A stretch of 64,000 nucleotides of DNA from Clostridiales bacterium (lineage in GTDB: Bacteria; Bacillota; Clostridia; Christensenellales; UBA1242). This document shows, one piece after another, positions 1 to 64,000 of the stretch (the first letter of the stretch is position 1; each line of letters opens with the position of its first letter). The stretch is from NCBI GenBank assembly GCA_015055745.1, contig SVHS01000002.1:1-64000 (forward strand), written 5' to 3'. Below the pieces are notes generated by a model that saw nothing but the letters and a program-made list of their open reading frames with translations, had not been told where the DNA came from and did no database searches. Made by a program: the position numbers and the translations under genes.

Positions 1-29
1 GTTAATCTAATAAGGGAAGGTGAACAGAC

Positions 30-299
30 TTGAATATTACAGACATCAGAATCAGAATGGTGACTAAAGATGATAGCAAGTTGAAAGCCGTAGCTTCTTT
101 CACTATTGACAACGCTTTTGTTGTACATGATGTGAAAATTATCGAAGGTACAAATGGTAATTTCATCGCTATGCCATCAAAGCAAGCACCTAGTGGCGAG
201 TACAGAGATATCGTACACCCGCTAAATACTGAAACAAGAGAACAAATTAGTTCTGCTGTATTGGCTGCTTATGACAAAGAAAAAGCAACTCAAGAATAG
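30..299 (+). CDS. spoVG: SpoVG family septation/sporulation regulator (TTG start)
   Basis: 89-aa ORF MNITDIRIRMV...LKAVASFTIDNAFVVHDVKIIEGTNGNFIAMPSKQ...YRDIVHPLN has the SpoVG signature. AAGGGAAGGTG lies upstream of the TTG. Confidence 0.96.
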   Translation: MNITDIRIRMVTKDDSKLKAVASFTIDNAFVVHDVKIIEGTNGNFIAMPSKQAPSGEYRDIVHPLNTETREQISSAVLAAYDKEKATQE

Positions 300-306
300 C
301 AATTAA

Positions 307-336
307 AAATATCTGCATTACGCAGATATTTTTTTT
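307..336 (+). terminator. Rho-independent terminator after spoVG
   Basis: AATATCTGC-ATTAC-GCAGATATT stem followed by a T run. Confidence 0.9.
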
Positions 337-3300
337 ATAAGTTATTTAAGAAAATTAAGCTAATACCGTTATTTTCTTCCCAGATACCACCGATATTAAA
401 TGTCAAAGTCTTAGTCACTTTGTGAGCGATATTAAACCAAGAAGATATAGCACAAGTAAACTCATATGGTCCAGTAAATTGAGACACATCATTAAATCCA
501 TTTACAGTCTTGATATAGCTACTAATGCTAGAATCTGTATAACTTTTACCGAAAGCGAATGCGTCACCCATAGCAGCTATAGCATTGTCTACACCTTTAT
601 TTGCAGTATTGATGACTACACTCTGCATACTACCGTGATGAGTATCATTAGCATATAGGTTAAAGTGTCCGTCCTCATATTCGTTATTATCACTAGTTAT
701 AGCAAAGTCTTTCCATGTCTCGCGATAGAATATACCATATCCAGATAATGAACTATCTATAGTAGCATTCTTTAGCTCTGTGCCGTAAGGGAATACTAGC
801 ACAATCAATGAGCTTCGAGTAGAGTTTGTAGCACCGATGATTTCACTAGCAGCTTGTATATTAGTAATCTTACCACCAGTCAAGTTTACACTCACACCAG
901 CTACGTATACATCACCCTTGATAATATTTTGACTTAATGATTTTGTATTAGTATCATACTTACCTACTACTACCTGATCTACAGTAGCACTAGAATTATT
1001 CATCTCTGTCACAATACCAGCCACATAGTTTCCATATAGATTTGATGATACGACAGTAGTAGAAATCTTACCACTATTTTCAGCAGATACACCACCTACA
1101 AAGTATGACTTACCAGTAGCTAAAGTACCCACATTTGCGATAAAGTTTTCACTAGCCTCGATAGTACCATTATTACGTCCTGCGATACCACCTAGCAATA
1201 CTTTCGCATCTAATCCATTTACCTCTGTAGCAATAGCAATATTATCACCAGATACTGATACGTTAGAGATTAGTTTTTCATTGATAGCAGTCACACCGCC
1301 GACGAAAATTTCATTATTTGCAGATGTCACATTGATATTCACTGTCACATTAGAGTCCATAATGCTAGCAGCAGTATTGTATCCTACGATACCACCCACT
1401 TTAGCTCCGTCTACATTCTTATTATAATTTACAGATACATTACCTGTGATATTTGAGAATGTATCACTTGATCCACCATTAGCATCAGAATAACCAACCA
1501 CACCGCCGACTATATCACTAGCATACACTGTAGCATTTACTTCTGTATTGTCAATTTTTGCACTAGCTGTCCAGCCTGTGATACCACCAGCAAATTTTAC
1601 TGAAGCATCTGCATTCATTTTCAAGTCGATAACTTTTGTATCAGAAATGTTTGTATTTGAGATATATCCTGCGATACCACCAAAATCTGTAGCATTGATT
1701 ACGCCAAAGTTATCTTCAAATGTCACAGTCACATTTTCGATATTTGTCCTAGCAAACATGTCTGAGCTAGACAACTTACCTGCCAAACCACCTACGTATT
1801 TTGCATCACCTGACACACCTGTCACTACTACATTTAAGTTTTTAATAGTACAGTTATCTACAGTAGTAAATAGTCCCATATATGACTCAGCACCTGATGT
1901 CACTACAGTATTTAGATTTACTTTTATAGTCTTGCCATTACCGTCAATAGTGCAGTTTTTCAAAGATACTGGAGTCCAAGCATCAGTGATGTCTATATCA
2001 CCAGTAAGGACCACGCTTTCATTTGCCAAATCATTAGCGAATTTCTTTAAGAATGCATCTTTACTTGATAATGGAGCAGACTTTAGATTTCTTCTAAAGT
2101 ACTCACCCACTGGATCCACTGGATAGATATTACCCATTCTTAATACAGGAAGAGCACTATTATTTATCTTCCACACATATGTAGTGTCCCAAAGAGTTTT
2201 GTTATTGTCATCGATAGCATAATATACATATTCATTTGCGTTCAACAATTCACTTACACCAGCAAAGCCCCTGATCAAATATAGAGCAGCATCTTTGTCG
2301 TAGAAGCATGGATTACCTACAAATGCCTCATTTATGAAGAAAGTATTATCAAAGCTAGTCACTAGGTCTGTATCTAGTATAGTACTGTTAGTACCATATA
2401 CGATAGCCATATTTCCGATAAAGTGACGAAGCATATTTGCTTTTGTGCTATCAAAGTTTTGAGCTTTTTCTACATTACCCACAAATGCACCAAACGTACT
2501 GTCATCACTAGTAGTATTTGCATAAGACTGTTGGATAGTACCATTATCTGTACCAATCTCCATGCTACCAGCAAAACCACCAAATGCACCAGTAGAATTG
2601 ATCACATCGATATTGGCAGAATCTACATAGCTAGCCACTACTTTACTTTGAGATAACTTACCTACTAGGCCACCTACGTTTACTGATGATAAAGCATTAT
2701 TAGTACCGATGCCTACTTTGATAGAAGCACCAGACACATATGACATCTTGATTTCACCAGATACTGTACCCGCTAGCGCTCCAGTAAAGCTATTGTCAGC
2801 TGTATTTGATATAGTAGCTGACTTGATAGCCACTTTGTCTACTGTACCAGCTACGCTACCAGCCAAGATACCAGCATTGACATACTCGCCACTGATAGAC
2901 GCCTTGTCGATAGTAAGGTCATGTACTTTACCGTTAGCATTGATACTGTAGAAGAAACCAGCGTTATCATAGTCCCCTGTTAGGTTGAGACCAAAGATAC
3001 TGTGTCCATCACCATTAAATTCGCCATCAAAGCCCTGATATGTCTGTGCCAACATATCATAACCAATAGGCTGGAATGTATCAGTCAAAGTGATATCGTT
3101 CATCATGATATAGTGCTGATCGAGTCTATAAGATCCACCTATCTTACCTAGCTCAGCTTCACTCCTAATATAATAAGGATTGGCCTCGCTACCATTACCG
3201 ATATGTACGTTGACAGTAAATTTACCATATTTTTTGTTGCTAGTCTTGATAAGGAGACTCACATCTCCGGCTTTATCAGACACCTCAAAAGCGTTGATAT

Positions 3301-3550
3301 CAGCGTTGTATTTGATATATTTGCCTACCTCATCACCGCCTGCATTGTAGTCAAAGGTAGTCTTTTTGGCCTTATTTGCCTTTTTGATCTCTATACCTAG
3401 CTCATCTAGCGGGATAATATCGCCCGCATTGCAATACAATTCTGTCGTTTTGATAGTGATTACTTCATTATTTCGTAAGAAATAAAATGTAGTCAGTCCT
3501 ATACACACTACCACCACGATAGATACCAAGAAAATTAAAAACTTCTTCAT
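335..3550 (-). CDS. GLUG-repeat surface protein with N-terminal membrane anchor/signal
   Basis: The ORF opens at 3595, but the likely start is MKKFLIFLVSIVVVVCIGLTTFYF at 3550, preceded by GGAAGGATTT. Repeated GLUG-like motifs include GGLVGKLSQSKVVASYV, GGLAGKLSSS and GGIAGYISNTNISDT. Confidence 0.85.
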   Translation of the reverse strand: MKKFLIFLVSIVVVVCIGLTTFYFLRNNEVITIKTTELYCNAGDIIPLDELGIEIKKANKAKKTTFDYNAGGDEVGKYIKYNADINAFEVSDKAGDVSLLIKTSNKKYGKFTVNVHIGNGSEANPYYIRSEAELGKIGGSYRLDQHYIMMNDITLTDTFQPIGYDMLAQTYQGFDGEFNGDGHSIFGLNLTGDYDNAGFFYSINANGKVHDLTIDKASISGEYVNAGILAGSVAGTVDKVAIKSATISNTADNSFTGALAGTVSGEIKMSYVSGASIKVGIGTNNALSSVNVGGLVGKLSQSKVVASYVDSANIDVINSTGAFGGFAGSMEIGTDNGTIQQSYANTTSDDSTFGAFVGNVEKAQNFDSTKANMLRHFIGNMAIVYGTNSTILDTDLVTSFDNTFFINEAFVGNPCFYDKDAALYLIRGFAGVSELLNANEYVYYAIDDNNKTLWDTTYVWKINNSALPVLRMGNIYPVDPVGEYFRRNLKSAPLSSKDAFLKKFANDLANESVVLTGDIDITDAWTPVSLKNCTIDGNGKTIKVNLNTVVTSGAESYMGLFTTVDNCTIKNLNVVVTGVSGDAKYVGGLAGKLSSSDMFARTNIENVTVTFEDNFGVINATDFGGIAGYISNTNISDTKVIDLKMNADASVKFAGGITGWTASAKIDNTEVNATVYASDIVGGVVGYSDANGGSSDTFSNITGNVSVNYNKNVDGAKVGGIVGYNTAASIMDSNVTVNINVTSANNEIFVGGVTAINEKLISNVSVSGDNIAIATEVNGLDAKVLLGGIAGRNNGTIEASENFIANVGTLATGKSYFVGGVSAENSGKISTTVVSSNLYGNYVAGIVTEMNNSSATVDQVVVGKYDTNTKSLSQNIIKGDVYVAGVSVNLTGGKITNIQAASEIIGATNSTRSSLIVLVFPYGTELKNATIDSSLSGYGIFYRETWKDFAITSDNNEYEDGHFNLYANDTHHGSMQSVVINTANKGVDNAIAAMGDAFAFGKSYTDSSISSYIKTVNGFNDVSQFTGPYEFTCAISSWFNIAHKVTKTLTFNIGGIWEENNGISLIFLNNL

Positions 3551-3583
3551 AAATCCTTCCCCAAACCGAAATTTGATACCGAT

Positions 3584-3611
3584 ATTATACCCCAATTCTC
3601 CGATTTGTCAA
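3584..3611 (-). promoter_or_regulatory. SigA-type promoter for the 335-3550 gene
   Basis: Minus strand TTGACA-N16-TATAAT (-35 at 3606-3611, -10 at 3584-3589). It lies downstream of the upstream alternative start, which supports the start at 3550. Confidence 0.75.
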
Positions 3612-3687
3612 TACCCATTTTCGATTTTTTTTACTCTAGATAGATAATATATGAAAAAATATTTCCATTATTACCCTTGTAATACTC

Positions 3688-3716
3688 TTGACAAATTATA
3701 CCATATGTGGTATTTT
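3688..3716 (+). promoter_or_regulatory. SigA-type promoter for the 3750 gene with an inverted repeat in the spacer
   Basis: TTGACA-N17-TATTTT. ATACCA-TATG-TGGTAT (3698-3713) sits between and overlaps -35/-10. Confidence 0.6.
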
Positions 3717-3749
3717 GTGGGTAATAAATCAATATTTTGAGGTGATGTT

Positions 3750-4772
3750 ATGAAAAAACGTTTGGTGTCTTTGCTTTTATCTACTGTAATGGCTACTACT
3801 CCAGTGGCACTGGGTGGCTGTGACCTTATCGAGAATATCAACAACAATCAAAATAATCCAGATATCAGTACTACTGTGGATCCAAATAAGCCTGACACTC
3901 CGACCAAGACAGAAAAGGACTACTCAGGCCTTAGCCAGATCATGCTCAATGTACTCAATGACGAGTATTACAATGACCTCATCAGAAATGATAGATATAT
4001 GGACGCCGAGACTGGCAAGCTCTACTCTTACTCAGGTCGAGCTTATGGCGCATTCCCGTTCGCTTTCCTAGAAGACGAGGGTTATGATATCGAGAAGATC
4101 AAGGACGGCTCACTTTACTGCAAGTCAGAGTTTTACTTGAAAGGTAATGATATGTATATGGAGCTCAAGGTAGAAAATGAGTCTTCTACTCAAAATTATC
4201 TCACCAATTATATCTTAAAATATCATGTGACTGATCAAGAGATAAAAGAGATAAATATGCTATATGTAGGATTAAACCAATTTGATAGAGTCACTTATTA
4301 TCAGGCACCTTTCTATATCCAAGAGCTTACCTATGATAGAGACCCAGAGATTATATCTGAGGCATATATCACTAGAGAAGCACTGGAGCAACAAGCGAAA
4401 AATATTGGAAATAAAGATTACTCAGGCACAGGAGACGACACTCTTGCTACATATATGGGCGAAGTAATGGATGAAAACCAGATATCTTCCAATACTTTCC
4501 AAGTTCATCTAAATACTGATAAATCTGGTCGTTATATCAGTCCAAAAAACACTGTAAAAGTGGGTATAATTCGAACTAGAGGGCTAGGATCAGCTTGTAC
4601 GACAATAGATGGTATAAAAGTTTATTTCAGTACAAAAGAAAATATAAGTATACCGGACGCATATGCACAAGCATATTTAGATAGTTTGGAGACTGTGACA
4701 CATTATAATGTCACCAATACTGAGTATAAAGATGTACACGAGTCTACTATGTTTGATAAAGAAGTGGAATAA
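3750..4772 (+). CDS. Lipoprotein of unknown function
   Basis: 340 aa. MKKRLVSLLLSTVMATTPVALGGCDL signal peptide with lipobox-like LGGC. RBS-like GAGGTG upstream. Confidence 0.8.
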   Translation: MKKRLVSLLLSTVMATTPVALGGCDLIENINNNQNNPDISTTVDPNKPDTPTKTEKDYSGLSQIMLNVLNDEYYNDLIRNDRYMDAETGKLYSYSGRAYGAFPFAFLEDEGYDIEKIKDGSLYCKSEFYLKGNDMYMELKVENESSTQNYLTNYILKYHVTDQEIKEINMLYVGLNQFDRVTYYQAPFYIQELTYDRDPEIISEAYITREALEQQAKNIGNKDYSGTGDDTLATYMGEVMDENQISSNTFQVHLNTDKSGRYISPKNTVKVGIIRTRGLGSACTTIDGIKVYFSTKENISIPDAYAQAYLDSLETVTHYNVTNTEYKDVHESTMFDKEVE

Positions 4773-4801
4773 AAAAATCGAGCGAATTGCTCGATTTTTT
4801 C
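4772..4801. terminator. Bidirectional intrinsic terminator between convergent genes
   Basis: AAAAAATCGAGC-GAATT-GCTCGATTTTTT, perfect 12-bp stem. Confidence 0.92.
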
Positions 4802-4821
4802 ATTGTCCTTCTGAGTAGATT

Positions 4822-7800
4822 CTATCCTATCGTGATATTACCAGACTGTATAGTCTTGCCATCTATACCCGTATGACTCAAGGTCTGACCGCCACTTAGT
4901 GTCACCTTCACACTCTCTACAAAGTATGTAGTATATCCAGCATTCGGCACACCACCAGTCCTATCTGCTCCTTGCGGATATAGATATAGATCTTTTTTGG
5001 TGTCACCATCTTGCCTATACCAATCCGTCACACTAGTCAAATCCATCACATTACCATTCTTATCTACGAACTTAAACATGGAGTAGAAGCCCCAGTCAGT
5101 GTTTGTACAATATTTTTTATAAAGATAAGCATCTTCTACTTGATTAGCAACGGTTGGATATACTTTGTGTATTTTACCATTCTTAATCATGTATTTCGAA
5201 GTTTTTTCATATATCCAGTCATCTTGTTCTTTATAATTATTTTTTACTTGCAATATTGTAATGTCTATTTCTTTCAAATCTTTCTCTGACATATCTGACA
5301 AATCACCTACTACCCAGTCAGCATATGTAGATAATTCTAGGCCTTCATCTAAAAATTCTTGTACTGTCTTTCTTAGTGTGCTTGTAATTTTATGATTAGA
5401 ATCCAATTTGTTAAATACTAATTCATAGTCTCCGTCTAACTTTAAGTAAACATTATTTAACAAATCAACACCTGTATCACTAATCATGGATTCAAAATTG
5501 CTAACAAAATCACTGTCCGTTTTGTATCCATTATCCAAGTAATAATATTTTATTGTATGAGTTTGCTTATATGATACATCAAAAGACGGTTCTACTCCTT
5601 GAGAATTTTTATTGATAAATTTACTAGTTATTGTACCATATGCTTTTAATGCAGAAGTATTTTCCGCATTATATGGATTGGTAAATGAATAAGGATATAT
5701 TGCTAGATTAATTGAGTCAATAGCTGGCACATTTTCAAATATTCCTATTGACAAATCCGTGCTTCCATTAGACACTTGTGTATCGAGGTCAATCTCATAG
5801 TACCAAGTTTCTTGTCTATACTTGGATTCATTATTGTACTGAGAATCCAATGGAGATATTTCACCACTAGATTTTTCATAATATTTACCATTAGTATCTG
5901 CTATATAGACAGTCCTCATCACATAATCAATGTTTTCACGCAAGCCTTCAGCAAGAGAATCGACTTTATCAAATTGAGCATATTTGGTACCTAAAGACTC
6001 ATATCCATTTCGAGTATAATACATCTCATCGATATAATCATAGCCTTTCACATATTTATTTGTATTTTCAGTGCCTATAGCATCATATTGGGTTGGATTC
6101 ATATACCAAAATTCCGTAGTAGTATCTTCATCATATTTTTCTATCTCTGCCTTGCTTAGAGTATAGCCATTGAGTTTGTAATTACCTTCGTCGTCTATAG
6201 TCACTCTGTTATTTGAATAATCATCATTAAATGTATATTCACCCTTCTCAAAATCACCTCTGACATATGTCCTGCCATATCCATCTTGATACAGCTTAGT
6301 ATCAGAAACATCAGAGACATCTATCAAATCAAATGATTCATATCCATCGACATCCATTGATATAGATAGATAATAATACGCACCATTTTCATATACATAT
6401 TTTTGATAAGCTGTACCTATATACTCTGTACCCTCTTGTGTAAACTGATAGTCATAGGTATATTTACTATTGGTCCTTGTTGTAATAGAAGTGTCATAGT
6501 AAGATTTATATTCAATAGAACCTGAAGTCAAATCAGTACCTATCGGAGTAGCCATATAATAAGATGCGTAGTAATCTTTAGGTTTTTCTGCACTAGCAAA
6601 GTAATATATATATGTCTCTCCATCTGTGTCAGCGACTGTAATTTGAGAACCAATGGCTCCTTTATACTTATGATCTTCATAACTAACCACGTCCATATTC
6701 ATTGAAGATAAGAATCCGAGATTTTGATCCTTTGCACTAAAGTACATACGAGATGCGACACCATATTGTTCAATCATTTCTCCAGAGATGGATATTGCGA
6801 TAGGAGCTAAGATTGCAGCACCATATAGTATTCCAGCCCATGCAGCTAAAACTTTGATAATTTCAAGTGCTGTACCACCAGTTTTAATTGTCGCAATTGC
6901 CACAAGTACGAAAATCACAGTAGCTATACTTATACCGACAACCCAAGCAATCCAATCTGTTTTGACTGATACTGTAGCATTGGCAAAACTAGGACTCATA
7001 CCACACACTTCAAATAAAGATCCGCTCATAGGAGATTCATTAGTATGGTACGCTCCGGCAATATTTTTTGTTGATTCATTCACATAAATAACTTGGAAAT
7101 CAAAAGCTAAATCTTGCCCCATATAATTTAGTTCATAAAAATAATTATGAGCTAGATCATATCTTTTGCTACTTTCTCCTTTTATATCAAATGCATATAT
7201 ATAGCCCTTTAAATTTACCCATTCCGTACCCTCATCTGTTTTATTCTCCTGCCATGTAAAATATCCTAAATCCTCACTTGTTGTTTTCAATAACCATTCT
7301 TTTTTGACATTATATCCAGCATCATTAGTATCTTCATATATTTTATCACTACCATAATCATCTACTTTTCGCTCTTCCAGTAAAGATTTATAATTAGTTT
7401 CATAATCCTTATATGTAATAAAGTCTTTACCACTGCTACTATGGGCTAATTTCCCATTTTGGTCTTTAGCTACAGTTCCTATACCAAATACAGTATACAT
7501 TATCGGATTTTCTAGTCCCATATCATAAATGGTATATACTATGTAATCTGATTCCGTTGTGACATCTTCTGGTGTTGGTCCATATTTAAAATCACCAGTT
7601 AGTCCTAAATTTCCATACGTTCCTACGCCTGTGATGTACTGAGCGTCGAAGACTGTACCTATAGAATCCCATGTAGCACCATTGTTCTCAGCCTGAGGGA
7701 TACATCTCTGCATCACTCTGAAGCCAGTATACTCCTTGCTCCAGCCTGTGTAGTAGCCATTTAGACTACCAAGCAGTGGATTTGAGTCTTTGCCATCTTG

Positions 7801-10800
7801 ATTGTAAAGCTCAGCATTCTTTGAGCCCGTGATATTGAATGAATCTTGGTTGATATAATATGCCTGTGCGTGTAATGAAACTTCACCTGCGTTTTCTTGC
7901 ACATCAGTATCAAACTGAGTAGCGCCATCGGCGTAGTTTCCGTTTTGGATAGTATTGATAGTAAATGGATAATTGTGACTACCATCTACATTGACTGTCA
8001 ACGGAGTAGTAGTCTTAGCTACCTTGAGCATACCTATCAAACCACCGAAGTTTGTAGACATAGCCTGTAGGTCACTAGCATCAGTAGACTTAGATGAGTA
8101 AGGTTCACCACTGCTATTTACTAAGATACTATCTGTATCAACTATCACACTATCACTACTCCACACACCAATAGAGCCAGAGATTGTAGTATTTTTATCC
8201 ACAGTCGCTCTACCGATGAGACCGCCTGCGTGATAAATATTGCTAGCATATATCTTGATAGGCATCTTTTCGGCACTAGTAGATGAGATATTTAGTCCGC
8301 TGATACTATTTGCATTAGTCTTACCGAATAATCCACCTACAAACATACCTGCATAGTCTTTTTGTATCGCCACAGTAGGAGAGCCTAGCATAAATGATGT
8401 AGTGACATTACCTATCTCTCCGTCTACAAATCCAGCCATACCGCCGACATTGTATCCACCTTGTACACTGATATCCTCAGTCTTTGAGTCTTCAGTGATA
8501 TTATACAAGTATGGAAGCGTGATATTTACTGTTTGCTCACCATCATCTACCGGCACAGTGACGCTAGCACTCTTGTAATATCCGTAATAAGTACCGACAT
8601 TGATACCTACCTGAGCGTCGACTGATATGCCTAGCAAGTAGTTTGGATTAGCTAGAGATTTTGCACCCGCTTCTTTTGGAGTATAGACAGAATTTAATAA
8701 AGTATCACCGTCTATACTACCAGCAAAACCGCCTATTCCAGTATACACTTCGTCATAGTATGTGTAATTTGATGTATCTACATTATAAGCTGTATCACTA
8801 TTGAATGTATTTTCACTATTACCACTACCGATATTGTAAGTAGTCATGTAATTTCGTGTAGTGCTTACCATAGTAGCGTCATCGCCAGTATTTTCACTTT
8901 CGCGTACTGTACCCACACTGACTTTATCTAGTGCATTGTGCTGGATAGTACAACCTTCTGCCACACCGACCAATCCGCCGACACTAGTAGGCAAGTAGAT
9001 ATAATCTTTATCCTCTTCGCCGACTTTTGTAGTGTATTTGTACAACACGCCTTTCACCATAATGCCTGATGTGGTAGATGTAGTACCGCCACCAGATGCA
9101 CCTGTGTCTGTGCTAGCTTCTACGTTTACGTAGTTATTCTTGAGAGTAGCACCGCTAGCCCAGCCGACCAATCCGCCGACCGTAGTATTACCTCTCACTT
9201 TTGCTGTCGAATATATGTCAATTATAGAGACTACACTGCCAGCATATCCTACTGCACCGCCGACATTAAACACGCCGACGATACTGCCAGAGATATTTTT
9301 ATCACTAGGAAGATTATGTAATTCTCCACTTTCATCAGCTGCGATATTCGTTTCACTTTCTTTTTCACCGCCAATGATTTTTATTTCCACAGTATTATCA
9401 GTATCACCTTTGCTAGCATAACCTACTAAACCACCGACATTTTGATACCCTTGGATATTTTCTGCTTCATTTTTCACATTAGCTATAGTCAATGATTGAG
9501 TGCCATCTTCATTCTTACCAGCCTCTACCTTACCGAAGATACCGCCTACGTTTATTAGTCTAGTGACTGTGCCATCACCTGTGCCACTAATGATCATCTT
9601 CTCCACATCACCGATGCCAGGGTTAGAGATATCAACCCTATTTGTAAGATTGGTAGCACTATTTCCCATAAAGTATCCTGCGATACCACCCACATTGTAT
9701 ACAGTACCATGAGTGGCGAATGTAATAGCATTATCATTTATCACTTCGATATTTTTCAATGAGCCAGTGAGTTTACCGAATAATCCACCGAAATTGTATA
9801 ACTCTGTAGATTCATCGACCACATCACTAAATGAGATATTAATCTTCGCTGTCTTAGTAGCTAAGAAATTGATACCTTTTGTAGTAGTTTCATCACTCGT
9901 CAAAGTAAATGTACCATCATCAATATCAGCTGTAGCGTATCCGAAGACACCGCCTACGTTTGTGCTACCAGTCAATGCTACTGTAGCAAGATTGACCGCT
10001 GTATTATCAAAGTAGACCTTGCCTCCCTGATATAGTCCAGATATACCGCCGACATTTGGCACACCAAATACCGTGATAGTAGTCAGACTAGAGATATCTA
10101 GACTGTGTGCATATATGTCTCCAGACTGGATACCTGCTATACGTCCCACACCGCTATCGGTATTATCTGTAGCGAAGTTATTAGCAGTACTAGCTGTAGT
10201 ACCGTCAGAATAATTTCCCACATCAAATGTTTGGATATTTGATACAGTAATAGCATTGATATATAGTGTACCAGATTGTTTACCTACTATGATACCGTAG
10301 TATCTTTCAGTAGACTGATCTCCTATCATTGATATAACAGTCTTACTTGCATCTCCAGCCATTAATGTACATGCATCACTAGCAACTTCGCCAGATTCAT
10401 TTATTTCACCTATATTTACAATAGCAACATTACCTAGAGCATCTTTGTGTATCTCACCTACAAATCCACCAAATGCATTTGTATAGTATGAATAGCCCGC
10501 TGTATCACCGCTTTCGCTTTCTTTAAACATTATGTTAAGCGAATTGATACTATTTTCACCACTATTAGCCTTACCTATGACGCCACCTAGCACACCTACA
10601 AAGTTTTCAGCTTCTGCATTGGATACTAGATTTAGCTGATTATTATTACCAGTGATAATGACACCATTAGCCTCACCGACCAATCCGCCAGCATAAGCAT
10701 TACCATCAAAGTATGCAAAATATTTTGACATCATATTTTCTGGCGTAGCTGCTGCATTTGTGTCGACTCGTACAGCTTCGAGAATTATCTTACCAATAGC

Positions 10801-13800
10801 TTTACCGACCAATAGTCCAGCTGTGACATCATCGCCACCAGCTAGTGTGACAGGATTGACTGTCTCACCTTCTTGATAGCCTGAGACGAAATTATATATC
10901 CTCAAAGTGCCACCAGTCTGCTGACCAAATAAGCCACCATAATAGTATTTAGTATTGTCTTCAGTGCTTACTTTACCAGTAATCTTGGCATCTTTGATAA
11001 ATGAGATGTTATTTACATACACATTACCTGAGATATCGCTACCCAAAGGTCCGCCACCTACCATATCGTAGAAATTACCTAAGTATACATTACCAAAGTA
11101 CGCCTGAGTATTTACATTAAATAAGCCGTTATTTGAAATATTTGTAATAGTACAGATAGGATCTACTGCCTTAGTAGGCTCAGAGGCTGTAGCCACTGTC
11201 TCAGTATAAGCATAGTATTTATTTGACACGAATACGCCATTCATATCTACAGAAGTAAAGCTTGCATATTTTGTGACATCTTTGCTACTTTCTTTTGCTG
11301 TATATTCTCCATCTATGTCGTAGATCAATACATAATTTAGATCAGCTCCACCTAGTGTGCCTATAGCACTCATTACTCCAAGATGAGGAATCTTGTATGC
11401 ATGCTCATAATAATTGTATTTATCATCAGTATAGTTATCTATTAGGTGAGAATATCTATCGACTATAGTAATACTTGTAGTTTGATCTTTACTATATCCA
11501 GTACCAGTATATATCTGATGCTGATAGTCACTACTGATCCATTCAGCTCCTGTAAATGTCATTCTATTGAACTTGTATACAGGATAGCTATAGTTGTATC
11601 CATATGTGACATCGCTTCTATCCATACTTCCTGACATCGTTAAGAAATGCCAGTTTCCATCGAGCTTACCACCACTCATCAATTCTATAGCAGTAGCTGA
11701 CTCCAATACTCCAGCAGTAGCAACAAAGTCAAGGTCTGTATAGCTATCGATATAGTTGTTGCTACCAGCAAAATATGATGCCTCAGCTACAAAATTGTTG
11801 CTTGCCTTAGTATTACCTACTATCACACCAGCAAAGTAATTGTTGTAAGCATAGCCGTTTTCAAATTTACCGATGAGACCAGTGGATTTTTTATTATTGT
11901 CTTCATCATCGCTGACATCAATATATCCAGTAAAGTAGTTTGACATTAGCTTACCATTATTGTAGTAAGTGATACCAGCCACATTTACATTGGTACTCAA
12001 TATCTCAGCAGATGAGTAGCTGTATGAGATGAGACCTTTATTTTGGGCTGACAATAGACCTAAGCCAACATCTAATATAGTATCACTCTTCCTAATATCT
12101 ATTTTTATACCATAGCCATTTACTGAGCTATTGAATATCACACCATTGTTGACCGCAGTCAATATTCCTACTGCCAATACTTGACCCTCATCAGGTGAAG
12201 TAGTGACTCCCAATGATATTTCAGTATTTTCAAATACTAAATGCACATTTGATATAGCAGAGTGTGCACTTATCTCTGAGATGATGCCGTAATATACATT
12301 GCCATCATCTTTATAGTCTAGTATGTTAGCAATATCGATAGCATAATCTGCGGCACCGCCCATCAATACACCATTTAATATTCCCTTAAATTTAGGCAAT
12401 GTCTCAGTATCTATCAAGTAATATGAGTAAGCACTCTCAAACGGATATTCACTACTATTAGATATCAAATATGGATTCATCGCAGTACCCTTAGCATATG
12501 TGCCATTGTTTATCAATCCATATGTAGACATCGCAGACTCGAGTACTGTCAATAATGGTACTCTCATGTCATCATTGTACTCAGACTCATTGACTCCTTT
12601 CCAGAAGTTATTTTGAATACCGCTATCATTTTTTCCATCTAGATCTGAGTGCCATATCTCATCAGTAGCGATGATATTAGCAGACAAGTTTTTACCTAGA
12701 GGATTGCCATCTTTATCTACATTCTCATCAGCAAATAATGAATAATCTGATGAGTAATACAATGCCTCAGTAGTAATACTTGGCTTTGGATCGTCTAGCG
12801 TACCTCCGACGATAGCACCGATATCCAAGTCTGGTAAAGCCCTGTCAGGTATAGAGTCCGCTATGATAGTAGATAGTGTGTATGAGTGTGTGATAGAGAT
12901 ATCAGCACATACTTTACCCACTATACCACCTACGAAGAACTCAGTACCATTTCCACTCTCGTCATTTTCACTAGTCTCATTTTTAGTCACTGGGATAATC
13001 CTACCCAATGATGATACATAGTGAATCTCTGTATTACCCGTTGTCATACCTATGATACCACCAGTGTATAGATTAGTAGTACCACTGCTACCTACTGTCA
13101 TGACAGCATCGGTAGTGACTAGAGATATATTTGTTTGTCCTACACTATAAGCCACAGCTCCACCAGCATAGACTGTAGCTATAGTATTACTATCTTTATT
13201 TGTAGTATCGCTTTCTTCTGTGTCAATAGTACCAGTAAGCAAACACTGACTCATATCGATATTTTGTCCATAGGCTACACCTGTAGACAATGCCACTTCT
13301 CCACTAGATAACAATGCTTTTGCATTTAAATTTACTGCAGTATTGACATTCTCCACACCTGTCATGGTATCTATAGTAGACTGATATCCTGCGATACCTC
13401 CTACATACAATCTAGAATTAATACCTAGTTTTGCTCTACCATCTGTATTAGCCAAACTAATCAAACTGATATTCGCTAGAGCGTCAGATTTGCTGATAGA
13501 CGTACTCTCAGCATAACCTATCAATCCACCGATATATGATGTCTTATCATAAGCATTTGGATAAGTCACTTTTATATCGATTGATTTGTATCTATCATTC
13601 GTGTAAGACGCACTACCTACTTTCATATCAGCAGTAGCTATATTTGACGCTCCACCTATAATACCACCCATTTTTAGAGTAGTGCCATTGGCTACTGTGA
13701 TATCAAATGCTGTAGTCACTATATTTGTACCATCATTTGCACCTAAGTTAGATGTCTGTACTATCATCGTATTGGTCGCTTCGCCTGATATCTTTTTAGT

Positions 13801-16800
13801 CTCACCATAGCCGACCACACCACCGACATAAGCACCCTCTGTAGCTTTATTTGATATAGTAGCACCTACTTTACCTATAAATGTACAGCCGAGAATAGTA
13901 CTATTTACACCTTTGGCTACTACACCACCAAATCCTTGGATAGTGGCGCCTTTTACTAAATATCCTTTATTTACGACTCTGACTGTCACTCCTGAGATGA
14001 GAGAAGCATTGTCATTACATGTCAAGCCTCCGACATAAGTGACCTTCGTATCTGATATATTGATAGCGCCATTGGTTTCGTCATTATCTTGATATACTAT
14101 CTCGATATTGCTAATAGTAGCACCGTTTGTATAGTCGATAAAGCCTGTAGTATCATTTTTATTAGGATTCAATCCTATTACTGTGATCTTTACTTTTTCT
14201 GCGCTATTGCTCTCTTTTTCACCTACGATTGTACCTCTAAACCCTTTAGGGCCAAAACTCAATACCCAGTTTGCTCCTTCTTCTACATTTACCGTGAAAT
14301 CATCAGTGATCATATAGTCACCCTCTGGATTCGCAGTAATGTATGTCAAATCGCTCGCACTATCGATGATAATATAATTTTCTACCAAGTCATCATTCAA
14401 TAGAGGGAAATATTTTGTAGAATCAATCGTCCAATATGGGCTGATATCCCAGCCAGAGAATATCGTATTAAACGCAATCTTTTGATCTGGATTGTCTAAA
14501 TCATACATCAATGCCAAATTTTCACTAGTCACATCGTCGATAGCTGAGTCTACTAGTTTGGTAGGATTTATCTGACCTGCATATTTTACCTCAGCAGTAT
14601 ATCCTGCATCACCAGAATATATGTAGGTCAATCTTCCACCGTTTGATCCCTTCAAGTATGACTTATTTACGTCACTGTATTCTGGACATATATAGTCAAA
14701 TTTTGTACCATTTGCTCCATAAGTGCTTGACTTTGTAGTCAAGGCAGCATTGTCCAAAATCAATGTAGAGAATGTAAAGTATATCGTTGAGTCTTCTGTC
14801 CTTGTATTGCCGAGTTTTACCAATCTATCATAATCAGCGATTTTACTATTTCTAGGCACATTACCTATGCTTACACCATAAGCATTACCTATCAATCCAC
14901 CCACTCTCTTTAATTCACTATCTGCCTGTACATATGGCACAGCGTAAGAATAAGATATATCACTAGCCACGCTGACACCGATGAGTCCACCGACTTCTAC
15001 GCCAGACTTGAAGCTAGCCTTGCTATATGATGACTGTATATTAGCATCTAGTGCTACACCGACTAAACCACCAGCATATTTGTATGACTGGATTAATCCT
15101 GTATTGCCTATATTATCTTTGTCTAAGGCAGCTGAGGTATCGTTCTGCAATGCCATGATATAATCACCGATTGTGGTGTCATATCCTAGCTGTGTTTCTT
15201 CCTCTGCAGTCACTTGTGATGCTGTGATATCACCTAAAGCAATACCATATAGACCACCAGCGACTTTATTTCCATGGATAAGCTCGCTCTCACCCATAAA
15301 GTATTTTAATTTCAAGCTGTTTGTTTCATCATCAGCATAACCAGCCACACCTCCGACATGGTCAGCCAAAATGTTAGCTTCTTGCTTATTATTGCTAGAC
15401 TTTGTAGCCATTTCATCACCATGAATGTTGATATAAGATACATTGTAGTCGACCTGGGTGATCTTATCTATATCGATCACACCAGCCACACCTCCAGCGT
15501 AAGACAAATTGCTCAAGTATTCTTCATACTCACCGGCATTGTCATTAAATTTACCTAAAGCAACACCGTCTTCTCTACTATAATATACACCCGCATCTGC
15601 GTCAGTACCTTCCTTGCTAGCCTTGACACTGACATTTGTATCGATACCGTATACCAAGCTCTGACCTTCGATAAGTCCTGCTATACCACCGACAAAGTTT
15701 TTACCAGTGAGTGTAGTGCTCTTGCCGTCAAGAGCGATATTCATGATAATACTATTATTTGCTCTACCAGCCAAGCCTCCAGAATATTTCACTGTAGTAG
15801 TACTAAACTGATTGTCTGTCTGAGGAGTAGCAAATTCTAGATTCAAGTTTTTGATATACGCATTTTCTACTTTGGCGAATAGACCGATCTCATTGACAGT
15901 AGTCTCTCCTACATCTAGATAGATACCACTGATAGTCATACCATTACCTTCAATACTAGTCCTTGTTATGCCTTGAGTGTCACCCAATGTATAATTTACT
16001 CTAGTCTTGATAGCAGTCTTATCATCGTTAAAGTCGATATTGTTGATAAATCTCACATATCCTGTAAATGAACTATTCTTTTCTGTAAAGATAGTATTAA
16101 ATTCATCTACATCTCTGATGATGTGCGGATTTTCTGCTGTACCTAGCTCATATGAAGGAGCATTTGTATAAGAGTATTTTGTCTCAGCACCCATATCTTC
16201 TGTAGCTATCAACATTCTGTAACTATGAGATACTAGACTCGCATTGATTAGCTCCGGCATAGCCAATTTCCTATTTGACAAGTCATAATATGACCATACG
16301 CCTTGCTCTCTTTCTTCCTTTGAATTGCTCAATACAAATACAAAGCCAGATAGATTGTTGCTTTCACCAAAATTGTCTATATTCAAGCCCTGAGCGTAAT
16401 CTTTTTCTCCTTGTCTGATCGGAGTATCTTTGTTTGACCTCATAAGGTAGTATGAATTACTAATAGTACCACCTAAGTCTGACATCAATGCTCCAGCGCT
16501 ATTTACGCCGACAAATGGTTGCTCCGCGATGTCTTCTTTTGATCCAGAATTCATCTTAGCAGCTGCATAGCTTTCGCTGATGACACCACTTGAATAATTG
16601 TGATATACAAAACCAGCTATATATGCTGAGTCTGTCTTTAATACTGTATTCACATAAGAATTGTCGATCGTACCACGGTTTTTGTACACAAAGCCCGCTA
16701 CGATACCATTACCTTTATGTTCTATCACAGCATCTTGATAGTAAGGATTTTTCTTTGTATTAGCACTATTGCTCTCCACAGCTTTTACATAAGAGTAAGC

Positions 16801-19800
16801 CACATCGCCAGTATTGTCTGCCACAAAGCCCGCTGTCTCGTTCGTACTTTCATTAGTAGAATAGTTTACTATGCTAGTATTTGCCACATAAGATGTAGAA
16901 ATAGTACCGCTATTTGCACCTACCAAACCACCTACTGTAGACTTAAATGCATTTGCCTTTTCATCATTTTTACTAGAGCCGACATTAAATGTCAATCTGC
17001 CCGCATATACCTCTAACTTTGACTCTGTAGTAGCTGTAGCTGTGATCTTGGTGTAGCTACTCCTACCTACTCTTGAGTTTGTGATAATACCGGTATTTTT
17101 ACCTACCAAGCCACCAAATATGATATTAGCGTTGGTATTATTATCTATCAAAATATTGATAGCCTTGTCTTGTGTGATATCTAGATTCATCACATCACAA
17201 TTGTAGATTAGACCGCCAGCATTTTCTGCCACTAAGCCACCAAATGTGATACTAGTAATATCATTGTTTGTAAACGCGATATCGCCTTCGTATTCGCTAT
17301 AATCTACGATTACATTTTTCAAGATAGTCTCATATACATTATTCTCTGCGTCAGTATACGTAGATATCTTTGAGAATAGTCCATAGCTTACTGAAGTAGC
17401 AGGACTGATAGCAAAGTTTTTGATTTTAATTACTTTGTTATTTCCGTCCAAGCTACCAATTCTTTTACTGATAGGCACAAAGTTTTCCAATGTAATATCA
17501 TTCATCAAAATATAATGACCATTATCACTCATTTCATTGAAATCTTTTGCACTATATATAGGCTCTGCGTTTTCTTCGCTATTACCTGGATAGATGTCTA
17601 AAATGAAGCTATAGTTTATAGATCTAGTAATCGCACTATCGCCCTTCTCTCCAAATACAAGCTCGTATTTACCGTCACTATTTTCATCTTGATATCCATA
17701 CCACAAAGTCAAATCAATAGTGTTTGTAAATTTGCTAATACCAGTGATCGCCACTTTACCATTTACGACATTTACTTCCATCTCTGGGATATCTCCGTCA
17801 ATGTCGTCACTCAAGTAGATAGTACCATTTTGATAATAAGTAAATAGACTAGCTACTTTGTCATAATCTATCTCATCTGTATCTAAGTCTCTAAATTTCT
17901 CGAGTAGTCTTTCATATATATTTTCATTATTTACCGCATAAGCATCAGTAGAGAATACTAGGTCGAGGTCCGTAGTCCTATTGATAGCGAGCATCTTCGT
18001 ACCATTATTCAATCCAGACACCGCTACTCCATTGAGGATGTAGTCTGTAGGATAGAATAATAGAGTCTCATTTAGTTCGTCCAATTCTCCATCTCGATTT
18101 GTCAATATAGCTGTAGCTGTGATAGAGAATGGAGCAGGGATATCAGCCCATACAGCAAACATCAATGGCATAGTATAAGATTTTTCTTGTTCATTGTATT
18201 GGATTTCACTGCTTGCTTTGTACCAAGTCACATAATCAGTGATTGTTTTTCCTTTGTTGTCATAGCCTTCCGACCACTTGACATCAATATTGATATCACT
18301 ACTTAGATGATAACCATATACTTTGATATCTATCTGTCTCTCATAAGAGTTTTCTTGTACTAAGTACTTATTTCCTCCGATTGAGATACCGTCATATGTC
18401 ATATCTGTGCCGAGTAGATACTTGGTGAGTAATGTCCTAGTCCTATTGACAGTCTTACCGTTAGTAGTCTCGACAGTCAATGTCGCGGTGATATTAGCCT
18501 CTAGTCCACTAAACTTCTCAAGCTGTACATGGACATACAATATACCGTCATACACATCTCCTTTAGTAGTCTTCCTAGATACTAGCTCTAGGTCTAGAGT
18601 ATCTCCGTTTTGTACATTACCAGCATAGATAGTCTCATATCTTCCCTTTTGCTCATTGTAGATTAGCTGAGTAAATCTTAGCTTTACATCTCTAGCTAAA
18701 GAAGGTACATAAAGGGTACTAGTCTGTAGCTTAGCAGATGTCACATTTGAGTAAGCTGGCTCCAAGTACAAGAACATAATATTGCCTCTACTACCTGGAT
18801 CAATAATAGCTGACTCTACATTTGAGTTTTCTACTATAGCAGTGTATCCACTAGCCACATTGATCTCTGTGACGCTAAAGTTTCTAATCCTAGCAGTAGA
18901 TAATGTAGTAGGTTTGATAATGTATAGAGCTTCGTCTCTTACATCTTTATCGGTATATGCACTGACTATTAATTTAAATTTGATTTCATTTGTTAGATAC
19001 CTGATATCAAACTCATCTTTTAGAGTCAATTCTACACTATAATCATATCCAGAAGCAGTCTTCTTAGATGATATACTGTAGTCAAATAATTCTGCAAATG
19101 ATGATTTGACATTATCCTTGACTAGCTTATCTGCATAAGACTTGCTCGCCTCGTCAATATCGAATGACAATACGATACTGTCTCTTGCGATAGTCTCAGC
19201 ATCTTTGTGTAGGATTTTGCCATCTTTTACGACATATGTCTCAGGCTCATAATCTTCATCTACTGCACCATCATCGACATATCCTGTAGTCAATGTAGCC
19301 TTGAGGTCAATAGTCTCATAAGACTCTATGTCATTATCTGAAGTATTGACAGTCAAGTCACTCGCTGCATGGTGAAGCCTTACCCTCATGGTCACTTTAC
19401 CTATCTCTACATCTTGAGCCAATATCACATTACCAAAGTAAGACTTATCCAAGTATAGAGTGAAATTAATCATGATGTAGTCACCCTTAGCGAAGTTATC
19501 TCCATTGCCATTGATACTCATCACTATAGAAGAGTAATTGTTGATATTTAGATTTATCAGATCATTTACACTTTTAATAATTTCATTATTTTCTTTATCG
19601 TATACGGCAGAATCGGCAGATGTCTTTAGATACGCACTGATTTCTTTCGTATCAAAGATAGTCTTGTTGTAAGTATTGGTTGTTTTATCATAGTTTACAC
19701 CATTTAGATTGATTGTCGTATTGCTAGCTCCTGTGTACAAGTTTATCTCATACGCTGAGCCATCGTATGCAAGTGCAGGATTAGATAGAGTCAAGCTACT

Positions 19801-22800
19801 TACACCAGCCTGAGTGTAGAATACAAAGTATTCTTCCACCTCTGGATTGAATGCAGAATAACATCTCAATACTATAGGTGTAGACCAGCTACTGTCTGTA
19901 AATACTATTTGCTTTCTATTTGTGTTAAGGTCATCTTTGAGGTAAGCATATTTGTAACTACTGTCTAGTAATTGATATACCAAGCCACCTTGAGCGTCTG
20001 TCGGTATCTTAGTAAGATTGATAAGTCCATCATTGTTGCTTGCACCCTTTTCATCAAATGTACTCAACAAATAATGTACATTCGCACCTTGATTTACTTT
20101 ATTTTTATAGTTTACAAATACTATTTCGCTGATGTCGTAATCATTGACATCAAAGTCTTCTACTTCTTTAGAGTCAATCTTCGTCACATATGATGCATTA
20201 TAGTCCGCAACGATATCATTCGGAGCCACGATCATTAATAAACTGTCATCTTTATATCCACTATTAATATATGGTAGATAAAATTTGATACCCTTGTAGT
20301 CGATAGTATTGTAGTTTGGAGTCATAGCAAGAGCAGTACCGAGTGTAAATAAATTTTTCCACTCAGCATCTTTGATTTGCCAATAAGCCTCTCCCTCTAC
20401 TCTCGCATCGTCTCTGACATAGTAGTCTGCCTTGACATAAATACCAGTCCAATCAGTAGTCTCTGCTGTCACTGTGGTCTCTATCCAGCCATTTGTATCG
20501 TCATAAGTATAGTATGTAGTGCCTTCAGTGTATTCTCCGACTGCTTTGTACTCCACATATCTATACATAGTAGCACTATTAAATACAACATCATTTTCTG
20601 TATCTGCATCAGTATCTAAGAAATCTACAGCTACAACATAGTCTTTAAATTCTCCAGGCTTTGTACCTATAGTAAATGAAGTATCAGTATACACAAACTG
20701 CTCTCCATTTAAATTGTCTATCATTTGTATGTCATTGATATTGGCATATACGAATGATGATGAAATACTGCCTCCATCTGATATACCACTAACTGTAGTG
20801 CCACCTATGATAGTTTTATCATCAATGAAGCTTTCCACACTAGACTGAGTGATAGAGCCAGAGTTATTTGCTGATATGCCACCTATAGTAGCATTACCAG
20901 TGATTTGACCTAAGTGTTCACCAAAGTTTTCAAAGATAGTATTTGCGCTCACATATTTTGCATAAGTGATAGTCGCACTGTTAGTAGCAGTGATACCACC
21001 GATATTTACATCAGTCGCATCAGATGTCAAATCTAGAGACAAAGCCACCACTCTAGTGATATTTCCACTAGATGTACCAGCGACACCTCCTAGACGACCA
21101 GTTTGTTTTACACCCTCAGCACCATCTGCTTGTACATTTTTTAGCTCAATATTACCGCCTACCAATACATCATCGATAGTGCCAGCATTATTACCAGCCA
21201 CCGCACCGACATTGTATTTAGCATTAGTATCGTTAGCACTATTTGTGATAGACAATCCTGCCACAACATCAAAGATGAAGTTATCTAGACTAGCCTTACC
21301 TTGATATCCGCCTACGATACTTTCGTTATTTGTACCAGTGATAAGACCGATATTATGAGTCAATGCTTTATTACTCTTGATATACAATAAACTTAAGCAT
21401 TCAATCTTAGATGAAACGATATTTCCACCATTTACACCGACCAATCCACCAAAATTGATATCTCCACTAGTCACAGTAGAGAAATCCAACGGACTATTTT
21501 CGCTATTACCTTGGATATAGACTGTCACGTTCTCGACTGTACCAGCGTTTGCACCAGCTAGAGCACCAATCCTTACATTTTGCGCATTTGACATACTTGT
21601 ACTATCAAATGTCACATTGATATTGACGCCTTTTATCTTTGCACCGTCGCCGATTTTTGCAAATAAACCTACTGAGTAATATGTGGTTTCATCTTCGGTA
21701 TAACTTACTCCATTTTTGGCTTTGTATTGGATAGTATAATTTGCATTATTCCTGCTAGTGAGACTACCAGTAAATGGAGAGCCTTCACCTATAGGAGCAA
21801 AATTCTTATTATCTATGTCTTTGAAGATTATATCATTGGTCAATTCATATTTTGCTGATAGATTATTGCTGATATTTGTAAGTTCAGCCACATCACTGAT
21901 ACCAAAGCCTACTACACTACCATCTTCTACACGGATAGTGATACCATAGGTAGTATCAAAATATTCTTCCAAGAGTTGCTTCTTGGTAGATTGATTGTAT
22001 GAGTCATTTGTCGCAAGGACTAGCTTGAATATACCACCTTTAAAGCCAGCATCAAAATCTTTCACTGCTCGTACATTTATCTTATTTCCGTCAAAAGTGA
22101 TAGCCAATCTATCATTGGATACTCTAGATTTTTTCCATACAGTCTTGCCGTCTTGGTCTAGTTCAGTCACTATATGACCATCTTCGTCTTGCTCATATTG
22201 ATACAAGATATATGTAAGGGCTGTACTTAAATCTTTGTATTGAATATATTCACCTGTAGGTTTATCCTCTTCTTTGAAGTAAATTTGTGTAGTAAAATCT
22301 GCCTCAGCATATCCACCATCTTTTACATTCAAGAATGAAAGATTGATTTCTCTATCTGTATCTCCAGTAGTCTCTTCTAGAGCTTGACCTGATGGCACTA
22401 TTTTATCAGCCTTGTATACATCAGCTATCTTGATAGTGATACCTGTGCCAACATTTGACTCTTCGTTAAATCTCAAAGCTGTAAATTGAATCTTGATGTC
22501 AGAGATATCTACATCGTCTGTCAATTCTACTTTTATACTTCCGCTGAGACCTACTGAAATAGCACTATTATTCAATGTATCTCCATTGATTTTCACGCTA
22601 CTTTCATCACTTCGGATAGCATCATAATTTGATATCTCCGCTCTCAAGCCTGTCACCGAAGATATTTCACCTTTTGAGAAATAGATTTTCTCAGTAGACA
22701 TCGTAGCACTATATGTAACGGTCGCAGTCTGCACATCAGTAAATAAAGCATTGACATAACCTATACTAGCCTTATCGACATTGACGGTGATACCTCGTAT

Positions 22801-25137
22801 AGCTTCATACACCGCGATCTCTACATAGATATTATTAGAAGTCTCAGATATACCATCAGTCGTTTCTGCATAATAGTAATATATAATCTTGAGCTTTTGA
22901 GTCTTAGCTATCCTACCCACTACGCTAAATGCGTTGTTTGGCACAGCATTTGCATCATAGTAGAAAGACACTGCATTTGTACTAAAGTGATCATTTTCTA
23001 CAGTCTCCGGAGAGATCTCTAAGCGAGTAATCGCATCAGAATTTTCATCATTAACCAACACACTAAAGTCTGCATACTCATCTTTTGCCAAAGCATAGTA
23101 GTATGCCGTATCGTCCTCTTCTGTATGATTTATCACGTTGTCCGCAGATAGACTAACCGTGTCTTCTTCTCCCATCAATCTCACACTAGTCACATGGATA
23201 TAGTCATTAACACCGATAGAAGTATCCTCAGTAGACACTCTGATAGTAGCGCTCTGTACACCGGTAGCTACCACAGGTATAGAGTAAATACTATATTTCC
23301 CATCTGTAGAAGCTGTAGCACTTTCTTCTGTCACAGATGCATCATTTAGCAATATCTCTGTAGCGCCATTTTTAAATGTAACTTTAGGATTGTTTGTAGT
23401 GACCTTTATAGTCTCACTATTGAGTAAAGAACCAGTATATTTCACTTTTACATAGATATTGTTTCCGCTTTGTGCATAAGCATCGATGATAGCATTACTT
23501 AAAGATTTACCATCGCTATCCACTATCTCTATATTATCAGCAGTCACTTTTTTATTTAAAGTATAAGTAGCAGTCAAATATTTGATATCTGCACCAGTAA
23601 TGTCTCTTCCTTCAAATTTTGTTGGATTACTTCTCAATTTGATTGTCAATTTTTGACTGTCTAGCATATTAGTCTTAGGCTTGATATATATAGTCGTACC
23701 ACTCTTCACGCTTGATTTGGTAGTCAATTCTTTGACACCATCAGTGACAGTAATACTTCCACCAAATTCAAGCTCAAAATATTCGTTTTCTGAGCCGATT
23801 GGTGTAGTAGTAAGCTTGAGAGGTAGCCCTTTATAGCTCGTGCTAGATGTAGAATAAATATCTGCAGTCTGCTCAGCCCCATCTGCCAAATCAAGAGTAT
23901 CATTGACCGTGATATACTTAGGTACAAGATTTTTCTTTACTGCAAATGTAGACTTTGAATTTGTCTCATAATAGTAAGTCTTATCTTCATCTTCTATCAC
24001 ATAGCCTAATGACAACTTATTTTCTCCAGTACTAGTAGCAGTGATTTTGTATATGTATGTATTGGTGTCTTTAGTCTCATTTACCAATAATCCATTGATA
24101 CCTAGCTGATTATTAGCATCATCAAAATCATAATAGTCCCCATCTACAAATACAGCCATTTGATATGAAACTAATTTGTTTTTCAATCTAAAGCTAGTAG
24201 CATTGGTATTTTCATTTGTTTGAATAGTGACATGTGAATATGTATCATCATTTTCATAAATATTGATTTCACTACCAGCTTCTAGATCATTAGACTCACC
24301 ATTGCCTAATAAATATTTTGCAGGAGCCACATCTGGAGCAGTACCGACTACAAACACATCAAATGTAGCTGTCTTTTCTTCGTTTGCTGTAGATATAGCT
24401 TTTACACGAACGATATATGCACCACTATTTTTATTGAAATAATCGGAATCCACCTTTAGTAATCCACCATCAATAGAAACTCCACCATTATTTGCTTTAG
24501 TAATAAAGTCATTATTTTCATTGTAATAGCCAACACTATCTATCTCATAAGTCACCGTAGTCTGATTAGTCTGATAAAGAGGATAAAAATTTAACAACCC
24601 TTTTATATCCAACAAGCTCAAAGTACCACCTTGAGCCACAGTAGGCACCATATTTTCATCAACAACGATTTCTTCTAGACTTCTGTATACACTAAATCCG
24701 ATAGCATGATTTTCACCAGAATTGTTTTCATAAAATTTTAATCTAGTATTTACATTGTCTGTGATCACCAGTGAGAAGACTTGTCCCTGAGAAATATCGG
24801 TAGAAGAGAAATTGATACCATTTTGGGACTCAGCATTAGCTGTGATAGTGCCGACATGCTTAGCCTTAACATTCTTGATATTAACCTTGAGATATATAGT
24901 AGCATTTTCGCTGCTGCCCACCGTCTGCCCATCAAAGAGATATTGACCAGTCTCCTCGTCATAGGTATAATTTAATGAAAGAGCGTCTGGCACCTCATGC
25001 CAGTCTGTCGCATCTGCGCTAAACGCATACAAGACTTGAAACTCCAAGTCTTTATACTTGTCGCCACACGCACTTACCATAACGCAAGCAAACAAGATAA
25101 ATAACGCTGTAAATATGCTGTATAATTTTCTCTTCAT
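4822..25137 (-). CDS. Giant (6771 aa) GLUG-repeat lipoprotein
   Basis: Uninterrupted 20.3-kb ORF. MKRKLYSIFTALFILFACVMVSACGDK signal with VSAC lipobox. Dozens of GG(L/I/V)(V/A)G...-type GLUG repeats. Two adjacent hydrophobic helices near the C-terminus (WIAWVVGISIATVIFVLVAIATIK...IIKVLAAWAGILYGAAILAPIAISI). Confidence 0.93.
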   Translation of the reverse strand: MKRKLYSIFTALFILFACVMVSACGDKYKDLEFQVLYAFSADATDWHEVPDALSLNYTYDEETGQYLFDGQTVGSSENATIYLKVNIKNVKAKHVGTITANAESQNGINFSSTDISQGQVFSLVITDNVNTRLKFYENNSGENHAIGFSVYRSLEEIVVDENMVPTVAQGGTLSLLDIKGLLNFYPLYQTNQTTVTYEIDSVGYYNENNDFITKANNGGVSIDGGLLKVDSDYFNKNSGAYIVRVKAISTANEEKTATFDVFVVGTAPDVAPAKYLLGNGESNDLEAGSEINIYENDDTYSHVTIQTNENTNATSFRLKNKLVSYQMAVFVDGDYYDFDDANNQLGINGLLVNETKDTNTYIYKITATSTGENKLSLGYVIEDEDKTYYYETNSKSTFAVKKNLVPKYITVNDTLDLADGAEQTADIYSTSSTSYKGLPLKLTTTPIGSENEYFELEFGGSITVTDGVKELTTKSSVKSGTTIYIKPKTNMLDSQKLTIKLRSNPTKFEGRDITGADIKYLTATYTLNKKVTADNIEIVDSDGKSLSNAIIDAYAQSGNNIYVKVKYTGSLLNSETIKVTTNNPKVTFKNGATEILLNDASVTEESATASTDGKYSIYSIPVVATGVQSATIRVSTEDTSIGVNDYIHVTSVRLMGEEDTVSLSADNVINHTEEDDTAYYYALAKDEYADFSVLVNDENSDAITRLEISPETVENDHFSTNAVSFYYDANAVPNNAFSVVGRIAKTQKLKIIYYYYAETTDGISETSNNIYVEIAVYEAIRGITVNVDKASIGYVNALFTDVQTATVTYSATMSTEKIYFSKGEISSVTGLRAEISNYDAIRSDESSVKINGDTLNNSAISVGLSGSIKVELTDDVDISDIKIQFTALRFNEESNVGTGITIKIADVYKADKIVPSGQALEETTGDTDREINLSFLNVKDGGYAEADFTTQIYFKEEDKPTGEYIQYKDLSTALTYILYQYEQDEDGHIVTELDQDGKTVWKKSRVSNDRLAITFDGNKINVRAVKDFDAGFKGGIFKLVLATNDSYNQSTKKQLLEEYFDTTYGITIRVEDGSVVGFGISDVAELTNISNNLSAKYELTNDIIFKDIDNKNFAPIGEGSPFTGSLTSRNNANYTIQYKAKNGVSYTEDETTYYSVGLFAKIGDGAKIKGVNINVTFDSTSMSNAQNVRIGALAGANAGTVENVTVYIQGNSENSPLDFSTVTSGDINFGGLVGVNGGNIVSSKIECLSLLYIKSNKALTHNIGLITGTNNESIVGGYQGKASLDNFIFDVVAGLSITNSANDTNAKYNVGAVAGNNAGTIDDVLVGGNIELKNVQADGAEGVKQTGRLGGVAGTSSGNITRVVALSLDLTSDATDVNIGGITATNSATITYAKYVSANTIFENFGEHLGQITGNATIGGISANNSGSITQSSVESFIDDKTIIGGTTVSGISDGGSISSSFVYANINDIQMIDNLNGEQFVYTDTSFTIGTKPGEFKDYVVAVDFLDTDADTENDVVFNSATMYRYVEYKAVGEYTEGTTYYTYDDTNGWIETTVTAETTDWTGIYVKADYYVRDDARVEGEAYWQIKDAEWKNLFTLGTALAMTPNYNTIDYKGIKFYLPYINSGYKDDSLLMIVAPNDIVADYNASYVTKIDSKEVEDFDVNDYDISEIVFVNYKNKVNQGANVHYLLSTFDEKGASNNDGLINLTKIPTDAQGGLVYQLLDSSYKYAYLKDDLNTNRKQIVFTDSSWSTPIVLRCYSAFNPEVEEYFVFYTQAGVSSLTLSNPALAYDGSAYEINLYTGASNTTINLNGVNYDKTTNTYNKTIFDTKEISAYLKTSADSAVYDKENNEIIKSVNDLINLNINNYSSIVMSINGNGDNFAKGDYIMINFTLYLDKSYFGNVILAQDVEIGKVTMRVRLHHAASDLTVNTSDNDIESYETIDLKATLTTGYVDDGAVDEDYEPETYVVKDGKILHKDAETIARDSIVLSFDIDEASKSYADKLVKDNVKSSFAELFDYSISSKKTASGYDYSVELTLKDEFDIRYLTNEIKFKLIVSAYTDKDVRDEALYIIKPTTLSTARIRNFSVTEINVASGYTAIVENSNVESAIIDPGSRGNIMFLYLEPAYSNVTSAKLQTSTLYVPSLARDVKLRFTQLIYNEQKGRYETIYAGNVQNGDTLDLELVSRKTTKGDVYDGILYVHVQLEKFSGLEANITATLTVETTNGKTVNRTRTLLTKYLLGTDMTYDGISIGGNKYLVQENSYERQIDIKVYGYHLSSDINIDVKWSEGYDNKGKTITDYVTWYKASSEIQYNEQEKSYTMPLMFAVWADIPAPFSITATAILTNRDGELDELNETLLFYPTDYILNGVAVSGLNNGTKMLAINRTTDLDLVFSTDAYAVNNENIYERLLEKFRDLDTDEIDYDKVASLFTYYQNGTIYLSDDIDGDIPEMEVNVVNGKVAITGISKFTNTIDLTLWYGYQDENSDGKYELVFGEKGDSAITRSINYSFILDIYPGNSEENAEPIYSAKDFNEMSDNGHYILMNDITLENFVPISKRIGSLDGNNKVIKIKNFAISPATSVSYGLFSKISTYTDAENNVYETILKNVIVDYSEYEGDIAFTNNDITSITFGGLVAENAGGLIYNCDVMNLDITQDKAINILIDNNTNANIIFGGLVGKNTGIITNSRVGRSSYTKITATATTESKLEVYAGRLTFNVGSSKNDEKANAFKSTVGGLVGANSGTISTSYVANTSIVNYSTNESTNETAGFVADNTGDVAYSYVKAVESNSANTKKNPYYQDAVIEHKGNGIVAGFVYKNRGTIDNSYVNTVLKTDSAYIAGFVYHNYSSGVISESYAAAKMNSGSKEDIAEQPFVGVNSAGALMSDLGGTISNSYYLMRSNKDTPIRQGEKDYAQGLNIDNFGESNNLSGFVFVLSNSKEEREQGVWSYYDLSNRKLAMPELINASLVSHSYRMLIATEDMGAETKYSYTNAPSYELGTAENPHIIRDVDEFNTIFTEKNSSFTGYVRFINNIDFNDDKTAIKTRVNYTLGDTQGITRTSIEGNGMTISGIYLDVGETTVNEIGLFAKVENAYIKNLNLEFATPQTDNQFSTTTVKYSGGLAGRANNSIIMNIALDGKSTTLTGKNFVGGIAGLIEGQSLVYGIDTNVSVKASKEGTDADAGVYYSREDGVALGKFNDNAGEYEEYLSNLSYAGGVAGVIDIDKITQVDYNVSYINIHGDEMATKSSNNKQEANILADHVGGVAGYADDETNSLKLKYFMGESELIHGNKVAGGLYGIALGDITASQVTAEEETQLGYDTTIGDYIMALQNDTSAALDKDNIGNTGLIQSYKYAGGLVGVALDANIQSSYSKASFKSGVEVGGLIGVSVASDISYSYAVPYVQADSELKRVGGLIGNAYGVSIGNVPRNSKIADYDRLVKLGNTRTEDSTIYFTFSTLILDNAALTTKSSTYGANGTKFDYICPEYSDVNKSYLKGSNGGRLTYIYSGDAGYTAEVKYAGQINPTKLVDSAIDDVTSENLALMYDLDNPDQKIAFNTIFSGWDISPYWTIDSTKYFPLLNDDLVENYIIIDSASDLTYITANPEGDYMITDDFTVNVEEGANWVLSFGPKGFRGTIVGEKESNSAEKVKITVIGLNPNKNDTTGFIDYTNGATISNIEIVYQDNDETNGAINISDTKVTYVGGLTCNDNASLISGVTVRVVNKGYLVKGATIQGFGGVVAKGVNSTILGCTFIGKVGATISNKATEGAYVGGVVGYGETKKISGEATNTMIVQTSNLGANDGTNIVTTAFDITVANGTTLKMGGIIGGASNIATADMKVGSASYTNDRYKSIDIKVTYPNAYDKTSYIGGLIGYAESTSISKSDALANISLISLANTDGRAKLGINSRLYVGGIAGYQSTIDTMTGVENVNTAVNLNAKALLSSGEVALSTGVAYGQNIDMSQCLLTGTIDTEESDTTNKDSNTIATVYAGGAVAYSVGQTNISLVTTDAVMTVGSSGTTNLYTGGIIGMTTGNTEIHYVSSLGRIIPVTKNETSENDESGNGTEFFVGGIVGKVCADISITHSYTLSTIIADSIPDRALPDLDIGAIVGGTLDDPKPSITTEALYYSSDYSLFADENVDKDGNPLGKNLSANIIATDEIWHSDLDGKNDSGIQNNFWKGVNESEYNDDMRVPLLTVLESAMSTYGLINNGTYAKGTAMNPYLISNSSEYPFESAYSYYLIDTETLPKFKGILNGVLMGGAADYAIDIANILDYKDDGNVYYGIISEISAHSAISNVHLVFENTEISLGVTTSPDEGQVLAVGILTAVNNGVIFNSSVNGYGIKIDIRKSDTILDVGLGLLSAQNKGLISYSYSSAEILSTNVNVAGITYYNNGKLMSNYFTGYIDVSDDEDNNKKSTGLIGKFENGYAYNNYFAGVIVGNTKASNNFVAEASYFAGSNNYIDSYTDLDFVATAGVLESATAIELMSGGKLDGNWHFLTMSGSMDRSDVTYGYNYSYPVYKFNRMTFTGAEWISSDYQHQIYTGTGYSKDQTTSITIVDRYSHLIDNYTDDKYNYYEHAYKIPHLGVMSAIGTLGGADLNYVLIYDIDGEYTAKESSKDVTKYASFTSVDMNGVFVSNKYYAYTETVATASEPTKAVDPICTITNISNNGLFNVNTQAYFGNVYLGNFYDMVGGGPLGSDISGNVYVNNISFIKDAKITGKVSTEDNTKYYYGGLFGQQTGGTLRIYNFVSGYQEGETVNPVTLAGGDDVTAGLLVGKAIGKIILEAVRVDTNAAATPENMMSKYFAYFDGNAYAGGLVGEANGVIITGNNNQLNLVSNAEAENFVGVLGGVIGKANSGENSINSLNIMFKESESGDTAGYSYYTNAFGGFVGEIHKDALGNVAIVNIGEINESGEVASDACTLMAGDASKTVISMIGDQSTERYYGIIVGKQSGTLYINAITVSNIQTFDVGNYSDGTTASTANNFATDNTDSGVGRIAGIQSGDIYAHSLDISSLTTITVFGVPNVGGISGLYQGGKVYFDNTAVNLATVALTGSTNVGGVFGYATADIDDGTFTLTSDETTTKGINFLATKTAKINISFSDVVDESTELYNFGGLFGKLTGSLKNIEVINDNAITFATHGTVYNVGGIAGYFMGNSATNLTNRVDISNPGIGDVEKMIISGTGDGTVTRLINVGGIFGKVEAGKNEDGTQSLTIANVKNEAENIQGYQNVGGLVGYASKGDTDNTVEIKIIGGEKESETNIAADESGELHNLPSDKNISGSIVGVFNVGGAVGYAGSVVSIIDIYSTAKVRGNTTVGGLVGWASGATLKNNYVNVEASTDTGASGGGTTSTTSGIMVKGVLYKYTTKVGEEDKDYIYLPTSVGGLVGVAEGCTIQHNALDKVSVGTVRESENTGDDATMVSTTRNYMTTYNIGSGNSENTFNSDTAYNVDTSNYTYYDEVYTGIGGFAGSIDGDTLLNSVYTPKEAGAKSLANPNYLLGISVDAQVGINVGTYYGYYKSASVTVPVDDGEQTVNITLPYLYNITEDSKTEDISVQGGYNVGGMAGFVDGEIGNVTTSFMLGSPTVAIQKDYAGMFVGGLFGKTNANSISGLNISSTSAEKMPIKIYASNIYHAGGLIGRATVDKNTTISGSIGVWSSDSVIVDTDSILVNSSGEPYSSKSTDASDLQAMSTNFGGLIGMLKVAKTTTPLTVNVDGSHNYPFTINTIQNGNYADGATQFDTDVQENAGEVSLHAQAYYINQDSFNITGSKNAELYNQDGKDSNPLLGSLNGYYTGWSKEYTGFRVMQRCIPQAENNGATWDSIGTVFDAQYITGVGTYGNLGLTGDFKYGPTPEDVTTESDYIVYTIYDMGLENPIMYTVFGIGTVAKDQNGKLAHSSSGKDFITYKDYETNYKSLLEERKVDDYGSDKIYEDTNDAGYNVKKEWLLKTTSEDLGYFTWQENKTDEGTEWVNLKGYIYAFDIKGESSKRYDLAHNYFYELNYMGQDLAFDFQVIYVNESTKNIAGAYHTNESPMSGSLFEVCGMSPSFANATVSVKTDWIAWVVGISIATVIFVLVAIATIKTGGTALEIIKVLAAWAGILYGAAILAPIAISISGEMIEQYGVASRMYFSAKDQNLGFLSSMNMDVVSYEDHKYKGAIGSQITVADTDGETYIYYFASAEKPKDYYASYYMATPIGTDLTSGSIEYKSYYDTSITTRTNSKYTYDYQFTQEGTEYIGTAYQKYVYENGAYYYLSISMDVDGYESFDLIDVSDVSDTKLYQDGYGRTYVRGDFEKGEYTFNDDYSNNRVTIDDEGNYKLNGYTLSKAEIEKYDEDTTTEFWYMNPTQYDAIGTENTNKYVKGYDYIDEMYYTRNGYESLGTKYAQFDKVDSLAEGLRENIDYVMRTVYIADTNGKYYEKSSGEISPLDSQYNNESKYRQETWYYEIDLDTQVSNGSTDLSIGIFENVPAIDSINLAIYPYSFTNPYNAENTSALKAYGTITSKFINKNSQGVEPSFDVSYKQTHTIKYYYLDNGYKTDSDFVSNFESMISDTGVDLLNNVYLKLDGDYELVFNKLDSNHKITSTLRKTVQEFLDEGLELSTYADWVVGDLSDMSEKDLKEIDITILQVKNNYKEQDDWIYEKTSKYMIKNGKIHKVYPTVANQVEDAYLYKKYCTNTDWGFYSMFKFVDKNGNVMDLTSVTDWYRQDGDTKKDLYLYPQGADRTGGVPNAGYTTYFVESVKVTLSGGQTLSHTGIDGKTIQSGNITIG

Positions 25138-25174
25138 AACCCCTCACTTTAATTTGCGTAATAAATATATTTTT

Positions 25175-25203
25175 ATTTTATAAAAATAATAAAAATAAGT
25201 CAA
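25175..25203 (-). promoter_or_regulatory. Candidate promoter for the 6771-aa gene
   Basis: Minus strand TTGACT-N17-TAAAAT, about 40 bp upstream of the ATG. Confidence 0.6.
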
Positions 25204-25320
25204 GTAAATGCTAATATTGTACTAAAAAATAGATATTTATCGATTTTTTTATTTTTAATATTTTATTTGCAATATTTTTAATTAAAATTTTAAAAAAATT
25301 AAAAATTTTCGCAAAATATA

Positions 25321-25348
25321 TTGAAAAATTTAGATTTTTTGATATAAT
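25321..25348 (+). promoter_or_regulatory. Candidate promoter for the PP-loop ATPase gene
   Basis: TTGAAA-N16-TATAAT. The surrounding sequence is extremely AT-rich, so chance matches are likely. Confidence 0.45.
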
Positions 25349-25403
25349 TTTAAAAAATTTAAAAATTTATTTGTCTCAATAGACAATATTAAAAGGAAAA
25401 GTA

Positions 25404-26135
25404 ATGCAAAAAGTTTTATCCACCATGCGCAAAGCCATAGAAAAATACCACCTCATCGAAGATGGAGACAAGATAGCAGTGGGCGTCAGTGGAGGTAAAG
25501 ACAGCCTCGTAATGCTAAAAGCACTCAATGATTTTAAGAAGTTTGGACTATATGATTTTGACATAGTAGCAGTCACTATTGACATCTACTCCGGAGAAGT
25601 CGACTACACTGGACTCAAAAATTTCTGTGCAGAGCTGGGCGTAGATCTACATATCGAGAAGACAGATATAAAGCATATTGTTTTTGATATCAGAAAAGAA
25701 AAAAATCCTTGCTCCTTGTGTGCAAAAATGAGACGTGGTGCACTCAATACTATTTGCAACAAATTAAAATGCAATAAACTCGCTCTCGCACATCACCTAC
25801 AGGACGTAGTCACCACTTTCTTTATGTCGCTTTTGTATGAAGGGAGACTATCTACAATGCTACCTATAGCATACATGTCAAACGCTGACATTACCCTTAT
25901 CAGACCACTATATTTAACTGAAGAATCAAAGATTATATCCGCCAGCAAAAATATGCCAATATTAAAGAGTAAATGCCCTGCCGACCAAGACAGTAAACGC
26001 AAAGAAATCAAAGAGTTTGTAGCCCGCATCGAAAAAGAAATCCCAAATAGTAAAAAACTCATCGAAAGAGCCATCATCTCTAGCGAGAGATACAATTTAC
26101 TAGATATAGTAGATAATATAAAGAAGAGCAAATAG
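25404..26135 (+). CDS. TtcA/TilS-superfamily PP-loop ATPase, TtcA-like tRNA thiolation enzyme
   Basis: PP-loop SGGKDSLVMLKAL, CxxC motif PCSLCAKMRRGALN, LALAHHLQD and SKCPADQDSKRKEIKEF, all typical of TtcA-like proteins. Confidence 0.85.
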   Translation: MQKVLSTMRKAIEKYHLIEDGDKIAVGVSGGKDSLVMLKALNDFKKFGLYDFDIVAVTIDIYSGEVDYTGLKNFCAELGVDLHIEKTDIKHIVFDIRKEKNPCSLCAKMRRGALNTICNKLKCNKLALAHHLQDVVTTFFMSLLYEGRLSTMLPIAYMSNADITLIRPLYLTEESKIISASKNMPILKSKCPADQDSKRKEIKEFVARIEKEIPNSKKLIERAIISSERYNLLDIVDNIKKSK

Positions 26136-26150
26136 CTCTTTTTTCTTTTT
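26124..26150 (+). terminator. Intrinsic terminator overlapping the stop codon of the TtcA-like gene
   Basis: AAGAGC-AAATA-GCTCTT followed by TTTTCTTTTTT. The TAG stop (26133-26135) lies in the loop. Confidence 0.85.
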
Positions 26151-26209
26151 TGTCAAAATTCTGTCATAACTTGCCTTTTTCGACAATATGTTAGACTAAG
26201 GAGTAAAAT

Positions 26210-26506
26210 ATGACAAATTATGAAACCGATGAAAGAACACTTAGACTCGCTTACTATATATTAGATAAAAAGACCACCATTCGCGCCACAGCAAAGGCAT
26301 TTAATATACCAAAAAGCACTGTACATCATGACCTCAGCACAAAGCTCAAATATATAAACTATCCACTATATAAAGCCATCAAAAGATTGCTAGACGAAAA
26401 CTTTAGTATCAAACACATTCACGGAGGAGAATCCACAAAACTTAAATATGAAAAATTAAAATCCGAAATAAATAAAAATGATATTTATGAAGTAAATAAT
26501 TTTTAA
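26210..26506 (+). CDS. spoIIID: Sporulation transcriptional regulator SpoIIID
   Basis: DERTLRLAYYILDKKTTIRATAKAFNIPKSTVHHDLSTKLKYINYPLYKAIKRLLDENFSIKHIHGGESTKLKYEK closely follows the SpoIIID pattern (helix-turn-helix plus RHxRGGExTKxKY). Confidence 0.93.
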   Translation: MTNYETDERTLRLAYYILDKKTTIRATAKAFNIPKSTVHHDLSTKLKYINYPLYKAIKRLLDENFSIKHIHGGESTKLKYEKLKSEINKNDIYEVNNF

Positions 26507-26534
26507 AAAATAAAAAAATTAAATAAAAAAATAT

Positions 26535-26565
26535 AAAAACACCTAAAAATAGGTGTTTTTATTAA
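26535..26565. terminator. Bidirectional terminator
   Basis: AAAAACACCT-AAAAAT-AGGTGTTTTT, perfect 10-bp stem between convergent genes. Confidence 0.88.
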
Positions 26566-26602
26566 TTTTTTTAATAATTTTAAATTTTTATTTGAATATT
26601 TT

Positions 26603-27517
26603 TTATTTTAAAAATCCTTCTATTATTTTTTCTTCCGCTTGTTTCTTTGTAAGACCTAAGCTCATTAATTTTACCAGCTGATCATTAGCTATCTTACCTA
26701 TAGACGCCTCGTGACTAAGAAATGCTTCACTATGTCTTGCACTTACTTTTGGCTGAGAATCAATCTTTGCTCTATCTAAAAGTATACCATCACACTCGAC
26801 GTGACCAAAACATTCTGCCTTCCCTACAATATTTGACTTAAATACTTGCTCACTCTCGTCTCGAGCCACACTTCTAGAAGTAATCTTGCATTTGCTGCTT
26901 TCTCCAGACAATGTCACCTTAAAGTCAGTCTTAGCCACATTGAATCTAGAGGTCATAATCTTTTCATTGACCGTAAGGACAGCATCTTTTTTTAGATTAG
27001 CTACTGTCACACGATTAGAATAATCCACTCCACTTATCTGAGTAGTATTCATAGTCATACTACCACCCTCATCAATATCGATTTTTGTAGTGGGATTGAG
27101 CATTTTATGTCCGCCGTCACCGATAGCTATATGATTTTCTACATAATTTACTACAGCATTTTTACCAACATGGAAGCTATGTATACCATCATGCCCAGCA
27201 TCATCTGTAGAATGCACTCCACAGCCAGCTACGATAGTCACATTTGCACCTTCTTCTATATAGAAATCATTGTACACCATATCAAACAATCCATTTTCAC
27301 TCACCACTACAGGTATATGGCACGCTTCGTTTTGACAGCTACTGCGCACATATATATCAATACCAGGCTTATCTGCTTTCTTTTTTATTTCAATGTTGGA
27401 TGTAGAACGCATGATTTCACCTTTGCCATTTTTTCTAAAAGACACCGCCCCATTAGGTATCTCGTGCAAGTCGGCGATTTCTTTCAATAATCGTTTACTG
27501 ATATTATCTAGCGCCAT
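26603..27517 (-). CDS. Short SufB/SufD-family Fe-S cluster scaffold protein
   Basis: 304 aa. SufBD-like beta-helix region (SRSVARDESEQVFKSNIVGKAECFGHVECDGILLDRAKIDSQPKVSARHSEAFLSHEASIGKIANDQLVKLMSLGLTKKQAEEKIIEGFL). Overlaps the sufC 3' end by 14 bp. Confidence 0.88.
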   Translation of the reverse strand: MALDNISKRLLKEIADLHEIPNGAVSFRKNGKGEIMRSTSNIEIKKKADKPGIDIYVRSSCQNEACHIPVVVSENGLFDMVYNDFYIEEGANVTIVAGCGVHSTDDAGHDGIHSFHVGKNAVVNYVENHIAIGDGGHKMLNPTTKIDIDEGGSMTMNTTQISGVDYSNRVTVANLKKDAVLTVNEKIMTSRFNVAKTDFKVTLSGESSKCKITSRSVARDESEQVFKSNIVGKAECFGHVECDGILLDRAKIDSQPKVSARHSEAFLSHEASIGKIANDQLVKLMSLGLTKKQAEEKIIEGFLK

Positions 27518-28217
27518 CTTTACCTCCTATTTTTGCACAAGCAAAGCCTTTTATACTTTTCATTATCTTTTTACCATCTCCATAGTCAGAAATCTTACCA
27601 TCTTTCATGACTAGGATCTTATCAGCGTGATTTAGTAGCTTTTCTTGATGACTGACTACGATATATGATTTTTGTCTATCAAAAAGAGAATTTAGCCTAT
27701 CAAAGCTCCACAAATCAATGCCCGCCTCAGGTTCATCAAAAATAAAGTATTTACCCTTTTTAGCTAAAGATAAAGCTAACTCTATCCTCTTTTGCTCACC
27801 ACCAGATAATGTCTTGTCAAAATCTCTATCAATATATTCTTTGGCACATATGCCTACTTTAGATAAATAATCACATGCCTTTGGTACACTATTGTTTTCT
27901 CCTGTAGCTATATCAATAAGATCTTTTACAGTAATACCTCTAAAAGTAATAGGCTGCTGAAATGCATAATTTACACCCATTCTAGCACGCTCATCGATAG
28001 TCATATCTGTCACATCTACACCATCTATCGACACTCGTCCACTAGTAGGAGTTATCATTCCCATGATTATCTTGGTCAATGTAGATTTGCCACTACCGTT
28101 GTGACCAGTAATAGCAGTCACGCATTTATCATCAAATACACAAGAAACATTGTCAAGCACTACTTTGTCTTGACCCCTCTCTTGGACTATATATGTTATA
28201 TTTTTAAGTTCTATCAT
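27504..28217 (-). CDS. sufC: SufC-type ABC ATPase
   Basis: Walker A GHNGSGKST, signature LSGGEQKRIE, Walker B KYFIFDEPEAGIDL. The SufC-characteristic SGGEQKR and DEPEAGID are adjacent to a SufBD-family gene. Confidence 0.92.
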   Translation of the reverse strand: MIELKNITYIVQERGQDKVVLDNVSCVFDDKCVTAITGHNGSGKSTLTKIIMGMITPTSGRVSIDGVDVTDMTIDERARMGVNYAFQQPITFRGITVKDLIDIATGENNSVPKACDYLSKVGICAKEYIDRDFDKTLSGGEQKRIELALSLAKKGKYFIFDEPEAGIDLWSFDRLNSLFDRQKSYIVVSHQEKLLNHADKILVMKDGKISDYGDGKKIMKSIKGFACAKIGGKDGAR

Positions 28218-28233
28218 TTTTCCTCACGGTAAT

Positions 28234-28262
28234 ATTTTATCACAACGGTATAAAAAACGCAA
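28234..28262 (-). promoter_or_regulatory. Candidate promoter of the sufCB operon
   Basis: Minus strand TTGCGT-N17-TAAAAT, with direct repeats TACCGT (ACGGTA on + at 28226-28231 and 28245-28250) bracketing the -10. Confidence 0.4.
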
Positions 28263-28283
28263 TAGATAACTTTACATTAGCTA

Positions 28284-28311
28284 TAAAAAAATATAGAGCC
28301 ACGCTCTATAC
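28284..28311 (-). terminator. Terminator of the SipW/giant-lipoprotein operon
   Basis: On the minus strand TATAGAGC-GTG-GCTCTATA is followed by TTTTTTT. It overlaps the stop codon of the 28306 gene. Confidence 0.88.
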
Positions 28312-29076
28312 TTTCTTCGCAAAAACTACATCAAAATTCATCATGAAGTTATTTATATTTAGAGTATCTTCATACGCTAGATCTAATACCACTCCTTTAC
28401 ACAAATTAATAGTAGTAGTCTCAGTGATTTCTATAGGTTGTTTACACACATAATATCCATCTTCACCTTCACTAAAATATTCAAAGTTTGGCTTGTATAC
28501 CAAAGTATTTTCCATCAATACTTTATTTTGATAACATTTTGGGATAAATTTTATATAATATGTGCCAGTACTCTTGATTTTTACGCTAATATCTATCTCT
28601 ATAGTCCTATTTCCAGTCACTTCTGGTCTACATCTAAATTTATTGTATTCTTCACCGTTTAGCACAAAAGTAGCATCTACTTCACCATGTATATTCATAA
28701 AACAATTGTTTTCCAATCTCGACGTAGCTATATATATTGCTATAGCCGCGATAGAGATAGCAAGCATTACTGAAAGCAATATAATAATCACATTATTTCT
28801 TCTATTTCTAAAGCGGTAATTTTTAATATTTTCTTCATTTAGTTTTTCTAGATCTTGATTTGATACATTATCTTTAGAAAGTTTATCTCGCAATTCTTTA
28901 TTTTGTTTTGGTTGAGATTTTGTCTTTGCTGTAGCTTTTTTACCTATAGCATTTATCTTTGGTTTACTTTTTGTAGTAGTGGTCGTTGTCTTTGGTTTTG
29001 TAGTTTTAGTAGAGGGAGTCAAAGAGGCGTCCAAAGGTATATCGCTTTTGGTCACATCATTAAAATTTTTCTTCAT
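28306..29076 (-). CDS. Membrane protein with basic/Thr-rich cytoplasmic N-terminus and extracytoplasmic domain
   Basis: 256 aa. KPKTTTTTTKSKPK...KKATAKTKSQPKQNK, then TM NVIIILLSVMLAISIAAIAIYIA. Last gene of the operon. Confidence 0.75.
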   Translation of the reverse strand: MKKNFNDVTKSDIPLDASLTPSTKTTKPKTTTTTTKSKPKINAIGKKATAKTKSQPKQNKELRDKLSKDNVSNQDLEKLNEENIKNYRFRNRRNNVIIILLSVMLAISIAAIAIYIATSRLENNCFMNIHGEVDATFVLNGEEYNKFRCRPEVTGNRTIEIDISVKIKSTGTYYIKFIPKCYQNKVLMENTLVYKPNFEYFSEGEDGYYVCKQPIEITETTTINLCKGVVLDLAYEDTLNINNFMMNFDVVFAKKV

Positions 29077-29092
29077 ATTCCCCTCCTTTTAA

Positions 29093-29728
29093 TTAAAAGC
29101 TACTATCAAAAGAGCCTTCCACTGTAAGCAACAATCTAATAGTTTCGCTTCCATTAATTTTAAAGTTTCCGCTATCGTCTATAAATTGTTCCAAGCCTAT
29201 ACTAAAGCCTGTACATAATGTAATATCTTCATCTTGTCCCATCATCGCATTTGTACCACCTGCAGTCCTATAATAATAGTATCCGCTATCTTCTACGACC
29301 ACATTGGTAGAGCCGTCAGGTCCCGCCATTCCATTAAGCGTACATGGCACAATAGTATCCTCATTTGCTCCTTTGATCACTGCCTCTAGCTTATATCTTA
29401 TATACACTGAGCTAGTACCAGCTTCTTCATTTGCTAGTGTGAGTGTTAGACTATTTACCTCATCTGGCAAAATCTCCAGCTCATCAGAAAATGTGATATA
29501 TGCATCTGCTTGATAATCTTCATCATAGGCATATATTTTTGTACCTGTAGCTCGAGTACCTTGATAAATATTAAAATTCAACTCTCCTATATTTACCGTC
29601 ATGTACAAACTATCTTCTTTACTAGATGTCAGCCATGCATTTGCACCTTGTATACAGCACAAAAGACACGCCAGTAATGTCAATACTGATATAAATACTA
29701 TTGAGATAGAATTTGTCTTATTTTTCAT
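29093..29728 (-). CDS. SipW-type substrate, TasA/camelysin-like secreted protein
   Basis: Likely start is MKNKTNSISIVFISVLTLLACLLCCIQGANAWLTSSKED at 29728, immediately after the previous stop. Short secreted beta-rich protein next to a SipW-like peptidase. Confidence 0.65.
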   Translation of the reverse strand: MKNKTNSISIVFISVLTLLACLLCCIQGANAWLTSSKEDSLYMTVNIGELNFNIYQGTRATGTKIYAYDEDYQADAYITFSDELEILPDEVNSLTLTLANEEAGTSSVYIRYKLEAVIKGANEDTIVPCTLNGMAGPDGSTNVVVEDSGYYYYRTAGGTNAMMGQDEDITLCTGFSIGLEQFIDDSGNFKINGSETIRLLLTVEGSFDSSF

Positions 29729-29729
29729 C

Positions 29730-30428
29730 TTAACTCCAACTAGAACAATATCCTCTTCCGTCCACAGTCTTATCCCATGATTTAAATGCCTCATTTGCTG
29801 ATTGTATAGCATCTAGGCTAATGGTTATTTTAAATTGTTTTCCCATTATTGATGCAGGTGCTGTTGTAGACAACCTCATAGTGTCAAATATCGGCTGATC
29901 TACATAGCCTTCTTCCCCTTCTTGCAATGAGAGTGTTTGGTTATAAAAATATGTCACTTTGTCATTATATTTGCTGTATACCAAATTACCAGACACAAAG
30001 TTTGTACCATACAATATACCCAGCTCAAAATATTGACCATAATCTGTAGTCCCATAGCTGTCAGCGCCCAGTATTTCATACGCCTCTACATAGATCCTCA
30101 CATAAGCATCACATGAGTCTTCTGTATTCATTAGACTGACCGTATCTATTTTGCTACCACCATTCGTCAATGAAAAGTGGAATGTTTGTCCTCTAGAAAT
30201 ATTGCTACTCAATGGATATATTTGGATAGAATCACTCACTCTAGTACCTTCACTAGTCGCACTAGACCATGTACCAAAAGATACATCTAGATTTGGTACT
30301 CCGAGTCTACCCTTTATCGATGCTGTAGCAGTAAAGTAGGACATAGTGACATTGTATGAAAATAGAAACACCAGCACTAAGATAACTAGTGCACTAATTA
30401 TTTTAATTTCTTTGCTGGATTGCTTCAT
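29730..30428 (-). CDS. SipW-type substrate, TasA/camelysin-like secreted protein
   Basis: 232 aa. Signal IISALVILVLVFLFSYNVTMSYFTATASIKGRL resembles SipW-dependent signal peptides (hydrophobic run followed by YFT). Confidence 0.7.
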   Translation of the reverse strand: MKQSSKEIKIISALVILVLVFLFSYNVTMSYFTATASIKGRLGVPNLDVSFGTWSSATSEGTRVSDSIQIYPLSSNISRGQTFHFSLTNGGSKIDTVSLMNTEDSCDAYVRIYVEAYEILGADSYGTTDYGQYFELGILYGTNFVSGNLVYSKYNDKVTYFYNQTLSLQEGEEGYVDQPIFDTMRLSTTAPASIMGKQFKITISLDAIQSANEAFKSWDKTVDGRGYCSSWS

Positions 30429-30449
30429 ATTTCTCCTTTTTATTTTTCT

Positions 30450-32702
30450 TTAGTTTACTGCAAAATAATCATTAAAAGCATTGGTCACAGTAGCATCACC
30501 CCAAGTAGATAATGTCGCGCTAGAATAATCTGCATTATTTACCACTATCAGATCAGCTGCAGTGATATCTCCATCATCTGTCATAGCTACTTTTACGATT
30601 TGATCTGGTCGTAATATACCGATGTAATAATTGTACCCATTAGATACGACAAAACTGCTATTTGCACTAATCTGACCGCTAAATCTCACATAATATGACT
30701 CATCACTATAATTGATAAGATAAGCATCATTAGTACCACCGTTTACCAATTTTACCGTATTTGGTGTCGCAGTCGCACTTGCAGTCGCAAATCCTTGGAT
30801 AATAAACTTCGTATTATTATTCGTGAAGCTACATACCAAAGCTGTCTCATTTGGCTCTAGAGTAAGAGCTGTAGCAGTGTATGTACCATTTGAACCTGTA
30901 AATTTACTATCCAATCCAGATATTGTCTGCAAAGCAAATGTACTGCTTGCAAATAACTCCAAATTTACTGTAATATTGCCTGACACTGTATATTGTGTAG
31001 GATTTTTTACTCTAACAGTAACATTTCCACCGCTTACCTTAGTCTCTACCAACAAGTCAGCATTAGTAGATGATGTGGTAGATGCAGTCACACCGACTTG
31101 CACCCAAGCATCATAATTGTCGCTCACACCGAGATCAGATTTGATAAAAGCTGCGAAAGCATCTGTCACATAAAACCTTTCACAAACATTCACCCTAGAA
31201 TAAGGTGCCAATGTGACTACAGTTTTAGCTTTTTCCACCTCGAAATAGGTAGCATTTGCCGTAGTGCCTTGATATGAGTAATATTGATCTGATGTATTTT
31301 TAAATAAATCCTTACTATTACCACTAGCATATGGATTACTTCCATAACCATTGCCGATATAATAATTAAGCACATAAGACAATGCATATGTCTTGGTATC
31401 TGCAGTGTTGTTTACTAGACTAATATTGGTATAGTAAGTTTGCTGACCACTGCCTGCCTTGTACAATCCTGCATCATGAGATGTTTGGTTGTATATAAGC
31501 ATAGATTTTGAATAATTGCCACCACTAGGACTAACATTAGCAGACGTGATACCGTCATCAGAGCTCAAGCTCTGAATAGCTAGCGCAGCTTTTTGCTCTG
31601 CAGTAGCATTATCGATCTCCGCATAGGAGAATGGTTGGTCATTTATAGTGATACTGTTGGTCACAAGTTTGTGATTATCATAATTTGAGATATTTGATTC
31701 ACCTGCAGAAGTGATTTCTATATTGTCTACTACCTGTATGTAAGCTACACTACCTGCTTGGACTGTATAATTGAAATATTTATTTTCAAATATTTGTTTA
31801 GTATCTGAGTAGCTAGGTGTACTATATGATACCCAACCATCAGAATAATTATATTGAATATTGTTCTCTGCAGCTTCTATACCTGTAGATCCAGTAGATG
31901 ATCGCCAGATACCTTGTATAGACGCTTTGAGCTTAAAGTCTGTAGCTCCTGCTACGACATATATACCTACACCACCGTAAAATCTATCTCCACCAAGCCA
32001 CTTGGTCCCAGACATCGCAGTATCATTTCCTGGGTGAGTAATACCTGTGTCGTAGCTGTAGTGTGAATTATAAACCATCACATATGTAGAGCCTGTCTTA
32101 TATGCGAACCACGCATTACCAGCGTCTGTATTGGTATACAAGATATGAGCATGGGAATAATCATCTACAATATTTGAGTTAGCATCTGTTTTCTTATATA
32201 TCTTAGATATCTTTGCTGTAAGAGTAATAGACAAAGACTGTCCATTGTAGCTAGTATCATTTACATCTGTAAACTCTACACCATTTATGATACCTAATTT
32301 TCCACTACCTGCTGAAATTTTATCTGCTACGTATATATATTTTTCATCTACCATAAGATTGTCTCTATTGGCAAACTGTAATACCACATTGTCAGTACTA
32401 CCACCGCCACTCCAAGACATACTATACTCAAATCTCACATCAAAATCATAATCTATAGCATATTGCATAGCTATCTCAAAATTGTGCCCACTAACACCGA
32501 ACGGCACAGGAGATAGGGTTGTATCATTAATGATAGTGTATTGCTGATTTCCCATGTATGCAGAAGTGCTATTTATGTTTTGACCATAAGTCCTAGTGAT
32601 ATCCGCAGACGCATAAGCAGAGCCGACTGATAAAGCAAAAACTACGCATAACAATGCGTATAAGAATATCATTATTTTCTTATTAGTTTTTGCTCTTTTC
32701 AT
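30450..32702 (-). CDS. Secreted surface protein of unknown function
   Basis: 750 aa. N-terminal signal peptide KKIMIFLYALLCVVFALSVGSAYA-SAD. Low-complexity Ser/Thr/Asn/Tyr-rich body. Directly follows the sipW-like stop. Confidence 0.75.
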   Translation of the reverse strand: MKRAKTNKKIMIFLYALLCVVFALSVGSAYASADITRTYGQNINSTSAYMGNQQYTIINDTTLSPVPFGVSGHNFEIAMQYAIDYDFDVRFEYSMSWSGGGSTDNVVLQFANRDNLMVDEKYIYVADKISAGSGKLGIINGVEFTDVNDTSYNGQSLSITLTAKISKIYKKTDANSNIVDDYSHAHILYTNTDAGNAWFAYKTGSTYVMVYNSHYSYDTGITHPGNDTAMSGTKWLGGDRFYGGVGIYVVAGATDFKLKASIQGIWRSSTGSTGIEAAENNIQYNYSDGWVSYSTPSYSDTKQIFENKYFNYTVQAGSVAYIQVVDNIEITSAGESNISNYDNHKLVTNSITINDQPFSYAEIDNATAEQKAALAIQSLSSDDGITSANVSPSGGNYSKSMLIYNQTSHDAGLYKAGSGQQTYYTNISLVNNTADTKTYALSYVLNYYIGNGYGSNPYASGNSKDLFKNTSDQYYSYQGTTANATYFEVEKAKTVVTLAPYSRVNVCERFYVTDAFAAFIKSDLGVSDNYDAWVQVGVTASTTSSTNADLLVETKVSGGNVTVRVKNPTQYTVSGNITVNLELFASSTFALQTISGLDSKFTGSNGTYTATALTLEPNETALVCSFTNNNTKFIIQGFATASATATPNTVKLVNGGTNDAYLINYSDESYYVRFSGQISANSSFVVSNGYNYYIGILRPDQIVKVAMTDDGDITAADLIVVNNADYSSATLSTWGDATVTNAFNDYFAVN

Positions 32703-33380
32703 TTACATCAACCTCTTACTTTTTTTCATATCGATTTCGTTTTGGACAGTAGTGCTAAAGCACCAAATCGCAGCGATTATAGCTATCAACAACATATAAT
32801 GATCTTTGATATATTTAAAGTAAGTACCGTAGTTGTCTATATGATTTACTACTTTGCCTTCTATTTTGTTGGCCACTTGTAGTTCTTGAGCTATTGTTTC
32901 CTTTACTCCGTCGACCTGTATGCCATTGAGTATTTCATCGAGTGTATAATCATCTGTGCCATGCACTCCATCTTCTCCATAGTATAAATTGTTGATATAT
33001 TCCACATCTTGTTGCCACGTAGTATCGGCTGTCTCATCTGGAGACACTGGACCTACCGCATCACCATGACAAATGTAATAGGTCTTGCCGTTTTCTTCAA
33101 ATATTGCTATCAGTCTATGTGTAGTAGGAAGAGCTCCTGACATAAATTTTACAATATCGCCTTCTTTATATTCAGAAGCTTCTTTCACTATCACCATATC
33201 CCCTCTCTTAAAGTAAGGATACTGACTGTCTGACAACACTTCATATAATTGATATTTAAATCCGTAAACTAATATTAGAACACCTACAAGCATCAAACAA
33301 AGAGCTAAAGCAAGATTGTACATTAATTGCTTAAAGAAATTAAATGTCTTGTTTTCTAATATTTGGTCGCTATAATTCAT
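32703..33380 (-). CDS. sipW: Signal peptidase I, SipW/ER-type (Ser/His)
   Basis: 225 aa. Catalytic Ser region VLSDSQYPYFKRGDMVIV; GDIVKFMSGALPTTHRLIAI carries His where Lys occurs in the bacterial P-type. N- and C-terminal TM helices. Confidence 0.85.
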   Translation of the reverse strand: MNYSDQILENKTFNFFKQLMYNLALALCLMLVGVLILVYGFKYQLYEVLSDSQYPYFKRGDMVIVKEASEYKEGDIVKFMSGALPTTHRLIAIFEENGKTYYICHGDAVGPVSPDETADTTWQQDVEYINNLYYGEDGVHGTDDYTLDEILNGIQVDGVKETIAQELQVANKIEGKVVNHIDNYGTYFKYIKDHYMLLIAIIAAIWCFSTTVQNEIDMKKSKRLM

Positions 33381-33390
33381 CTTGTCTCCT

Positions 33391-36300
33391 TTAAATTTTT
33401 ACGTGTGTTATAGTCACTCCTGTGCCTACTTGTCCAGCGACACCTAAAGTAACCAATGAATTTGTGATAGTAGACTTGTCGTTGATATCCGTATCAGTGT
33501 AATAATAAGTCATTTCACTCGAATATCCATTTACCATACTTACGGTACCAGTCAAAGCTCCTATGTACTTATCGTCTATATTTGACACTTTTGTGATATT
33601 TATAGCAATCTCTGCTGTAGTGTCAGTAATGATACAGCTACGCGCATCACCCACTAGTCCACCTATTCTCATCACATTTGAGTGGCTGATATTTGCATAA
33701 GTAATAGTACCTTTTGAGACAGAATTAGTGATCATTATATACCTAGCATATCCTACTAGTCCACCCATATTCAATACCTTGATATTGCTTACAGTGAGTG
33801 TAGCTGTAGTACCAGATATACCTGTAGACCTGTCAGAGCCATCATCGTCATAATAATAACCCATGATACCGCCTAAGTACGCTACCGTCTTGTCTCTTGA
33901 TAGAGTCGGAGTAAAGATAATCGTCGAATCAATAACATCTGTCTCACTGGCCTTGGCTATAGCACCACCTAGATACAAATCTTTTGTAAAGTCGATATCT
34001 ATCACCACTGAGAATGTCACATTCGCATTTATGATGTCGGTATTGCTTGTAGTACCTACTAGACCTGCTATATACATATCTCCCGTCAATCCGCTAGAGA
34101 TAGTATTGTCCGCAGCCTCACCTAAAGTAATCACGAAGTCACGCACCATAATGTTTTCGATTATTGAATTATTTGCCCCTGTTGCTATCAATGATAAGTT
34201 TATCACATTTGTGTCATCTTTTGCAAACATATTTGACAAATTCATCTGATTATTTTCATTTCCGAAGATTAAATTTTGGATTTTTGCACCATTCAAGTCA
34301 CCAAATAGAGCAAAATCTGTAACTCCAGACAATGTATAATCCAATCCATAGATCGCATATCTATTGCCTTTATCATCAATCTTTCCATTGATAATACCAG
34401 TAAATTCACCAGCTAGCAAAGCGCCATATTTAGCTAGTCTATCATACAATTCAGTTTCTGTCACTCCAGACAAATCGATATTATTGGTCAATAAGTAGTT
34501 TGCTCCAGTAAAGTAGTTTATATTTAACAAATGTGTAGGATTTGCGATTCTATATGGTTCTTCGCTAGTACCTTCACCATAACTAAATAGATGCAAGTCT
34601 ACCACATCTGTGTACTCTACGACTGCAGACATCACTGTACCAGGTCTGCTGACCTGTACACTAAAGTCAGAATATGTACCCATGATATTGATAGGATAAT
34701 AATACACATCTAGACTGCTATCATAATATCCATTCATCTTCATAGAAATTTCAAATGTCACAGTTTTAGATGAAGTATCCAATTTTGAATAACTGCCGTC
34801 CAAAACTTCATCATCTGATGAGCTGATATATTTTGTAAAGCTGTATTGTACGATCATTGTGTCATCTTTCAAGAAATCTGATGTAGCCGACCATACAAAT
34901 CTTGCATTTTCTTCATCGTAGCTAATAGTACCTACAGGACTTGGAGCCACAGTACTGCTCACATAAGTCTCCACATCACTATTGATAAGCTTACCTTCAC
35001 CTAAGCCTACCGCTCTGATATATACGGTAAACAATCCATCAATATCAGTCGGAGCAAGTATCTCACAATCTGTCACTATCGGTCTAGTCTCGTCTACGCT
35101 CTCACCTTTGGTATTGGTATAGACAAATCTCACCTCATATCCATCGGCAGCGTATTCTCCAGCATTCCAAAGCACATACCCATTGTCTATCCTTATATTT
35201 GTGACAGGATCGAGTTTTGTAAATCCTGCGATAGTAGATGAACACATACCGTCGATATAACTATCGCCATATGCTTTGACATTTATATGATACTCCCCGC
35301 TATCCACCAAGCCTGTCAAATCAATGCTTGGCTCAGCGACATTAAATGTATAGTTTTTACCACCAAATAATTTTACTTCATATCTAACTGTGCCATCTAT
35401 ATTATCCCAAGTCAACACACTTTCAGTAGTCTTGATAGTAGATGTCGTAGCCAACCGATATGTTTTTAGTTCCTTACCATCTGCATCTAGATGATAATTA
35501 CTATTCAAAATATTTGTAATATCCGTAGTACCCACAGTCACTAGACTAATAGAGTATTCTATACCAGATTTGATATAAGCATTAGTAGAAGAACTATCTA
35601 CCACATACTGCTCATCTGTAAATCTATAGTAGTGGTACTGATATTCACCATTTTCATCTACTCTATTTACATTTTCGACTGGAATATAAATGTATTTTAC
35701 ACCATTGTCGGTATAAGTGAGACGAATCTTCACGCCTTTATAGTTATCTAGGTCGATGACTTTCCACTTCAATATACCACCAGACACCTCAAGGTATTCT
35801 ACACCACTTGATTTTACAAATGATAATGTCACATCAGTATCGCCCGTCACCGCATATGTGCCGTTTAATACATAATTGTCATCAGATAATGCTCTCACCT
35901 TGATAGCATAATCTGCACCATTCACTATCTCAGGCAATCCCACACTCAAATCATATGTAAGCACGTGAGTAGTATCATTGATAGACACTCCAGCATCATT
36001 TCTAGCTATAGTATATACAAATTCTTCATTGTCAGACAAATCAATCAATGTAATCTCGTATTGCTCATAATATATATTTTTACCATCTTGTACAATATAG
36101 CTTTGAGCAAACTCAAGTACACCATTATTTGCCACAAACTCTGTGTCTGTCAATTTTTGATATGTATAATCTTTTGTAGGTTCTTTAGCATTGAGTAGAT
36201 AATGCTTATCATCAGTCTCTCCTGCACCAAATCCAGCCAGTGCACGTACATTTACTTTATACGCACCAGCCACCACATACTCCGACATATCAAATATGAT

Positions 36301-39300
36301 ATAGTTTGGTATAGCTTCCACACGCTCTACTGGCACAAATTCATATTTTGTCAAATCTGCGTCTGGATTATTTTTCAATACAATACTTTGTGCTTCTTCT
36401 AGTGTATTGTAATAAAGATACACTACCACCATCTTTGCTTCGTCTTGATTAGTAGGATTGATTGGACTGATAGTCAATCGATATACCGGATAATCTATAG
36501 CGCTACCGTCTCGAGTAGGACTCTGATCTAAAAATTTCACTTTACCATCATATGATGTAAGTTCATTTTCACCGTATCTTACAAATGTCTTCATCGCAGC
36601 ACTGTCAGATGTCAAGAAGCCTATGTTTTTGCTTTGAGTATTTGTATAGCTATCTCCACCAAGTAAATGAATGCTTACTGCAAATGATCCACCATCTGAA
36701 AGTTTCAAATACTGATAATCACTAGCACTTGTATATACATAATCTCCGTTTACAAAATTTTCAGTCAAAGGATAATAGTATATATAATCATAATCTCTTA
36801 GATTTATCTTATTTTCTTTGTATACATTAAACAATATATAATTTGAATCATCTATAGGATACTGCACACTTGCACATAAGTCATTTGTATTTTCATGAAC
36901 GGTGCTCACAAACACGTTTTTGTCTTTATTATCAATAAATTCATCATAATCCAAAGCATATATAGTCACTACACCTGAGCCGTGAGTAATGATAATCTTG
37001 TATATACTAGCATTTTGCCAGAAAGTAGATTCTTCACCGCCAAAATTGTAATTTATAGCACTAGACGCATACTCTTCATTTGTAGCAAAAGTGATAACGC
37101 CTAGATTTACGTCCAATGTATCATTGTCCATCATATTTGGTTTCAATTTTGTGACTGACAAGCCACTCAAATCTTCTACCATTATAGAGCTGATAAAACC
37201 TTTAGTAAGGCTCGTATTACCATGCAATCTTACATCGATTGTATAGCTTCTGCCGTCGATAAGTTTGATAGCATCACCACTAATATTGATAACAAATGTT
37301 TCTTGTGTAGCAATCTTACTTAGGTCTTCAGTAGTCAATTTATCTATACTACTACCAGTCAATCCACTTATTAAGGTGTCACAATTATCTGAATTGTCAT
37401 AATACATCGTCTTTACTTCTCCAGATTCCACATCTGTGAATACCAATTCTGCCTTGGAGAAATATTTAGTAGCAGTAAGTACTATCGTACCGTCTTTTAT
37501 TTCAATAGCACTAGCTTTAGGTAAGCGATACACATATATAGGAGCACCAATTGCACTATTTAGAGTATCATTTCTATTACTGATAGCTTGTACCGTAGCA
37601 GACATCACGCCTGTAGAATCCTTAAATGCAATATTTGAAAAGTCATAATAAGTGTTTCCATCAGACATATCTGATAGCAATACATTTACACCGTCATATA
37701 CGACTACTTTATAATCAGTAGCCCCAGTCATCTCGTCCCAAACAAGCATACCTTCACTGACTGACACTGTAGGAGTCTTCATTATCTCAAATCTACAAGT
37801 ATCCAATGAATAGTATGAACTACATAGATTGTATCCACTCACACCAGCGAGAGGCATAGTCTTTACCTTTATCTCATACACACCAGCACCAAACGCTACA
37901 CCATCATAACTATATGGGAAGATGACTTTTGTATCGTTGATAATATCATCATAAGACTCATAAGTATCTGTAGTAGAATCATAGTATTGCAATTTATCAT
38001 CTCTAGATGATATCACTACCGTCTTGTCGTCTTGAGTGTAAGATATTTGGAATACATAGCCAAGAGACAATGCATTGCCAGATATCACATTTTTGCTATT
38101 TTCTGTCCAAGATATTAGCTCCACTGCCGTATTGTCATCTGTAGTCTTTTCTATCTTGTATGGAGCCAACAAACCATATGCAGTGGTAGCAGTGGCATTA
38201 CTGCTGAGATAATAGATATCCACACCAGTAGACGAGTCTGTATACTCTATCACTATCCTCATACTCACATCTTCAGAACGCAGAGTATCAGAGCCATAAG
38301 ACAACGCCACATAAGACTCGATATTTAGCACATTGTCAGTGATTTCCACACCAGGATTTGTATTATTATTCAAATCAATGATTACATTTTCTTTCCATGG
38401 ATTTACGATTTCAAGACTGACATCTACACCCTCTATACCTAACAAATCTAGCACATTAGTAGGCAACGTCACTACAAACTCACCACCCACTACTGCGATT
38501 GTAGGCTGAGCCAATTTATTGATCACTATAGGCTCACTGTAGCTTGAGTTTGTATATCCTTCTTTTTTCGAGATTGTCTTAATATACAGTTCATACTGTC
38601 CTACTAGAGCACTGATATTATATCTATTGCTGGTGATGAGACCACTTTCTTTCTTCATAGTCACACCAGTCTTGCTGTATAGCTCATAGCCTACAGCATT
38701 TTCATCACTATCAAAATGTATGATATTGTCAGAAACATAGATATTTCTAGTAGCAGATAATTTGATAAAACTTAATTCATTAGAATAATCAGAATCAAAC
38801 ACATATTCATTTGAATCATCATTTATAGGCTCTTCGACTTTGATATAAGCTGAAACATAAAGCGTATCCTCTAGAGTACTATTGTCCAATCTATATGATA
38901 TCACACCTTCTATAGCATCATCGTCGTCAAATCTAATTTTCTCTTTGTTTGTCTTACCCGCATTATAAATTTCCAACACGTATTCTTTATCAAAATCTGT
39001 CTTGACAGCGTCGAAAGTAATCATTACAGAGTTTTCATCATTACCATCTTCGTTGTCATTGTATTTATAGTGATTCAACACCAATGGTTGTGGCTTATCA
39101 ATGATCACATTATCACTTTTTACGCTCACAAGATTATCCACAGTATTATCCACATTTTGTGTAATGACAGCCACTCTTACAGCGTTTCCGCCTGCAAGTA
39201 AACTTGGTGAAATATTTTCATATATATAGTCTACATCTACATAAATGTATCCTTCTGCTGTCACATCTGTCTCAGGCACAGCAAGTACTTGCTCATCGTC

Positions 39301-42138
39301 TAATAATAATGAATAATTTAAATAAGTATAAGTAGGTAATACATTATTAAATCTTATGTTTTGTCCATCGCGAGATATAGTAGTCTTGATGAGTAAAGCT
39401 ATATCTTTGGTGTCAGAATATTCACTGTTTATCTTGGTATCTTCTCCAGTAGAAGGCTCTACAAATCGCACCTTGACACTAAAGTTTGCTCCCATATCAG
39501 CCAATATTAAGTCATGCTTATCGTCCATGATCTTTATAGTGTATTTACTTTTCTGATTATCACTATCATATGAGTAGACATATTCTAACTCTTCATCATT
39601 CAACACCAATTTATTTCCATTAGTAGTGAAAGTCTTTACCACACCACCAAATATAAACTTTGCTTCAAGCGCGTATTCCTCAGCATGCTCAGTCTCGATA
39701 ATCAAGTCGTTATTTGCATTTACATAGATATCTGCGATATTACTGATTTTTTCTAGGCTAAGCTCATATGTAAATGAATCTAGGTAATATTGTCCATTTT
39801 CACCACTCTTTGCAATACTTGTCAATGTAAAGTTGTTTTTATCCAAAGTCAAATCAAATGGTGAAGCAAAGTCATACGATACAGACTCACCATTATGAGT
39901 AAATATCTGCTTTTCAGCATGAGAGTCTTCATCAGTCATGGTGATTATGTTTGTCACATTATTGTATCGCAATGTAGGAGTAGACAATCTAGTAATAGTA
40001 GCCACATCAGACATCTTTGAGTCTATGACATTTCCTTTATTACCTATCGCTTGCACTTTAAATGTAGTACTAGCATTTTCATCTAAAGTAAAACCGTATT
40101 CTCCATCGACAGATGTCGTCAAATATTCGCCATCTTGATAAATGTCATACTGACTGACTTTTTCCACCATAAATTTGATTTTTGCCACACTCGTATCTTC
40201 TACAGTCACGAAAGGTTTAGCCAACACAGTAAATGGTATAGTAGCACTAGACACAGCAGAGCCATTCCTCCTATAAGAGAAAGTCTTGCTACCGTCACCT
40301 AGCACCTTTACTGACACATTGTAGCTACCACCATCTAGAGCATTCTCTCCAGTGATAGCATAAGAAGTATCTTGTATTTCTTTTTCATTCTGAAGATTTC
40401 CTCTGCCGATAATCAATCTAATATCCGCATCGGCATTTATGTCACTCTTATTTACACTGATAGTATTGTTTGCGATATTTATCTCACTGATTGCCTCCAG
40501 CTGTGTAAATGTATACATAAATGGATCACTGTCGATATTGTCTTCATCTCCCAAACGAACAACCTTTACTGTATGCACTCCTGCGCTAAAGTTTTTATCT
40601 GACATACCGATAGAGGGGTCTGTACTTGTGATTGTTTCTTCATATTTTTCACTATCATTGATATCAAAAGTCACATATACGTTATCCTCTCCGATATCAG
40701 AGATATTTAGAGTATAGTCTTCTATAGATGGTGTAGCTTGAGCCTTTTTTGTAAATATCTTTTCACTAGCCAATGAAGATATATAATACACATCTCCAAC
40801 CTTTTCATCTCTAGCCATAGCTCGGATAGTAAATCTATAACCTCCTGCTGGACGATTTGCGAGTGAATACTTTACATCTCCAATCGCAGTATCATCAGAA
40901 TCCACACCTGACAAAGCTACTCTATATGCAGAAGCGTTTACTATCTCACCCCAGACCAAGTCACTACCATCACAAATCACCGTAGGGGCAGAGAGCCTTG
41001 TAACATTTACACTAGATATTTTGCTAGTCTTGGCTACATTTTTAGTTTCCACACCCAATACAGGCAATACTTTTACAGTAGAGACACCTTCACTCGTGAT
41101 TTCGCCGACATCTTTTAGGTCAAAATAATTTTCTGTCACATGATTTATCTTATCATCACCTACAAAAATATCATATCCAGAAGCATTCACTACGTTTTGC
41201 CAAGATAGATTAGTACCCTTCAATATCAAATCTGGCGTATCCAACACACTGATAGGAAACACATAAATAGCAGAATCACAATACTTTCCACCTCCGAAAG
41301 CGTCCTTAGTCTCTTCGCTTACCACCGCCTTTATTCTGATCTCCGCACTACTTCCAGCATAAGAGTCTGGCAAATCCTTTAGACTCAATGTAGTCTCTGC
41401 TGTATTTTCTGCTATGAGCATATCACCCAAGTATACATTGTATCGAGCATATGCAGAAGTTTGATTAAAACTTAGTACCCCGCCTACCACACTTGCCTGT
41501 ATGACAGCACTGCTCTGATACATACGGAACGTAGTAGAATAATCTGACGTAATATAGGCATACACATAAGATGGCACATTGGCTCTAACCTGCACATTTA
41601 ATAATGTATCATACCCCTTTGAGCCATATTCTTTAAGTGAGTATGTATTGCTATTGCCAAGATTTATCTCATCATTATTGATTTTTAGAGTATATCCAGA
41701 GGCATTCGCCACAGGGTCAAAGGTAAGCATTTGAGCCTGTTCGTTGTAAGTCAAATTTTTAGGAGCTTTCAATTTCTCGCTAGTCTTTTTTACCACAACA
41801 GTCATGATATCTTCTTTGTCAGGATTATCATCTGATATAACCCTGATAGTAGTATTTCCTTCTTTTATCGCTTCAAGCTTATTCCCGTTGACTTTTATGA
41901 TATTTTCGTTTCCACTCATGAGAGTATATCGATTGTTTGTAGCGTAGCTAGGCTGTACCACCACAAAATCATTCATCTCAAGCACCTGATTTTCCAACAA
42001 AACTATCTGAGTCTGTCCTTCACTGAGCTTGAAGTAAATATCATCTACAGAGACTTTACTTTCGCAACCAAAAATGAAAAATGCAAACAGCATCAACACT
42101 GTCATTAAAAATATTTTCTTATGTTTTGATTGTGACAT
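33391..42138 (-). CDS. Giant (about 2915 aa) lipoprotein with Ig-like/FN3-like repeats and a C-terminal GLUG block
   Basis: ORF opens at 42201 but the likely start is MSQSKHKKIFLMTVLMLFAFFIFGCESK at 42138 (RBS AAGGGG upstream, lipobox FFIFGC). Recurrent 'L.W....A..Y.V' modules. GLUG motifs near the C-terminus (IGGLVGDARSCIITDTTAEI). Confidence 0.9.
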   Translation of the reverse strand: MSQSKHKKIFLMTVLMLFAFFIFGCESKVSVDDIYFKLSEGQTQIVLLENQVLEMNDFVVVQPSYATNNRYTLMSGNENIIKVNGNKLEAIKEGNTTIRVISDDNPDKEDIMTVVVKKTSEKLKAPKNLTYNEQAQMLTFDPVANASGYTLKINNDEINLGNSNTYSLKEYGSKGYDTLLNVQVRANVPSYVYAYITSDYSTTFRMYQSSAVIQASVVGGVLSFNQTSAYARYNVYLGDMLIAENTAETTLSLKDLPDSYAGSSAEIRIKAVVSEETKDAFGGGKYCDSAIYVFPISVLDTPDLILKGTNLSWQNVVNASGYDIFVGDDKINHVTENYFDLKDVGEITSEGVSTVKVLPVLGVETKNVAKTSKISSVNVTRLSAPTVICDGSDLVWGEIVNASAYRVALSGVDSDDTAIGDVKYSLANRPAGGYRFTIRAMARDEKVGDVYYISSLASEKIFTKKAQATPSIEDYTLNISDIGEDNVYVTFDINDSEKYEETITSTDPSIGMSDKNFSAGVHTVKVVRLGDEDNIDSDPFMYTFTQLEAISEINIANNTISVNKSDINADADIRLIIGRGNLQNEKEIQDTSYAITGENALDGGSYNVSVKVLGDGSKTFSYRRNGSAVSSATIPFTVLAKPFVTVEDTSVAKIKFMVEKVSQYDIYQDGEYLTTSVDGEYGFTLDENASTTFKVQAIGNKGNVIDSKMSDVATITRLSTPTLRYNNVTNIITMTDEDSHAEKQIFTHNGESVSYDFASPFDLTLDKNNFTLTSIAKSGENGQYYLDSFTYELSLEKISNIADIYVNANNDLIIETEHAEEYALEAKFIFGGVVKTFTTNGNKLVLNDEELEYVYSYDSDNQKSKYTIKIMDDKHDLILADMGANFSVKVRFVEPSTGEDTKINSEYSDTKDIALLIKTTISRDGQNIRFNNVLPTYTYLNYSLLLDDEQVLAVPETDVTAEGYIYVDVDYIYENISPSLLAGGNAVRVAVITQNVDNTVDNLVSVKSDNVIIDKPQPLVLNHYKYNDNEDGNDENSVMITFDAVKTDFDKEYVLEIYNAGKTNKEKIRFDDDDAIEGVISYRLDNSTLEDTLYVSAYIKVEEPINDDSNEYVFDSDYSNELSFIKLSATRNIYVSDNIIHFDSDENAVGYELYSKTGVTMKKESGLITSNRYNISALVGQYELYIKTISKKEGYTNSSYSEPIVINKLAQPTIAVVGGEFVVTLPTNVLDLLGIEGVDVSLEIVNPWKENVIIDLNNNTNPGVEITDNVLNIESYVALSYGSDTLRSEDVSMRIVIEYTDSSTGVDIYYLSSNATATTAYGLLAPYKIEKTTDDNTAVELISWTENSKNVISGNALSLGYVFQISYTQDDKTVVISSRDDKLQYYDSTTDTYESYDDIINDTKVIFPYSYDGVAFGAGVYEIKVKTMPLAGVSGYNLCSSYYSLDTCRFEIMKTPTVSVSEGMLVWDEMTGATDYKVVVYDGVNVLLSDMSDGNTYYDFSNIAFKDSTGVMSATVQAISNRNDTLNSAIGAPIYVYRLPKASAIEIKDGTIVLTATKYFSKAELVFTDVESGEVKTMYYDNSDNCDTLISGLTGSSIDKLTTEDLSKIATQETFVINISGDAIKLIDGRSYTIDVRLHGNTSLTKGFISSIMVEDLSGLSVTKLKPNMMDNDTLDVNLGVITFATNEEYASSAINYNFGGEESTFWQNASIYKIIITHGSGVVTIYALDYDEFIDNKDKNVFVSTVHENTNDLCASVQYPIDDSNYILFNVYKENKINLRDYDYIYYYPLTENFVNGDYVYTSASDYQYLKLSDGGSFAVSIHLLGGDSYTNTQSKNIGFLTSDSAAMKTFVRYGENELTSYDGKVKFLDQSPTRDGSAIDYPVYRLTISPINPTNQDEAKMVVVYLYYNTLEEAQSIVLKNNPDADLTKYEFVPVERVEAIPNYIIFDMSEYVVAGAYKVNVRALAGFGAGETDDKHYLLNAKEPTKDYTYQKLTDTEFVANNGVLEFAQSYIVQDGKNIYYEQYEITLIDLSDNEEFVYTIARNDAGVSINDTTHVLTYDLSVGLPEIVNGADYAIKVRALSDDNYVLNGTYAVTGDTDVTLSFVKSSGVEYLEVSGGILKWKVIDLDNYKGVKIRLTYTDNGVKYIYIPVENVNRVDENGEYQYHYYRFTDEQYVVDSSSTNAYIKSGIEYSISLVTVGTTDITNILNSNYHLDADGKELKTYRLATTSTIKTTESVLTWDNIDGTVRYEVKLFGGKNYTFNVAEPSIDLTGLVDSGEYHINVKAYGDSYIDGMCSSTIAGFTKLDPVTNIRIDNGYVLWNAGEYAADGYEVRFVYTNTKGESVDETRPIVTDCEILAPTDIDGLFTVYIRAVGLGEGKLINSDVETYVSSTVAPSPVGTISYDEENARFVWSATSDFLKDDTMIVQYSFTKYISSSDDEVLDGSYSKLDTSSKTVTFEISMKMNGYYDSSLDVYYYPINIMGTYSDFSVQVSRPGTVMSAVVEYTDVVDLHLFSYGEGTSEEPYRIANPTHLLNINYFTGANYLLTNNIDLSGVTETELYDRLAKYGALLAGEFTGIINGKIDDKGNRYAIYGLDYTLSGVTDFALFGDLNGAKIQNLIFGNENNQMNLSNMFAKDDTNVINLSLIATGANNSIIENIMVRDFVITLGEAADNTISSGLTGDMYIAGLVGTTSNTDIINANVTFSVVIDIDFTKDLYLGGAIAKASETDVIDSTIIFTPTLSRDKTVAYLGGIMGYYYDDDGSDRSTGISGTTATLTVSNIKVLNMGGLVGYARYIMITNSVSKGTITYANISHSNVMRIGGLVGDARSCIITDTTAEIAINITKVSNIDDKYIGALTGTVSMVNGYSSEMTYYYTDTDINDKSTITNSLVTLGVAGQVGTGVTITHVKI

Positions 42139-42172
42139 ATTTACCCCTTTTATGTCATTTCTTGTCTTTTTT

Positions 42173-42201
42173 ATTTTAACACATAAATAACATTTTATCA
42201 A
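42173..42201 (-). promoter_or_regulatory. Candidate promoter of the 42138-28306 operon
   Basis: Minus strand TTGATA-N17-TAAAAT, 35 bp upstream of the preferred ATG. Confidence 0.55.
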
Positions 42202-42414
42202 ATATTTATCACAATTTTTTTAAATTTATATATAAATATATTATAACGGATTTCAAAAGCGAAAATTTGTCCAAATAAATTATATTGCTAGTATATTTTG
42301 ATGAATTTTATAAAAATTTTAAAAAATAATAAAAAAATAAACATTTTTACATATTTTTTTTGATTTTTTAGCAAATTTTTAAATTTTTTACGAAATTTTT
42401 TAGAAATAATTTTA

Positions 42415-42450
42415 TTGACAATCTATATCGTTTGTAGTATAATACAAACG
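42415..42450 (+). promoter_or_regulatory. Perfect-consensus SigA promoter of cysS with an overlapping palindromic operator
   Basis: TTGACA (42415-42420)-N17-TATAAT (42438-42443). Inverted repeat CGTTTGTA-GTATAA-TACAAACG at 42429-42450 straddles the -10. Confidence 0.85.
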
Positions 42451-42464
42451 TAAAAGGATTATAT

Positions 42465-43850
42465 ATGGAATTACAAGTTTACAATTCACTCACTAGGAAA
42501 AAAGAAATCATCACTCCAGACGATGGTGTGGTGAATCTTTATTTCTGTGGACCGACTGTATATTGGTTTCAGCACATCGGTAATCTAAGAGCATTTTTTG
42601 TGATGGACAGTATGCGTCGTGCAGTGAAATATTTGGGATACAAAATCAATCACGCCATGAACATCACAGACGTTGGTCACATGACTAGTGACGCCGACGA
42701 AGGCGAAGACAAGATGGAGCTAGCATCAAAGCGTGAGCAAAAGACTCCGCAAGAAATAGCCGACTACTATTGGTCACTATGCCATAAAGATATGCAAGAC
42801 CTAAACATAGAAGAGCCTGAGCATATCTGCCCAGCCACTAGCGTCATACCAGAGATTATAAAATTTGTCCAAGATATTTTAGATAACGGCTACGGCTACA
42901 TCACAAAAAACGGTGTCTACTATGATACTAGCAAATATTCCCACTACGGCGAATTGGGCGGAATGAATCAAGACGACAAGCTTTTCGGTGCCCGCATCGA
43001 AGTAGATGATGAAAAGAAAAACCCAGCAGATTTTGTGCTATGGGTTATCGCAAAAGACAACCATATCCAAAAATGGGATAGTCCTTGGGGAGTAGGATAC
43101 CCAGGCTGGCACATAGAATGTAGCGCTATTGGCAACAAGTTTTTAGGAGAACATATACATTTACACGGAGGCGGCATCGAGCATAGGACTGTCCACCACG
43201 AAAACGAGATAGCACAAAACTTTGCAAAATGCGGTCACGAGGTGGTAGATTGTTGGTTCCACCTAGAGCACTTGATGTTTGACGGCGGAAAGATGAGCAA
43301 GTCAAAAGGCGGAATCTACACCTTATCAGCACTAAAAGACTCAGGATATTCTCCTATGGATTTGAGATTATTTTATCTCTCAGCTCACTACACAAAGCCT
43401 CAAAACTTCACTTTTGAAGCACTCAATAATGCCAAAGAAAGCTACAATAATCTCAAAAAATTAATATTAAAACACAAAAAAGGTACAAATTTGATAGAAA
43501 AATCAATTATTTCTGACTATAAAAATAAATTTTCTCAATATGTAGCCGATGATATAAATTCACCTCTAGCACTATCTGTACTATGGGACGCACTCAAAAA
43601 CAATAGCGAAAGTAAAGACATCTATGAACTAGTTCTTGACTTTGATAGATTCCTAGGATTAAGATTAGACGAAATCAAAGAAGAAAAAACGGATATCCCT
43701 CAAGACATTATCGATATCGCTGAGGAGAGAAAATCCGCAAGAATCAATAAAGATTATAAAACCAGTGATATTCTTCGCGATAAGATAGCATCACTAGGCT
43801 TCAGCATATTAGACAAAGCTGGAAACGAATACGAAATCATCAAAAAATAA
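42465..43850 (+). CDS. cysS: Cysteinyl-tRNA synthetase
   Basis: 461 aa. FCGPTVYWFQHIGNLRAFFVMDSMRR, MNITDVGHMTSDADEGEDKME, WHIECSAIG, GGGIEHRTVHHENEIAQ, GGKMSKSKGG. Confidence 0.96.
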   Translation: MELQVYNSLTRKKEIITPDDGVVNLYFCGPTVYWFQHIGNLRAFFVMDSMRRAVKYLGYKINHAMNITDVGHMTSDADEGEDKMELASKREQKTPQEIADYYWSLCHKDMQDLNIEEPEHICPATSVIPEIIKFVQDILDNGYGYITKNGVYYDTSKYSHYGELGGMNQDDKLFGARIEVDDEKKNPADFVLWVIAKDNHIQKWDSPWGVGYPGWHIECSAIGNKFLGEHIHLHGGGIEHRTVHHENEIAQNFAKCGHEVVDCWFHLEHLMFDGGKMSKSKGGIYTLSALKDSGYSPMDLRLFYLSAHYTKPQNFTFEALNNAKESYNNLKKLILKHKKGTNLIEKSIISDYKNKFSQYVADDINSPLALSVLWDALKNNSESKDIYELVLDFDRFLGLRLDEIKEEKTDIPQDIIDIAEERKSARINKDYKTSDILRDKIASLGFSILDKAGNEYEIIKK

Positions 43851-43855
43851 TTTAC

Positions 43856-43880
43856 AAAAGCGGACTAAGGTTCGCTTTTT
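43856..43880 (+). terminator. Intrinsic terminator after cysS
   Basis: AAAAGCGGAC-TAAG-GTTCGCTTTT (one G-U pair) plus T run. Confidence 0.82.
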
Positions 43881-43919
43881 ATTTTGCATAATCTCAAAAC
43901 CAATCTCATATATTCATAT

Positions 43920-44384
43920 ATGGAATACAACGACTTCCCGATATTGAATAATGAAGAATACCGTATTATAAACGAACAGTACTCTATCTCTCAGACGCAA
44001 GATAGAAAATCTCTTTTATATAAAATAACACACCTGCTACGAGATTGCAAAAACATGTGTAGCACACTCGATAGAAAATTAAATCAAAAGATAGTCACAG
44101 CCATATCTACCGCAAAAAAAGAGATCGACAAAATATCAGACAATCTCTCTTCTTATTTTCCTCAAAAGACGGAAAATCAATCTACTATCACAAGCTTTAA
44201 TTTATTTACTTTCCTAAGCAAAGTCAACAGTCTCTCTTCTCTCTTCCACATTTGGGAAAATAGCGACTCAAAAGATTATTATAAAACAATGGCTAGCAAA
44301 AGCTTAAAAGATTTATTAAAAATCTCACAAAACATACTGTCTGCATTAGAAAACAGTACAGTTTATTTATTTAAATATTTGTAA
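43920..44384 (+). CDS. Small helical protein of unknown function
   Basis: The ORF can open at a TTG (43884) that abuts the cysS terminator; the in-frame ATG at 43920 (MEYNDFPILNNEEYR...) is more plausible. No family recognised. Confidence 0.5.
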   Translation: MEYNDFPILNNEEYRIINEQYSISQTQDRKSLLYKITHLLRDCKNMCSTLDRKLNQKIVTAISTAKKEIDKISDNLSSYFPQKTENQSTITSFNLFTFLSKVNSLSSLFHIWENSDSKDYYKTMASKSLKDLLKISQNILSALENSTVYLFKYL

Positions 44385-44455
44385 AAAATATAAAAATTAT
44401 CGTAAAATAAGATTTTTTATGCATTTTTATATATTTTTTGATGTTTTTTATTTAA

Positions 44456-45130
44456 TTATTTCAATTTTATAAAAATAAAATTAGTTTTTAATTTTTTTAT
44501 TTTTACACATTTTCGTACCAAATTTTTTAGCCATGATATCTTTTCATTATCAAATTTTGATATATCCAGTGCTACAGTTTTAAACCCATTTGCCTTGATA
44601 AAATCAAGCACTCCACTGATGCACGATTCTAAGTTTTGATCATCAGACAACACAATCTTACCTAGAAATCTAGACCATAAATTTTTGCTTTCTACAATAT
44701 AAGGATTAGTATAAGATATCACCATAGAGTCAGCGATAAATTTTTGATAAAATTGCTCATTGATCTGCAGTCCACCTTTTATTGTCAATAAGTTATCTAG
44801 ATTATCCCATTTTTCTACATATCCACCAAACAAATGCTCAGAAAATACTACCAACATGTCGCACTCAACAGCAAACAAATCCGCTTCAATCTCAGAGATA
44901 TGTTTTTTATACTTCAAATCATCTATTATTTTCAATCTTTCCCCTTGGAGTAATTCATCTTGAAGTGATAAAACATCTTCATCTATATTCCCTACTGGTC
45001 GAGATAGTAAAAAAGCATCTATCATCGCTCTTTTTTGAGACAATGACAAATCCTTCACTGGTATCTCCGCATCTTTTGATAGCATTTTATACAGCTCTTC
45101 TATCACAAAACTTTTTCTTTCATCAGTCAT
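44456..45130 (-). CDS. Divergent macrodomain protein, apparently degenerate relative to protein-ADP-ribose hydrolases
   Basis: SLSQKRAMIDAFLLSRPVGNIDEDVLSLQDELLQ matches the N-terminal pattern of Zn-macro-type hydrolases (RxxLRxLxNxRPP..L.xxFLxLQDexLQ). ISEIEADLFAVECDMLVVFSEHLFGG aligns with the 'xxGDIT.L.VDAIVNAANS.LLG' position. Confidence 0.55.
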   Translation of the reverse strand: MTDERKSFVIEELYKMLSKDAEIPVKDLSLSQKRAMIDAFLLSRPVGNIDEDVLSLQDELLQGERLKIIDDLKYKKHISEIEADLFAVECDMLVVFSEHLFGGYVEKWDNLDNLLTIKGGLQINEQFYQKFIADSMVISYTNPYIVESKNLWSRFLGKIVLSDDQNLESCISGVLDFIKANGFKTVALDISKFDNEKISWLKNLVRKCVKIKKLKTNFIFIKLK

Positions 45131-45203
45131 ACAAACATTATATTACATTTTTATAAATAGTCAAATTTTTCACGCTTCGTCATCTTGCATCATATCTTAA
45201 ATT

Positions 45204-46295
45204 ATGAAAATATGTGTATATGCTATAGCTAAAAATGAAAGTAAATTTATCGATCGTTGGTTTGAGTCTGCCAAAGAAGCTGACTACATTTGCGTGCTAG
45301 ACACTGGTAGCACTGATGACACTTTTAAAAAACTAAAATCTCTCAATATCATCACTACACAAAAAAAATATGATTTTTTTAGATTTGACATAGCAAGAAA
45401 TGATAGTATGGATCTGATACCAGATGATACAGATATTTGTGTCTGCGTAGACTTAGATGAATTTTTTGTGCCAGGCTGGAGCAAAATCTTAAAACAGCAC
45501 TGGAAAGAAAATACCATGCGAGCAAGATATCGTTACACTTGGAATTTCAACCCAGATGGCAGTGAAGGAATTGTCTTTATGGCAGATAAAATGCATGCCA
45601 ACAAAAAATTTAAATGGATACACCCTGTGCATGAAATTTTATCACCTATCGAGAATACAGTTTATGAAACCATAGATTTACCTCAAATACATCTATTGCA
45701 CAAAGCAGATGATACAAAATCTAGAAAAAGCTACCTTCCTTTGCTAGAATTATCTGTCAAGGAATCCCCTATGGACGACAGAAATATGCATTATCTTGGT
45801 AGAGAGTATATGTTTTACGGGCAATACGACAAAGCTATCGAAACATTAAACAGACACTTATCTCTCCCTACTAGTCGCTGGGATATTGAGCGAAGTGCCA
45901 GCTTAAGATATATTGCTAATTGCTACAAAATGAAAAATGATAAAATCAATCAAGAAAAATATCTAATCTTAGCCATACTAGAAGCAAATAAAACACGCGA
46001 ACCTTATTTTGATCTAGCTCTATTTTACTACGAGCAAGGAGATTATTTAAAATCCGCATTTGTTTTTAACGAAATGCTAAAAATCCACGATCGCTATCTA
46101 AACTATATGTCGTCACCGGTTTGCTGGAGCGACGCTCCATATGATTATTTATCTTTGTGTTATTATTTCATAGGTGATTATACAAAAGCTATCGACACTG
46201 TCAATATAGCCATAAAACTCAATCCAGACCAACGACTCAAAAACAATCTCAGCATATTCCAATCCATGTACAACAAAAAAGACCTTGATAAATAG
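45204..46295 (+). CDS. Family 2-type glycosyltransferase fused to TPR-like repeats
   Basis: MKICVYAIAKNESKFIDRWFESAKEADYICVLDTGSTDDTFKKL...DTDICVCVDLDEFFVPGW, followed by TPR-like segments (YDKAIETLNRHLSL; YTKAIDTVNIAIKLNPD). Confidence 0.85.
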   Translation: MKICVYAIAKNESKFIDRWFESAKEADYICVLDTGSTDDTFKKLKSLNIITTQKKYDFFRFDIARNDSMDLIPDDTDICVCVDLDEFFVPGWSKILKQHWKENTMRARYRYTWNFNPDGSEGIVFMADKMHANKKFKWIHPVHEILSPIENTVYETIDLPQIHLLHKADDTKSRKSYLPLLELSVKESPMDDRNMHYLGREYMFYGQYDKAIETLNRHLSLPTSRWDIERSASLRYIANCYKMKNDKINQEKYLILAILEANKTREPYFDLALFYYEQGDYLKSAFVFNEMLKIHDRYLNYMSSPVCWSDAPYDYLSLCYYFIGDYTKAIDTVNIAIKLNPDQRLKNNLSIFQSMYNKKDLDK

Positions 46296-46305
46296 GTCTT
46301 TTTTA
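46275..46305. terminator. Bidirectional terminator
   Basis: AAAAAAGACCT-TGATAAAT-AGGTCTTTTTT, 11-bp perfect stem. The stop codons of both convergent genes lie in or next to it. Confidence 0.88.
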
Positions 46306-48045
46306 ATTGCCAAATTGAGAATTAAACAACTCGTAGTAAAATCCTTTCTTTTCCAAAAGTTCTTTATGATTTCCTTGCTCAATAATATTGCCTTTATTCA
46401 TCACTAAGATTGTATCAGCATTTACTATAGTAGACAATCTATGTGCCACAATAAAACAAGTGCGTCCTTCCATCATAATATTTAAAGCTTCTTGTATCTT
46501 CATCTCTGTACGAGTATCGATATTGCTAGTCGCTTCATCTAATATCATCATAGGCGGTTTGAGTAGCATTATCCTAGCTATACAAAGCAATTGTTTTTGT
46601 CCTGCACTAATATTATCCGCACGCTCTGTGATGATAGTATCATAACCTTTTGGCATCTTTTCTATAAATGCATGAGCATTAGCGAGTTTGCATGCCTCTA
46701 CTATCTCGTCCATGGTAGCATCAGGCTTTCCGTACGCTACATTATCTTTGATACTAGCGTTATATAACCAGCTTTCTTGAAGAACCATACCATAAAACTG
46801 TCTAAAAGATTTTCTCTTTACTTTCCTTATATCTCTGCCACTTACTTTTATACTGCCATCATTCACATCATAAAACCTCATAAGAAGATTGATGATAGTG
46901 CTTTTGCCACAACCTGTAGGTCCCACTATAGCCACACGCTGACCTTGTTTGACTTCTAAATTTAGATTTTCTATCAATTTAAACGCAGGGTCATAGCTAA
47001 ATCTTACATTTTTGATACTTACAGAGCCATCACATTTCTTCATATTTGGTAAACTACTATCATCTAGCTCATTTTCTTCTTTCAATAAGTCAAACACCCT
47101 ATTAGCACTAGCCACTGCCACATTAAGGTCTGCAAATATACTAGTAATATCATTAAACGGCTTTGTAAAATTATCTGTAAGGCTCAAGATTGTAGATATC
47201 TGACCTATCCTAATCATATTGTTTATTGCTAAGACTGATCCTACTACACCTACCACACCATACAAAAGACCATTTACCAATCTTGATGTTGGATTAGCCA
47301 TGCTAGCGTAAAAGATTGACTTCTCACTAGCGAAATACAATTCTTCGTTTATCTTGTCAAAATTTTCATTTGTATTAGTTTCATTATTAAAAGCTTTGAT
47401 GATTTTCATATTTGTAATCATCTCTTCCGAATAACCGCTAGCCATACCTTGTACATTGACTCGCTTTTGATACATTTTTTTACTTTTCTTAGTAATAATA
47501 AATGCTATAACCAATGATAAAGGAGCGATTACCGCCACCACTGCAGATAAAATCAAATTCATAGTGAGCATGATTATAAGCACGATTACTACTTGGAAGA
47601 TACCACAAACTATAGCTTTAAACCCCTCTATAAATCCATCTGTAATATTTTCCACATCTGATATCATTGTGTTCATAATATCTCCATGTGAGTGGTTGTC
47701 TACATATTTGATAGGCACAGAATTTAGCTTATTATAAAGACTATTTCTGATAGACTGACTGGTCTTATACGTAAGCAAATTCATACAATAGCTACCTAAC
47801 CAACTAAATATAGCCGCCGCCACTGTCAATACTCCTATTACTATCAAATATTTATATAATAAACTAAAATTTACATTATTTAACCCTATCAGCACATCTA
47901 TACTATATCCCGTAAAGATAGGAATAGACATATTTAGTCCTATAGCTACCAAATCAAAAACCACCGACAAAATAAACGCCATTCTATGTGGCTTAACATA
48001 AGTCATTAATTGAGATAATAATTTTTTATACCCCTTCTTTTTCAT
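46303..48045 (-). CDS. ABC exporter subunit (TM-NBD), canonical Walker B Glu
   Basis: Walker A VGPTGCGKST, ISAGQKQLLCIARIML, MMILDEATSNIDTRTE, six-TM N-terminus. Confidence 0.92.
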   Translation of the reverse strand: MKKKGYKKLLSQLMTYVKPHRMAFILSVVFDLVAIGLNMSIPIFTGYSIDVLIGLNNVNFSLLYKYLIVIGVLTVAAAIFSWLGSYCMNLLTYKTSQSIRNSLYNKLNSVPIKYVDNHSHGDIMNTMISDVENITDGFIEGFKAIVCGIFQVVIVLIIMLTMNLILSAVVAVIAPLSLVIAFIITKKSKKMYQKRVNVQGMASGYSEEMITNMKIIKAFNNETNTNENFDKINEELYFASEKSIFYASMANPTSRLVNGLLYGVVGVVGSVLAINNMIRIGQISTILSLTDNFTKPFNDITSIFADLNVAVASANRVFDLLKEENELDDSSLPNMKKCDGSVSIKNVRFSYDPAFKLIENLNLEVKQGQRVAIVGPTGCGKSTIINLLMRFYDVNDGSIKVSGRDIRKVKRKSFRQFYGMVLQESWLYNASIKDNVAYGKPDATMDEIVEACKLANAHAFIEKMPKGYDTIITERADNISAGQKQLLCIARIMLLKPPMMILDEATSNIDTRTEMKIQEALNIMMEGRTCFIVAHRLSTIVNADTILVMNKGNIIEQGNHKELLEKKGFYYELFNSQFGN

Positions 48046-48050
48046 AACCT

Positions 48051-49769
48051 CTATTTTGATTGTGATTCATATATTTCGCGATAAATATCACAATTCTTCA
48101 TCAACTCTGTATGTTTACCCATACCTACCACATCACCATTGTCTAATACTATTATAAGATCTGCATTTTTGATAGATGTAGCTCTCTGAGAAATCAATAC
48201 AAGTGTAGAATTAAGTTCTTTCAACGCTTTTCTTAGCTTTGAGTCAGTCAAAAAGTCTAACGCACTACTACTATCATCTAGTATAAGCAATTCTGGATTA
48301 TCTATCAACGCTCTAGCTATGGTGAGCCTTTGCATCTGACCACCGCTCACATTTTTACCACCAGCCATAATCTGATAATCTAGATCATTGTGCCACTCTG
48401 ACACAAACGACCATGCCTGACTGATTTTTAGAGCTTCGATAATCTCCGCATCAGTAGCCTTTTCGTTCCTTATCTTCATATTGTCTCTTAAGGTGCCACT
48501 AAATAAAGTACTCCTCTGCTGTACAATGCTTATCTCGTGACGAATTTGCTCAAGAGTGAAATCTTTGATATTTTTTCCTTTATACAAAATCTCACCACTA
48601 GTGACATCATAAAATCTAGTCATAAGACTCGCTATAGTAGTCTTTCCACTGCCAGTACCGCCGATGATACCAATCGTCTGATGCGGATAGATAGAGAATG
48701 ACAAATCTTTTATAAATGATTTTTCTTTATTATCTAGTGAATAGTTAAAGCAAACATTCTTAAACTCCATCAACGCATCATACTCTAGCTTATTCATCTT
48801 ATGTGCATTGTCTGCATTTTTGATAGTCGGCTCAGTCTTCAACACTTCATCTATCCTGTGGATACTGGCCGTAGTACGCACCAGCATAGCTATAATCTGA
48901 GATAACAATAATAACGAAATAGAAATAATAGTGACATAATCAATCAACGCAATAATATCACCCTGTGACATACCTCCTATATTTATTTGCCAGCCACCTA
49001 CAGCCAACAACGCTATGATAGACGCATTAATAATCAAGAAAATAACAGGGTCTAACAAAGCGGATATCTTGGCGACATTGATACTGGTTTTAGTATAATC
49101 TGCTGTGACATCTTCAAAACGTGCTTGCTCATCAGCTTGCTTATTAAACGCACGAATGACACGAGTACCTGATAGATTTTCTTTTGTCACTTTACTAATA
49201 TTATCTAGCTTGGCACGTATTTTCTTAAAATAAGGTGAAGTTTTTTTGGTGTAAATTACCAGCAAAACAATTAAAATCGGTATCAAAACCAAGAAAATCA
49301 ATGACATTTTGACATTAATTATTATACTGAGAGTAAATGCTCCTACTAGCAAAAAAGACACTCTCAACATTATTCTCATAAAAATATTTATTGCATTTTC
49401 GATTTGGTTTATATCGTTTGTAATTCGGTTGACCAATGAAGCAGTACCATATTTGTCCAGTTCCGCATGAGAGAATTTAGATACTTTTTTAAACACATCG
49501 GATCTCATAGATGCAGAAATACGAGTACAGGTGAGAGAAGCACACTTTTGTCCTATCACACTAAATACAAAGCCCAAAATGTTAGTCACCAAGATGATGA
49601 GTCCATATTTCACTATCGCAGAAGTATCTCCGAGTCTTACTCCCTCATCTATAATCTTAGCGACGAGGATAGGGTTAAATAGCTCTAAAAACGCTTCTAG
49701 CAATTTGAAAAACGGTCCAATTATCATGAACCACTTATGTTTTTTTATATACCCCATCAACATTTTCAT
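48051..49769 (-). CDS. ABC exporter subunit (TM-NBD), Walker B Asp variant; heterodimer partner
   Basis: IGGTGSGKTT, NVSGGQMQRLTIARAL, LLILDDSSSALD. Asp replaces the catalytic Glu, as in heterodimeric exporters. Confidence 0.92.
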   Translation of the reverse strand: MKMLMGYIKKHKWFMIIGPFFKLLEAFLELFNPILVAKIIDEGVRLGDTSAIVKYGLIILVTNILGFVFSVIGQKCASLTCTRISASMRSDVFKKVSKFSHAELDKYGTASLVNRITNDINQIENAINIFMRIMLRVSFLLVGAFTLSIIINVKMSLIFLVLIPILIVLLVIYTKKTSPYFKKIRAKLDNISKVTKENLSGTRVIRAFNKQADEQARFEDVTADYTKTSINVAKISALLDPVIFLIINASIIALLAVGGWQINIGGMSQGDIIALIDYVTIISISLLLLSQIIAMLVRTTASIHRIDEVLKTEPTIKNADNAHKMNKLEYDALMEFKNVCFNYSLDNKEKSFIKDLSFSIYPHQTIGIIGGTGSGKTTIASLMTRFYDVTSGEILYKGKNIKDFTLEQIRHEISIVQQRSTLFSGTLRDNMKIRNEKATDAEIIEALKISQAWSFVSEWHNDLDYQIMAGGKNVSGGQMQRLTIARALIDNPELLILDDSSSALDFLTDSKLRKALKELNSTLVLISQRATSIKNADLIIVLDNGDVVGMGKHTELMKNCDIYREIYESQSK

Positions 49770-49823
49770 TTTCTATAATTATAAACATTTCATTTTGTTT
49801 TTACAAACAATTAACAAAAATTT

Positions 49824-49849
49824 TAAAAAAATATCTCTAGAAGAGATAC
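49824..49849 (-). terminator. Terminator after the DAGK-like gene
   Basis: Minus strand TATCTCT-TCT-AGAGATA followed by a T run. Confidence 0.75.
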
Positions 49850-50721
49850 TATTTTTTCTTATACAATTTCAATGCTCCTTCAAGGACAATGATTTCTAAT
49901 GATTCAAAATTGTGTATCGTGCCGTCCAAGATCGCTTTGATTTTCTTATCCGGATTGGTGATTTTGAGATTGTCCAGCCAGTACTGTCTAGTCTCATCAT
50001 CATATATATGTTCGCCTTTATTGAAGAGCTTGATATACTTTTTCTTTCCCTGCTTATTTGACACTACAGAATAATTTACATTAAATAATCCATCTTTCAC
50101 ATTTGACAATGGACTCACAGGTTTCCCTTTACTGAACCCTCCATTTGCTATCACCATTTCAAAGACGCGCTCTTTCCTTGTCTTAGTATTTTTACTCTCT
50201 AGACTAAGCTCGACTCCGCCAAAATTATCACCATATTTCGCCGCAGCAATCTTCTCAGAAATAATATTTTTTATCTTATATTGATTATATGCAGAGAGTA
50301 TCTCCACAGACGCACCTATCAAGACATTATTTAATACTGGCATATTATTGACACACAGCAAATCTACCGTCTCTATATGTTTTGTCATAATATCTTTTAT
50401 TGCTTGTACAGGATTGTTGCTCAAGCCCAAAAACAAAGCAAAATCATCTTGTTTTTTGACAGGTACAATACCCAGCTTGATCTTGTTCATATCTTTGATG
50501 CTATTTAAAAACTTGCTGACTACCACATCATCGCCTACTACGATAAAATCGCTCTCTCCAAAAGATAATAATTCTTTTACCGTCTCAGATATACTATCAA
50601 AAGTCTCTGAAAAATATACAGAGTATTCTGCCTCGATACTCTTTAAATATTTCACTATCTTTTTAGTATATCTTTCTCCATGCGGATCATAAGCTTTTGG
50701 CGCCACTATAATATTTAACAT
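49849..50721 (-). CDS. Diacylglycerol kinase catalytic-domain family protein with altered active-site motifs
   Basis: MLNIIVAPKAYDPHGERYTKKIVKYLK...SDFIVVGDDVVVSKFLN...KLGIVPVKKQDDFALFLGL...VDLLCVNNMPVLNNVLIGASVEILSAYN...FEMVIANGGFSKGKPVSPLSNVKDGLFNV fits the DagK/YegS fold order. Confidence 0.78.
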   Translation of the reverse strand: MLNIIVAPKAYDPHGERYTKKIVKYLKSIEAEYSVYFSETFDSISETVKELLSFGESDFIVVGDDVVVSKFLNSIKDMNKIKLGIVPVKKQDDFALFLGLSNNPVQAIKDIMTKHIETVDLLCVNNMPVLNNVLIGASVEILSAYNQYKIKNIISEKIAAAKYGDNFGGVELSLESKNTKTRKERVFEMVIANGGFSKGKPVSPLSNVKDGLFNVNYSVVSNKQGKKKYIKLFNKGEHIYDDETRQYWLDNLKITNPDKKIKAILDGTIHNFESLEIIVLEGALKLYKKK

Positions 50722-50902
50722 ACTTCTATTATAACCAAATTATAAAAAAATGCAATTATTTATTTCCAAAATTTACAATTATCTTCTAACAATTAGTCTT
50801 ATCAAAATCCACATAAAAATTTTATTTTTCTAAAATAAAAAAATATTTAAAAATTATTTGACTTTATTCGACTAATTTATTATTCTATTTTTAGGTGGCA
50901 GT

Positions 50903-51505
50903 TTGAAAAAATATAATCAAATGAATTCTAATTGGTTGTTGTGGGGGATCATTTTACCAATCCTAGTGTTTTTCGTATCGATGAATACTGTATTTAGCTA
51001 CTTTACAGCATCTGTAGGAGAGCAACGCAGCTCTATATCTACTGGTATCATCAGGATAGGCTTTAGCGACGATACTAAAACAAACAATGTATTGGTTAGT
51101 TCCTCATCAGCTGAAGATATCACATATATCGTACCAGGAGACACTTTAGCATTTAGTGGGTCAGTAGTCAATACTGGAAATGCTGGTATATATGTGATAC
51201 TACGTCTCAATATTTCATTGACCAAAACCAATGGTACTGAAAATATCAAAAAATATTATACATATGTAAATTCTACTCTTACCGAAATACCAGCTACAGG
51301 ATATACTCAAAAAGCCTTTGTCTTAGCTACAGAGAATGCGAAGCAAGATATTTTGATAGAGTATTCATTTGCAGACAGTTTTGGTGATGAATATAAAAAT
51401 GCGACAGGTTCATATGATTTGACAGCATATGCTGTACAGACAGCTAATATATCTGATACAGAGGCGACTTCTCTGCTCATGACCAAAGCAACAGCAAATT
51501 CTTAA
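50903..51505 (+). CDS. SipW-type substrate, TasA/camelysin-like (TTG start)
   Basis: MKKYNQMNSNWLLWGIILPILVFFVSMNTVFSYFTASVGEQRSSISTGIIRIGFSDD. TTG start preceded by TAGGTGGC. Confidence 0.65.
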   Translation: MKKYNQMNSNWLLWGIILPILVFFVSMNTVFSYFTASVGEQRSSISTGIIRIGFSDDTKTNNVLVSSSSAEDITYIVPGDTLAFSGSVVNTGNAGIYVILRLNISLTKTNGTENIKKYYTYVNSTLTEIPATGYTQKAFVLATENAKQDILIEYSFADSFGDEYKNATGSYDLTAYAVQTANISDTEATSLLMTKATANS

Positions 51506-51518
51506 TCAAAGGAATTTT

Positions 51519-52792
51519 ATGGAATATATAATATTAGGAAGTATATTTGGCGTGGTGTGGCTTATTACCACGATTACTTTTGTCGTGCTATACAAGAAAA
51601 AACAGCCTACTATCCATGACGACAGCTCTATCAAACAAGTAGTAGCTAATCAAAAAGAACAAAATATTTTACTAAATAATATGCTAATGCAGGCTTTGAA
51701 AAATAGCGAAGTGTCGACCCAAAACACTATCAACAATTTGACAGTCCTCCAAAAGCAAGAATTTGAATCTATATCAAAACGTGTAGATGAGCTCACCATT
51801 AGAAATGAACAACGCATCGAAAAGCTTACTTTCGACGTCAGCCTATCTCTAAACAATATCCGTCAAGAAAACGAAAAAGCTCTAGAGAAAATGCGTGAGA
51901 CTGTAGATGAAAAGCTAAATTCTTCTCTATCTCAGCGCCTAAACGATAGCTTTAGCAAGATACAGCAAAGTCTCGAAAGTGTAAACTTGGGTATCGGTGA
52001 GATGCGAAATCTCGCCAATGGTGTAGGTGATATCAAAAAGTATTATCCAATGTAAAAATACGTGGTGGTTGGGGAGAAGTCATGCTCTCCACCCTACTTG
52101 AGCAAATGCTAGCACCAAATCAATACTTATCACAAGTCCAAGTCAAGAAAAACAGTAAAGAGCGTGTCGACTTTGTAGTCATTATGCCTGGAAAAGATGG
52201 TCATGAAGTATATTTGCCTATTGACAGCAAGTTTCCACTTGAAGATTACAACAAACTCATCGAAGCCAGTGAATCTTTGGATAAGGACATCATTGAAAAG
52301 TCTCAAAAGCAACTCATGAAACGCATCAAAGAAGAAGCCAAGTCAATCAAAGAAAAGTACATCAATGTACCTGAGACGACCGATTTTGCAGTAATGTTTT
52401 TACCTATAGAAGGGCTATATGCTGAGGTCGTGAGAGATATAGAGCTCATGGATACATTGCAAAATCAATACAAGATAGTCGTTTGCGGACCTACCACTCT
52501 CGCAGCTTTATTAAATAGTCTACAATTAGGTTTTAAGACTCTATACATAGAAAAACGAAGTAGTGAATTGTGGCAAGTATTATCTACTTTCAAGCAAGAA
52601 TTTGAAAAATTTGTCCAGCTATTACTCAAGACTCAAAACAAACTCGGAGAAGCAAATTCTACTATTGAGCTCGCTACAAAATCTTCTAAAAAGATAGCTA
52701 AAAAATTGGGAGATGTGTCTCAAGTGGTCGGCATAGAATACAATGAAGGTGACGACGACAATGATAGCGACAGTTTACCAAATATTGAATAA
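51519..52792 (+). pseudogene. rmuC: rmuC (DNA recombination protein RmuC) split by a -1 frame change
   Basis: ORF1 51519-52055 ends ...RLNDSFSKIQQSLESVNLGIGEMRNLANGVGDIKKYYPM*. The -1 frame from CAAAAAG (52034-52040) reads KKVLSNVKIRGGWGEVMLSTLLEQMLAPNQY..., joining ORF2 (listed at 52082-52792) and restoring the canonical RmuC core. Confidence 0.88.
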
Positions 52793-52825
52793 AATAATTT
52801 CGACAAAATTACACATAATACGCAC

Positions 52826-54124
52826 ATGAAAAAATTGGTCATGCTGTGTCTCGTATGTGTAATTTTTATATTGTCCGCAAATATTGGTGTGGTATATGCT
52901 CTGGAAAATGAGAAATTAGAGTTCAATTATAACGGACGCGTTTTTACATACAATTTGACCGAAAATATAAAGTCCAGTTCAGTTTTTGATATAGATTATG
53001 AGATAAATAAATACGATAGATTTTCGTCCCATGAGGATAGAAAAATTTTGCTAAAGAAAATGTTATCCATCGGAATAGATAAATCTATAGCGATAGAATA
53101 CCTCTTTCCAAATATCACCAATCTCATATCTAAGATAGAAAAAAACATATATATCCAGCCCCAAAATGCCAGCATGAAAATCAATACAAATAGTGAAAAA
53201 GTTTTCCACATAAAAAACGAAGTAGTAGGCATCATATTGGATAAAGATAAGCTTCTAGACACCATATGTAATCATTATTTATCTGATAAAAATTTAAATT
53301 TCAATATCCCTATCAAAAAAATTTCACCTAAAATACTATCTTCAGATTTTTCAAGAAATACACATCTTAGAGCAGATTTTTCCACAAATATATCCTCATC
53401 TAGCTCAGATAGAAAACATAATATTAAAAACGCACTAAATAGCCTAAACAATGTGGAAATCTTGCCTGGAAATACTTTTTCTTTCAACCAAATAGTAGGT
53501 AGACGAACAGCAGAAAATGGTTATCGTGAAGCAAAGATCATTGTAAACAATGAGTTTGTGGACGGATTGGGCGGAGGCGTATGCCAAGTCTCTACCACAC
53601 TATACAATACAGCTCTACTTAGCGGCATGGAAATCATCGAAGCCAACAAACACAGCAAACAAATAAGCTATGTAAAATATGGATTTGACGCCATGGTAAA
53701 TTTTGGCAGTAGCGACTTGAAATTTCGAAACAACACTAGCGAAAAAATCACCATTATTACGAATTACTCTCAAGATACTGCACGCATTAGGATATTTGGT
53801 GCCAGCTTGGACAATGTTCAATACAAACTCAAAAACAACATCATCAATCTCACCGAACCAGAGGAAGAAATCCTTTACGACAAAAAACAAGAATACTTAG
53901 ATAAAGTCGTATATGACGATGAATTCTTTTATCTTAATAGAGGAAATATCGGTATGGAAGTCCACTCATACCGTGAAAAATATGTAAACGGAATGCTCTC
54001 CGAGACCCAATTACTCAGAAAAGATAAATACACCGTACAAAATACAGTCAAGATTTATGGCACAAAAAAACGCACAGATTCATCTGTGCATTTTTCTAAA
54101 CCTTTTCACTCATTGGATATATAA
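52826..54124 (+). CDS. VanW-like family exported protein
   Basis: LNNVEILPGNTFSFNQIVGRRTAENGYREAKIIVNNEFVDGLGGGVCQVSTTLYNTALLSGMEIIEANKHSKQISYVKYGFDAMV is typical VanW. N-terminal signal peptide. Confidence 0.92.
   Translation: MKKLVMLCLVCVIFILSANIGVVYALENEKLEFNYNGRVFTYNLTENIKSSSVFDIDYEINKYDRFSSHEDRKILLKKMLSIGIDKSIAIEYLFPNITNLISKIEKNIYIQPQNASMKINTNSEKVFHIKNEVVGIILDKDKLLDTICNHYLSDKNLNFNIPIKKISPKILSSDFSRNTHLRADFSTNISSSSSDRKHNIKNALNSLNNVEILPGNTFSFNQIVGRRTAENGYREAKIIVNNEFVDGLGGGVCQVSTTLYNTALLSGMEIIEANKHSKQISYVKYGFDAMVNFGSSDLKFRNNTSEKITIITNYSQDTARIRIFGASLDNVQYKLKNNIINLTEPEEEILYDKKQEYLDKVVYDDEFFYLNRGNIGMEVHSYREKYVNGMLSETQLLRKDKYTVQNTVKIYGTKKRTDSSVHFSKPFHSLDI
54072..54096. terminator. Bidirectional hairpin terminator within the 3' end of the VanW-like CDS
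   Basis: GCACAGA-TTCA-TCTGTGC flanked by T runs on both strands. It serves the convergent minus-strand gene ending at 54096. Confidence 0.78.
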
Positions 54125-55166
54125 TACTAGCATATGTAGTCAGATTTTTAGTGGCCTTGTAGGTATCCACAGCCGTATCTGGCACATATATTTTTAATCC
54201 ATTTTGCACATGTTGAGAAGCTATCAAATTAGCGCCTATAGTAGGAGGAGTCTCACTTTCAAATGTGAGCGTTTTCATATAAAAGTTTTCCATCGGCTCA
54301 GTACTGTCTGCGCCAAATGCTTTAGAATTTAGTGCCGTGATCGTAGCAGGGACAGTTATATTATGAAAGCTACCATTATAATTGAAGCTAGCACCAAAAA
54401 TCGTAGCTGTGGCTGGCGGTGTAAAATCACAGTCAAATGCGCAATAGTAAAATCCAAGCGCAGGTAATGTTCCCGTAATAGACGGCATAGACAAATTTGT
54501 AATAACCTTTCTACTATCATTGTAAAAACACTGTGTATTTAGCGTAATCAAATTTTTAGGTAAGCCTATAGATGTACCATCTTTTAGATTGTTTGCAAAT
54601 GTTCTTTGCATAATTGTCTCAATACTATCAGGTAAGCAAGAAAAGTCTATACCACTATTCATTGTATTACTAAAAGCATAATTTTTTATATTTTTTATAT
54701 TTTTCAGATCATTAAAATTTGTAAATACAAAATTGTCACAGTCAGCAAACGCATATTCCAAGATATCTTCTACCTCATCATTAAATGTTATATATACTGT
54801 ATTTTTACATTTATTAAAAAGATAGTTTCTGACCTGAGTCTTACCAGCTGGTAAAGTATAATATATCTTTTCTGTCTCAGTAGCCACTTCTGGTGTAAAC
54901 ATAAACAATCTCTGATAAAATTCAGTCGGGTCTTGAAATGTACCAGTCTTCAGTATACTATTACCTGCATAAAAAGTTTTACCCTCTAGGACATTCTCCT
55001 CAGTAGCCGTAGCTAGTGTCATGTTTGGTGCTTGTATAGTATTTATACCAGCAGTGATTTCGCTCGGTGACGGATTTGTGTGGGCGACCTCCACCGTGCC
55101 ACCCTTACTTTCTATCAATGACCTTTGAGTCAAAAGCTCTTGCTTTAATGCTTCTAAACTACTCAT
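54096..55166 (-). CDS. LRR_5/BspA-like repeat protein with a phage-tail-type N-terminus
   Basis: MSSLEALKQELLTQRSLIESKGGTVEVAHTNPSPSEITAGINTI is the N-terminal pattern common in phage tail-associated proteins. It is followed by LRR_5-like repeats. No signal peptide. Confidence 0.7.
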   Translation of the reverse strand: MSSLEALKQELLTQRSLIESKGGTVEVAHTNPSPSEITAGINTIQAPNMTLATATEENVLEGKTFYAGNSILKTGTFQDPTEFYQRLFMFTPEVATETEKIYYTLPAGKTQVRNYLFNKCKNTVYITFNDEVEDILEYAFADCDNFVFTNFNDLKNIKNIKNYAFSNTMNSGIDFSCLPDSIETIMQRTFANNLKDGTSIGLPKNLITLNTQCFYNDSRKVITNLSMPSITGTLPALGFYYCAFDCDFTPPATATIFGASFNYNGSFHNITVPATITALNSKAFGADSTEPMENFYMKTLTFESETPPTIGANLIASQHVQNGLKIYVPDTAVDTYKATKNLTTYASIIYPMSEKV

Positions 55167-55329
55167 AATTTCCCTCCATGATTAGCTGGATATCTTCTTC
55201 TAAAATATATCCTCCCTTTAATATAAAATCCAATTCATTATCTATCTTTAGTAGTTTATAATATTTTTCTATTCTCTTTTCTAAGTCGGAAATTTTTTTC
55301 ATAGCTATATCTAAAACTTCTTCATTCAT
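55159..55329 (-). CDS. 56-aa small protein, possibly XkdX-like, translationally coupled to the LRR gene
   Basis: Not in the ORF track (<60 aa). MNEEVLDIAMKKISDLEKRIEKYYKLLKIDNELDFILKGGYILEEDIQLIMEGNYE*. Strong RBS AGGAGAAGAT. Overlaps the next start as ATGAGTAG. Confidence 0.65.
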   Translation of the reverse strand: MNEEVLDIAMKKISDLEKRIEKYYKLLKIDNELDFILKGGYILEEDIQLIMEGNYE

Positions 55330-55402
55330 ATCTTCTCCTGCTGTAATTTTATATTTTTTTTAAATTATCTATCTAAAACATGTCAAAAAACGGATAAAAT
55401 TG

Positions 55403-55431
55403 TTTACAATTTATTAAAAATTTTATATAAT
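55403..55431 (+). promoter_or_regulatory. SigA-type promoter of the 55448 gene
   Basis: TTTACA-N17-TATAAT. The -10 overlaps the ORF-track ATG at 55430, so the real start must be downstream. Confidence 0.7.
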
Positions 55432-55447
55432 GATATTGGAGAAGTTT

Positions 55448-55990
55448 ATGAATAAGAATCTTAAGTTAAGTTACATTTTATTTCTTTCATTCTTCGCTAT
55501 CATCATAGCTTGGAATACTTTAGCGTCATTTTTTAGAGGTGTGGGTGTCAATTATGTGGCCTTATTAGCTATCACTTTGACATTACTAATATTGATCCTC
55601 ACTGACAGCGAATTGTTTGATAGGACAAAAGATTTATTTATCACCGTGGTAGTATTTACAGCCCTAGAGTTCTTTATCTATATGATATTTGAGTTTGGTA
55701 TCGGAGACTATAAGACTTGGGAAGTATTTGTAGGATTTCAGATCGCATTCTCAGTGTTCGCTATATTGTTCTTAGGCTACACTATCTTTAGGCTTATCAT
55801 GGAAATAAAAGATAAAAAAATACGATTTGTAGAGTTTTTATTAGGTAGCGACAAAATCACTTACAAAGAGAAAAAAGCAAAAGAACTCACAAATGGTTCA
55901 CTAGAAGAAAAACCAAATAAAATGCCACACGAAGAGACTGAGAAAGAAGACACTGTAGTCATCGTAGACACAGACTCAGCAGAAGAGTAG
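55448..55990 (+). CDS. Multi-TM membrane protein with acidic cytoplasmic tail, unknown function
   Basis: Start MNKNLKLSYILFLSFFAI at 55448 has RBS TTGGAGAAG. Several hydrophobic helices and a Glu-rich C-terminus. Confidence 0.8.
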   Translation: MNKNLKLSYILFLSFFAIIIAWNTLASFFRGVGVNYVALLAITLTLLILILTDSELFDRTKDLFITVVVFTALEFFIYMIFEFGIGDYKTWEVFVGFQIAFSVFAILFLGYTIFRLIMEIKDKKIRFVEFLLGSDKITYKEKKAKELTNGSLEEKPNKMPHEETEKEDTVVIVDTDSAEE

Positions 55991-56015
55991 AAAAAAGATT
56001 GCATTAGTCACTGAA

Positions 56016-56037
56016 TTTTGAAACTAGTGTAATAATT
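56016..56037. repeat. Left terminal inverted repeat of the cassette
   Basis: TTTTGAAACTAGTGTAATAATTAAG versus right-end reverse complement TTTTGAAACTAGTGAAATAAAATTAAG. Confidence 0.75.
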
Positions 56038-56038
56038 A

Positions 56039-56072
56039 AGAGAATTAGAAAAATATCTAGTTCTCTTTTTTA
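56039..56072 (+). terminator. Inward-facing terminator at the left end of the cassette
   Basis: AGAGAATTAGA-AAAATA-TCTAGTTCTCT (one G-U pair) followed by TTTTTTATT. Confidence 0.82.
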
Positions 56073-56170
56073 TTGGTTATTTTATGCCGTGAAAGGTACT
56101 TGACAAGAGAAGAAATGAAAAAACACAATATCAAAAGGCAGAGAAACACAAAAGGAGAAGTCATAAGCAT
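56057..56170 (-). CDS. Possible 37-aa hydrophobic peptide (speculative)
   Basis: Minus strand ORF MLMTSPFVFLCLLILCFFISSLVKYLSRHKITNKKEN*: one TM-like segment plus a basic tail. Weak SD; embedded in a nested hairpin. Confidence 0.25.
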   Translation of the reverse strand: MLMTSPFVFLCLLILCFFISSLVKYLSRHKITNKKEN

Positions 56171-56235
56171 AAATATCGTTTCTCTGTCTTAACCAGCGAA
56201 GAATAAAACTGATTTCAGAGACTCTTGTCAGGTAC
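56096..56235. ncRNA. Nested long-range hairpin region, candidate structured RNA
   Basis: Outer arms GTACTTGACAAGAG (56096-56109)/CTCTTGTCAGGTAC (56222-56235). Inner arms GGCAGAGAAAC (56137-56147)/GTTTCTCTGTC (56178-56188). Each has a single G-U-type deviation. Confidence 0.4.
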
Positions 56236-56271
56236 ACCATGGAATAAATTAGCCATTACAAGCATAACAGC

Positions 56272-56315
56272 AAAAAGCGAAAGTGTGTTGTGTTCACCAA
56301 CACTTTCGCTTTTTG
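56272..56315. terminator. Strong bidirectional hairpin terminator inside the cassette
   Basis: AAAAAGCGAAAGTGT-N13-ACACTTTCGCTTTTT, perfect 15-bp stem. Confidence 0.85.
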
Positions 56316-56337
56316 TCGGCTTTGGTTTAGTTATAGA

Positions 56338-56392
56338 CGTGTGCTTGTCTGTTCGAGCGAAGCGAGAACACTTGTATCAAGACAAGCACACG
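56338..56392. repeat. Large palindrome with nested inner hairpin
   Basis: CGTGTGCTTGTCT (56338-56350)/AGACAAGCACACG (56380-56392), perfect 13 bp. The 29-nt loop contains GTTC-GA-GC-GAA-GC-GA-GAAC. Confidence 0.8.
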
Positions 56393-56447
56393 CCTAAATG
56401 CCAAGTTTAAAAAAACACTCAAAATTAAATTTGAATGTCTTTTTAAA

Positions 56448-56834
56448 TTACTTAACTAAAGCTTCTTCATCTATTGGTAAAATATAATCTTCTTTTTTTG
56501 CGACTATAAATTCACATTGCTCTAAATCTTTCTCGCTATCAGTATTCCAAAGTTTTGCATAGGCATTTTTTAAATTATTTGGTAAGTTTATATATACAAA
56601 ACTCACCCAAAGCATAGATTCTTTAATATTTGATTTTCTGTTGTCTAAAATATAAGAGCAATCATCAAATTTAACAGATGTAATAGGCTCATAATGACCA
56701 CCATTATAATCCGTGTAATATAGTGCTATACGATTTAGTTCCTTTTCGATTTTTGGTCTATCAGTTCTTCCAGTCAATCTATTAGCAAATCTAATAATAT
56801 TTTCGTTAGAAAGTTGAGATATAAATTTTATCAT
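56448..56834 (-). CDS. 128-aa protein of unknown function carried by the cassette
   Basis: MIKFISQLSNENIIRFANRLTGRTDRPKIEKELNRIALYYTDYNGGHYEPI... with RBS TAAGGAG. Own promoter TTGCAA-N17-TATACT. Confidence 0.75.
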   Translation of the reverse strand: MIKFISQLSNENIIRFANRLTGRTDRPKIEKELNRIALYYTDYNGGHYEPITSVKFDDCSYILDNRKSNIKESMLWVSFVYINLPNNLKNAYAKLWNTDSEKDLEQCEFIVAKKEDYILPIDEEALVK

Positions 56835-56857
56835 GAAAACTCCTTATAATTATTGCA

Positions 56858-56890
56858 AGTATAGCATAATTTAATTAGTATTGCAATACT
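56858..56890 (-). promoter_or_regulatory. Promoter of the 128-aa gene with a perfect palindromic operator-like site
   Basis: Minus -35 TTGCAA (56881-56886), N17, -10 TATACT (56858-56863). AGTATTGCAATACT (56877-56890) is a perfect 14-bp palindrome over the -35; a degenerate copy ATTATTGCAAGTAT lies over the -10 side. Confidence 0.65.
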
Positions 56891-56904
56891 TGATTTGAAA
56901 TTTA

Positions 56905-56937
56905 TTAAAAAAGGTAAATCAAAATAAGATTTACCTT
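56905..56937 (-). terminator. Inward-facing terminator at the right end of the cassette
   Basis: Minus strand AAGGTAAATC-TTATTTT-GATTTACCTT followed by TTTT. Confidence 0.8.
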
Positions 56938-56961
56938 AATTTTATTTCACTAGTTTCAAAA
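56934..56961. repeat. Right terminal inverted repeat of the cassette
   Basis: Plus-strand CTTAATTTTATTTCACTAGTTTCAAAA; reverse complement matches the left TIR. Confidence 0.75.
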
Positions 56962-56987
56962 AGCATAACCCTTCCTGCAATCTTTTT

Positions 56988-58331
56988 TTATATTAAATCT
57001 CTGTGATAATTGATTTTATAAAAACGTGTAGTGTTAGGTCCGACTTTTAGCTCATCTGAGATTTCGATATCTGCCACAACCAATATCTTACTCCCCACCG
57101 CTAATACAGGGATATCATTTCTCATTCTCTGCGGTATCTTTTTATCTATAAAGTAATCTTTGAGCTTTTTAGTACCACCTAGACCTAGAGGAGAGAAGGT
57201 ATCCCCCTCTTGTCTAAATCTCCACACCGCTCCCTCTGGCAATTTTTCAGCATCGATGATATGTTGATGAATTTTAGGCTCGGTGAGTACTTTACTAGAT
57301 GTAGAGCGGATCACTCCGTATCCCTCGACCTTTATCTTACCGCTAGCAAATGGATATTGTCCTACTGTCTCTTTTTTCTTGATATTTCCGATGACGATAT
57401 AGTCATACTCTTTCAATACTTTGATTTTAAAAGGTAAAGATATGATACTACCATTATCTGCCTCGAGAGCAAATTCTCTCACCATTTTAATATGCTTTCT
57501 TTCTATATCTTGCTTTGCATATCTTGAAAATACTTTTCTCAAGATCCTATTTACTATAGACTCATTTTGATAAAAATATGTGAGTGGCACTTTAACAAAA
57601 TCATTTGTCTCAATCATAGTACCCAAATCAATCTGACTATTGATAAAGTCATCATCTTTGGCGCAGATTGATGCAAAATTTACAATATTTCTATCCACAG
57701 ATCTAAAGTGTCTCCTCAATGCTGGCATCACTATATTCCTTAGATAGTTTCTAGAATATGTAGTGTCATTGTTTGTCTCGTCTTCTACAAACTGCAAGCC
57801 AAACTCGTCGATATATGACATGATATTTTCTCTAGGCGTAGCGAGTAGTGGTCTGATATAAATCCCATCTCTCACAGGCTCCATACCTCTAGCACCGCTG
57901 AGTCCTGAGCCTCTAATAATATTCAACAAAATAGTCTCTGCTTGGTCATACATATGATGAGCGAGAGCGATCTTGTCCACCAAGCCCTTTTTTATCACAG
58001 TCTCAAATACTCCATATCGCACTTTCCTTGCTGCCTGCTCTATAGTAAGCTTTTCTTCTTTTGCCACTTTGAGTGCTTCACCTTTAAACTTATATGCACG
58101 AATCTTATGTTCTTTACAAAACTGCATTACAAACTCAGTATCCAGCGCACTAGTGGCACGAATACCATGATCCACATTGATAGCCACTACTTCACAGTCC
58201 AGATCTGCTTTGATAGAGTTTAGATAATGAAGTAGACTGATGCTATCTCGTCCTCCACTGCACGCCACTCCAATGATTTCTCTAGGCTTTATCATGTTAT
58301 TTTCTTTAATGTAATCTAATACCTGCTCCAT
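56988..58331 (-). CDS. tilS: tRNA(Ile)-lysidine synthetase TilS
   Basis: SGGRDSISLLHYL PP-loop, AINVDHGIR, LAHHMYDQAETILLNIIRGSGLSGARGM, C-terminal region RFRQEGDTFSPLGLGGTKKLKDYFIDKKIPQRMRNDIPVLA. Start MEQVLDYIKENN at 58331 with RBS GGAG. Confidence 0.95.
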   Translation of the reverse strand: MEQVLDYIKENNMIKPREIIGVACSGGRDSISLLHYLNSIKADLDCEVVAINVDHGIRATSALDTEFVMQFCKEHKIRAYKFKGEALKVAKEEKLTIEQAARKVRYGVFETVIKKGLVDKIALAHHMYDQAETILLNIIRGSGLSGARGMEPVRDGIYIRPLLATPRENIMSYIDEFGLQFVEDETNNDTTYSRNYLRNIVMPALRRHFRSVDRNIVNFASICAKDDDFINSQIDLGTMIETNDFVKVPLTYFYQNESIVNRILRKVFSRYAKQDIERKHIKMVREFALEADNGSIISLPFKIKVLKEYDYIVIGNIKKKETVGQYPFASGKIKVEGYGVIRSTSSKVLTEPKIHQHIIDAEKLPEGAVWRFRQEGDTFSPLGLGGTKKLKDYFIDKKIPQRMRNDIPVLAVGSKILVVADIEISDELKVGPNTTRFYKINYHRDLI

Positions 58332-58473
58332 TTTTTCTCCTATAAAATTTATTGAAATAATTATACTATAGAATACGAAAAAATGCAATACCATATAGCA
58401 AATTTACAAAAAATTTCTATTTTGATAAAAAATTCACAAAAATTACACCAAAAATCAAAAATTTTTCACTTTT

Positions 58474-60759
58474 TTATTGATTTTTCAAATAAGTCCTAGC
58501 CACCAATACTGTCATATCATCTTTTGCCGACATATCATTTAGCGAGAGTGCTTCATTTAATATAGCCTCCGCTATAGTCTGAGGATTGTTTGTCGCTTGA
58601 CGACTCACATACTCCACAAGATTTTCCGTAGTCTCAAAAGCATCAATAATTCCATCTGTTGCCATTATCACTATATCTTTGGTAGAGATTGTAGTTTTGT
58701 ACACAGCAGGTGATATATTATCAAGGGCCCCTATAGGTAAAGCCCCTCCTTCTACCACTTCGATATTTGCTTCTCGCTTGATAAGCCCAAAAGGTGCACC
58801 CACTTTTATGAAATCCGCTATCTCCTTTTCTAAATCCAATAAACATACATCTAGTGTAGAATAACTCTCTTGATTGTTAATACTTAGCAATTTGTTTACA
58901 CTATCGATGATTATATCGTTGTCAAATCCCACTTTATAAAAATTTTCTATCAATCCAAGTGTCATCGCACTCATCTTATTTGCGTTCTTACCTGTACCCA
59001 TTCCATCACAGAGAGCCAATAAAAATTTATCACCATTTAGCCTAACTATACTATGACAATCTCCACACTCATCATTTCCTGCTTGATTACAGCTAGCCAA
59101 TCCAAATACACAATCATACTTACTTCTTTTCCTGAGATGTACTGAGTTAAAATCACTTTCCTCTAGTGGTGAAACTTTCACAATCTGCATTTGACATTTT
59201 AGAGTCTCACTCAATACTTTTTCTATCATTGGATTATATGCATTTTCACTTTTTATGATAAGCACTGCTGACAAATCTTCGTTTTTCTCAGTATAAAGCA
59301 ATACCTCTCTACACTGAATATTTTGACTGAGCAATCTAGATATAATCTTGTTTTCTCTAGCGATATCAAATCTCACATTTGTATCTATCTCATCTCCTAG
59401 GTCTAGCAATAGTCTGCTCACAGCACCCATCTGGTCTGCCATCAATATTTTGACATTATTTACATCTGCCATGATATTTTTGTATTGCCTATACTCGTCA
59501 CTCAGCCTATTGATGAGACCAATCAAATGATTGACTTTAGCGCACCTATTTGACAAACTCGATGGTATGTCTAATAGTGTCAATTTCCCTTTCGTAACAG
59601 CGATTTCCACCAATGTAGTCAAGTTTGATTTATTGTCTGTGCCTAGTGACCTAGTGCAACGATTTTTATCCAAACAATCTTTACAACAAGTCGCCATCAC
59701 TTCCCTTATCAACATAGCCACCAGCTCATCTTTCGTAAGCTCTCTTTTCACCATATTTAAATGTATTTGTTTCATATCCATAAATACATTGCTCAGCTCA
59801 CTCATACGCTTTTTAATATTTTTTCGAGTAGTGTTTATGAGATTTCTCGATGACATTTCGCTCTTCTTTACATATACTAAGTCCGCTAGTCTATTGAGTG
59901 ATTTTTTAGGTATACATACAAACACAATACATGACAAAAGTATGGGAGCTAATTGATACAAAATTTCAATATCTTGCCTAAAAAAGAAATACTGAATAAA
60001 TACATCGGTAAGCACCACCATAAATGTAATCTTCCACCTATTGGGTAAACTAAATACTCCAGCCAAGAGTGCCAAAATGACAAACTCTGCTACCGGAAGA
60101 AGAGAAAAACTGTATAGTGACACGCCAAAAGCAAAAGAAAGAGTGAGCGAATAAGTAAGAGCCGGACTACCTATCGCCACACACACCAAAATAATAAGCA
60201 TCAATATAAATCTATATAGGTGTACATTCAATATCACTACTGGAGCAAGTCCTACACCTATAGATGCCACAGCGAACATGAAACATATACTTTCATCGAG
60301 AGTAAGTTTGAAACAATTTTTTCTAAGAAGCATTACTTGTAAAACAATCGTGTATACAAATAAACAAATAAGACCCAACAATATGTAAAAAATCAATTGC
60401 TTAAATTCTGTGTGATAATAATACATATATGTCACCAGTCCGATGATGTAGCTAAAAATATTGGTGAGCAAATGTATCTTCTTTTTTGCAAACCTATGAA
60501 TATAAAAAACTATCAAGCCTACAGCTACCACAGTAAGCACGACTAAAAAATTTTCCAACGATACATTTGTAGCCACACCACTTAACAACGTCAAGACGGC
60601 TACAATCTTTTCATCTATTCCCACAAATAGACACGCAAAATAAAATGCAAATAAAAACGGACTAAGTCCGCTTATCTTCGCATTGGCCAAAATTAGACAC
60701 ACAAATCCTATAGCCAAATATTTTAATACATTATTAAAATTAATTTTTTTTATTTTCAT
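58474..60759 (-). CDS. spoIIE: Stage II sporulation protein E (PP2C-type phosphatase)
   Basis: Multi-TM N-terminus; LLALCDGMGTGKNANKMSAMTLGLIENF...STLDVCLLDLEKEIADFIKVGAPFGLIKR...GALPIGALDNI...DIVIMATDGIIDAF. RBS GAGGAT before ATG 60759. Adjacent to tilS, as in many Firmicutes. Confidence 0.95.
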   Translation of the reverse strand: MKIKKINFNNVLKYLAIGFVCLILANAKISGLSPFLFAFYFACLFVGIDEKIVAVLTLLSGVATNVSLENFLVVLTVVAVGLIVFYIHRFAKKKIHLLTNIFSYIIGLVTYMYYYHTEFKQLIFYILLGLICLFVYTIVLQVMLLRKNCFKLTLDESICFMFAVASIGVGLAPVVILNVHLYRFILMLIILVCVAIGSPALTYSLTLSFAFGVSLYSFSLLPVAEFVILALLAGVFSLPNRWKITFMVVLTDVFIQYFFFRQDIEILYQLAPILLSCIVFVCIPKKSLNRLADLVYVKKSEMSSRNLINTTRKNIKKRMSELSNVFMDMKQIHLNMVKRELTKDELVAMLIREVMATCCKDCLDKNRCTRSLGTDNKSNLTTLVEIAVTKGKLTLLDIPSSLSNRCAKVNHLIGLINRLSDEYRQYKNIMADVNNVKILMADQMGAVSRLLLDLGDEIDTNVRFDIARENKIISRLLSQNIQCREVLLYTEKNEDLSAVLIIKSENAYNPMIEKVLSETLKCQMQIVKVSPLEESDFNSVHLRKRSKYDCVFGLASCNQAGNDECGDCHSIVRLNGDKFLLALCDGMGTGKNANKMSAMTLGLIENFYKVGFDNDIIIDSVNKLLSINNQESYSTLDVCLLDLEKEIADFIKVGAPFGLIKREANIEVVEGGALPIGALDNISPAVYKTTISTKDIVIMATDGIIDAFETTENLVEYVSRQATNNPQTIAEAILNEALSLNDMSAKDDMTVLVARTYLKNQ

Positions 60760-60884
60760 TTTTATCCTCAAAAACAAGGATAACATTTAATTAATTTATA
60801 TTTTTATTAAAAATTTGTAAAAATTATAAGAAAATTCACTATTTTTATATTTTTTCGTATATTTTTTTAATAATTTTTAAATTT

Positions 60885-61607
60885 TTATTTGCTATACAAC
60901 ATCAGCTCTCTCAATTTTCCGAAACGGTTTACTTCTTTTAGATTTTTCTTATTTATCACAGCATGAGCTTTTATGAGTAATTCGTTGTTGAAATTGAAAA
61001 TATCTTTTGTGCATACTCTACCTAGTAAAAAGTCAGCTCTTTGTACTTGAGGCTTCGGTGACTCTTGCTCAATAGACTTCTTTTCTTCCTCTATGGGAAG
61101 AGTCTTGGCTACCACTACCTCTTCTGTCTTAAAAATTTTTGGCGATTTATTTGGAGTAAATTTGTTAATATTAATTTTTTCATTGTTGTCATAAAAGATA
61201 ATGGTATTTTTTCCACATGATGCTAGATTGTCTATATCTATGGTATTTCCATTATCTAAAGAGATTTTTTCAGAAACATATTTCTCATCAAAGCTCATAT
61301 CATTAACTATCCCTAAAAACTCTCCTTTGATAGAATACGCCTTTGAATTTATCGGGCAAAGTGTAAGAGTGCTTTCTTCCACCTTAAGACTGACTGCTTG
61401 ATTGTTTTTGACTGTGATAGCATTTTTACCGACACGATAGATATTTTTAGTAGGAAGTATCAATTTCGCCCCATCTTCACCCATAAGCTCTATCTCTATC
61501 AGCTTTTTCATTTTTTTATCAAAATACAGCTTGTCTACTACACCAAGCAATTCTCCTTCATAAAGAGACAATACAGATAGCGAATAAAATTCATTACAAT
61601 AATACAT
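60885..61607 (-). CDS. PRC-barrel domain protein (two repeats)
   Basis: SLYEGELLGVVDKLYFDKKMKKLIEIELMGEDGAKLILPTKNIYRVGKNAI and KAYSIKGEFLGIVNDMSFDEKYVSEKISLDNG...IDIDNLASCGKNTII. Confidence 0.72.
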   Translation of the reverse strand: MYYCNEFYSLSVLSLYEGELLGVVDKLYFDKKMKKLIEIELMGEDGAKLILPTKNIYRVGKNAITVKNNQAVSLKVEESTLTLCPINSKAYSIKGEFLGIVNDMSFDEKYVSEKISLDNGNTIDIDNLASCGKNTIIFYDNNEKININKFTPNKSPKIFKTEEVVVAKTLPIEEEKKSIEQESPKPQVQRADFLLGRVCTKDIFNFNNELLIKAHAVINKKNLKEVNRFGKLRELMLYSK

Positions 61608-61700
61608 AATCTTCTCCTCTATTCAAAATATAATATTTGGATTTTGACTCATTTATGAATTATCTAATTTAATATAAATATTAAATTTTGTCTAAATTAT

Positions 61701-61729
61701 TTGATTTATGTAGAATATTTGGGTATAAT
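61701..61729 (+). promoter_or_regulatory. Promoter of the right-edge lipoprotein gene
   Basis: TTGATT-N17-TATAAT. Confidence 0.65.
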
Positions 61730-61755
61730 AAATTTAATTAAAATTAGGGGAAATT

Positions 61756-64000
61756 ATGAAAAATTTGAAGACGCTTATCTTATTGATTTGTCTAATCGTA
61801 CCTTTTTCTTTTGTTGGATGCGAAAATCAAAACAAGACTTCTTTATCCACTCCAGCTACTCTCACTATAGATGACGGTATCATCATCTTTGATGCTGTAG
61901 CTGATGCTGAATATTATATTATGGATATTAGTGGTATAGGCGAAATCAAGCTAGATGCAAGATATAGCAACAATGTAGAAATCATTGATGGCAAGATTCA
62001 TTACAATGCTACAAAAGTGCTAATCCCTGGCGAGACGTACAATATTAAAGTAAAGGCGACTGCTAGTGCGCGTGGAGATAGCCCATACACCAGTCTTGTC
62101 ACATATGGTCATATGCAAACTCTCGACACTCCGACCAATGTAAAAATTAACGGTACTACTCTTACTTGGGATGTAGTAGAAAACGCCAGCTACTATGTAG
62201 TAAAGCTTATCACCCCTCAAAATAAAAATATATTTGACTACGACGGCAACCTTTTGACCAAAGATGATGCAGAAAGCATCAAAAATGCTGAGCTCACAGA
62301 ATATACTTTTTATACAAATCAATTCAATTTTGATTCATTACTATCTTCAGCAGGTATATACAAATTTTATGTATCAGCAGTACGAGTAGAACCAGCAGAA
62401 AAAATCATGAGTGATTATTCATCAAAGATGACATATAAAAATATCAAGACTTTATCCACTCCGATAAATGGTACTATCGCTTTGGTTGATGGAGATTTGC
62501 ATCTTACCTCTGTTGTCGACAAAAACGCTAATGCTATCACTGTGAAATATGCCGACACTGAAAGGACAGTGGAAATTAATAGTGCTAATACCAGCATATC
62601 CATCTCTGGAAATATTGTGGATATCAATCTCTCAAAATTCTTCCCTGCAGACATTTTAGACCTTGATGTTATAAAACAATATTCATTTAAAGTCAAAGCA
62701 AACTACATAAACTCTAATGAAAACAATAAATACTACACTGACTCAGAGTATAGTAATGTAGTCGTATTTGAAAATACATACATTCTCTCCGCTCCAGATA
62801 TCACTTTATCACAAGATGTCGCTACTGGATACTACGAAGTATCTTGGGACAGTGCTGATAATGACCATGTAAAAAAATATGAAGTCTTTGTGTTTACTCC
62901 TACAGGACTCATACAGCCTATCTACCAAATCGAGCCTAATGAAAATGAAACTAAAAATAAATTCCTCATCACTACAGACTTTGTGTCAGTAGCAGTGAGA
63001 GCTGTAGGAGCTGGAAATTATATCACTTCTCCTCTCAGCGAATATGCTGTCAATCCAGACATATCAAACGAATTTACAGATGATATAAATTTCACCACAT
63101 CAAACAACACTCTTCACTGGGATACTGTAGATAATGCATATTATTTTGTACAATTTGGCGACTTATGGACAGAGACCAATCTAAATAGCTGCGCTATCCC
63201 AGTAGAATATTGCACATCAAATGACTATAGCATTTATGTCACGGTCATCAAAGATGGATATATCCCTCAGACCTTACAAGTAGATTTGTCTTACAATCCT
63301 CGTTTGACTGCTCCATATATAGCTAATGGTCAAGGTTTTAGCAGTAGAAACTTATATGAATTGTCATTCACTGGCTCAAACAAAGCTTTAGGATATTATG
63401 TGTACATAAAGTCTGCCGACGCTAGCGAATATGTAAAGATTGATACTTTATATACTAGCACCACTATAGATATTTCAAAATATATTACCAGCAAGGGAGA
63501 ATATTATGTATGCATCGAGTCTGTAGCTGATCCTTATAGTATATATAAAAATAGCGCTCTATCTTCACCTATACCTGTCACACATGAGGAAGTATTGGAT
63601 ACTCCGCAGTTTGACAAGATCGGAGATGAAAACTATCCTATCCTCAAGATCACTAGAGGAAATGAGACGACATACCAATTGAGATTCTATGGTGTAAAAA
63701 ATGCCGATATGTATGAAATCCTTATCGGAGGAAACAAAATAACTGAACCTAGTAAGGGAGCGAATTTTACAGGTATATATATCAAAGACATCACAGAGTA
63801 TTTATCTACTGCTGGTGACTATGTCATCAAAATCAGAGCTATCCCTAGCGCCAATGCTGACAATGTCGTAGCCAGCGCATACAATGAAGAGACTTATCCT
63901 GTGTATAGACAGCTGAGTGTAGTAGATCTTATCCAAGTAAAGGACAACAATGGCGTATACACTCTATCCTTCAACCCACAAGACAATGCCGAATCATATG
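61756..64000 (+). CDS. Large repetitive FN3/Ig-like lipoprotein, 3' end beyond window
   Basis: Open from ATG 61756 to the edge (absent from the ORF track because no stop is in the window). MKNLKTLILLICLIVPFSFVGCENQNKTS lipobox; modules such as LDTPTNVKINGTTLTWDVVENASYYVVKL resemble those in the 2915-aa protein. Confidence 0.9.
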   Translation, partial: MKNLKTLILLICLIVPFSFVGCENQNKTSLSTPATLTIDDGIIIFDAVADAEYYIMDISGIGEIKLDARYSNNVEIIDGKIHYNATKVLIPGETYNIKVKATASARGDSPYTSLVTYGHMQTLDTPTNVKINGTTLTWDVVENASYYVVKLITPQNKNIFDYDGNLLTKDDAESIKNAELTEYTFYTNQFNFDSLLSSAGIYKFYVSAVRVEPAEKIMSDYSSKMTYKNIKTLSTPINGTIALVDGDLHLTSVVDKNANAITVKYADTERTVEINSANTSISISGNIVDINLSKFFPADILDLDVIKQYSFKVKANYINSNENNKYYTDSEYSNVVVFENTYILSAPDITLSQDVATGYYEVSWDSADNDHVKKYEVFVFTPTGLIQPIYQIEPNENETKNKFLITTDFVSVAVRAVGAGNYITSPLSEYAVNPDISNEFTDDINFTTSNNTLHWDTVDNAYYFVQFGDLWTETNLNSCAIPVEYCTSNDYSIYVTVIKDGYIPQTLQVDLSYNPRLTAPYIANGQGFSSRNLYELSFTGSNKALGYYVYIKSADASEYVKIDTLYTSTTIDISKYITSKGEYYVCIESVADPYSIYKNSALSSPIPVTHEEVLDTPQFDKIGDENYPILKITRGNETTYQLRFYGVKNADMYEILIGGNKITEPSKGANFTGIYIKDITEYLSTAGDYVIKIRAIPSANADNVVASAYNEETYPVYRQLSVVDLIQVKDNNGVYTLSFNPQDNAESY

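Follow-up and report, generated by a model that had tools for sequence, protein, structure and literature searches.

The minus strand of the 64,000-nucleotide stretch of DNA analysed here (the window) carries a cassette of six genes, op1 to op6, which, by analogy with the fibres that give Bacillus and Clostridium biofilms their cohesion, probably produce a protein fibre of the TasA/BsaA/camelysin type at the cell surface. Its familiar part is best read as a SipW-type signal peptidase accompanied by small secreted substrates, in the manner of TasA and BsaA fibres. What is new with respect to known fibre operons, as far as the sequence can tell, is a membrane-tethered paralogue of these substrates, a 750-aa protein with no family match and a giant lipoprotein.

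Genome and sampling

The window is part of contig C7 of an 876-kb genome (completeness 96.7%). Judged by the peptidase sequence, the nearest named relative is Candidatus Onthoplasma faecigallinarum; the genus is Candidatus Onthoplasma of the Christensenellales, with genomes of 0.8-1.2 Mb, and its family is given as UBA1242 (PMC12306168). The samples comprised 34 genomes of the genus, 197 of the bacterial family and 396 of the order outside the genus. Mur ligases are encoded in 34/34 genus genomes and peptidoglycan is therefore expected; on the same ground a wall-less cell was ruled out as an account of the surface proteins. The window also contains SpoIIE (58474-60786), and a SpoIIID protein is encoded near the cassette.

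A conserved six-gene operon

Six minus-strand genes with gaps of 0-21 bp had been predicted at 28306-42138, and all six open reading frames are present there. Read directly, the gaps are 10 bp (op1-op2), 0 (op2-op3), 21 (op3-op4), 1 (op4-op5) and 16 bp (op5-op6). The start of op5 was corrected to ATG 29728, which has GGAG just upstream, as the codon at 29734 is GTT and no start. The divergent neighbour of the cassette is cysS, while sufC and sufB lie downstream; cysS and sufCB flank the cassette in most of the 17 genomes with the full set.

A promoter-like site (TTGATA-17-TAAAAT, with TGTG before the -10; 42173-42201, minus strand) had also been proposed. Although a lone match to this consensus is not significant (87 found versus 81.5 +/- 9.3 in shuffles), the promoter is considered conserved because the same element, TTTGATAAAA..TGTGTTAAAAT or TAAACT, is located 33-48 nt upstream of the op1 start in 18/19 orthologues. 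The sufC gene is preceded by an element resembling it. At the other end, the predicted intrinsic terminator (28284-28311, minus strand) was recovered as TATAGAGC-GTG-GCTCTATA-T7, running from 28311 to 28284 and overlapping the op6 stop codon; its hairpin has an energy of -9.2 kcal/mol (custom script), and a hairpin with a T-run follows op6 in 8/16 genomes. No other RNA elements were found within the window. The conserved promoter, together with the short gaps, makes it likely that the six genes share one transcript.

To survey the neighbourhood, ORFs around the peptidase in relatives were compared by blastp with the window proteins. All six genes recur in an identical order in 17 Candidatus Onthoplasma genomes (G000, G002, G003, G005, G006, G009, G011, G012, G018, G019, G020, G023, G040, G043, G044, G045 and G046), at protein identities of about 30-55%, with lower values in the divergent pair G003/G023; a gene order shared by so many genomes cannot be due to chance. 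In G009 the contig is cut after op3 and the upstream genes are off the contig, in G046 the cassette is split over two contigs, and G041 has a partial copy. Profile searches detected op3 in 18/34 and a strong op6 in 17/34 genus genomes, the two sets being the same except for G041; among the 396 genomes of the order outside the genus, op3 and op6 gave only weak or partial profile matches. The cassette looks genus-specific within this sample. Its arrangement, which the original prediction had called unfamiliar, is indeed unlike tapA-sipW-tasA; in the genomes sampled the neighbourhood is conserved inside the genus but not outside it.

Eight genomes without op3-op6 (G007, G010, G013, G014, G015, G022, G047 and G048) fall in a clade of the cysS tree. 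This clade adjoins G046, which has the full cassette, a position that fits loss of op3-op6 rather than primitive absence.

The signal peptidase

Judged by its sequence, the product of op2 (32703-33380, minus strand; 225 aa) is an ER/SipW-type signal peptidase I, of the Ser/His and not the Ser/Lys kind, in agreement with the original prediction. Ser52, His88, Arg89, Gly106, Asp107 and Gly175 do not vary among the 17 aligned rows, and the op2 profile matches human SEC11, which belongs to the signal peptidase complex of eukaryotes, with E=7.5e-18, compared to only 2e-4 for the ordinary bacterial signal peptidase. Against TIGR02228 op2 scores 51.1 bits (cut-off 51.85), and matches exceeding this cut-off occur in 19/34 genus genomes; against the Bacillus SipW model NF046067 it reaches 34.4 bits, below the equivalog score of 190. 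An ordinary signal peptidase is encoded separately (G000:C7:140443), so that op2 is not the housekeeping enzyme; no second peptidase of the TIGR02228 type was found in this genome.

Substrates matching TIGR04088 are encoded outside the cassette in 18/18 genomes with op3, and none were found in 12/16 genomes without it (Fisher P 3e-6, with genomes counted as independent and kinship ignored). The four op3-negative genomes that do have remote substrates are G042, G004, G021 and G016; absence of op3 is unsafe in the first three, because of masked sequence, a contig end and the lack of a cysS match, respectively. This co-occurrence supports op2 as the predicted peptidase for SipW-type substrates genome-wide, and allows SipW dependence to be tested phylogenetically, as genomes that lack the cassette mostly lack the remotely encoded substrates too. 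The peptidase is also kept in seven genomes without op3-op6, its catalytic residues intact (six aligned); as these genomes have no recognised substrates, it must have another role there, which counts against the fibre reading.

Secreted substrates and a membrane-tethered paralogue

SipW-like N-terminal segments were found on op3 (30450-32702; 750 aa), op4 (29730-30428; 232 aa) and op5 (29093-29728; 211 aa), all on the minus strand. The two SipW-type substrates originally predicted, op4 and op5, were thus recovered, and op3 has such a signal as well. The op3 family was seen in the genus only, and the protein has no known domain, no LPXTG and no C-terminal TM. In op4, Y31-F32 is invariant just past the signal segment, near the probable mature N-terminus; mature TasA starts with Ala-Phe-Asn-Asp (PMC10151520). 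The last gene, op6 (28306-29076, minus strand; 256 aa), had been described as a TM protein with a basic tail, and does encode a strong TM segment (93-121) and a basic cytoplasmic N-terminus of net +14, with no cleavable signal; to this description we add that it is a paralogue of the substrates and the better anchor candidate.

Mature regions, with the signals removed, were compared by hhalign, using shuffles and unrelated beta-rich slices of op1 as controls. The op4-op5 pair scored 45.0 (probability 89.7%; shuffle maximum 20.7), op5 versus the outer domain of op6 51.7 (94.8%; shuffle maximum 20.2), and op4 versus the SipW substrates of other loci 58.3 (95.7%; shuffle maximum 25.6), while the op1 slices gave <=24. 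These profile comparisons place op4, op5 and the outer domain of op6 in one homologous group, to which SipW substrates from other loci of the genus also belong. For op6 the latter link is weak: hhalign gave no significant link to other SipW substrates, and whole-genome searches yielded weak matches with E down to 1.1e-6. Scores of 28-33 for op3 versus op5/op6, slightly over the controls, are suggestive only of copies of the subunit fold in op3.

SipW substrates at other loci match TIGR04088 and, in the mature region, the BsaA model TIGR04090 (E 7.7e-5 to 3.8e-4), at TIGR04090 scores of 18-22 bits where the cut-off is 60 bits; a second group of them matches camelysin PF12389. TIGR04090 had no match among op4, op5 and op6, and neither PF12389 (TasA/camelysin) nor the TapA model TIGR04087 matched any of op3-op6. 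With TIGR04088 (cut-off 19 bits), op4 and op5 of this genome remain below the cut-off, as do all op5 orthologues, whereas 4/12 op4 orthologues match (best 4e-5).

The AlphaFold2 models of op4 (pLDDT 69.7) and op5 (pLDDT 75.5) are beta-rich. When these models of mediocre pLDDT were compared with the PDB by Foldseek, no match at E<=0.001 was obtained and TasA was not among the 50 matches listed; the pilins CfaB, Csu and SafA appeared with E of 0.05-0.2 and were not taken as evidence. When the profiles of op3, op4, op5 and op6 were searched against PDB sequences, nothing was matched, no solved TasA or camelysin included. Of the TasA-like fold suggested earlier, what stands is the profile homology to SipW substrates and, via them, to BsaA, but not a significant match in the PDB; the missing match weighs against the fibre reading.

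The missing TasA fold match for the op4 and op5 models would suit a surface coat or an adhesin complex without polymers, with secreted op3-op5 held by op6 and the giant lipoprotein instead of forming a fibre; so would the large secreted op3 and the lack of a demonstrated partner for strand exchange. We regard such a coat as unlikely, because op4, op5 and op6 fall into one profile superfamily with substrates that match the model of polymer-forming BsaA, and because TasA and BsaA, as characterised SipW substrates, do polymerise (PMC9674648; PMC7395162).

The giant lipoprotein

The first gene, op1 (33391-42138, minus strand), encodes the 2915-aa lipoprotein that had been predicted; its lipobox Cys25 is invariant in 15 orthologues. 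The N-terminus is Big_2-like (Big_2 in 6/15 orthologues) and is followed by many mutually similar beta-type units of ~100 aa (134/1275 pairs of op1 segments exceed 90% probability). Of the FN3 and GLUG domains ascribed to this protein, GLUG (Pfam PF07581) was found above the cut-off at the C-terminus, while FN3 is without Pfam support. In G042 an apparent op1 frame of 25,710 aa was rejected: masked sequence had been read as N, so this frame is not a giant gene.

A search with the N-terminal alignment recovered the op1 N-terminal family in 105/197 genomes of the bacterial family, some matches spanning only part of the profile, and the giant is retained where the fibre genes are gone. From these two observations op1 is, by sequence comparison, older than the rest of the cassette. 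They also weaken the original suggestion that the giant lipoprotein anchors the fibre, the family being widespread without op3 and op6 and kept after loss of the fibre genes.

A related reading makes the giant the true centre of the system and the fibre anchor, served by op2-op6. It is indeed the first gene in every complete cassette and bears the conserved promoter, and giant and peptidase are kept together in 5/8 genomes of the clade that lost op3-op6 (G007, G010, G013, G014 and G022). Set against this are the breadth of its N-terminal family, when beyond the genus neither op3 nor op6 gave a convincing match, and the loci at which the two genes part: G015 and G047 have the giant without the peptidase, and G001 and G008 have the peptidase beside cysS with no giant at that locus (in G048 the locus is cut by a contig end). 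As each is kept singly in some genomes, neither gene needs the other, and we consider a giant-centred system improbable. The membrane anchor is probably op6 and not the giant lipoprotein, a role inferred from its homology and topology.

Retention of SpoIIE and of a SpoIIID protein near the cassette in so small a genome could point to a spore-surface system (coat or exosporium) instead of a vegetative fibre, which is nonetheless very improbable, since the promoter is of vegetative type, resembling the element before sufC, and genomes that lost the cassette have kept the spoIIID gene.

A proposed anchored fibre

In the surface fibre that we favour, all six products would be made from one vegetative-type promoter. 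The op2 protein would act as a dedicated protease that removes the SipW-type signals of op4, op5 and probably op3, a role suggested by its catalytic residues, the co-conservation and the type of signal. Once released, op4 and op5 would polymerise, by analogy each inserting its N-terminal strand into the next subunit; their predicted mature N-termini start with aromatic-Phe-Thr/Ser, as in TasA. The op6 protein, a subunit domain kept at the membrane by a transmembrane helix whose tail in the cytoplasm is basic, may cap or anchor the fibre at the membrane, and op3 may be an accessory or minor fibre protein. In this scheme op1 would be a long lipid-anchored adhesin or stalk, which predates the cassette and is now co-expressed with it.

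We put forward more tentatively, as a possibility still short of an even chance, that this is a distinct anchored monoderm fibre, in which strand-exchanging subunits stand on a membrane-tethered paralogue base with a basic cytoplasmic tail, joined by a 750-aa partner of new fold, encoded together with a giant lipid-anchored adhesin in a single operon and confined to one reduced-genome gut genus. The attachment of TasA-type fibres to the cell is an unsettled question; TapA, initially described as the anchor, is now regarded as a filament-initiating chaperone (PMC10151520). In the present operon the subunit fold seems to have become joined to a membrane helix in evolution, which offers a simple anchor candidate. 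Genomes of ~0.9 Mb still devote some 14 kb to this putative surface fibre system.

Comparison with known systems

The TapA-SipW-TasA system named as analogue in the original prediction holds for an SipW/ER-type peptidase with co-encoded small substrates, but the Clostridium perfringens sipW-bsaA system is functionally closer. In that organism SipW is needed for BsaA release, and BsaA polymerises, as does recombinant BsaA by itself (PMC7395162). Its operon, sipW-bsaABCRSD, likewise combines a SipW-type peptidase with co-encoded secreted proteins within the Clostridia, and the BsaA model is matched by other SipW substrates of Candidatus Onthoplasma. As far as that account extends, neither a giant lipoprotein gene nor a membrane-tethered paralogue is described in C. 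perfringens; conversely, the two-component genes bsaRS have no counterpart in the present operon, and op3 has no family match.

In Bacillus subtilis, TasA fibres form by donor-strand exchange, aided by TapA (PMC9674648, PMC10151520). The tapA-sipW-tasA operon resembles the present one in its ER-type peptidase, its small beta-rich substrates and the aromatic-Phe mature N-terminus, although the op4 and op5 models gave no significant match to the TasA fold. The present operon differs in that TapA is not matched by any of op3-op6, that a tethered paralogue joins the two paralogous substrates, and that it has the 750-aa op3 and a giant lipoprotein as its first gene. The sipW-calY1-bc_1280-calY2 locus of Bacillus cereus (PMC10151520; PMC4292775) shares with it two paralogous substrates beside one SipW and the lack of TapA, whereas a tethered paralogue, op3 and a giant lipoprotein are not described there and set the Candidatus Onthoplasma operon apart.

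The window encodes two further proteins with GLUG or GLUG-like sequence besides the six-gene cassette. One is another giant lipoprotein, 6771 aa long, in which GLUG-like stretches are numerous (window positions 4822-25137, minus strand); relatives of it were found close to the cassette in many genomes of the genus. The other is a 1086-aa protein with a GLUG match (335-3595, minus strand). A frame of 25,710 aa in genome G042 (loci L117 and L131-L134) was rejected, as it consists of masked sequence read as N.

An additional protein with a SipW-like N-terminus (SYFTAS) is encoded at 50903-51505 on the plus strand, and displays weak similarity to other SipW substrates of the genus. As for the peptidases themselves, a second, longer SipW-type enzyme of 378 aa was found in the related genomes G018 (L048:9967-11103) and G012 (L049:9515-10651), in both cases adjoining proteins with SipW-like N-termini. 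Ordinary signal peptidase I was not found in G012, G040 and G001, where only SipW-type enzymes were detected; this absence may be due to incompleteness.

Also in the window, a VanW-like protein (52826-54124, plus strand) carries a putative peptidoglycan-binding domain and is adjoined by an RmuC-family protein. The 876-kb genome encodes SpoIIE (58474-60786, minus strand) and a SpoIIID protein (26210-26506, plus strand), both seen in the window; sporulation genes in a genome so strongly reduced would be out of the ordinary.
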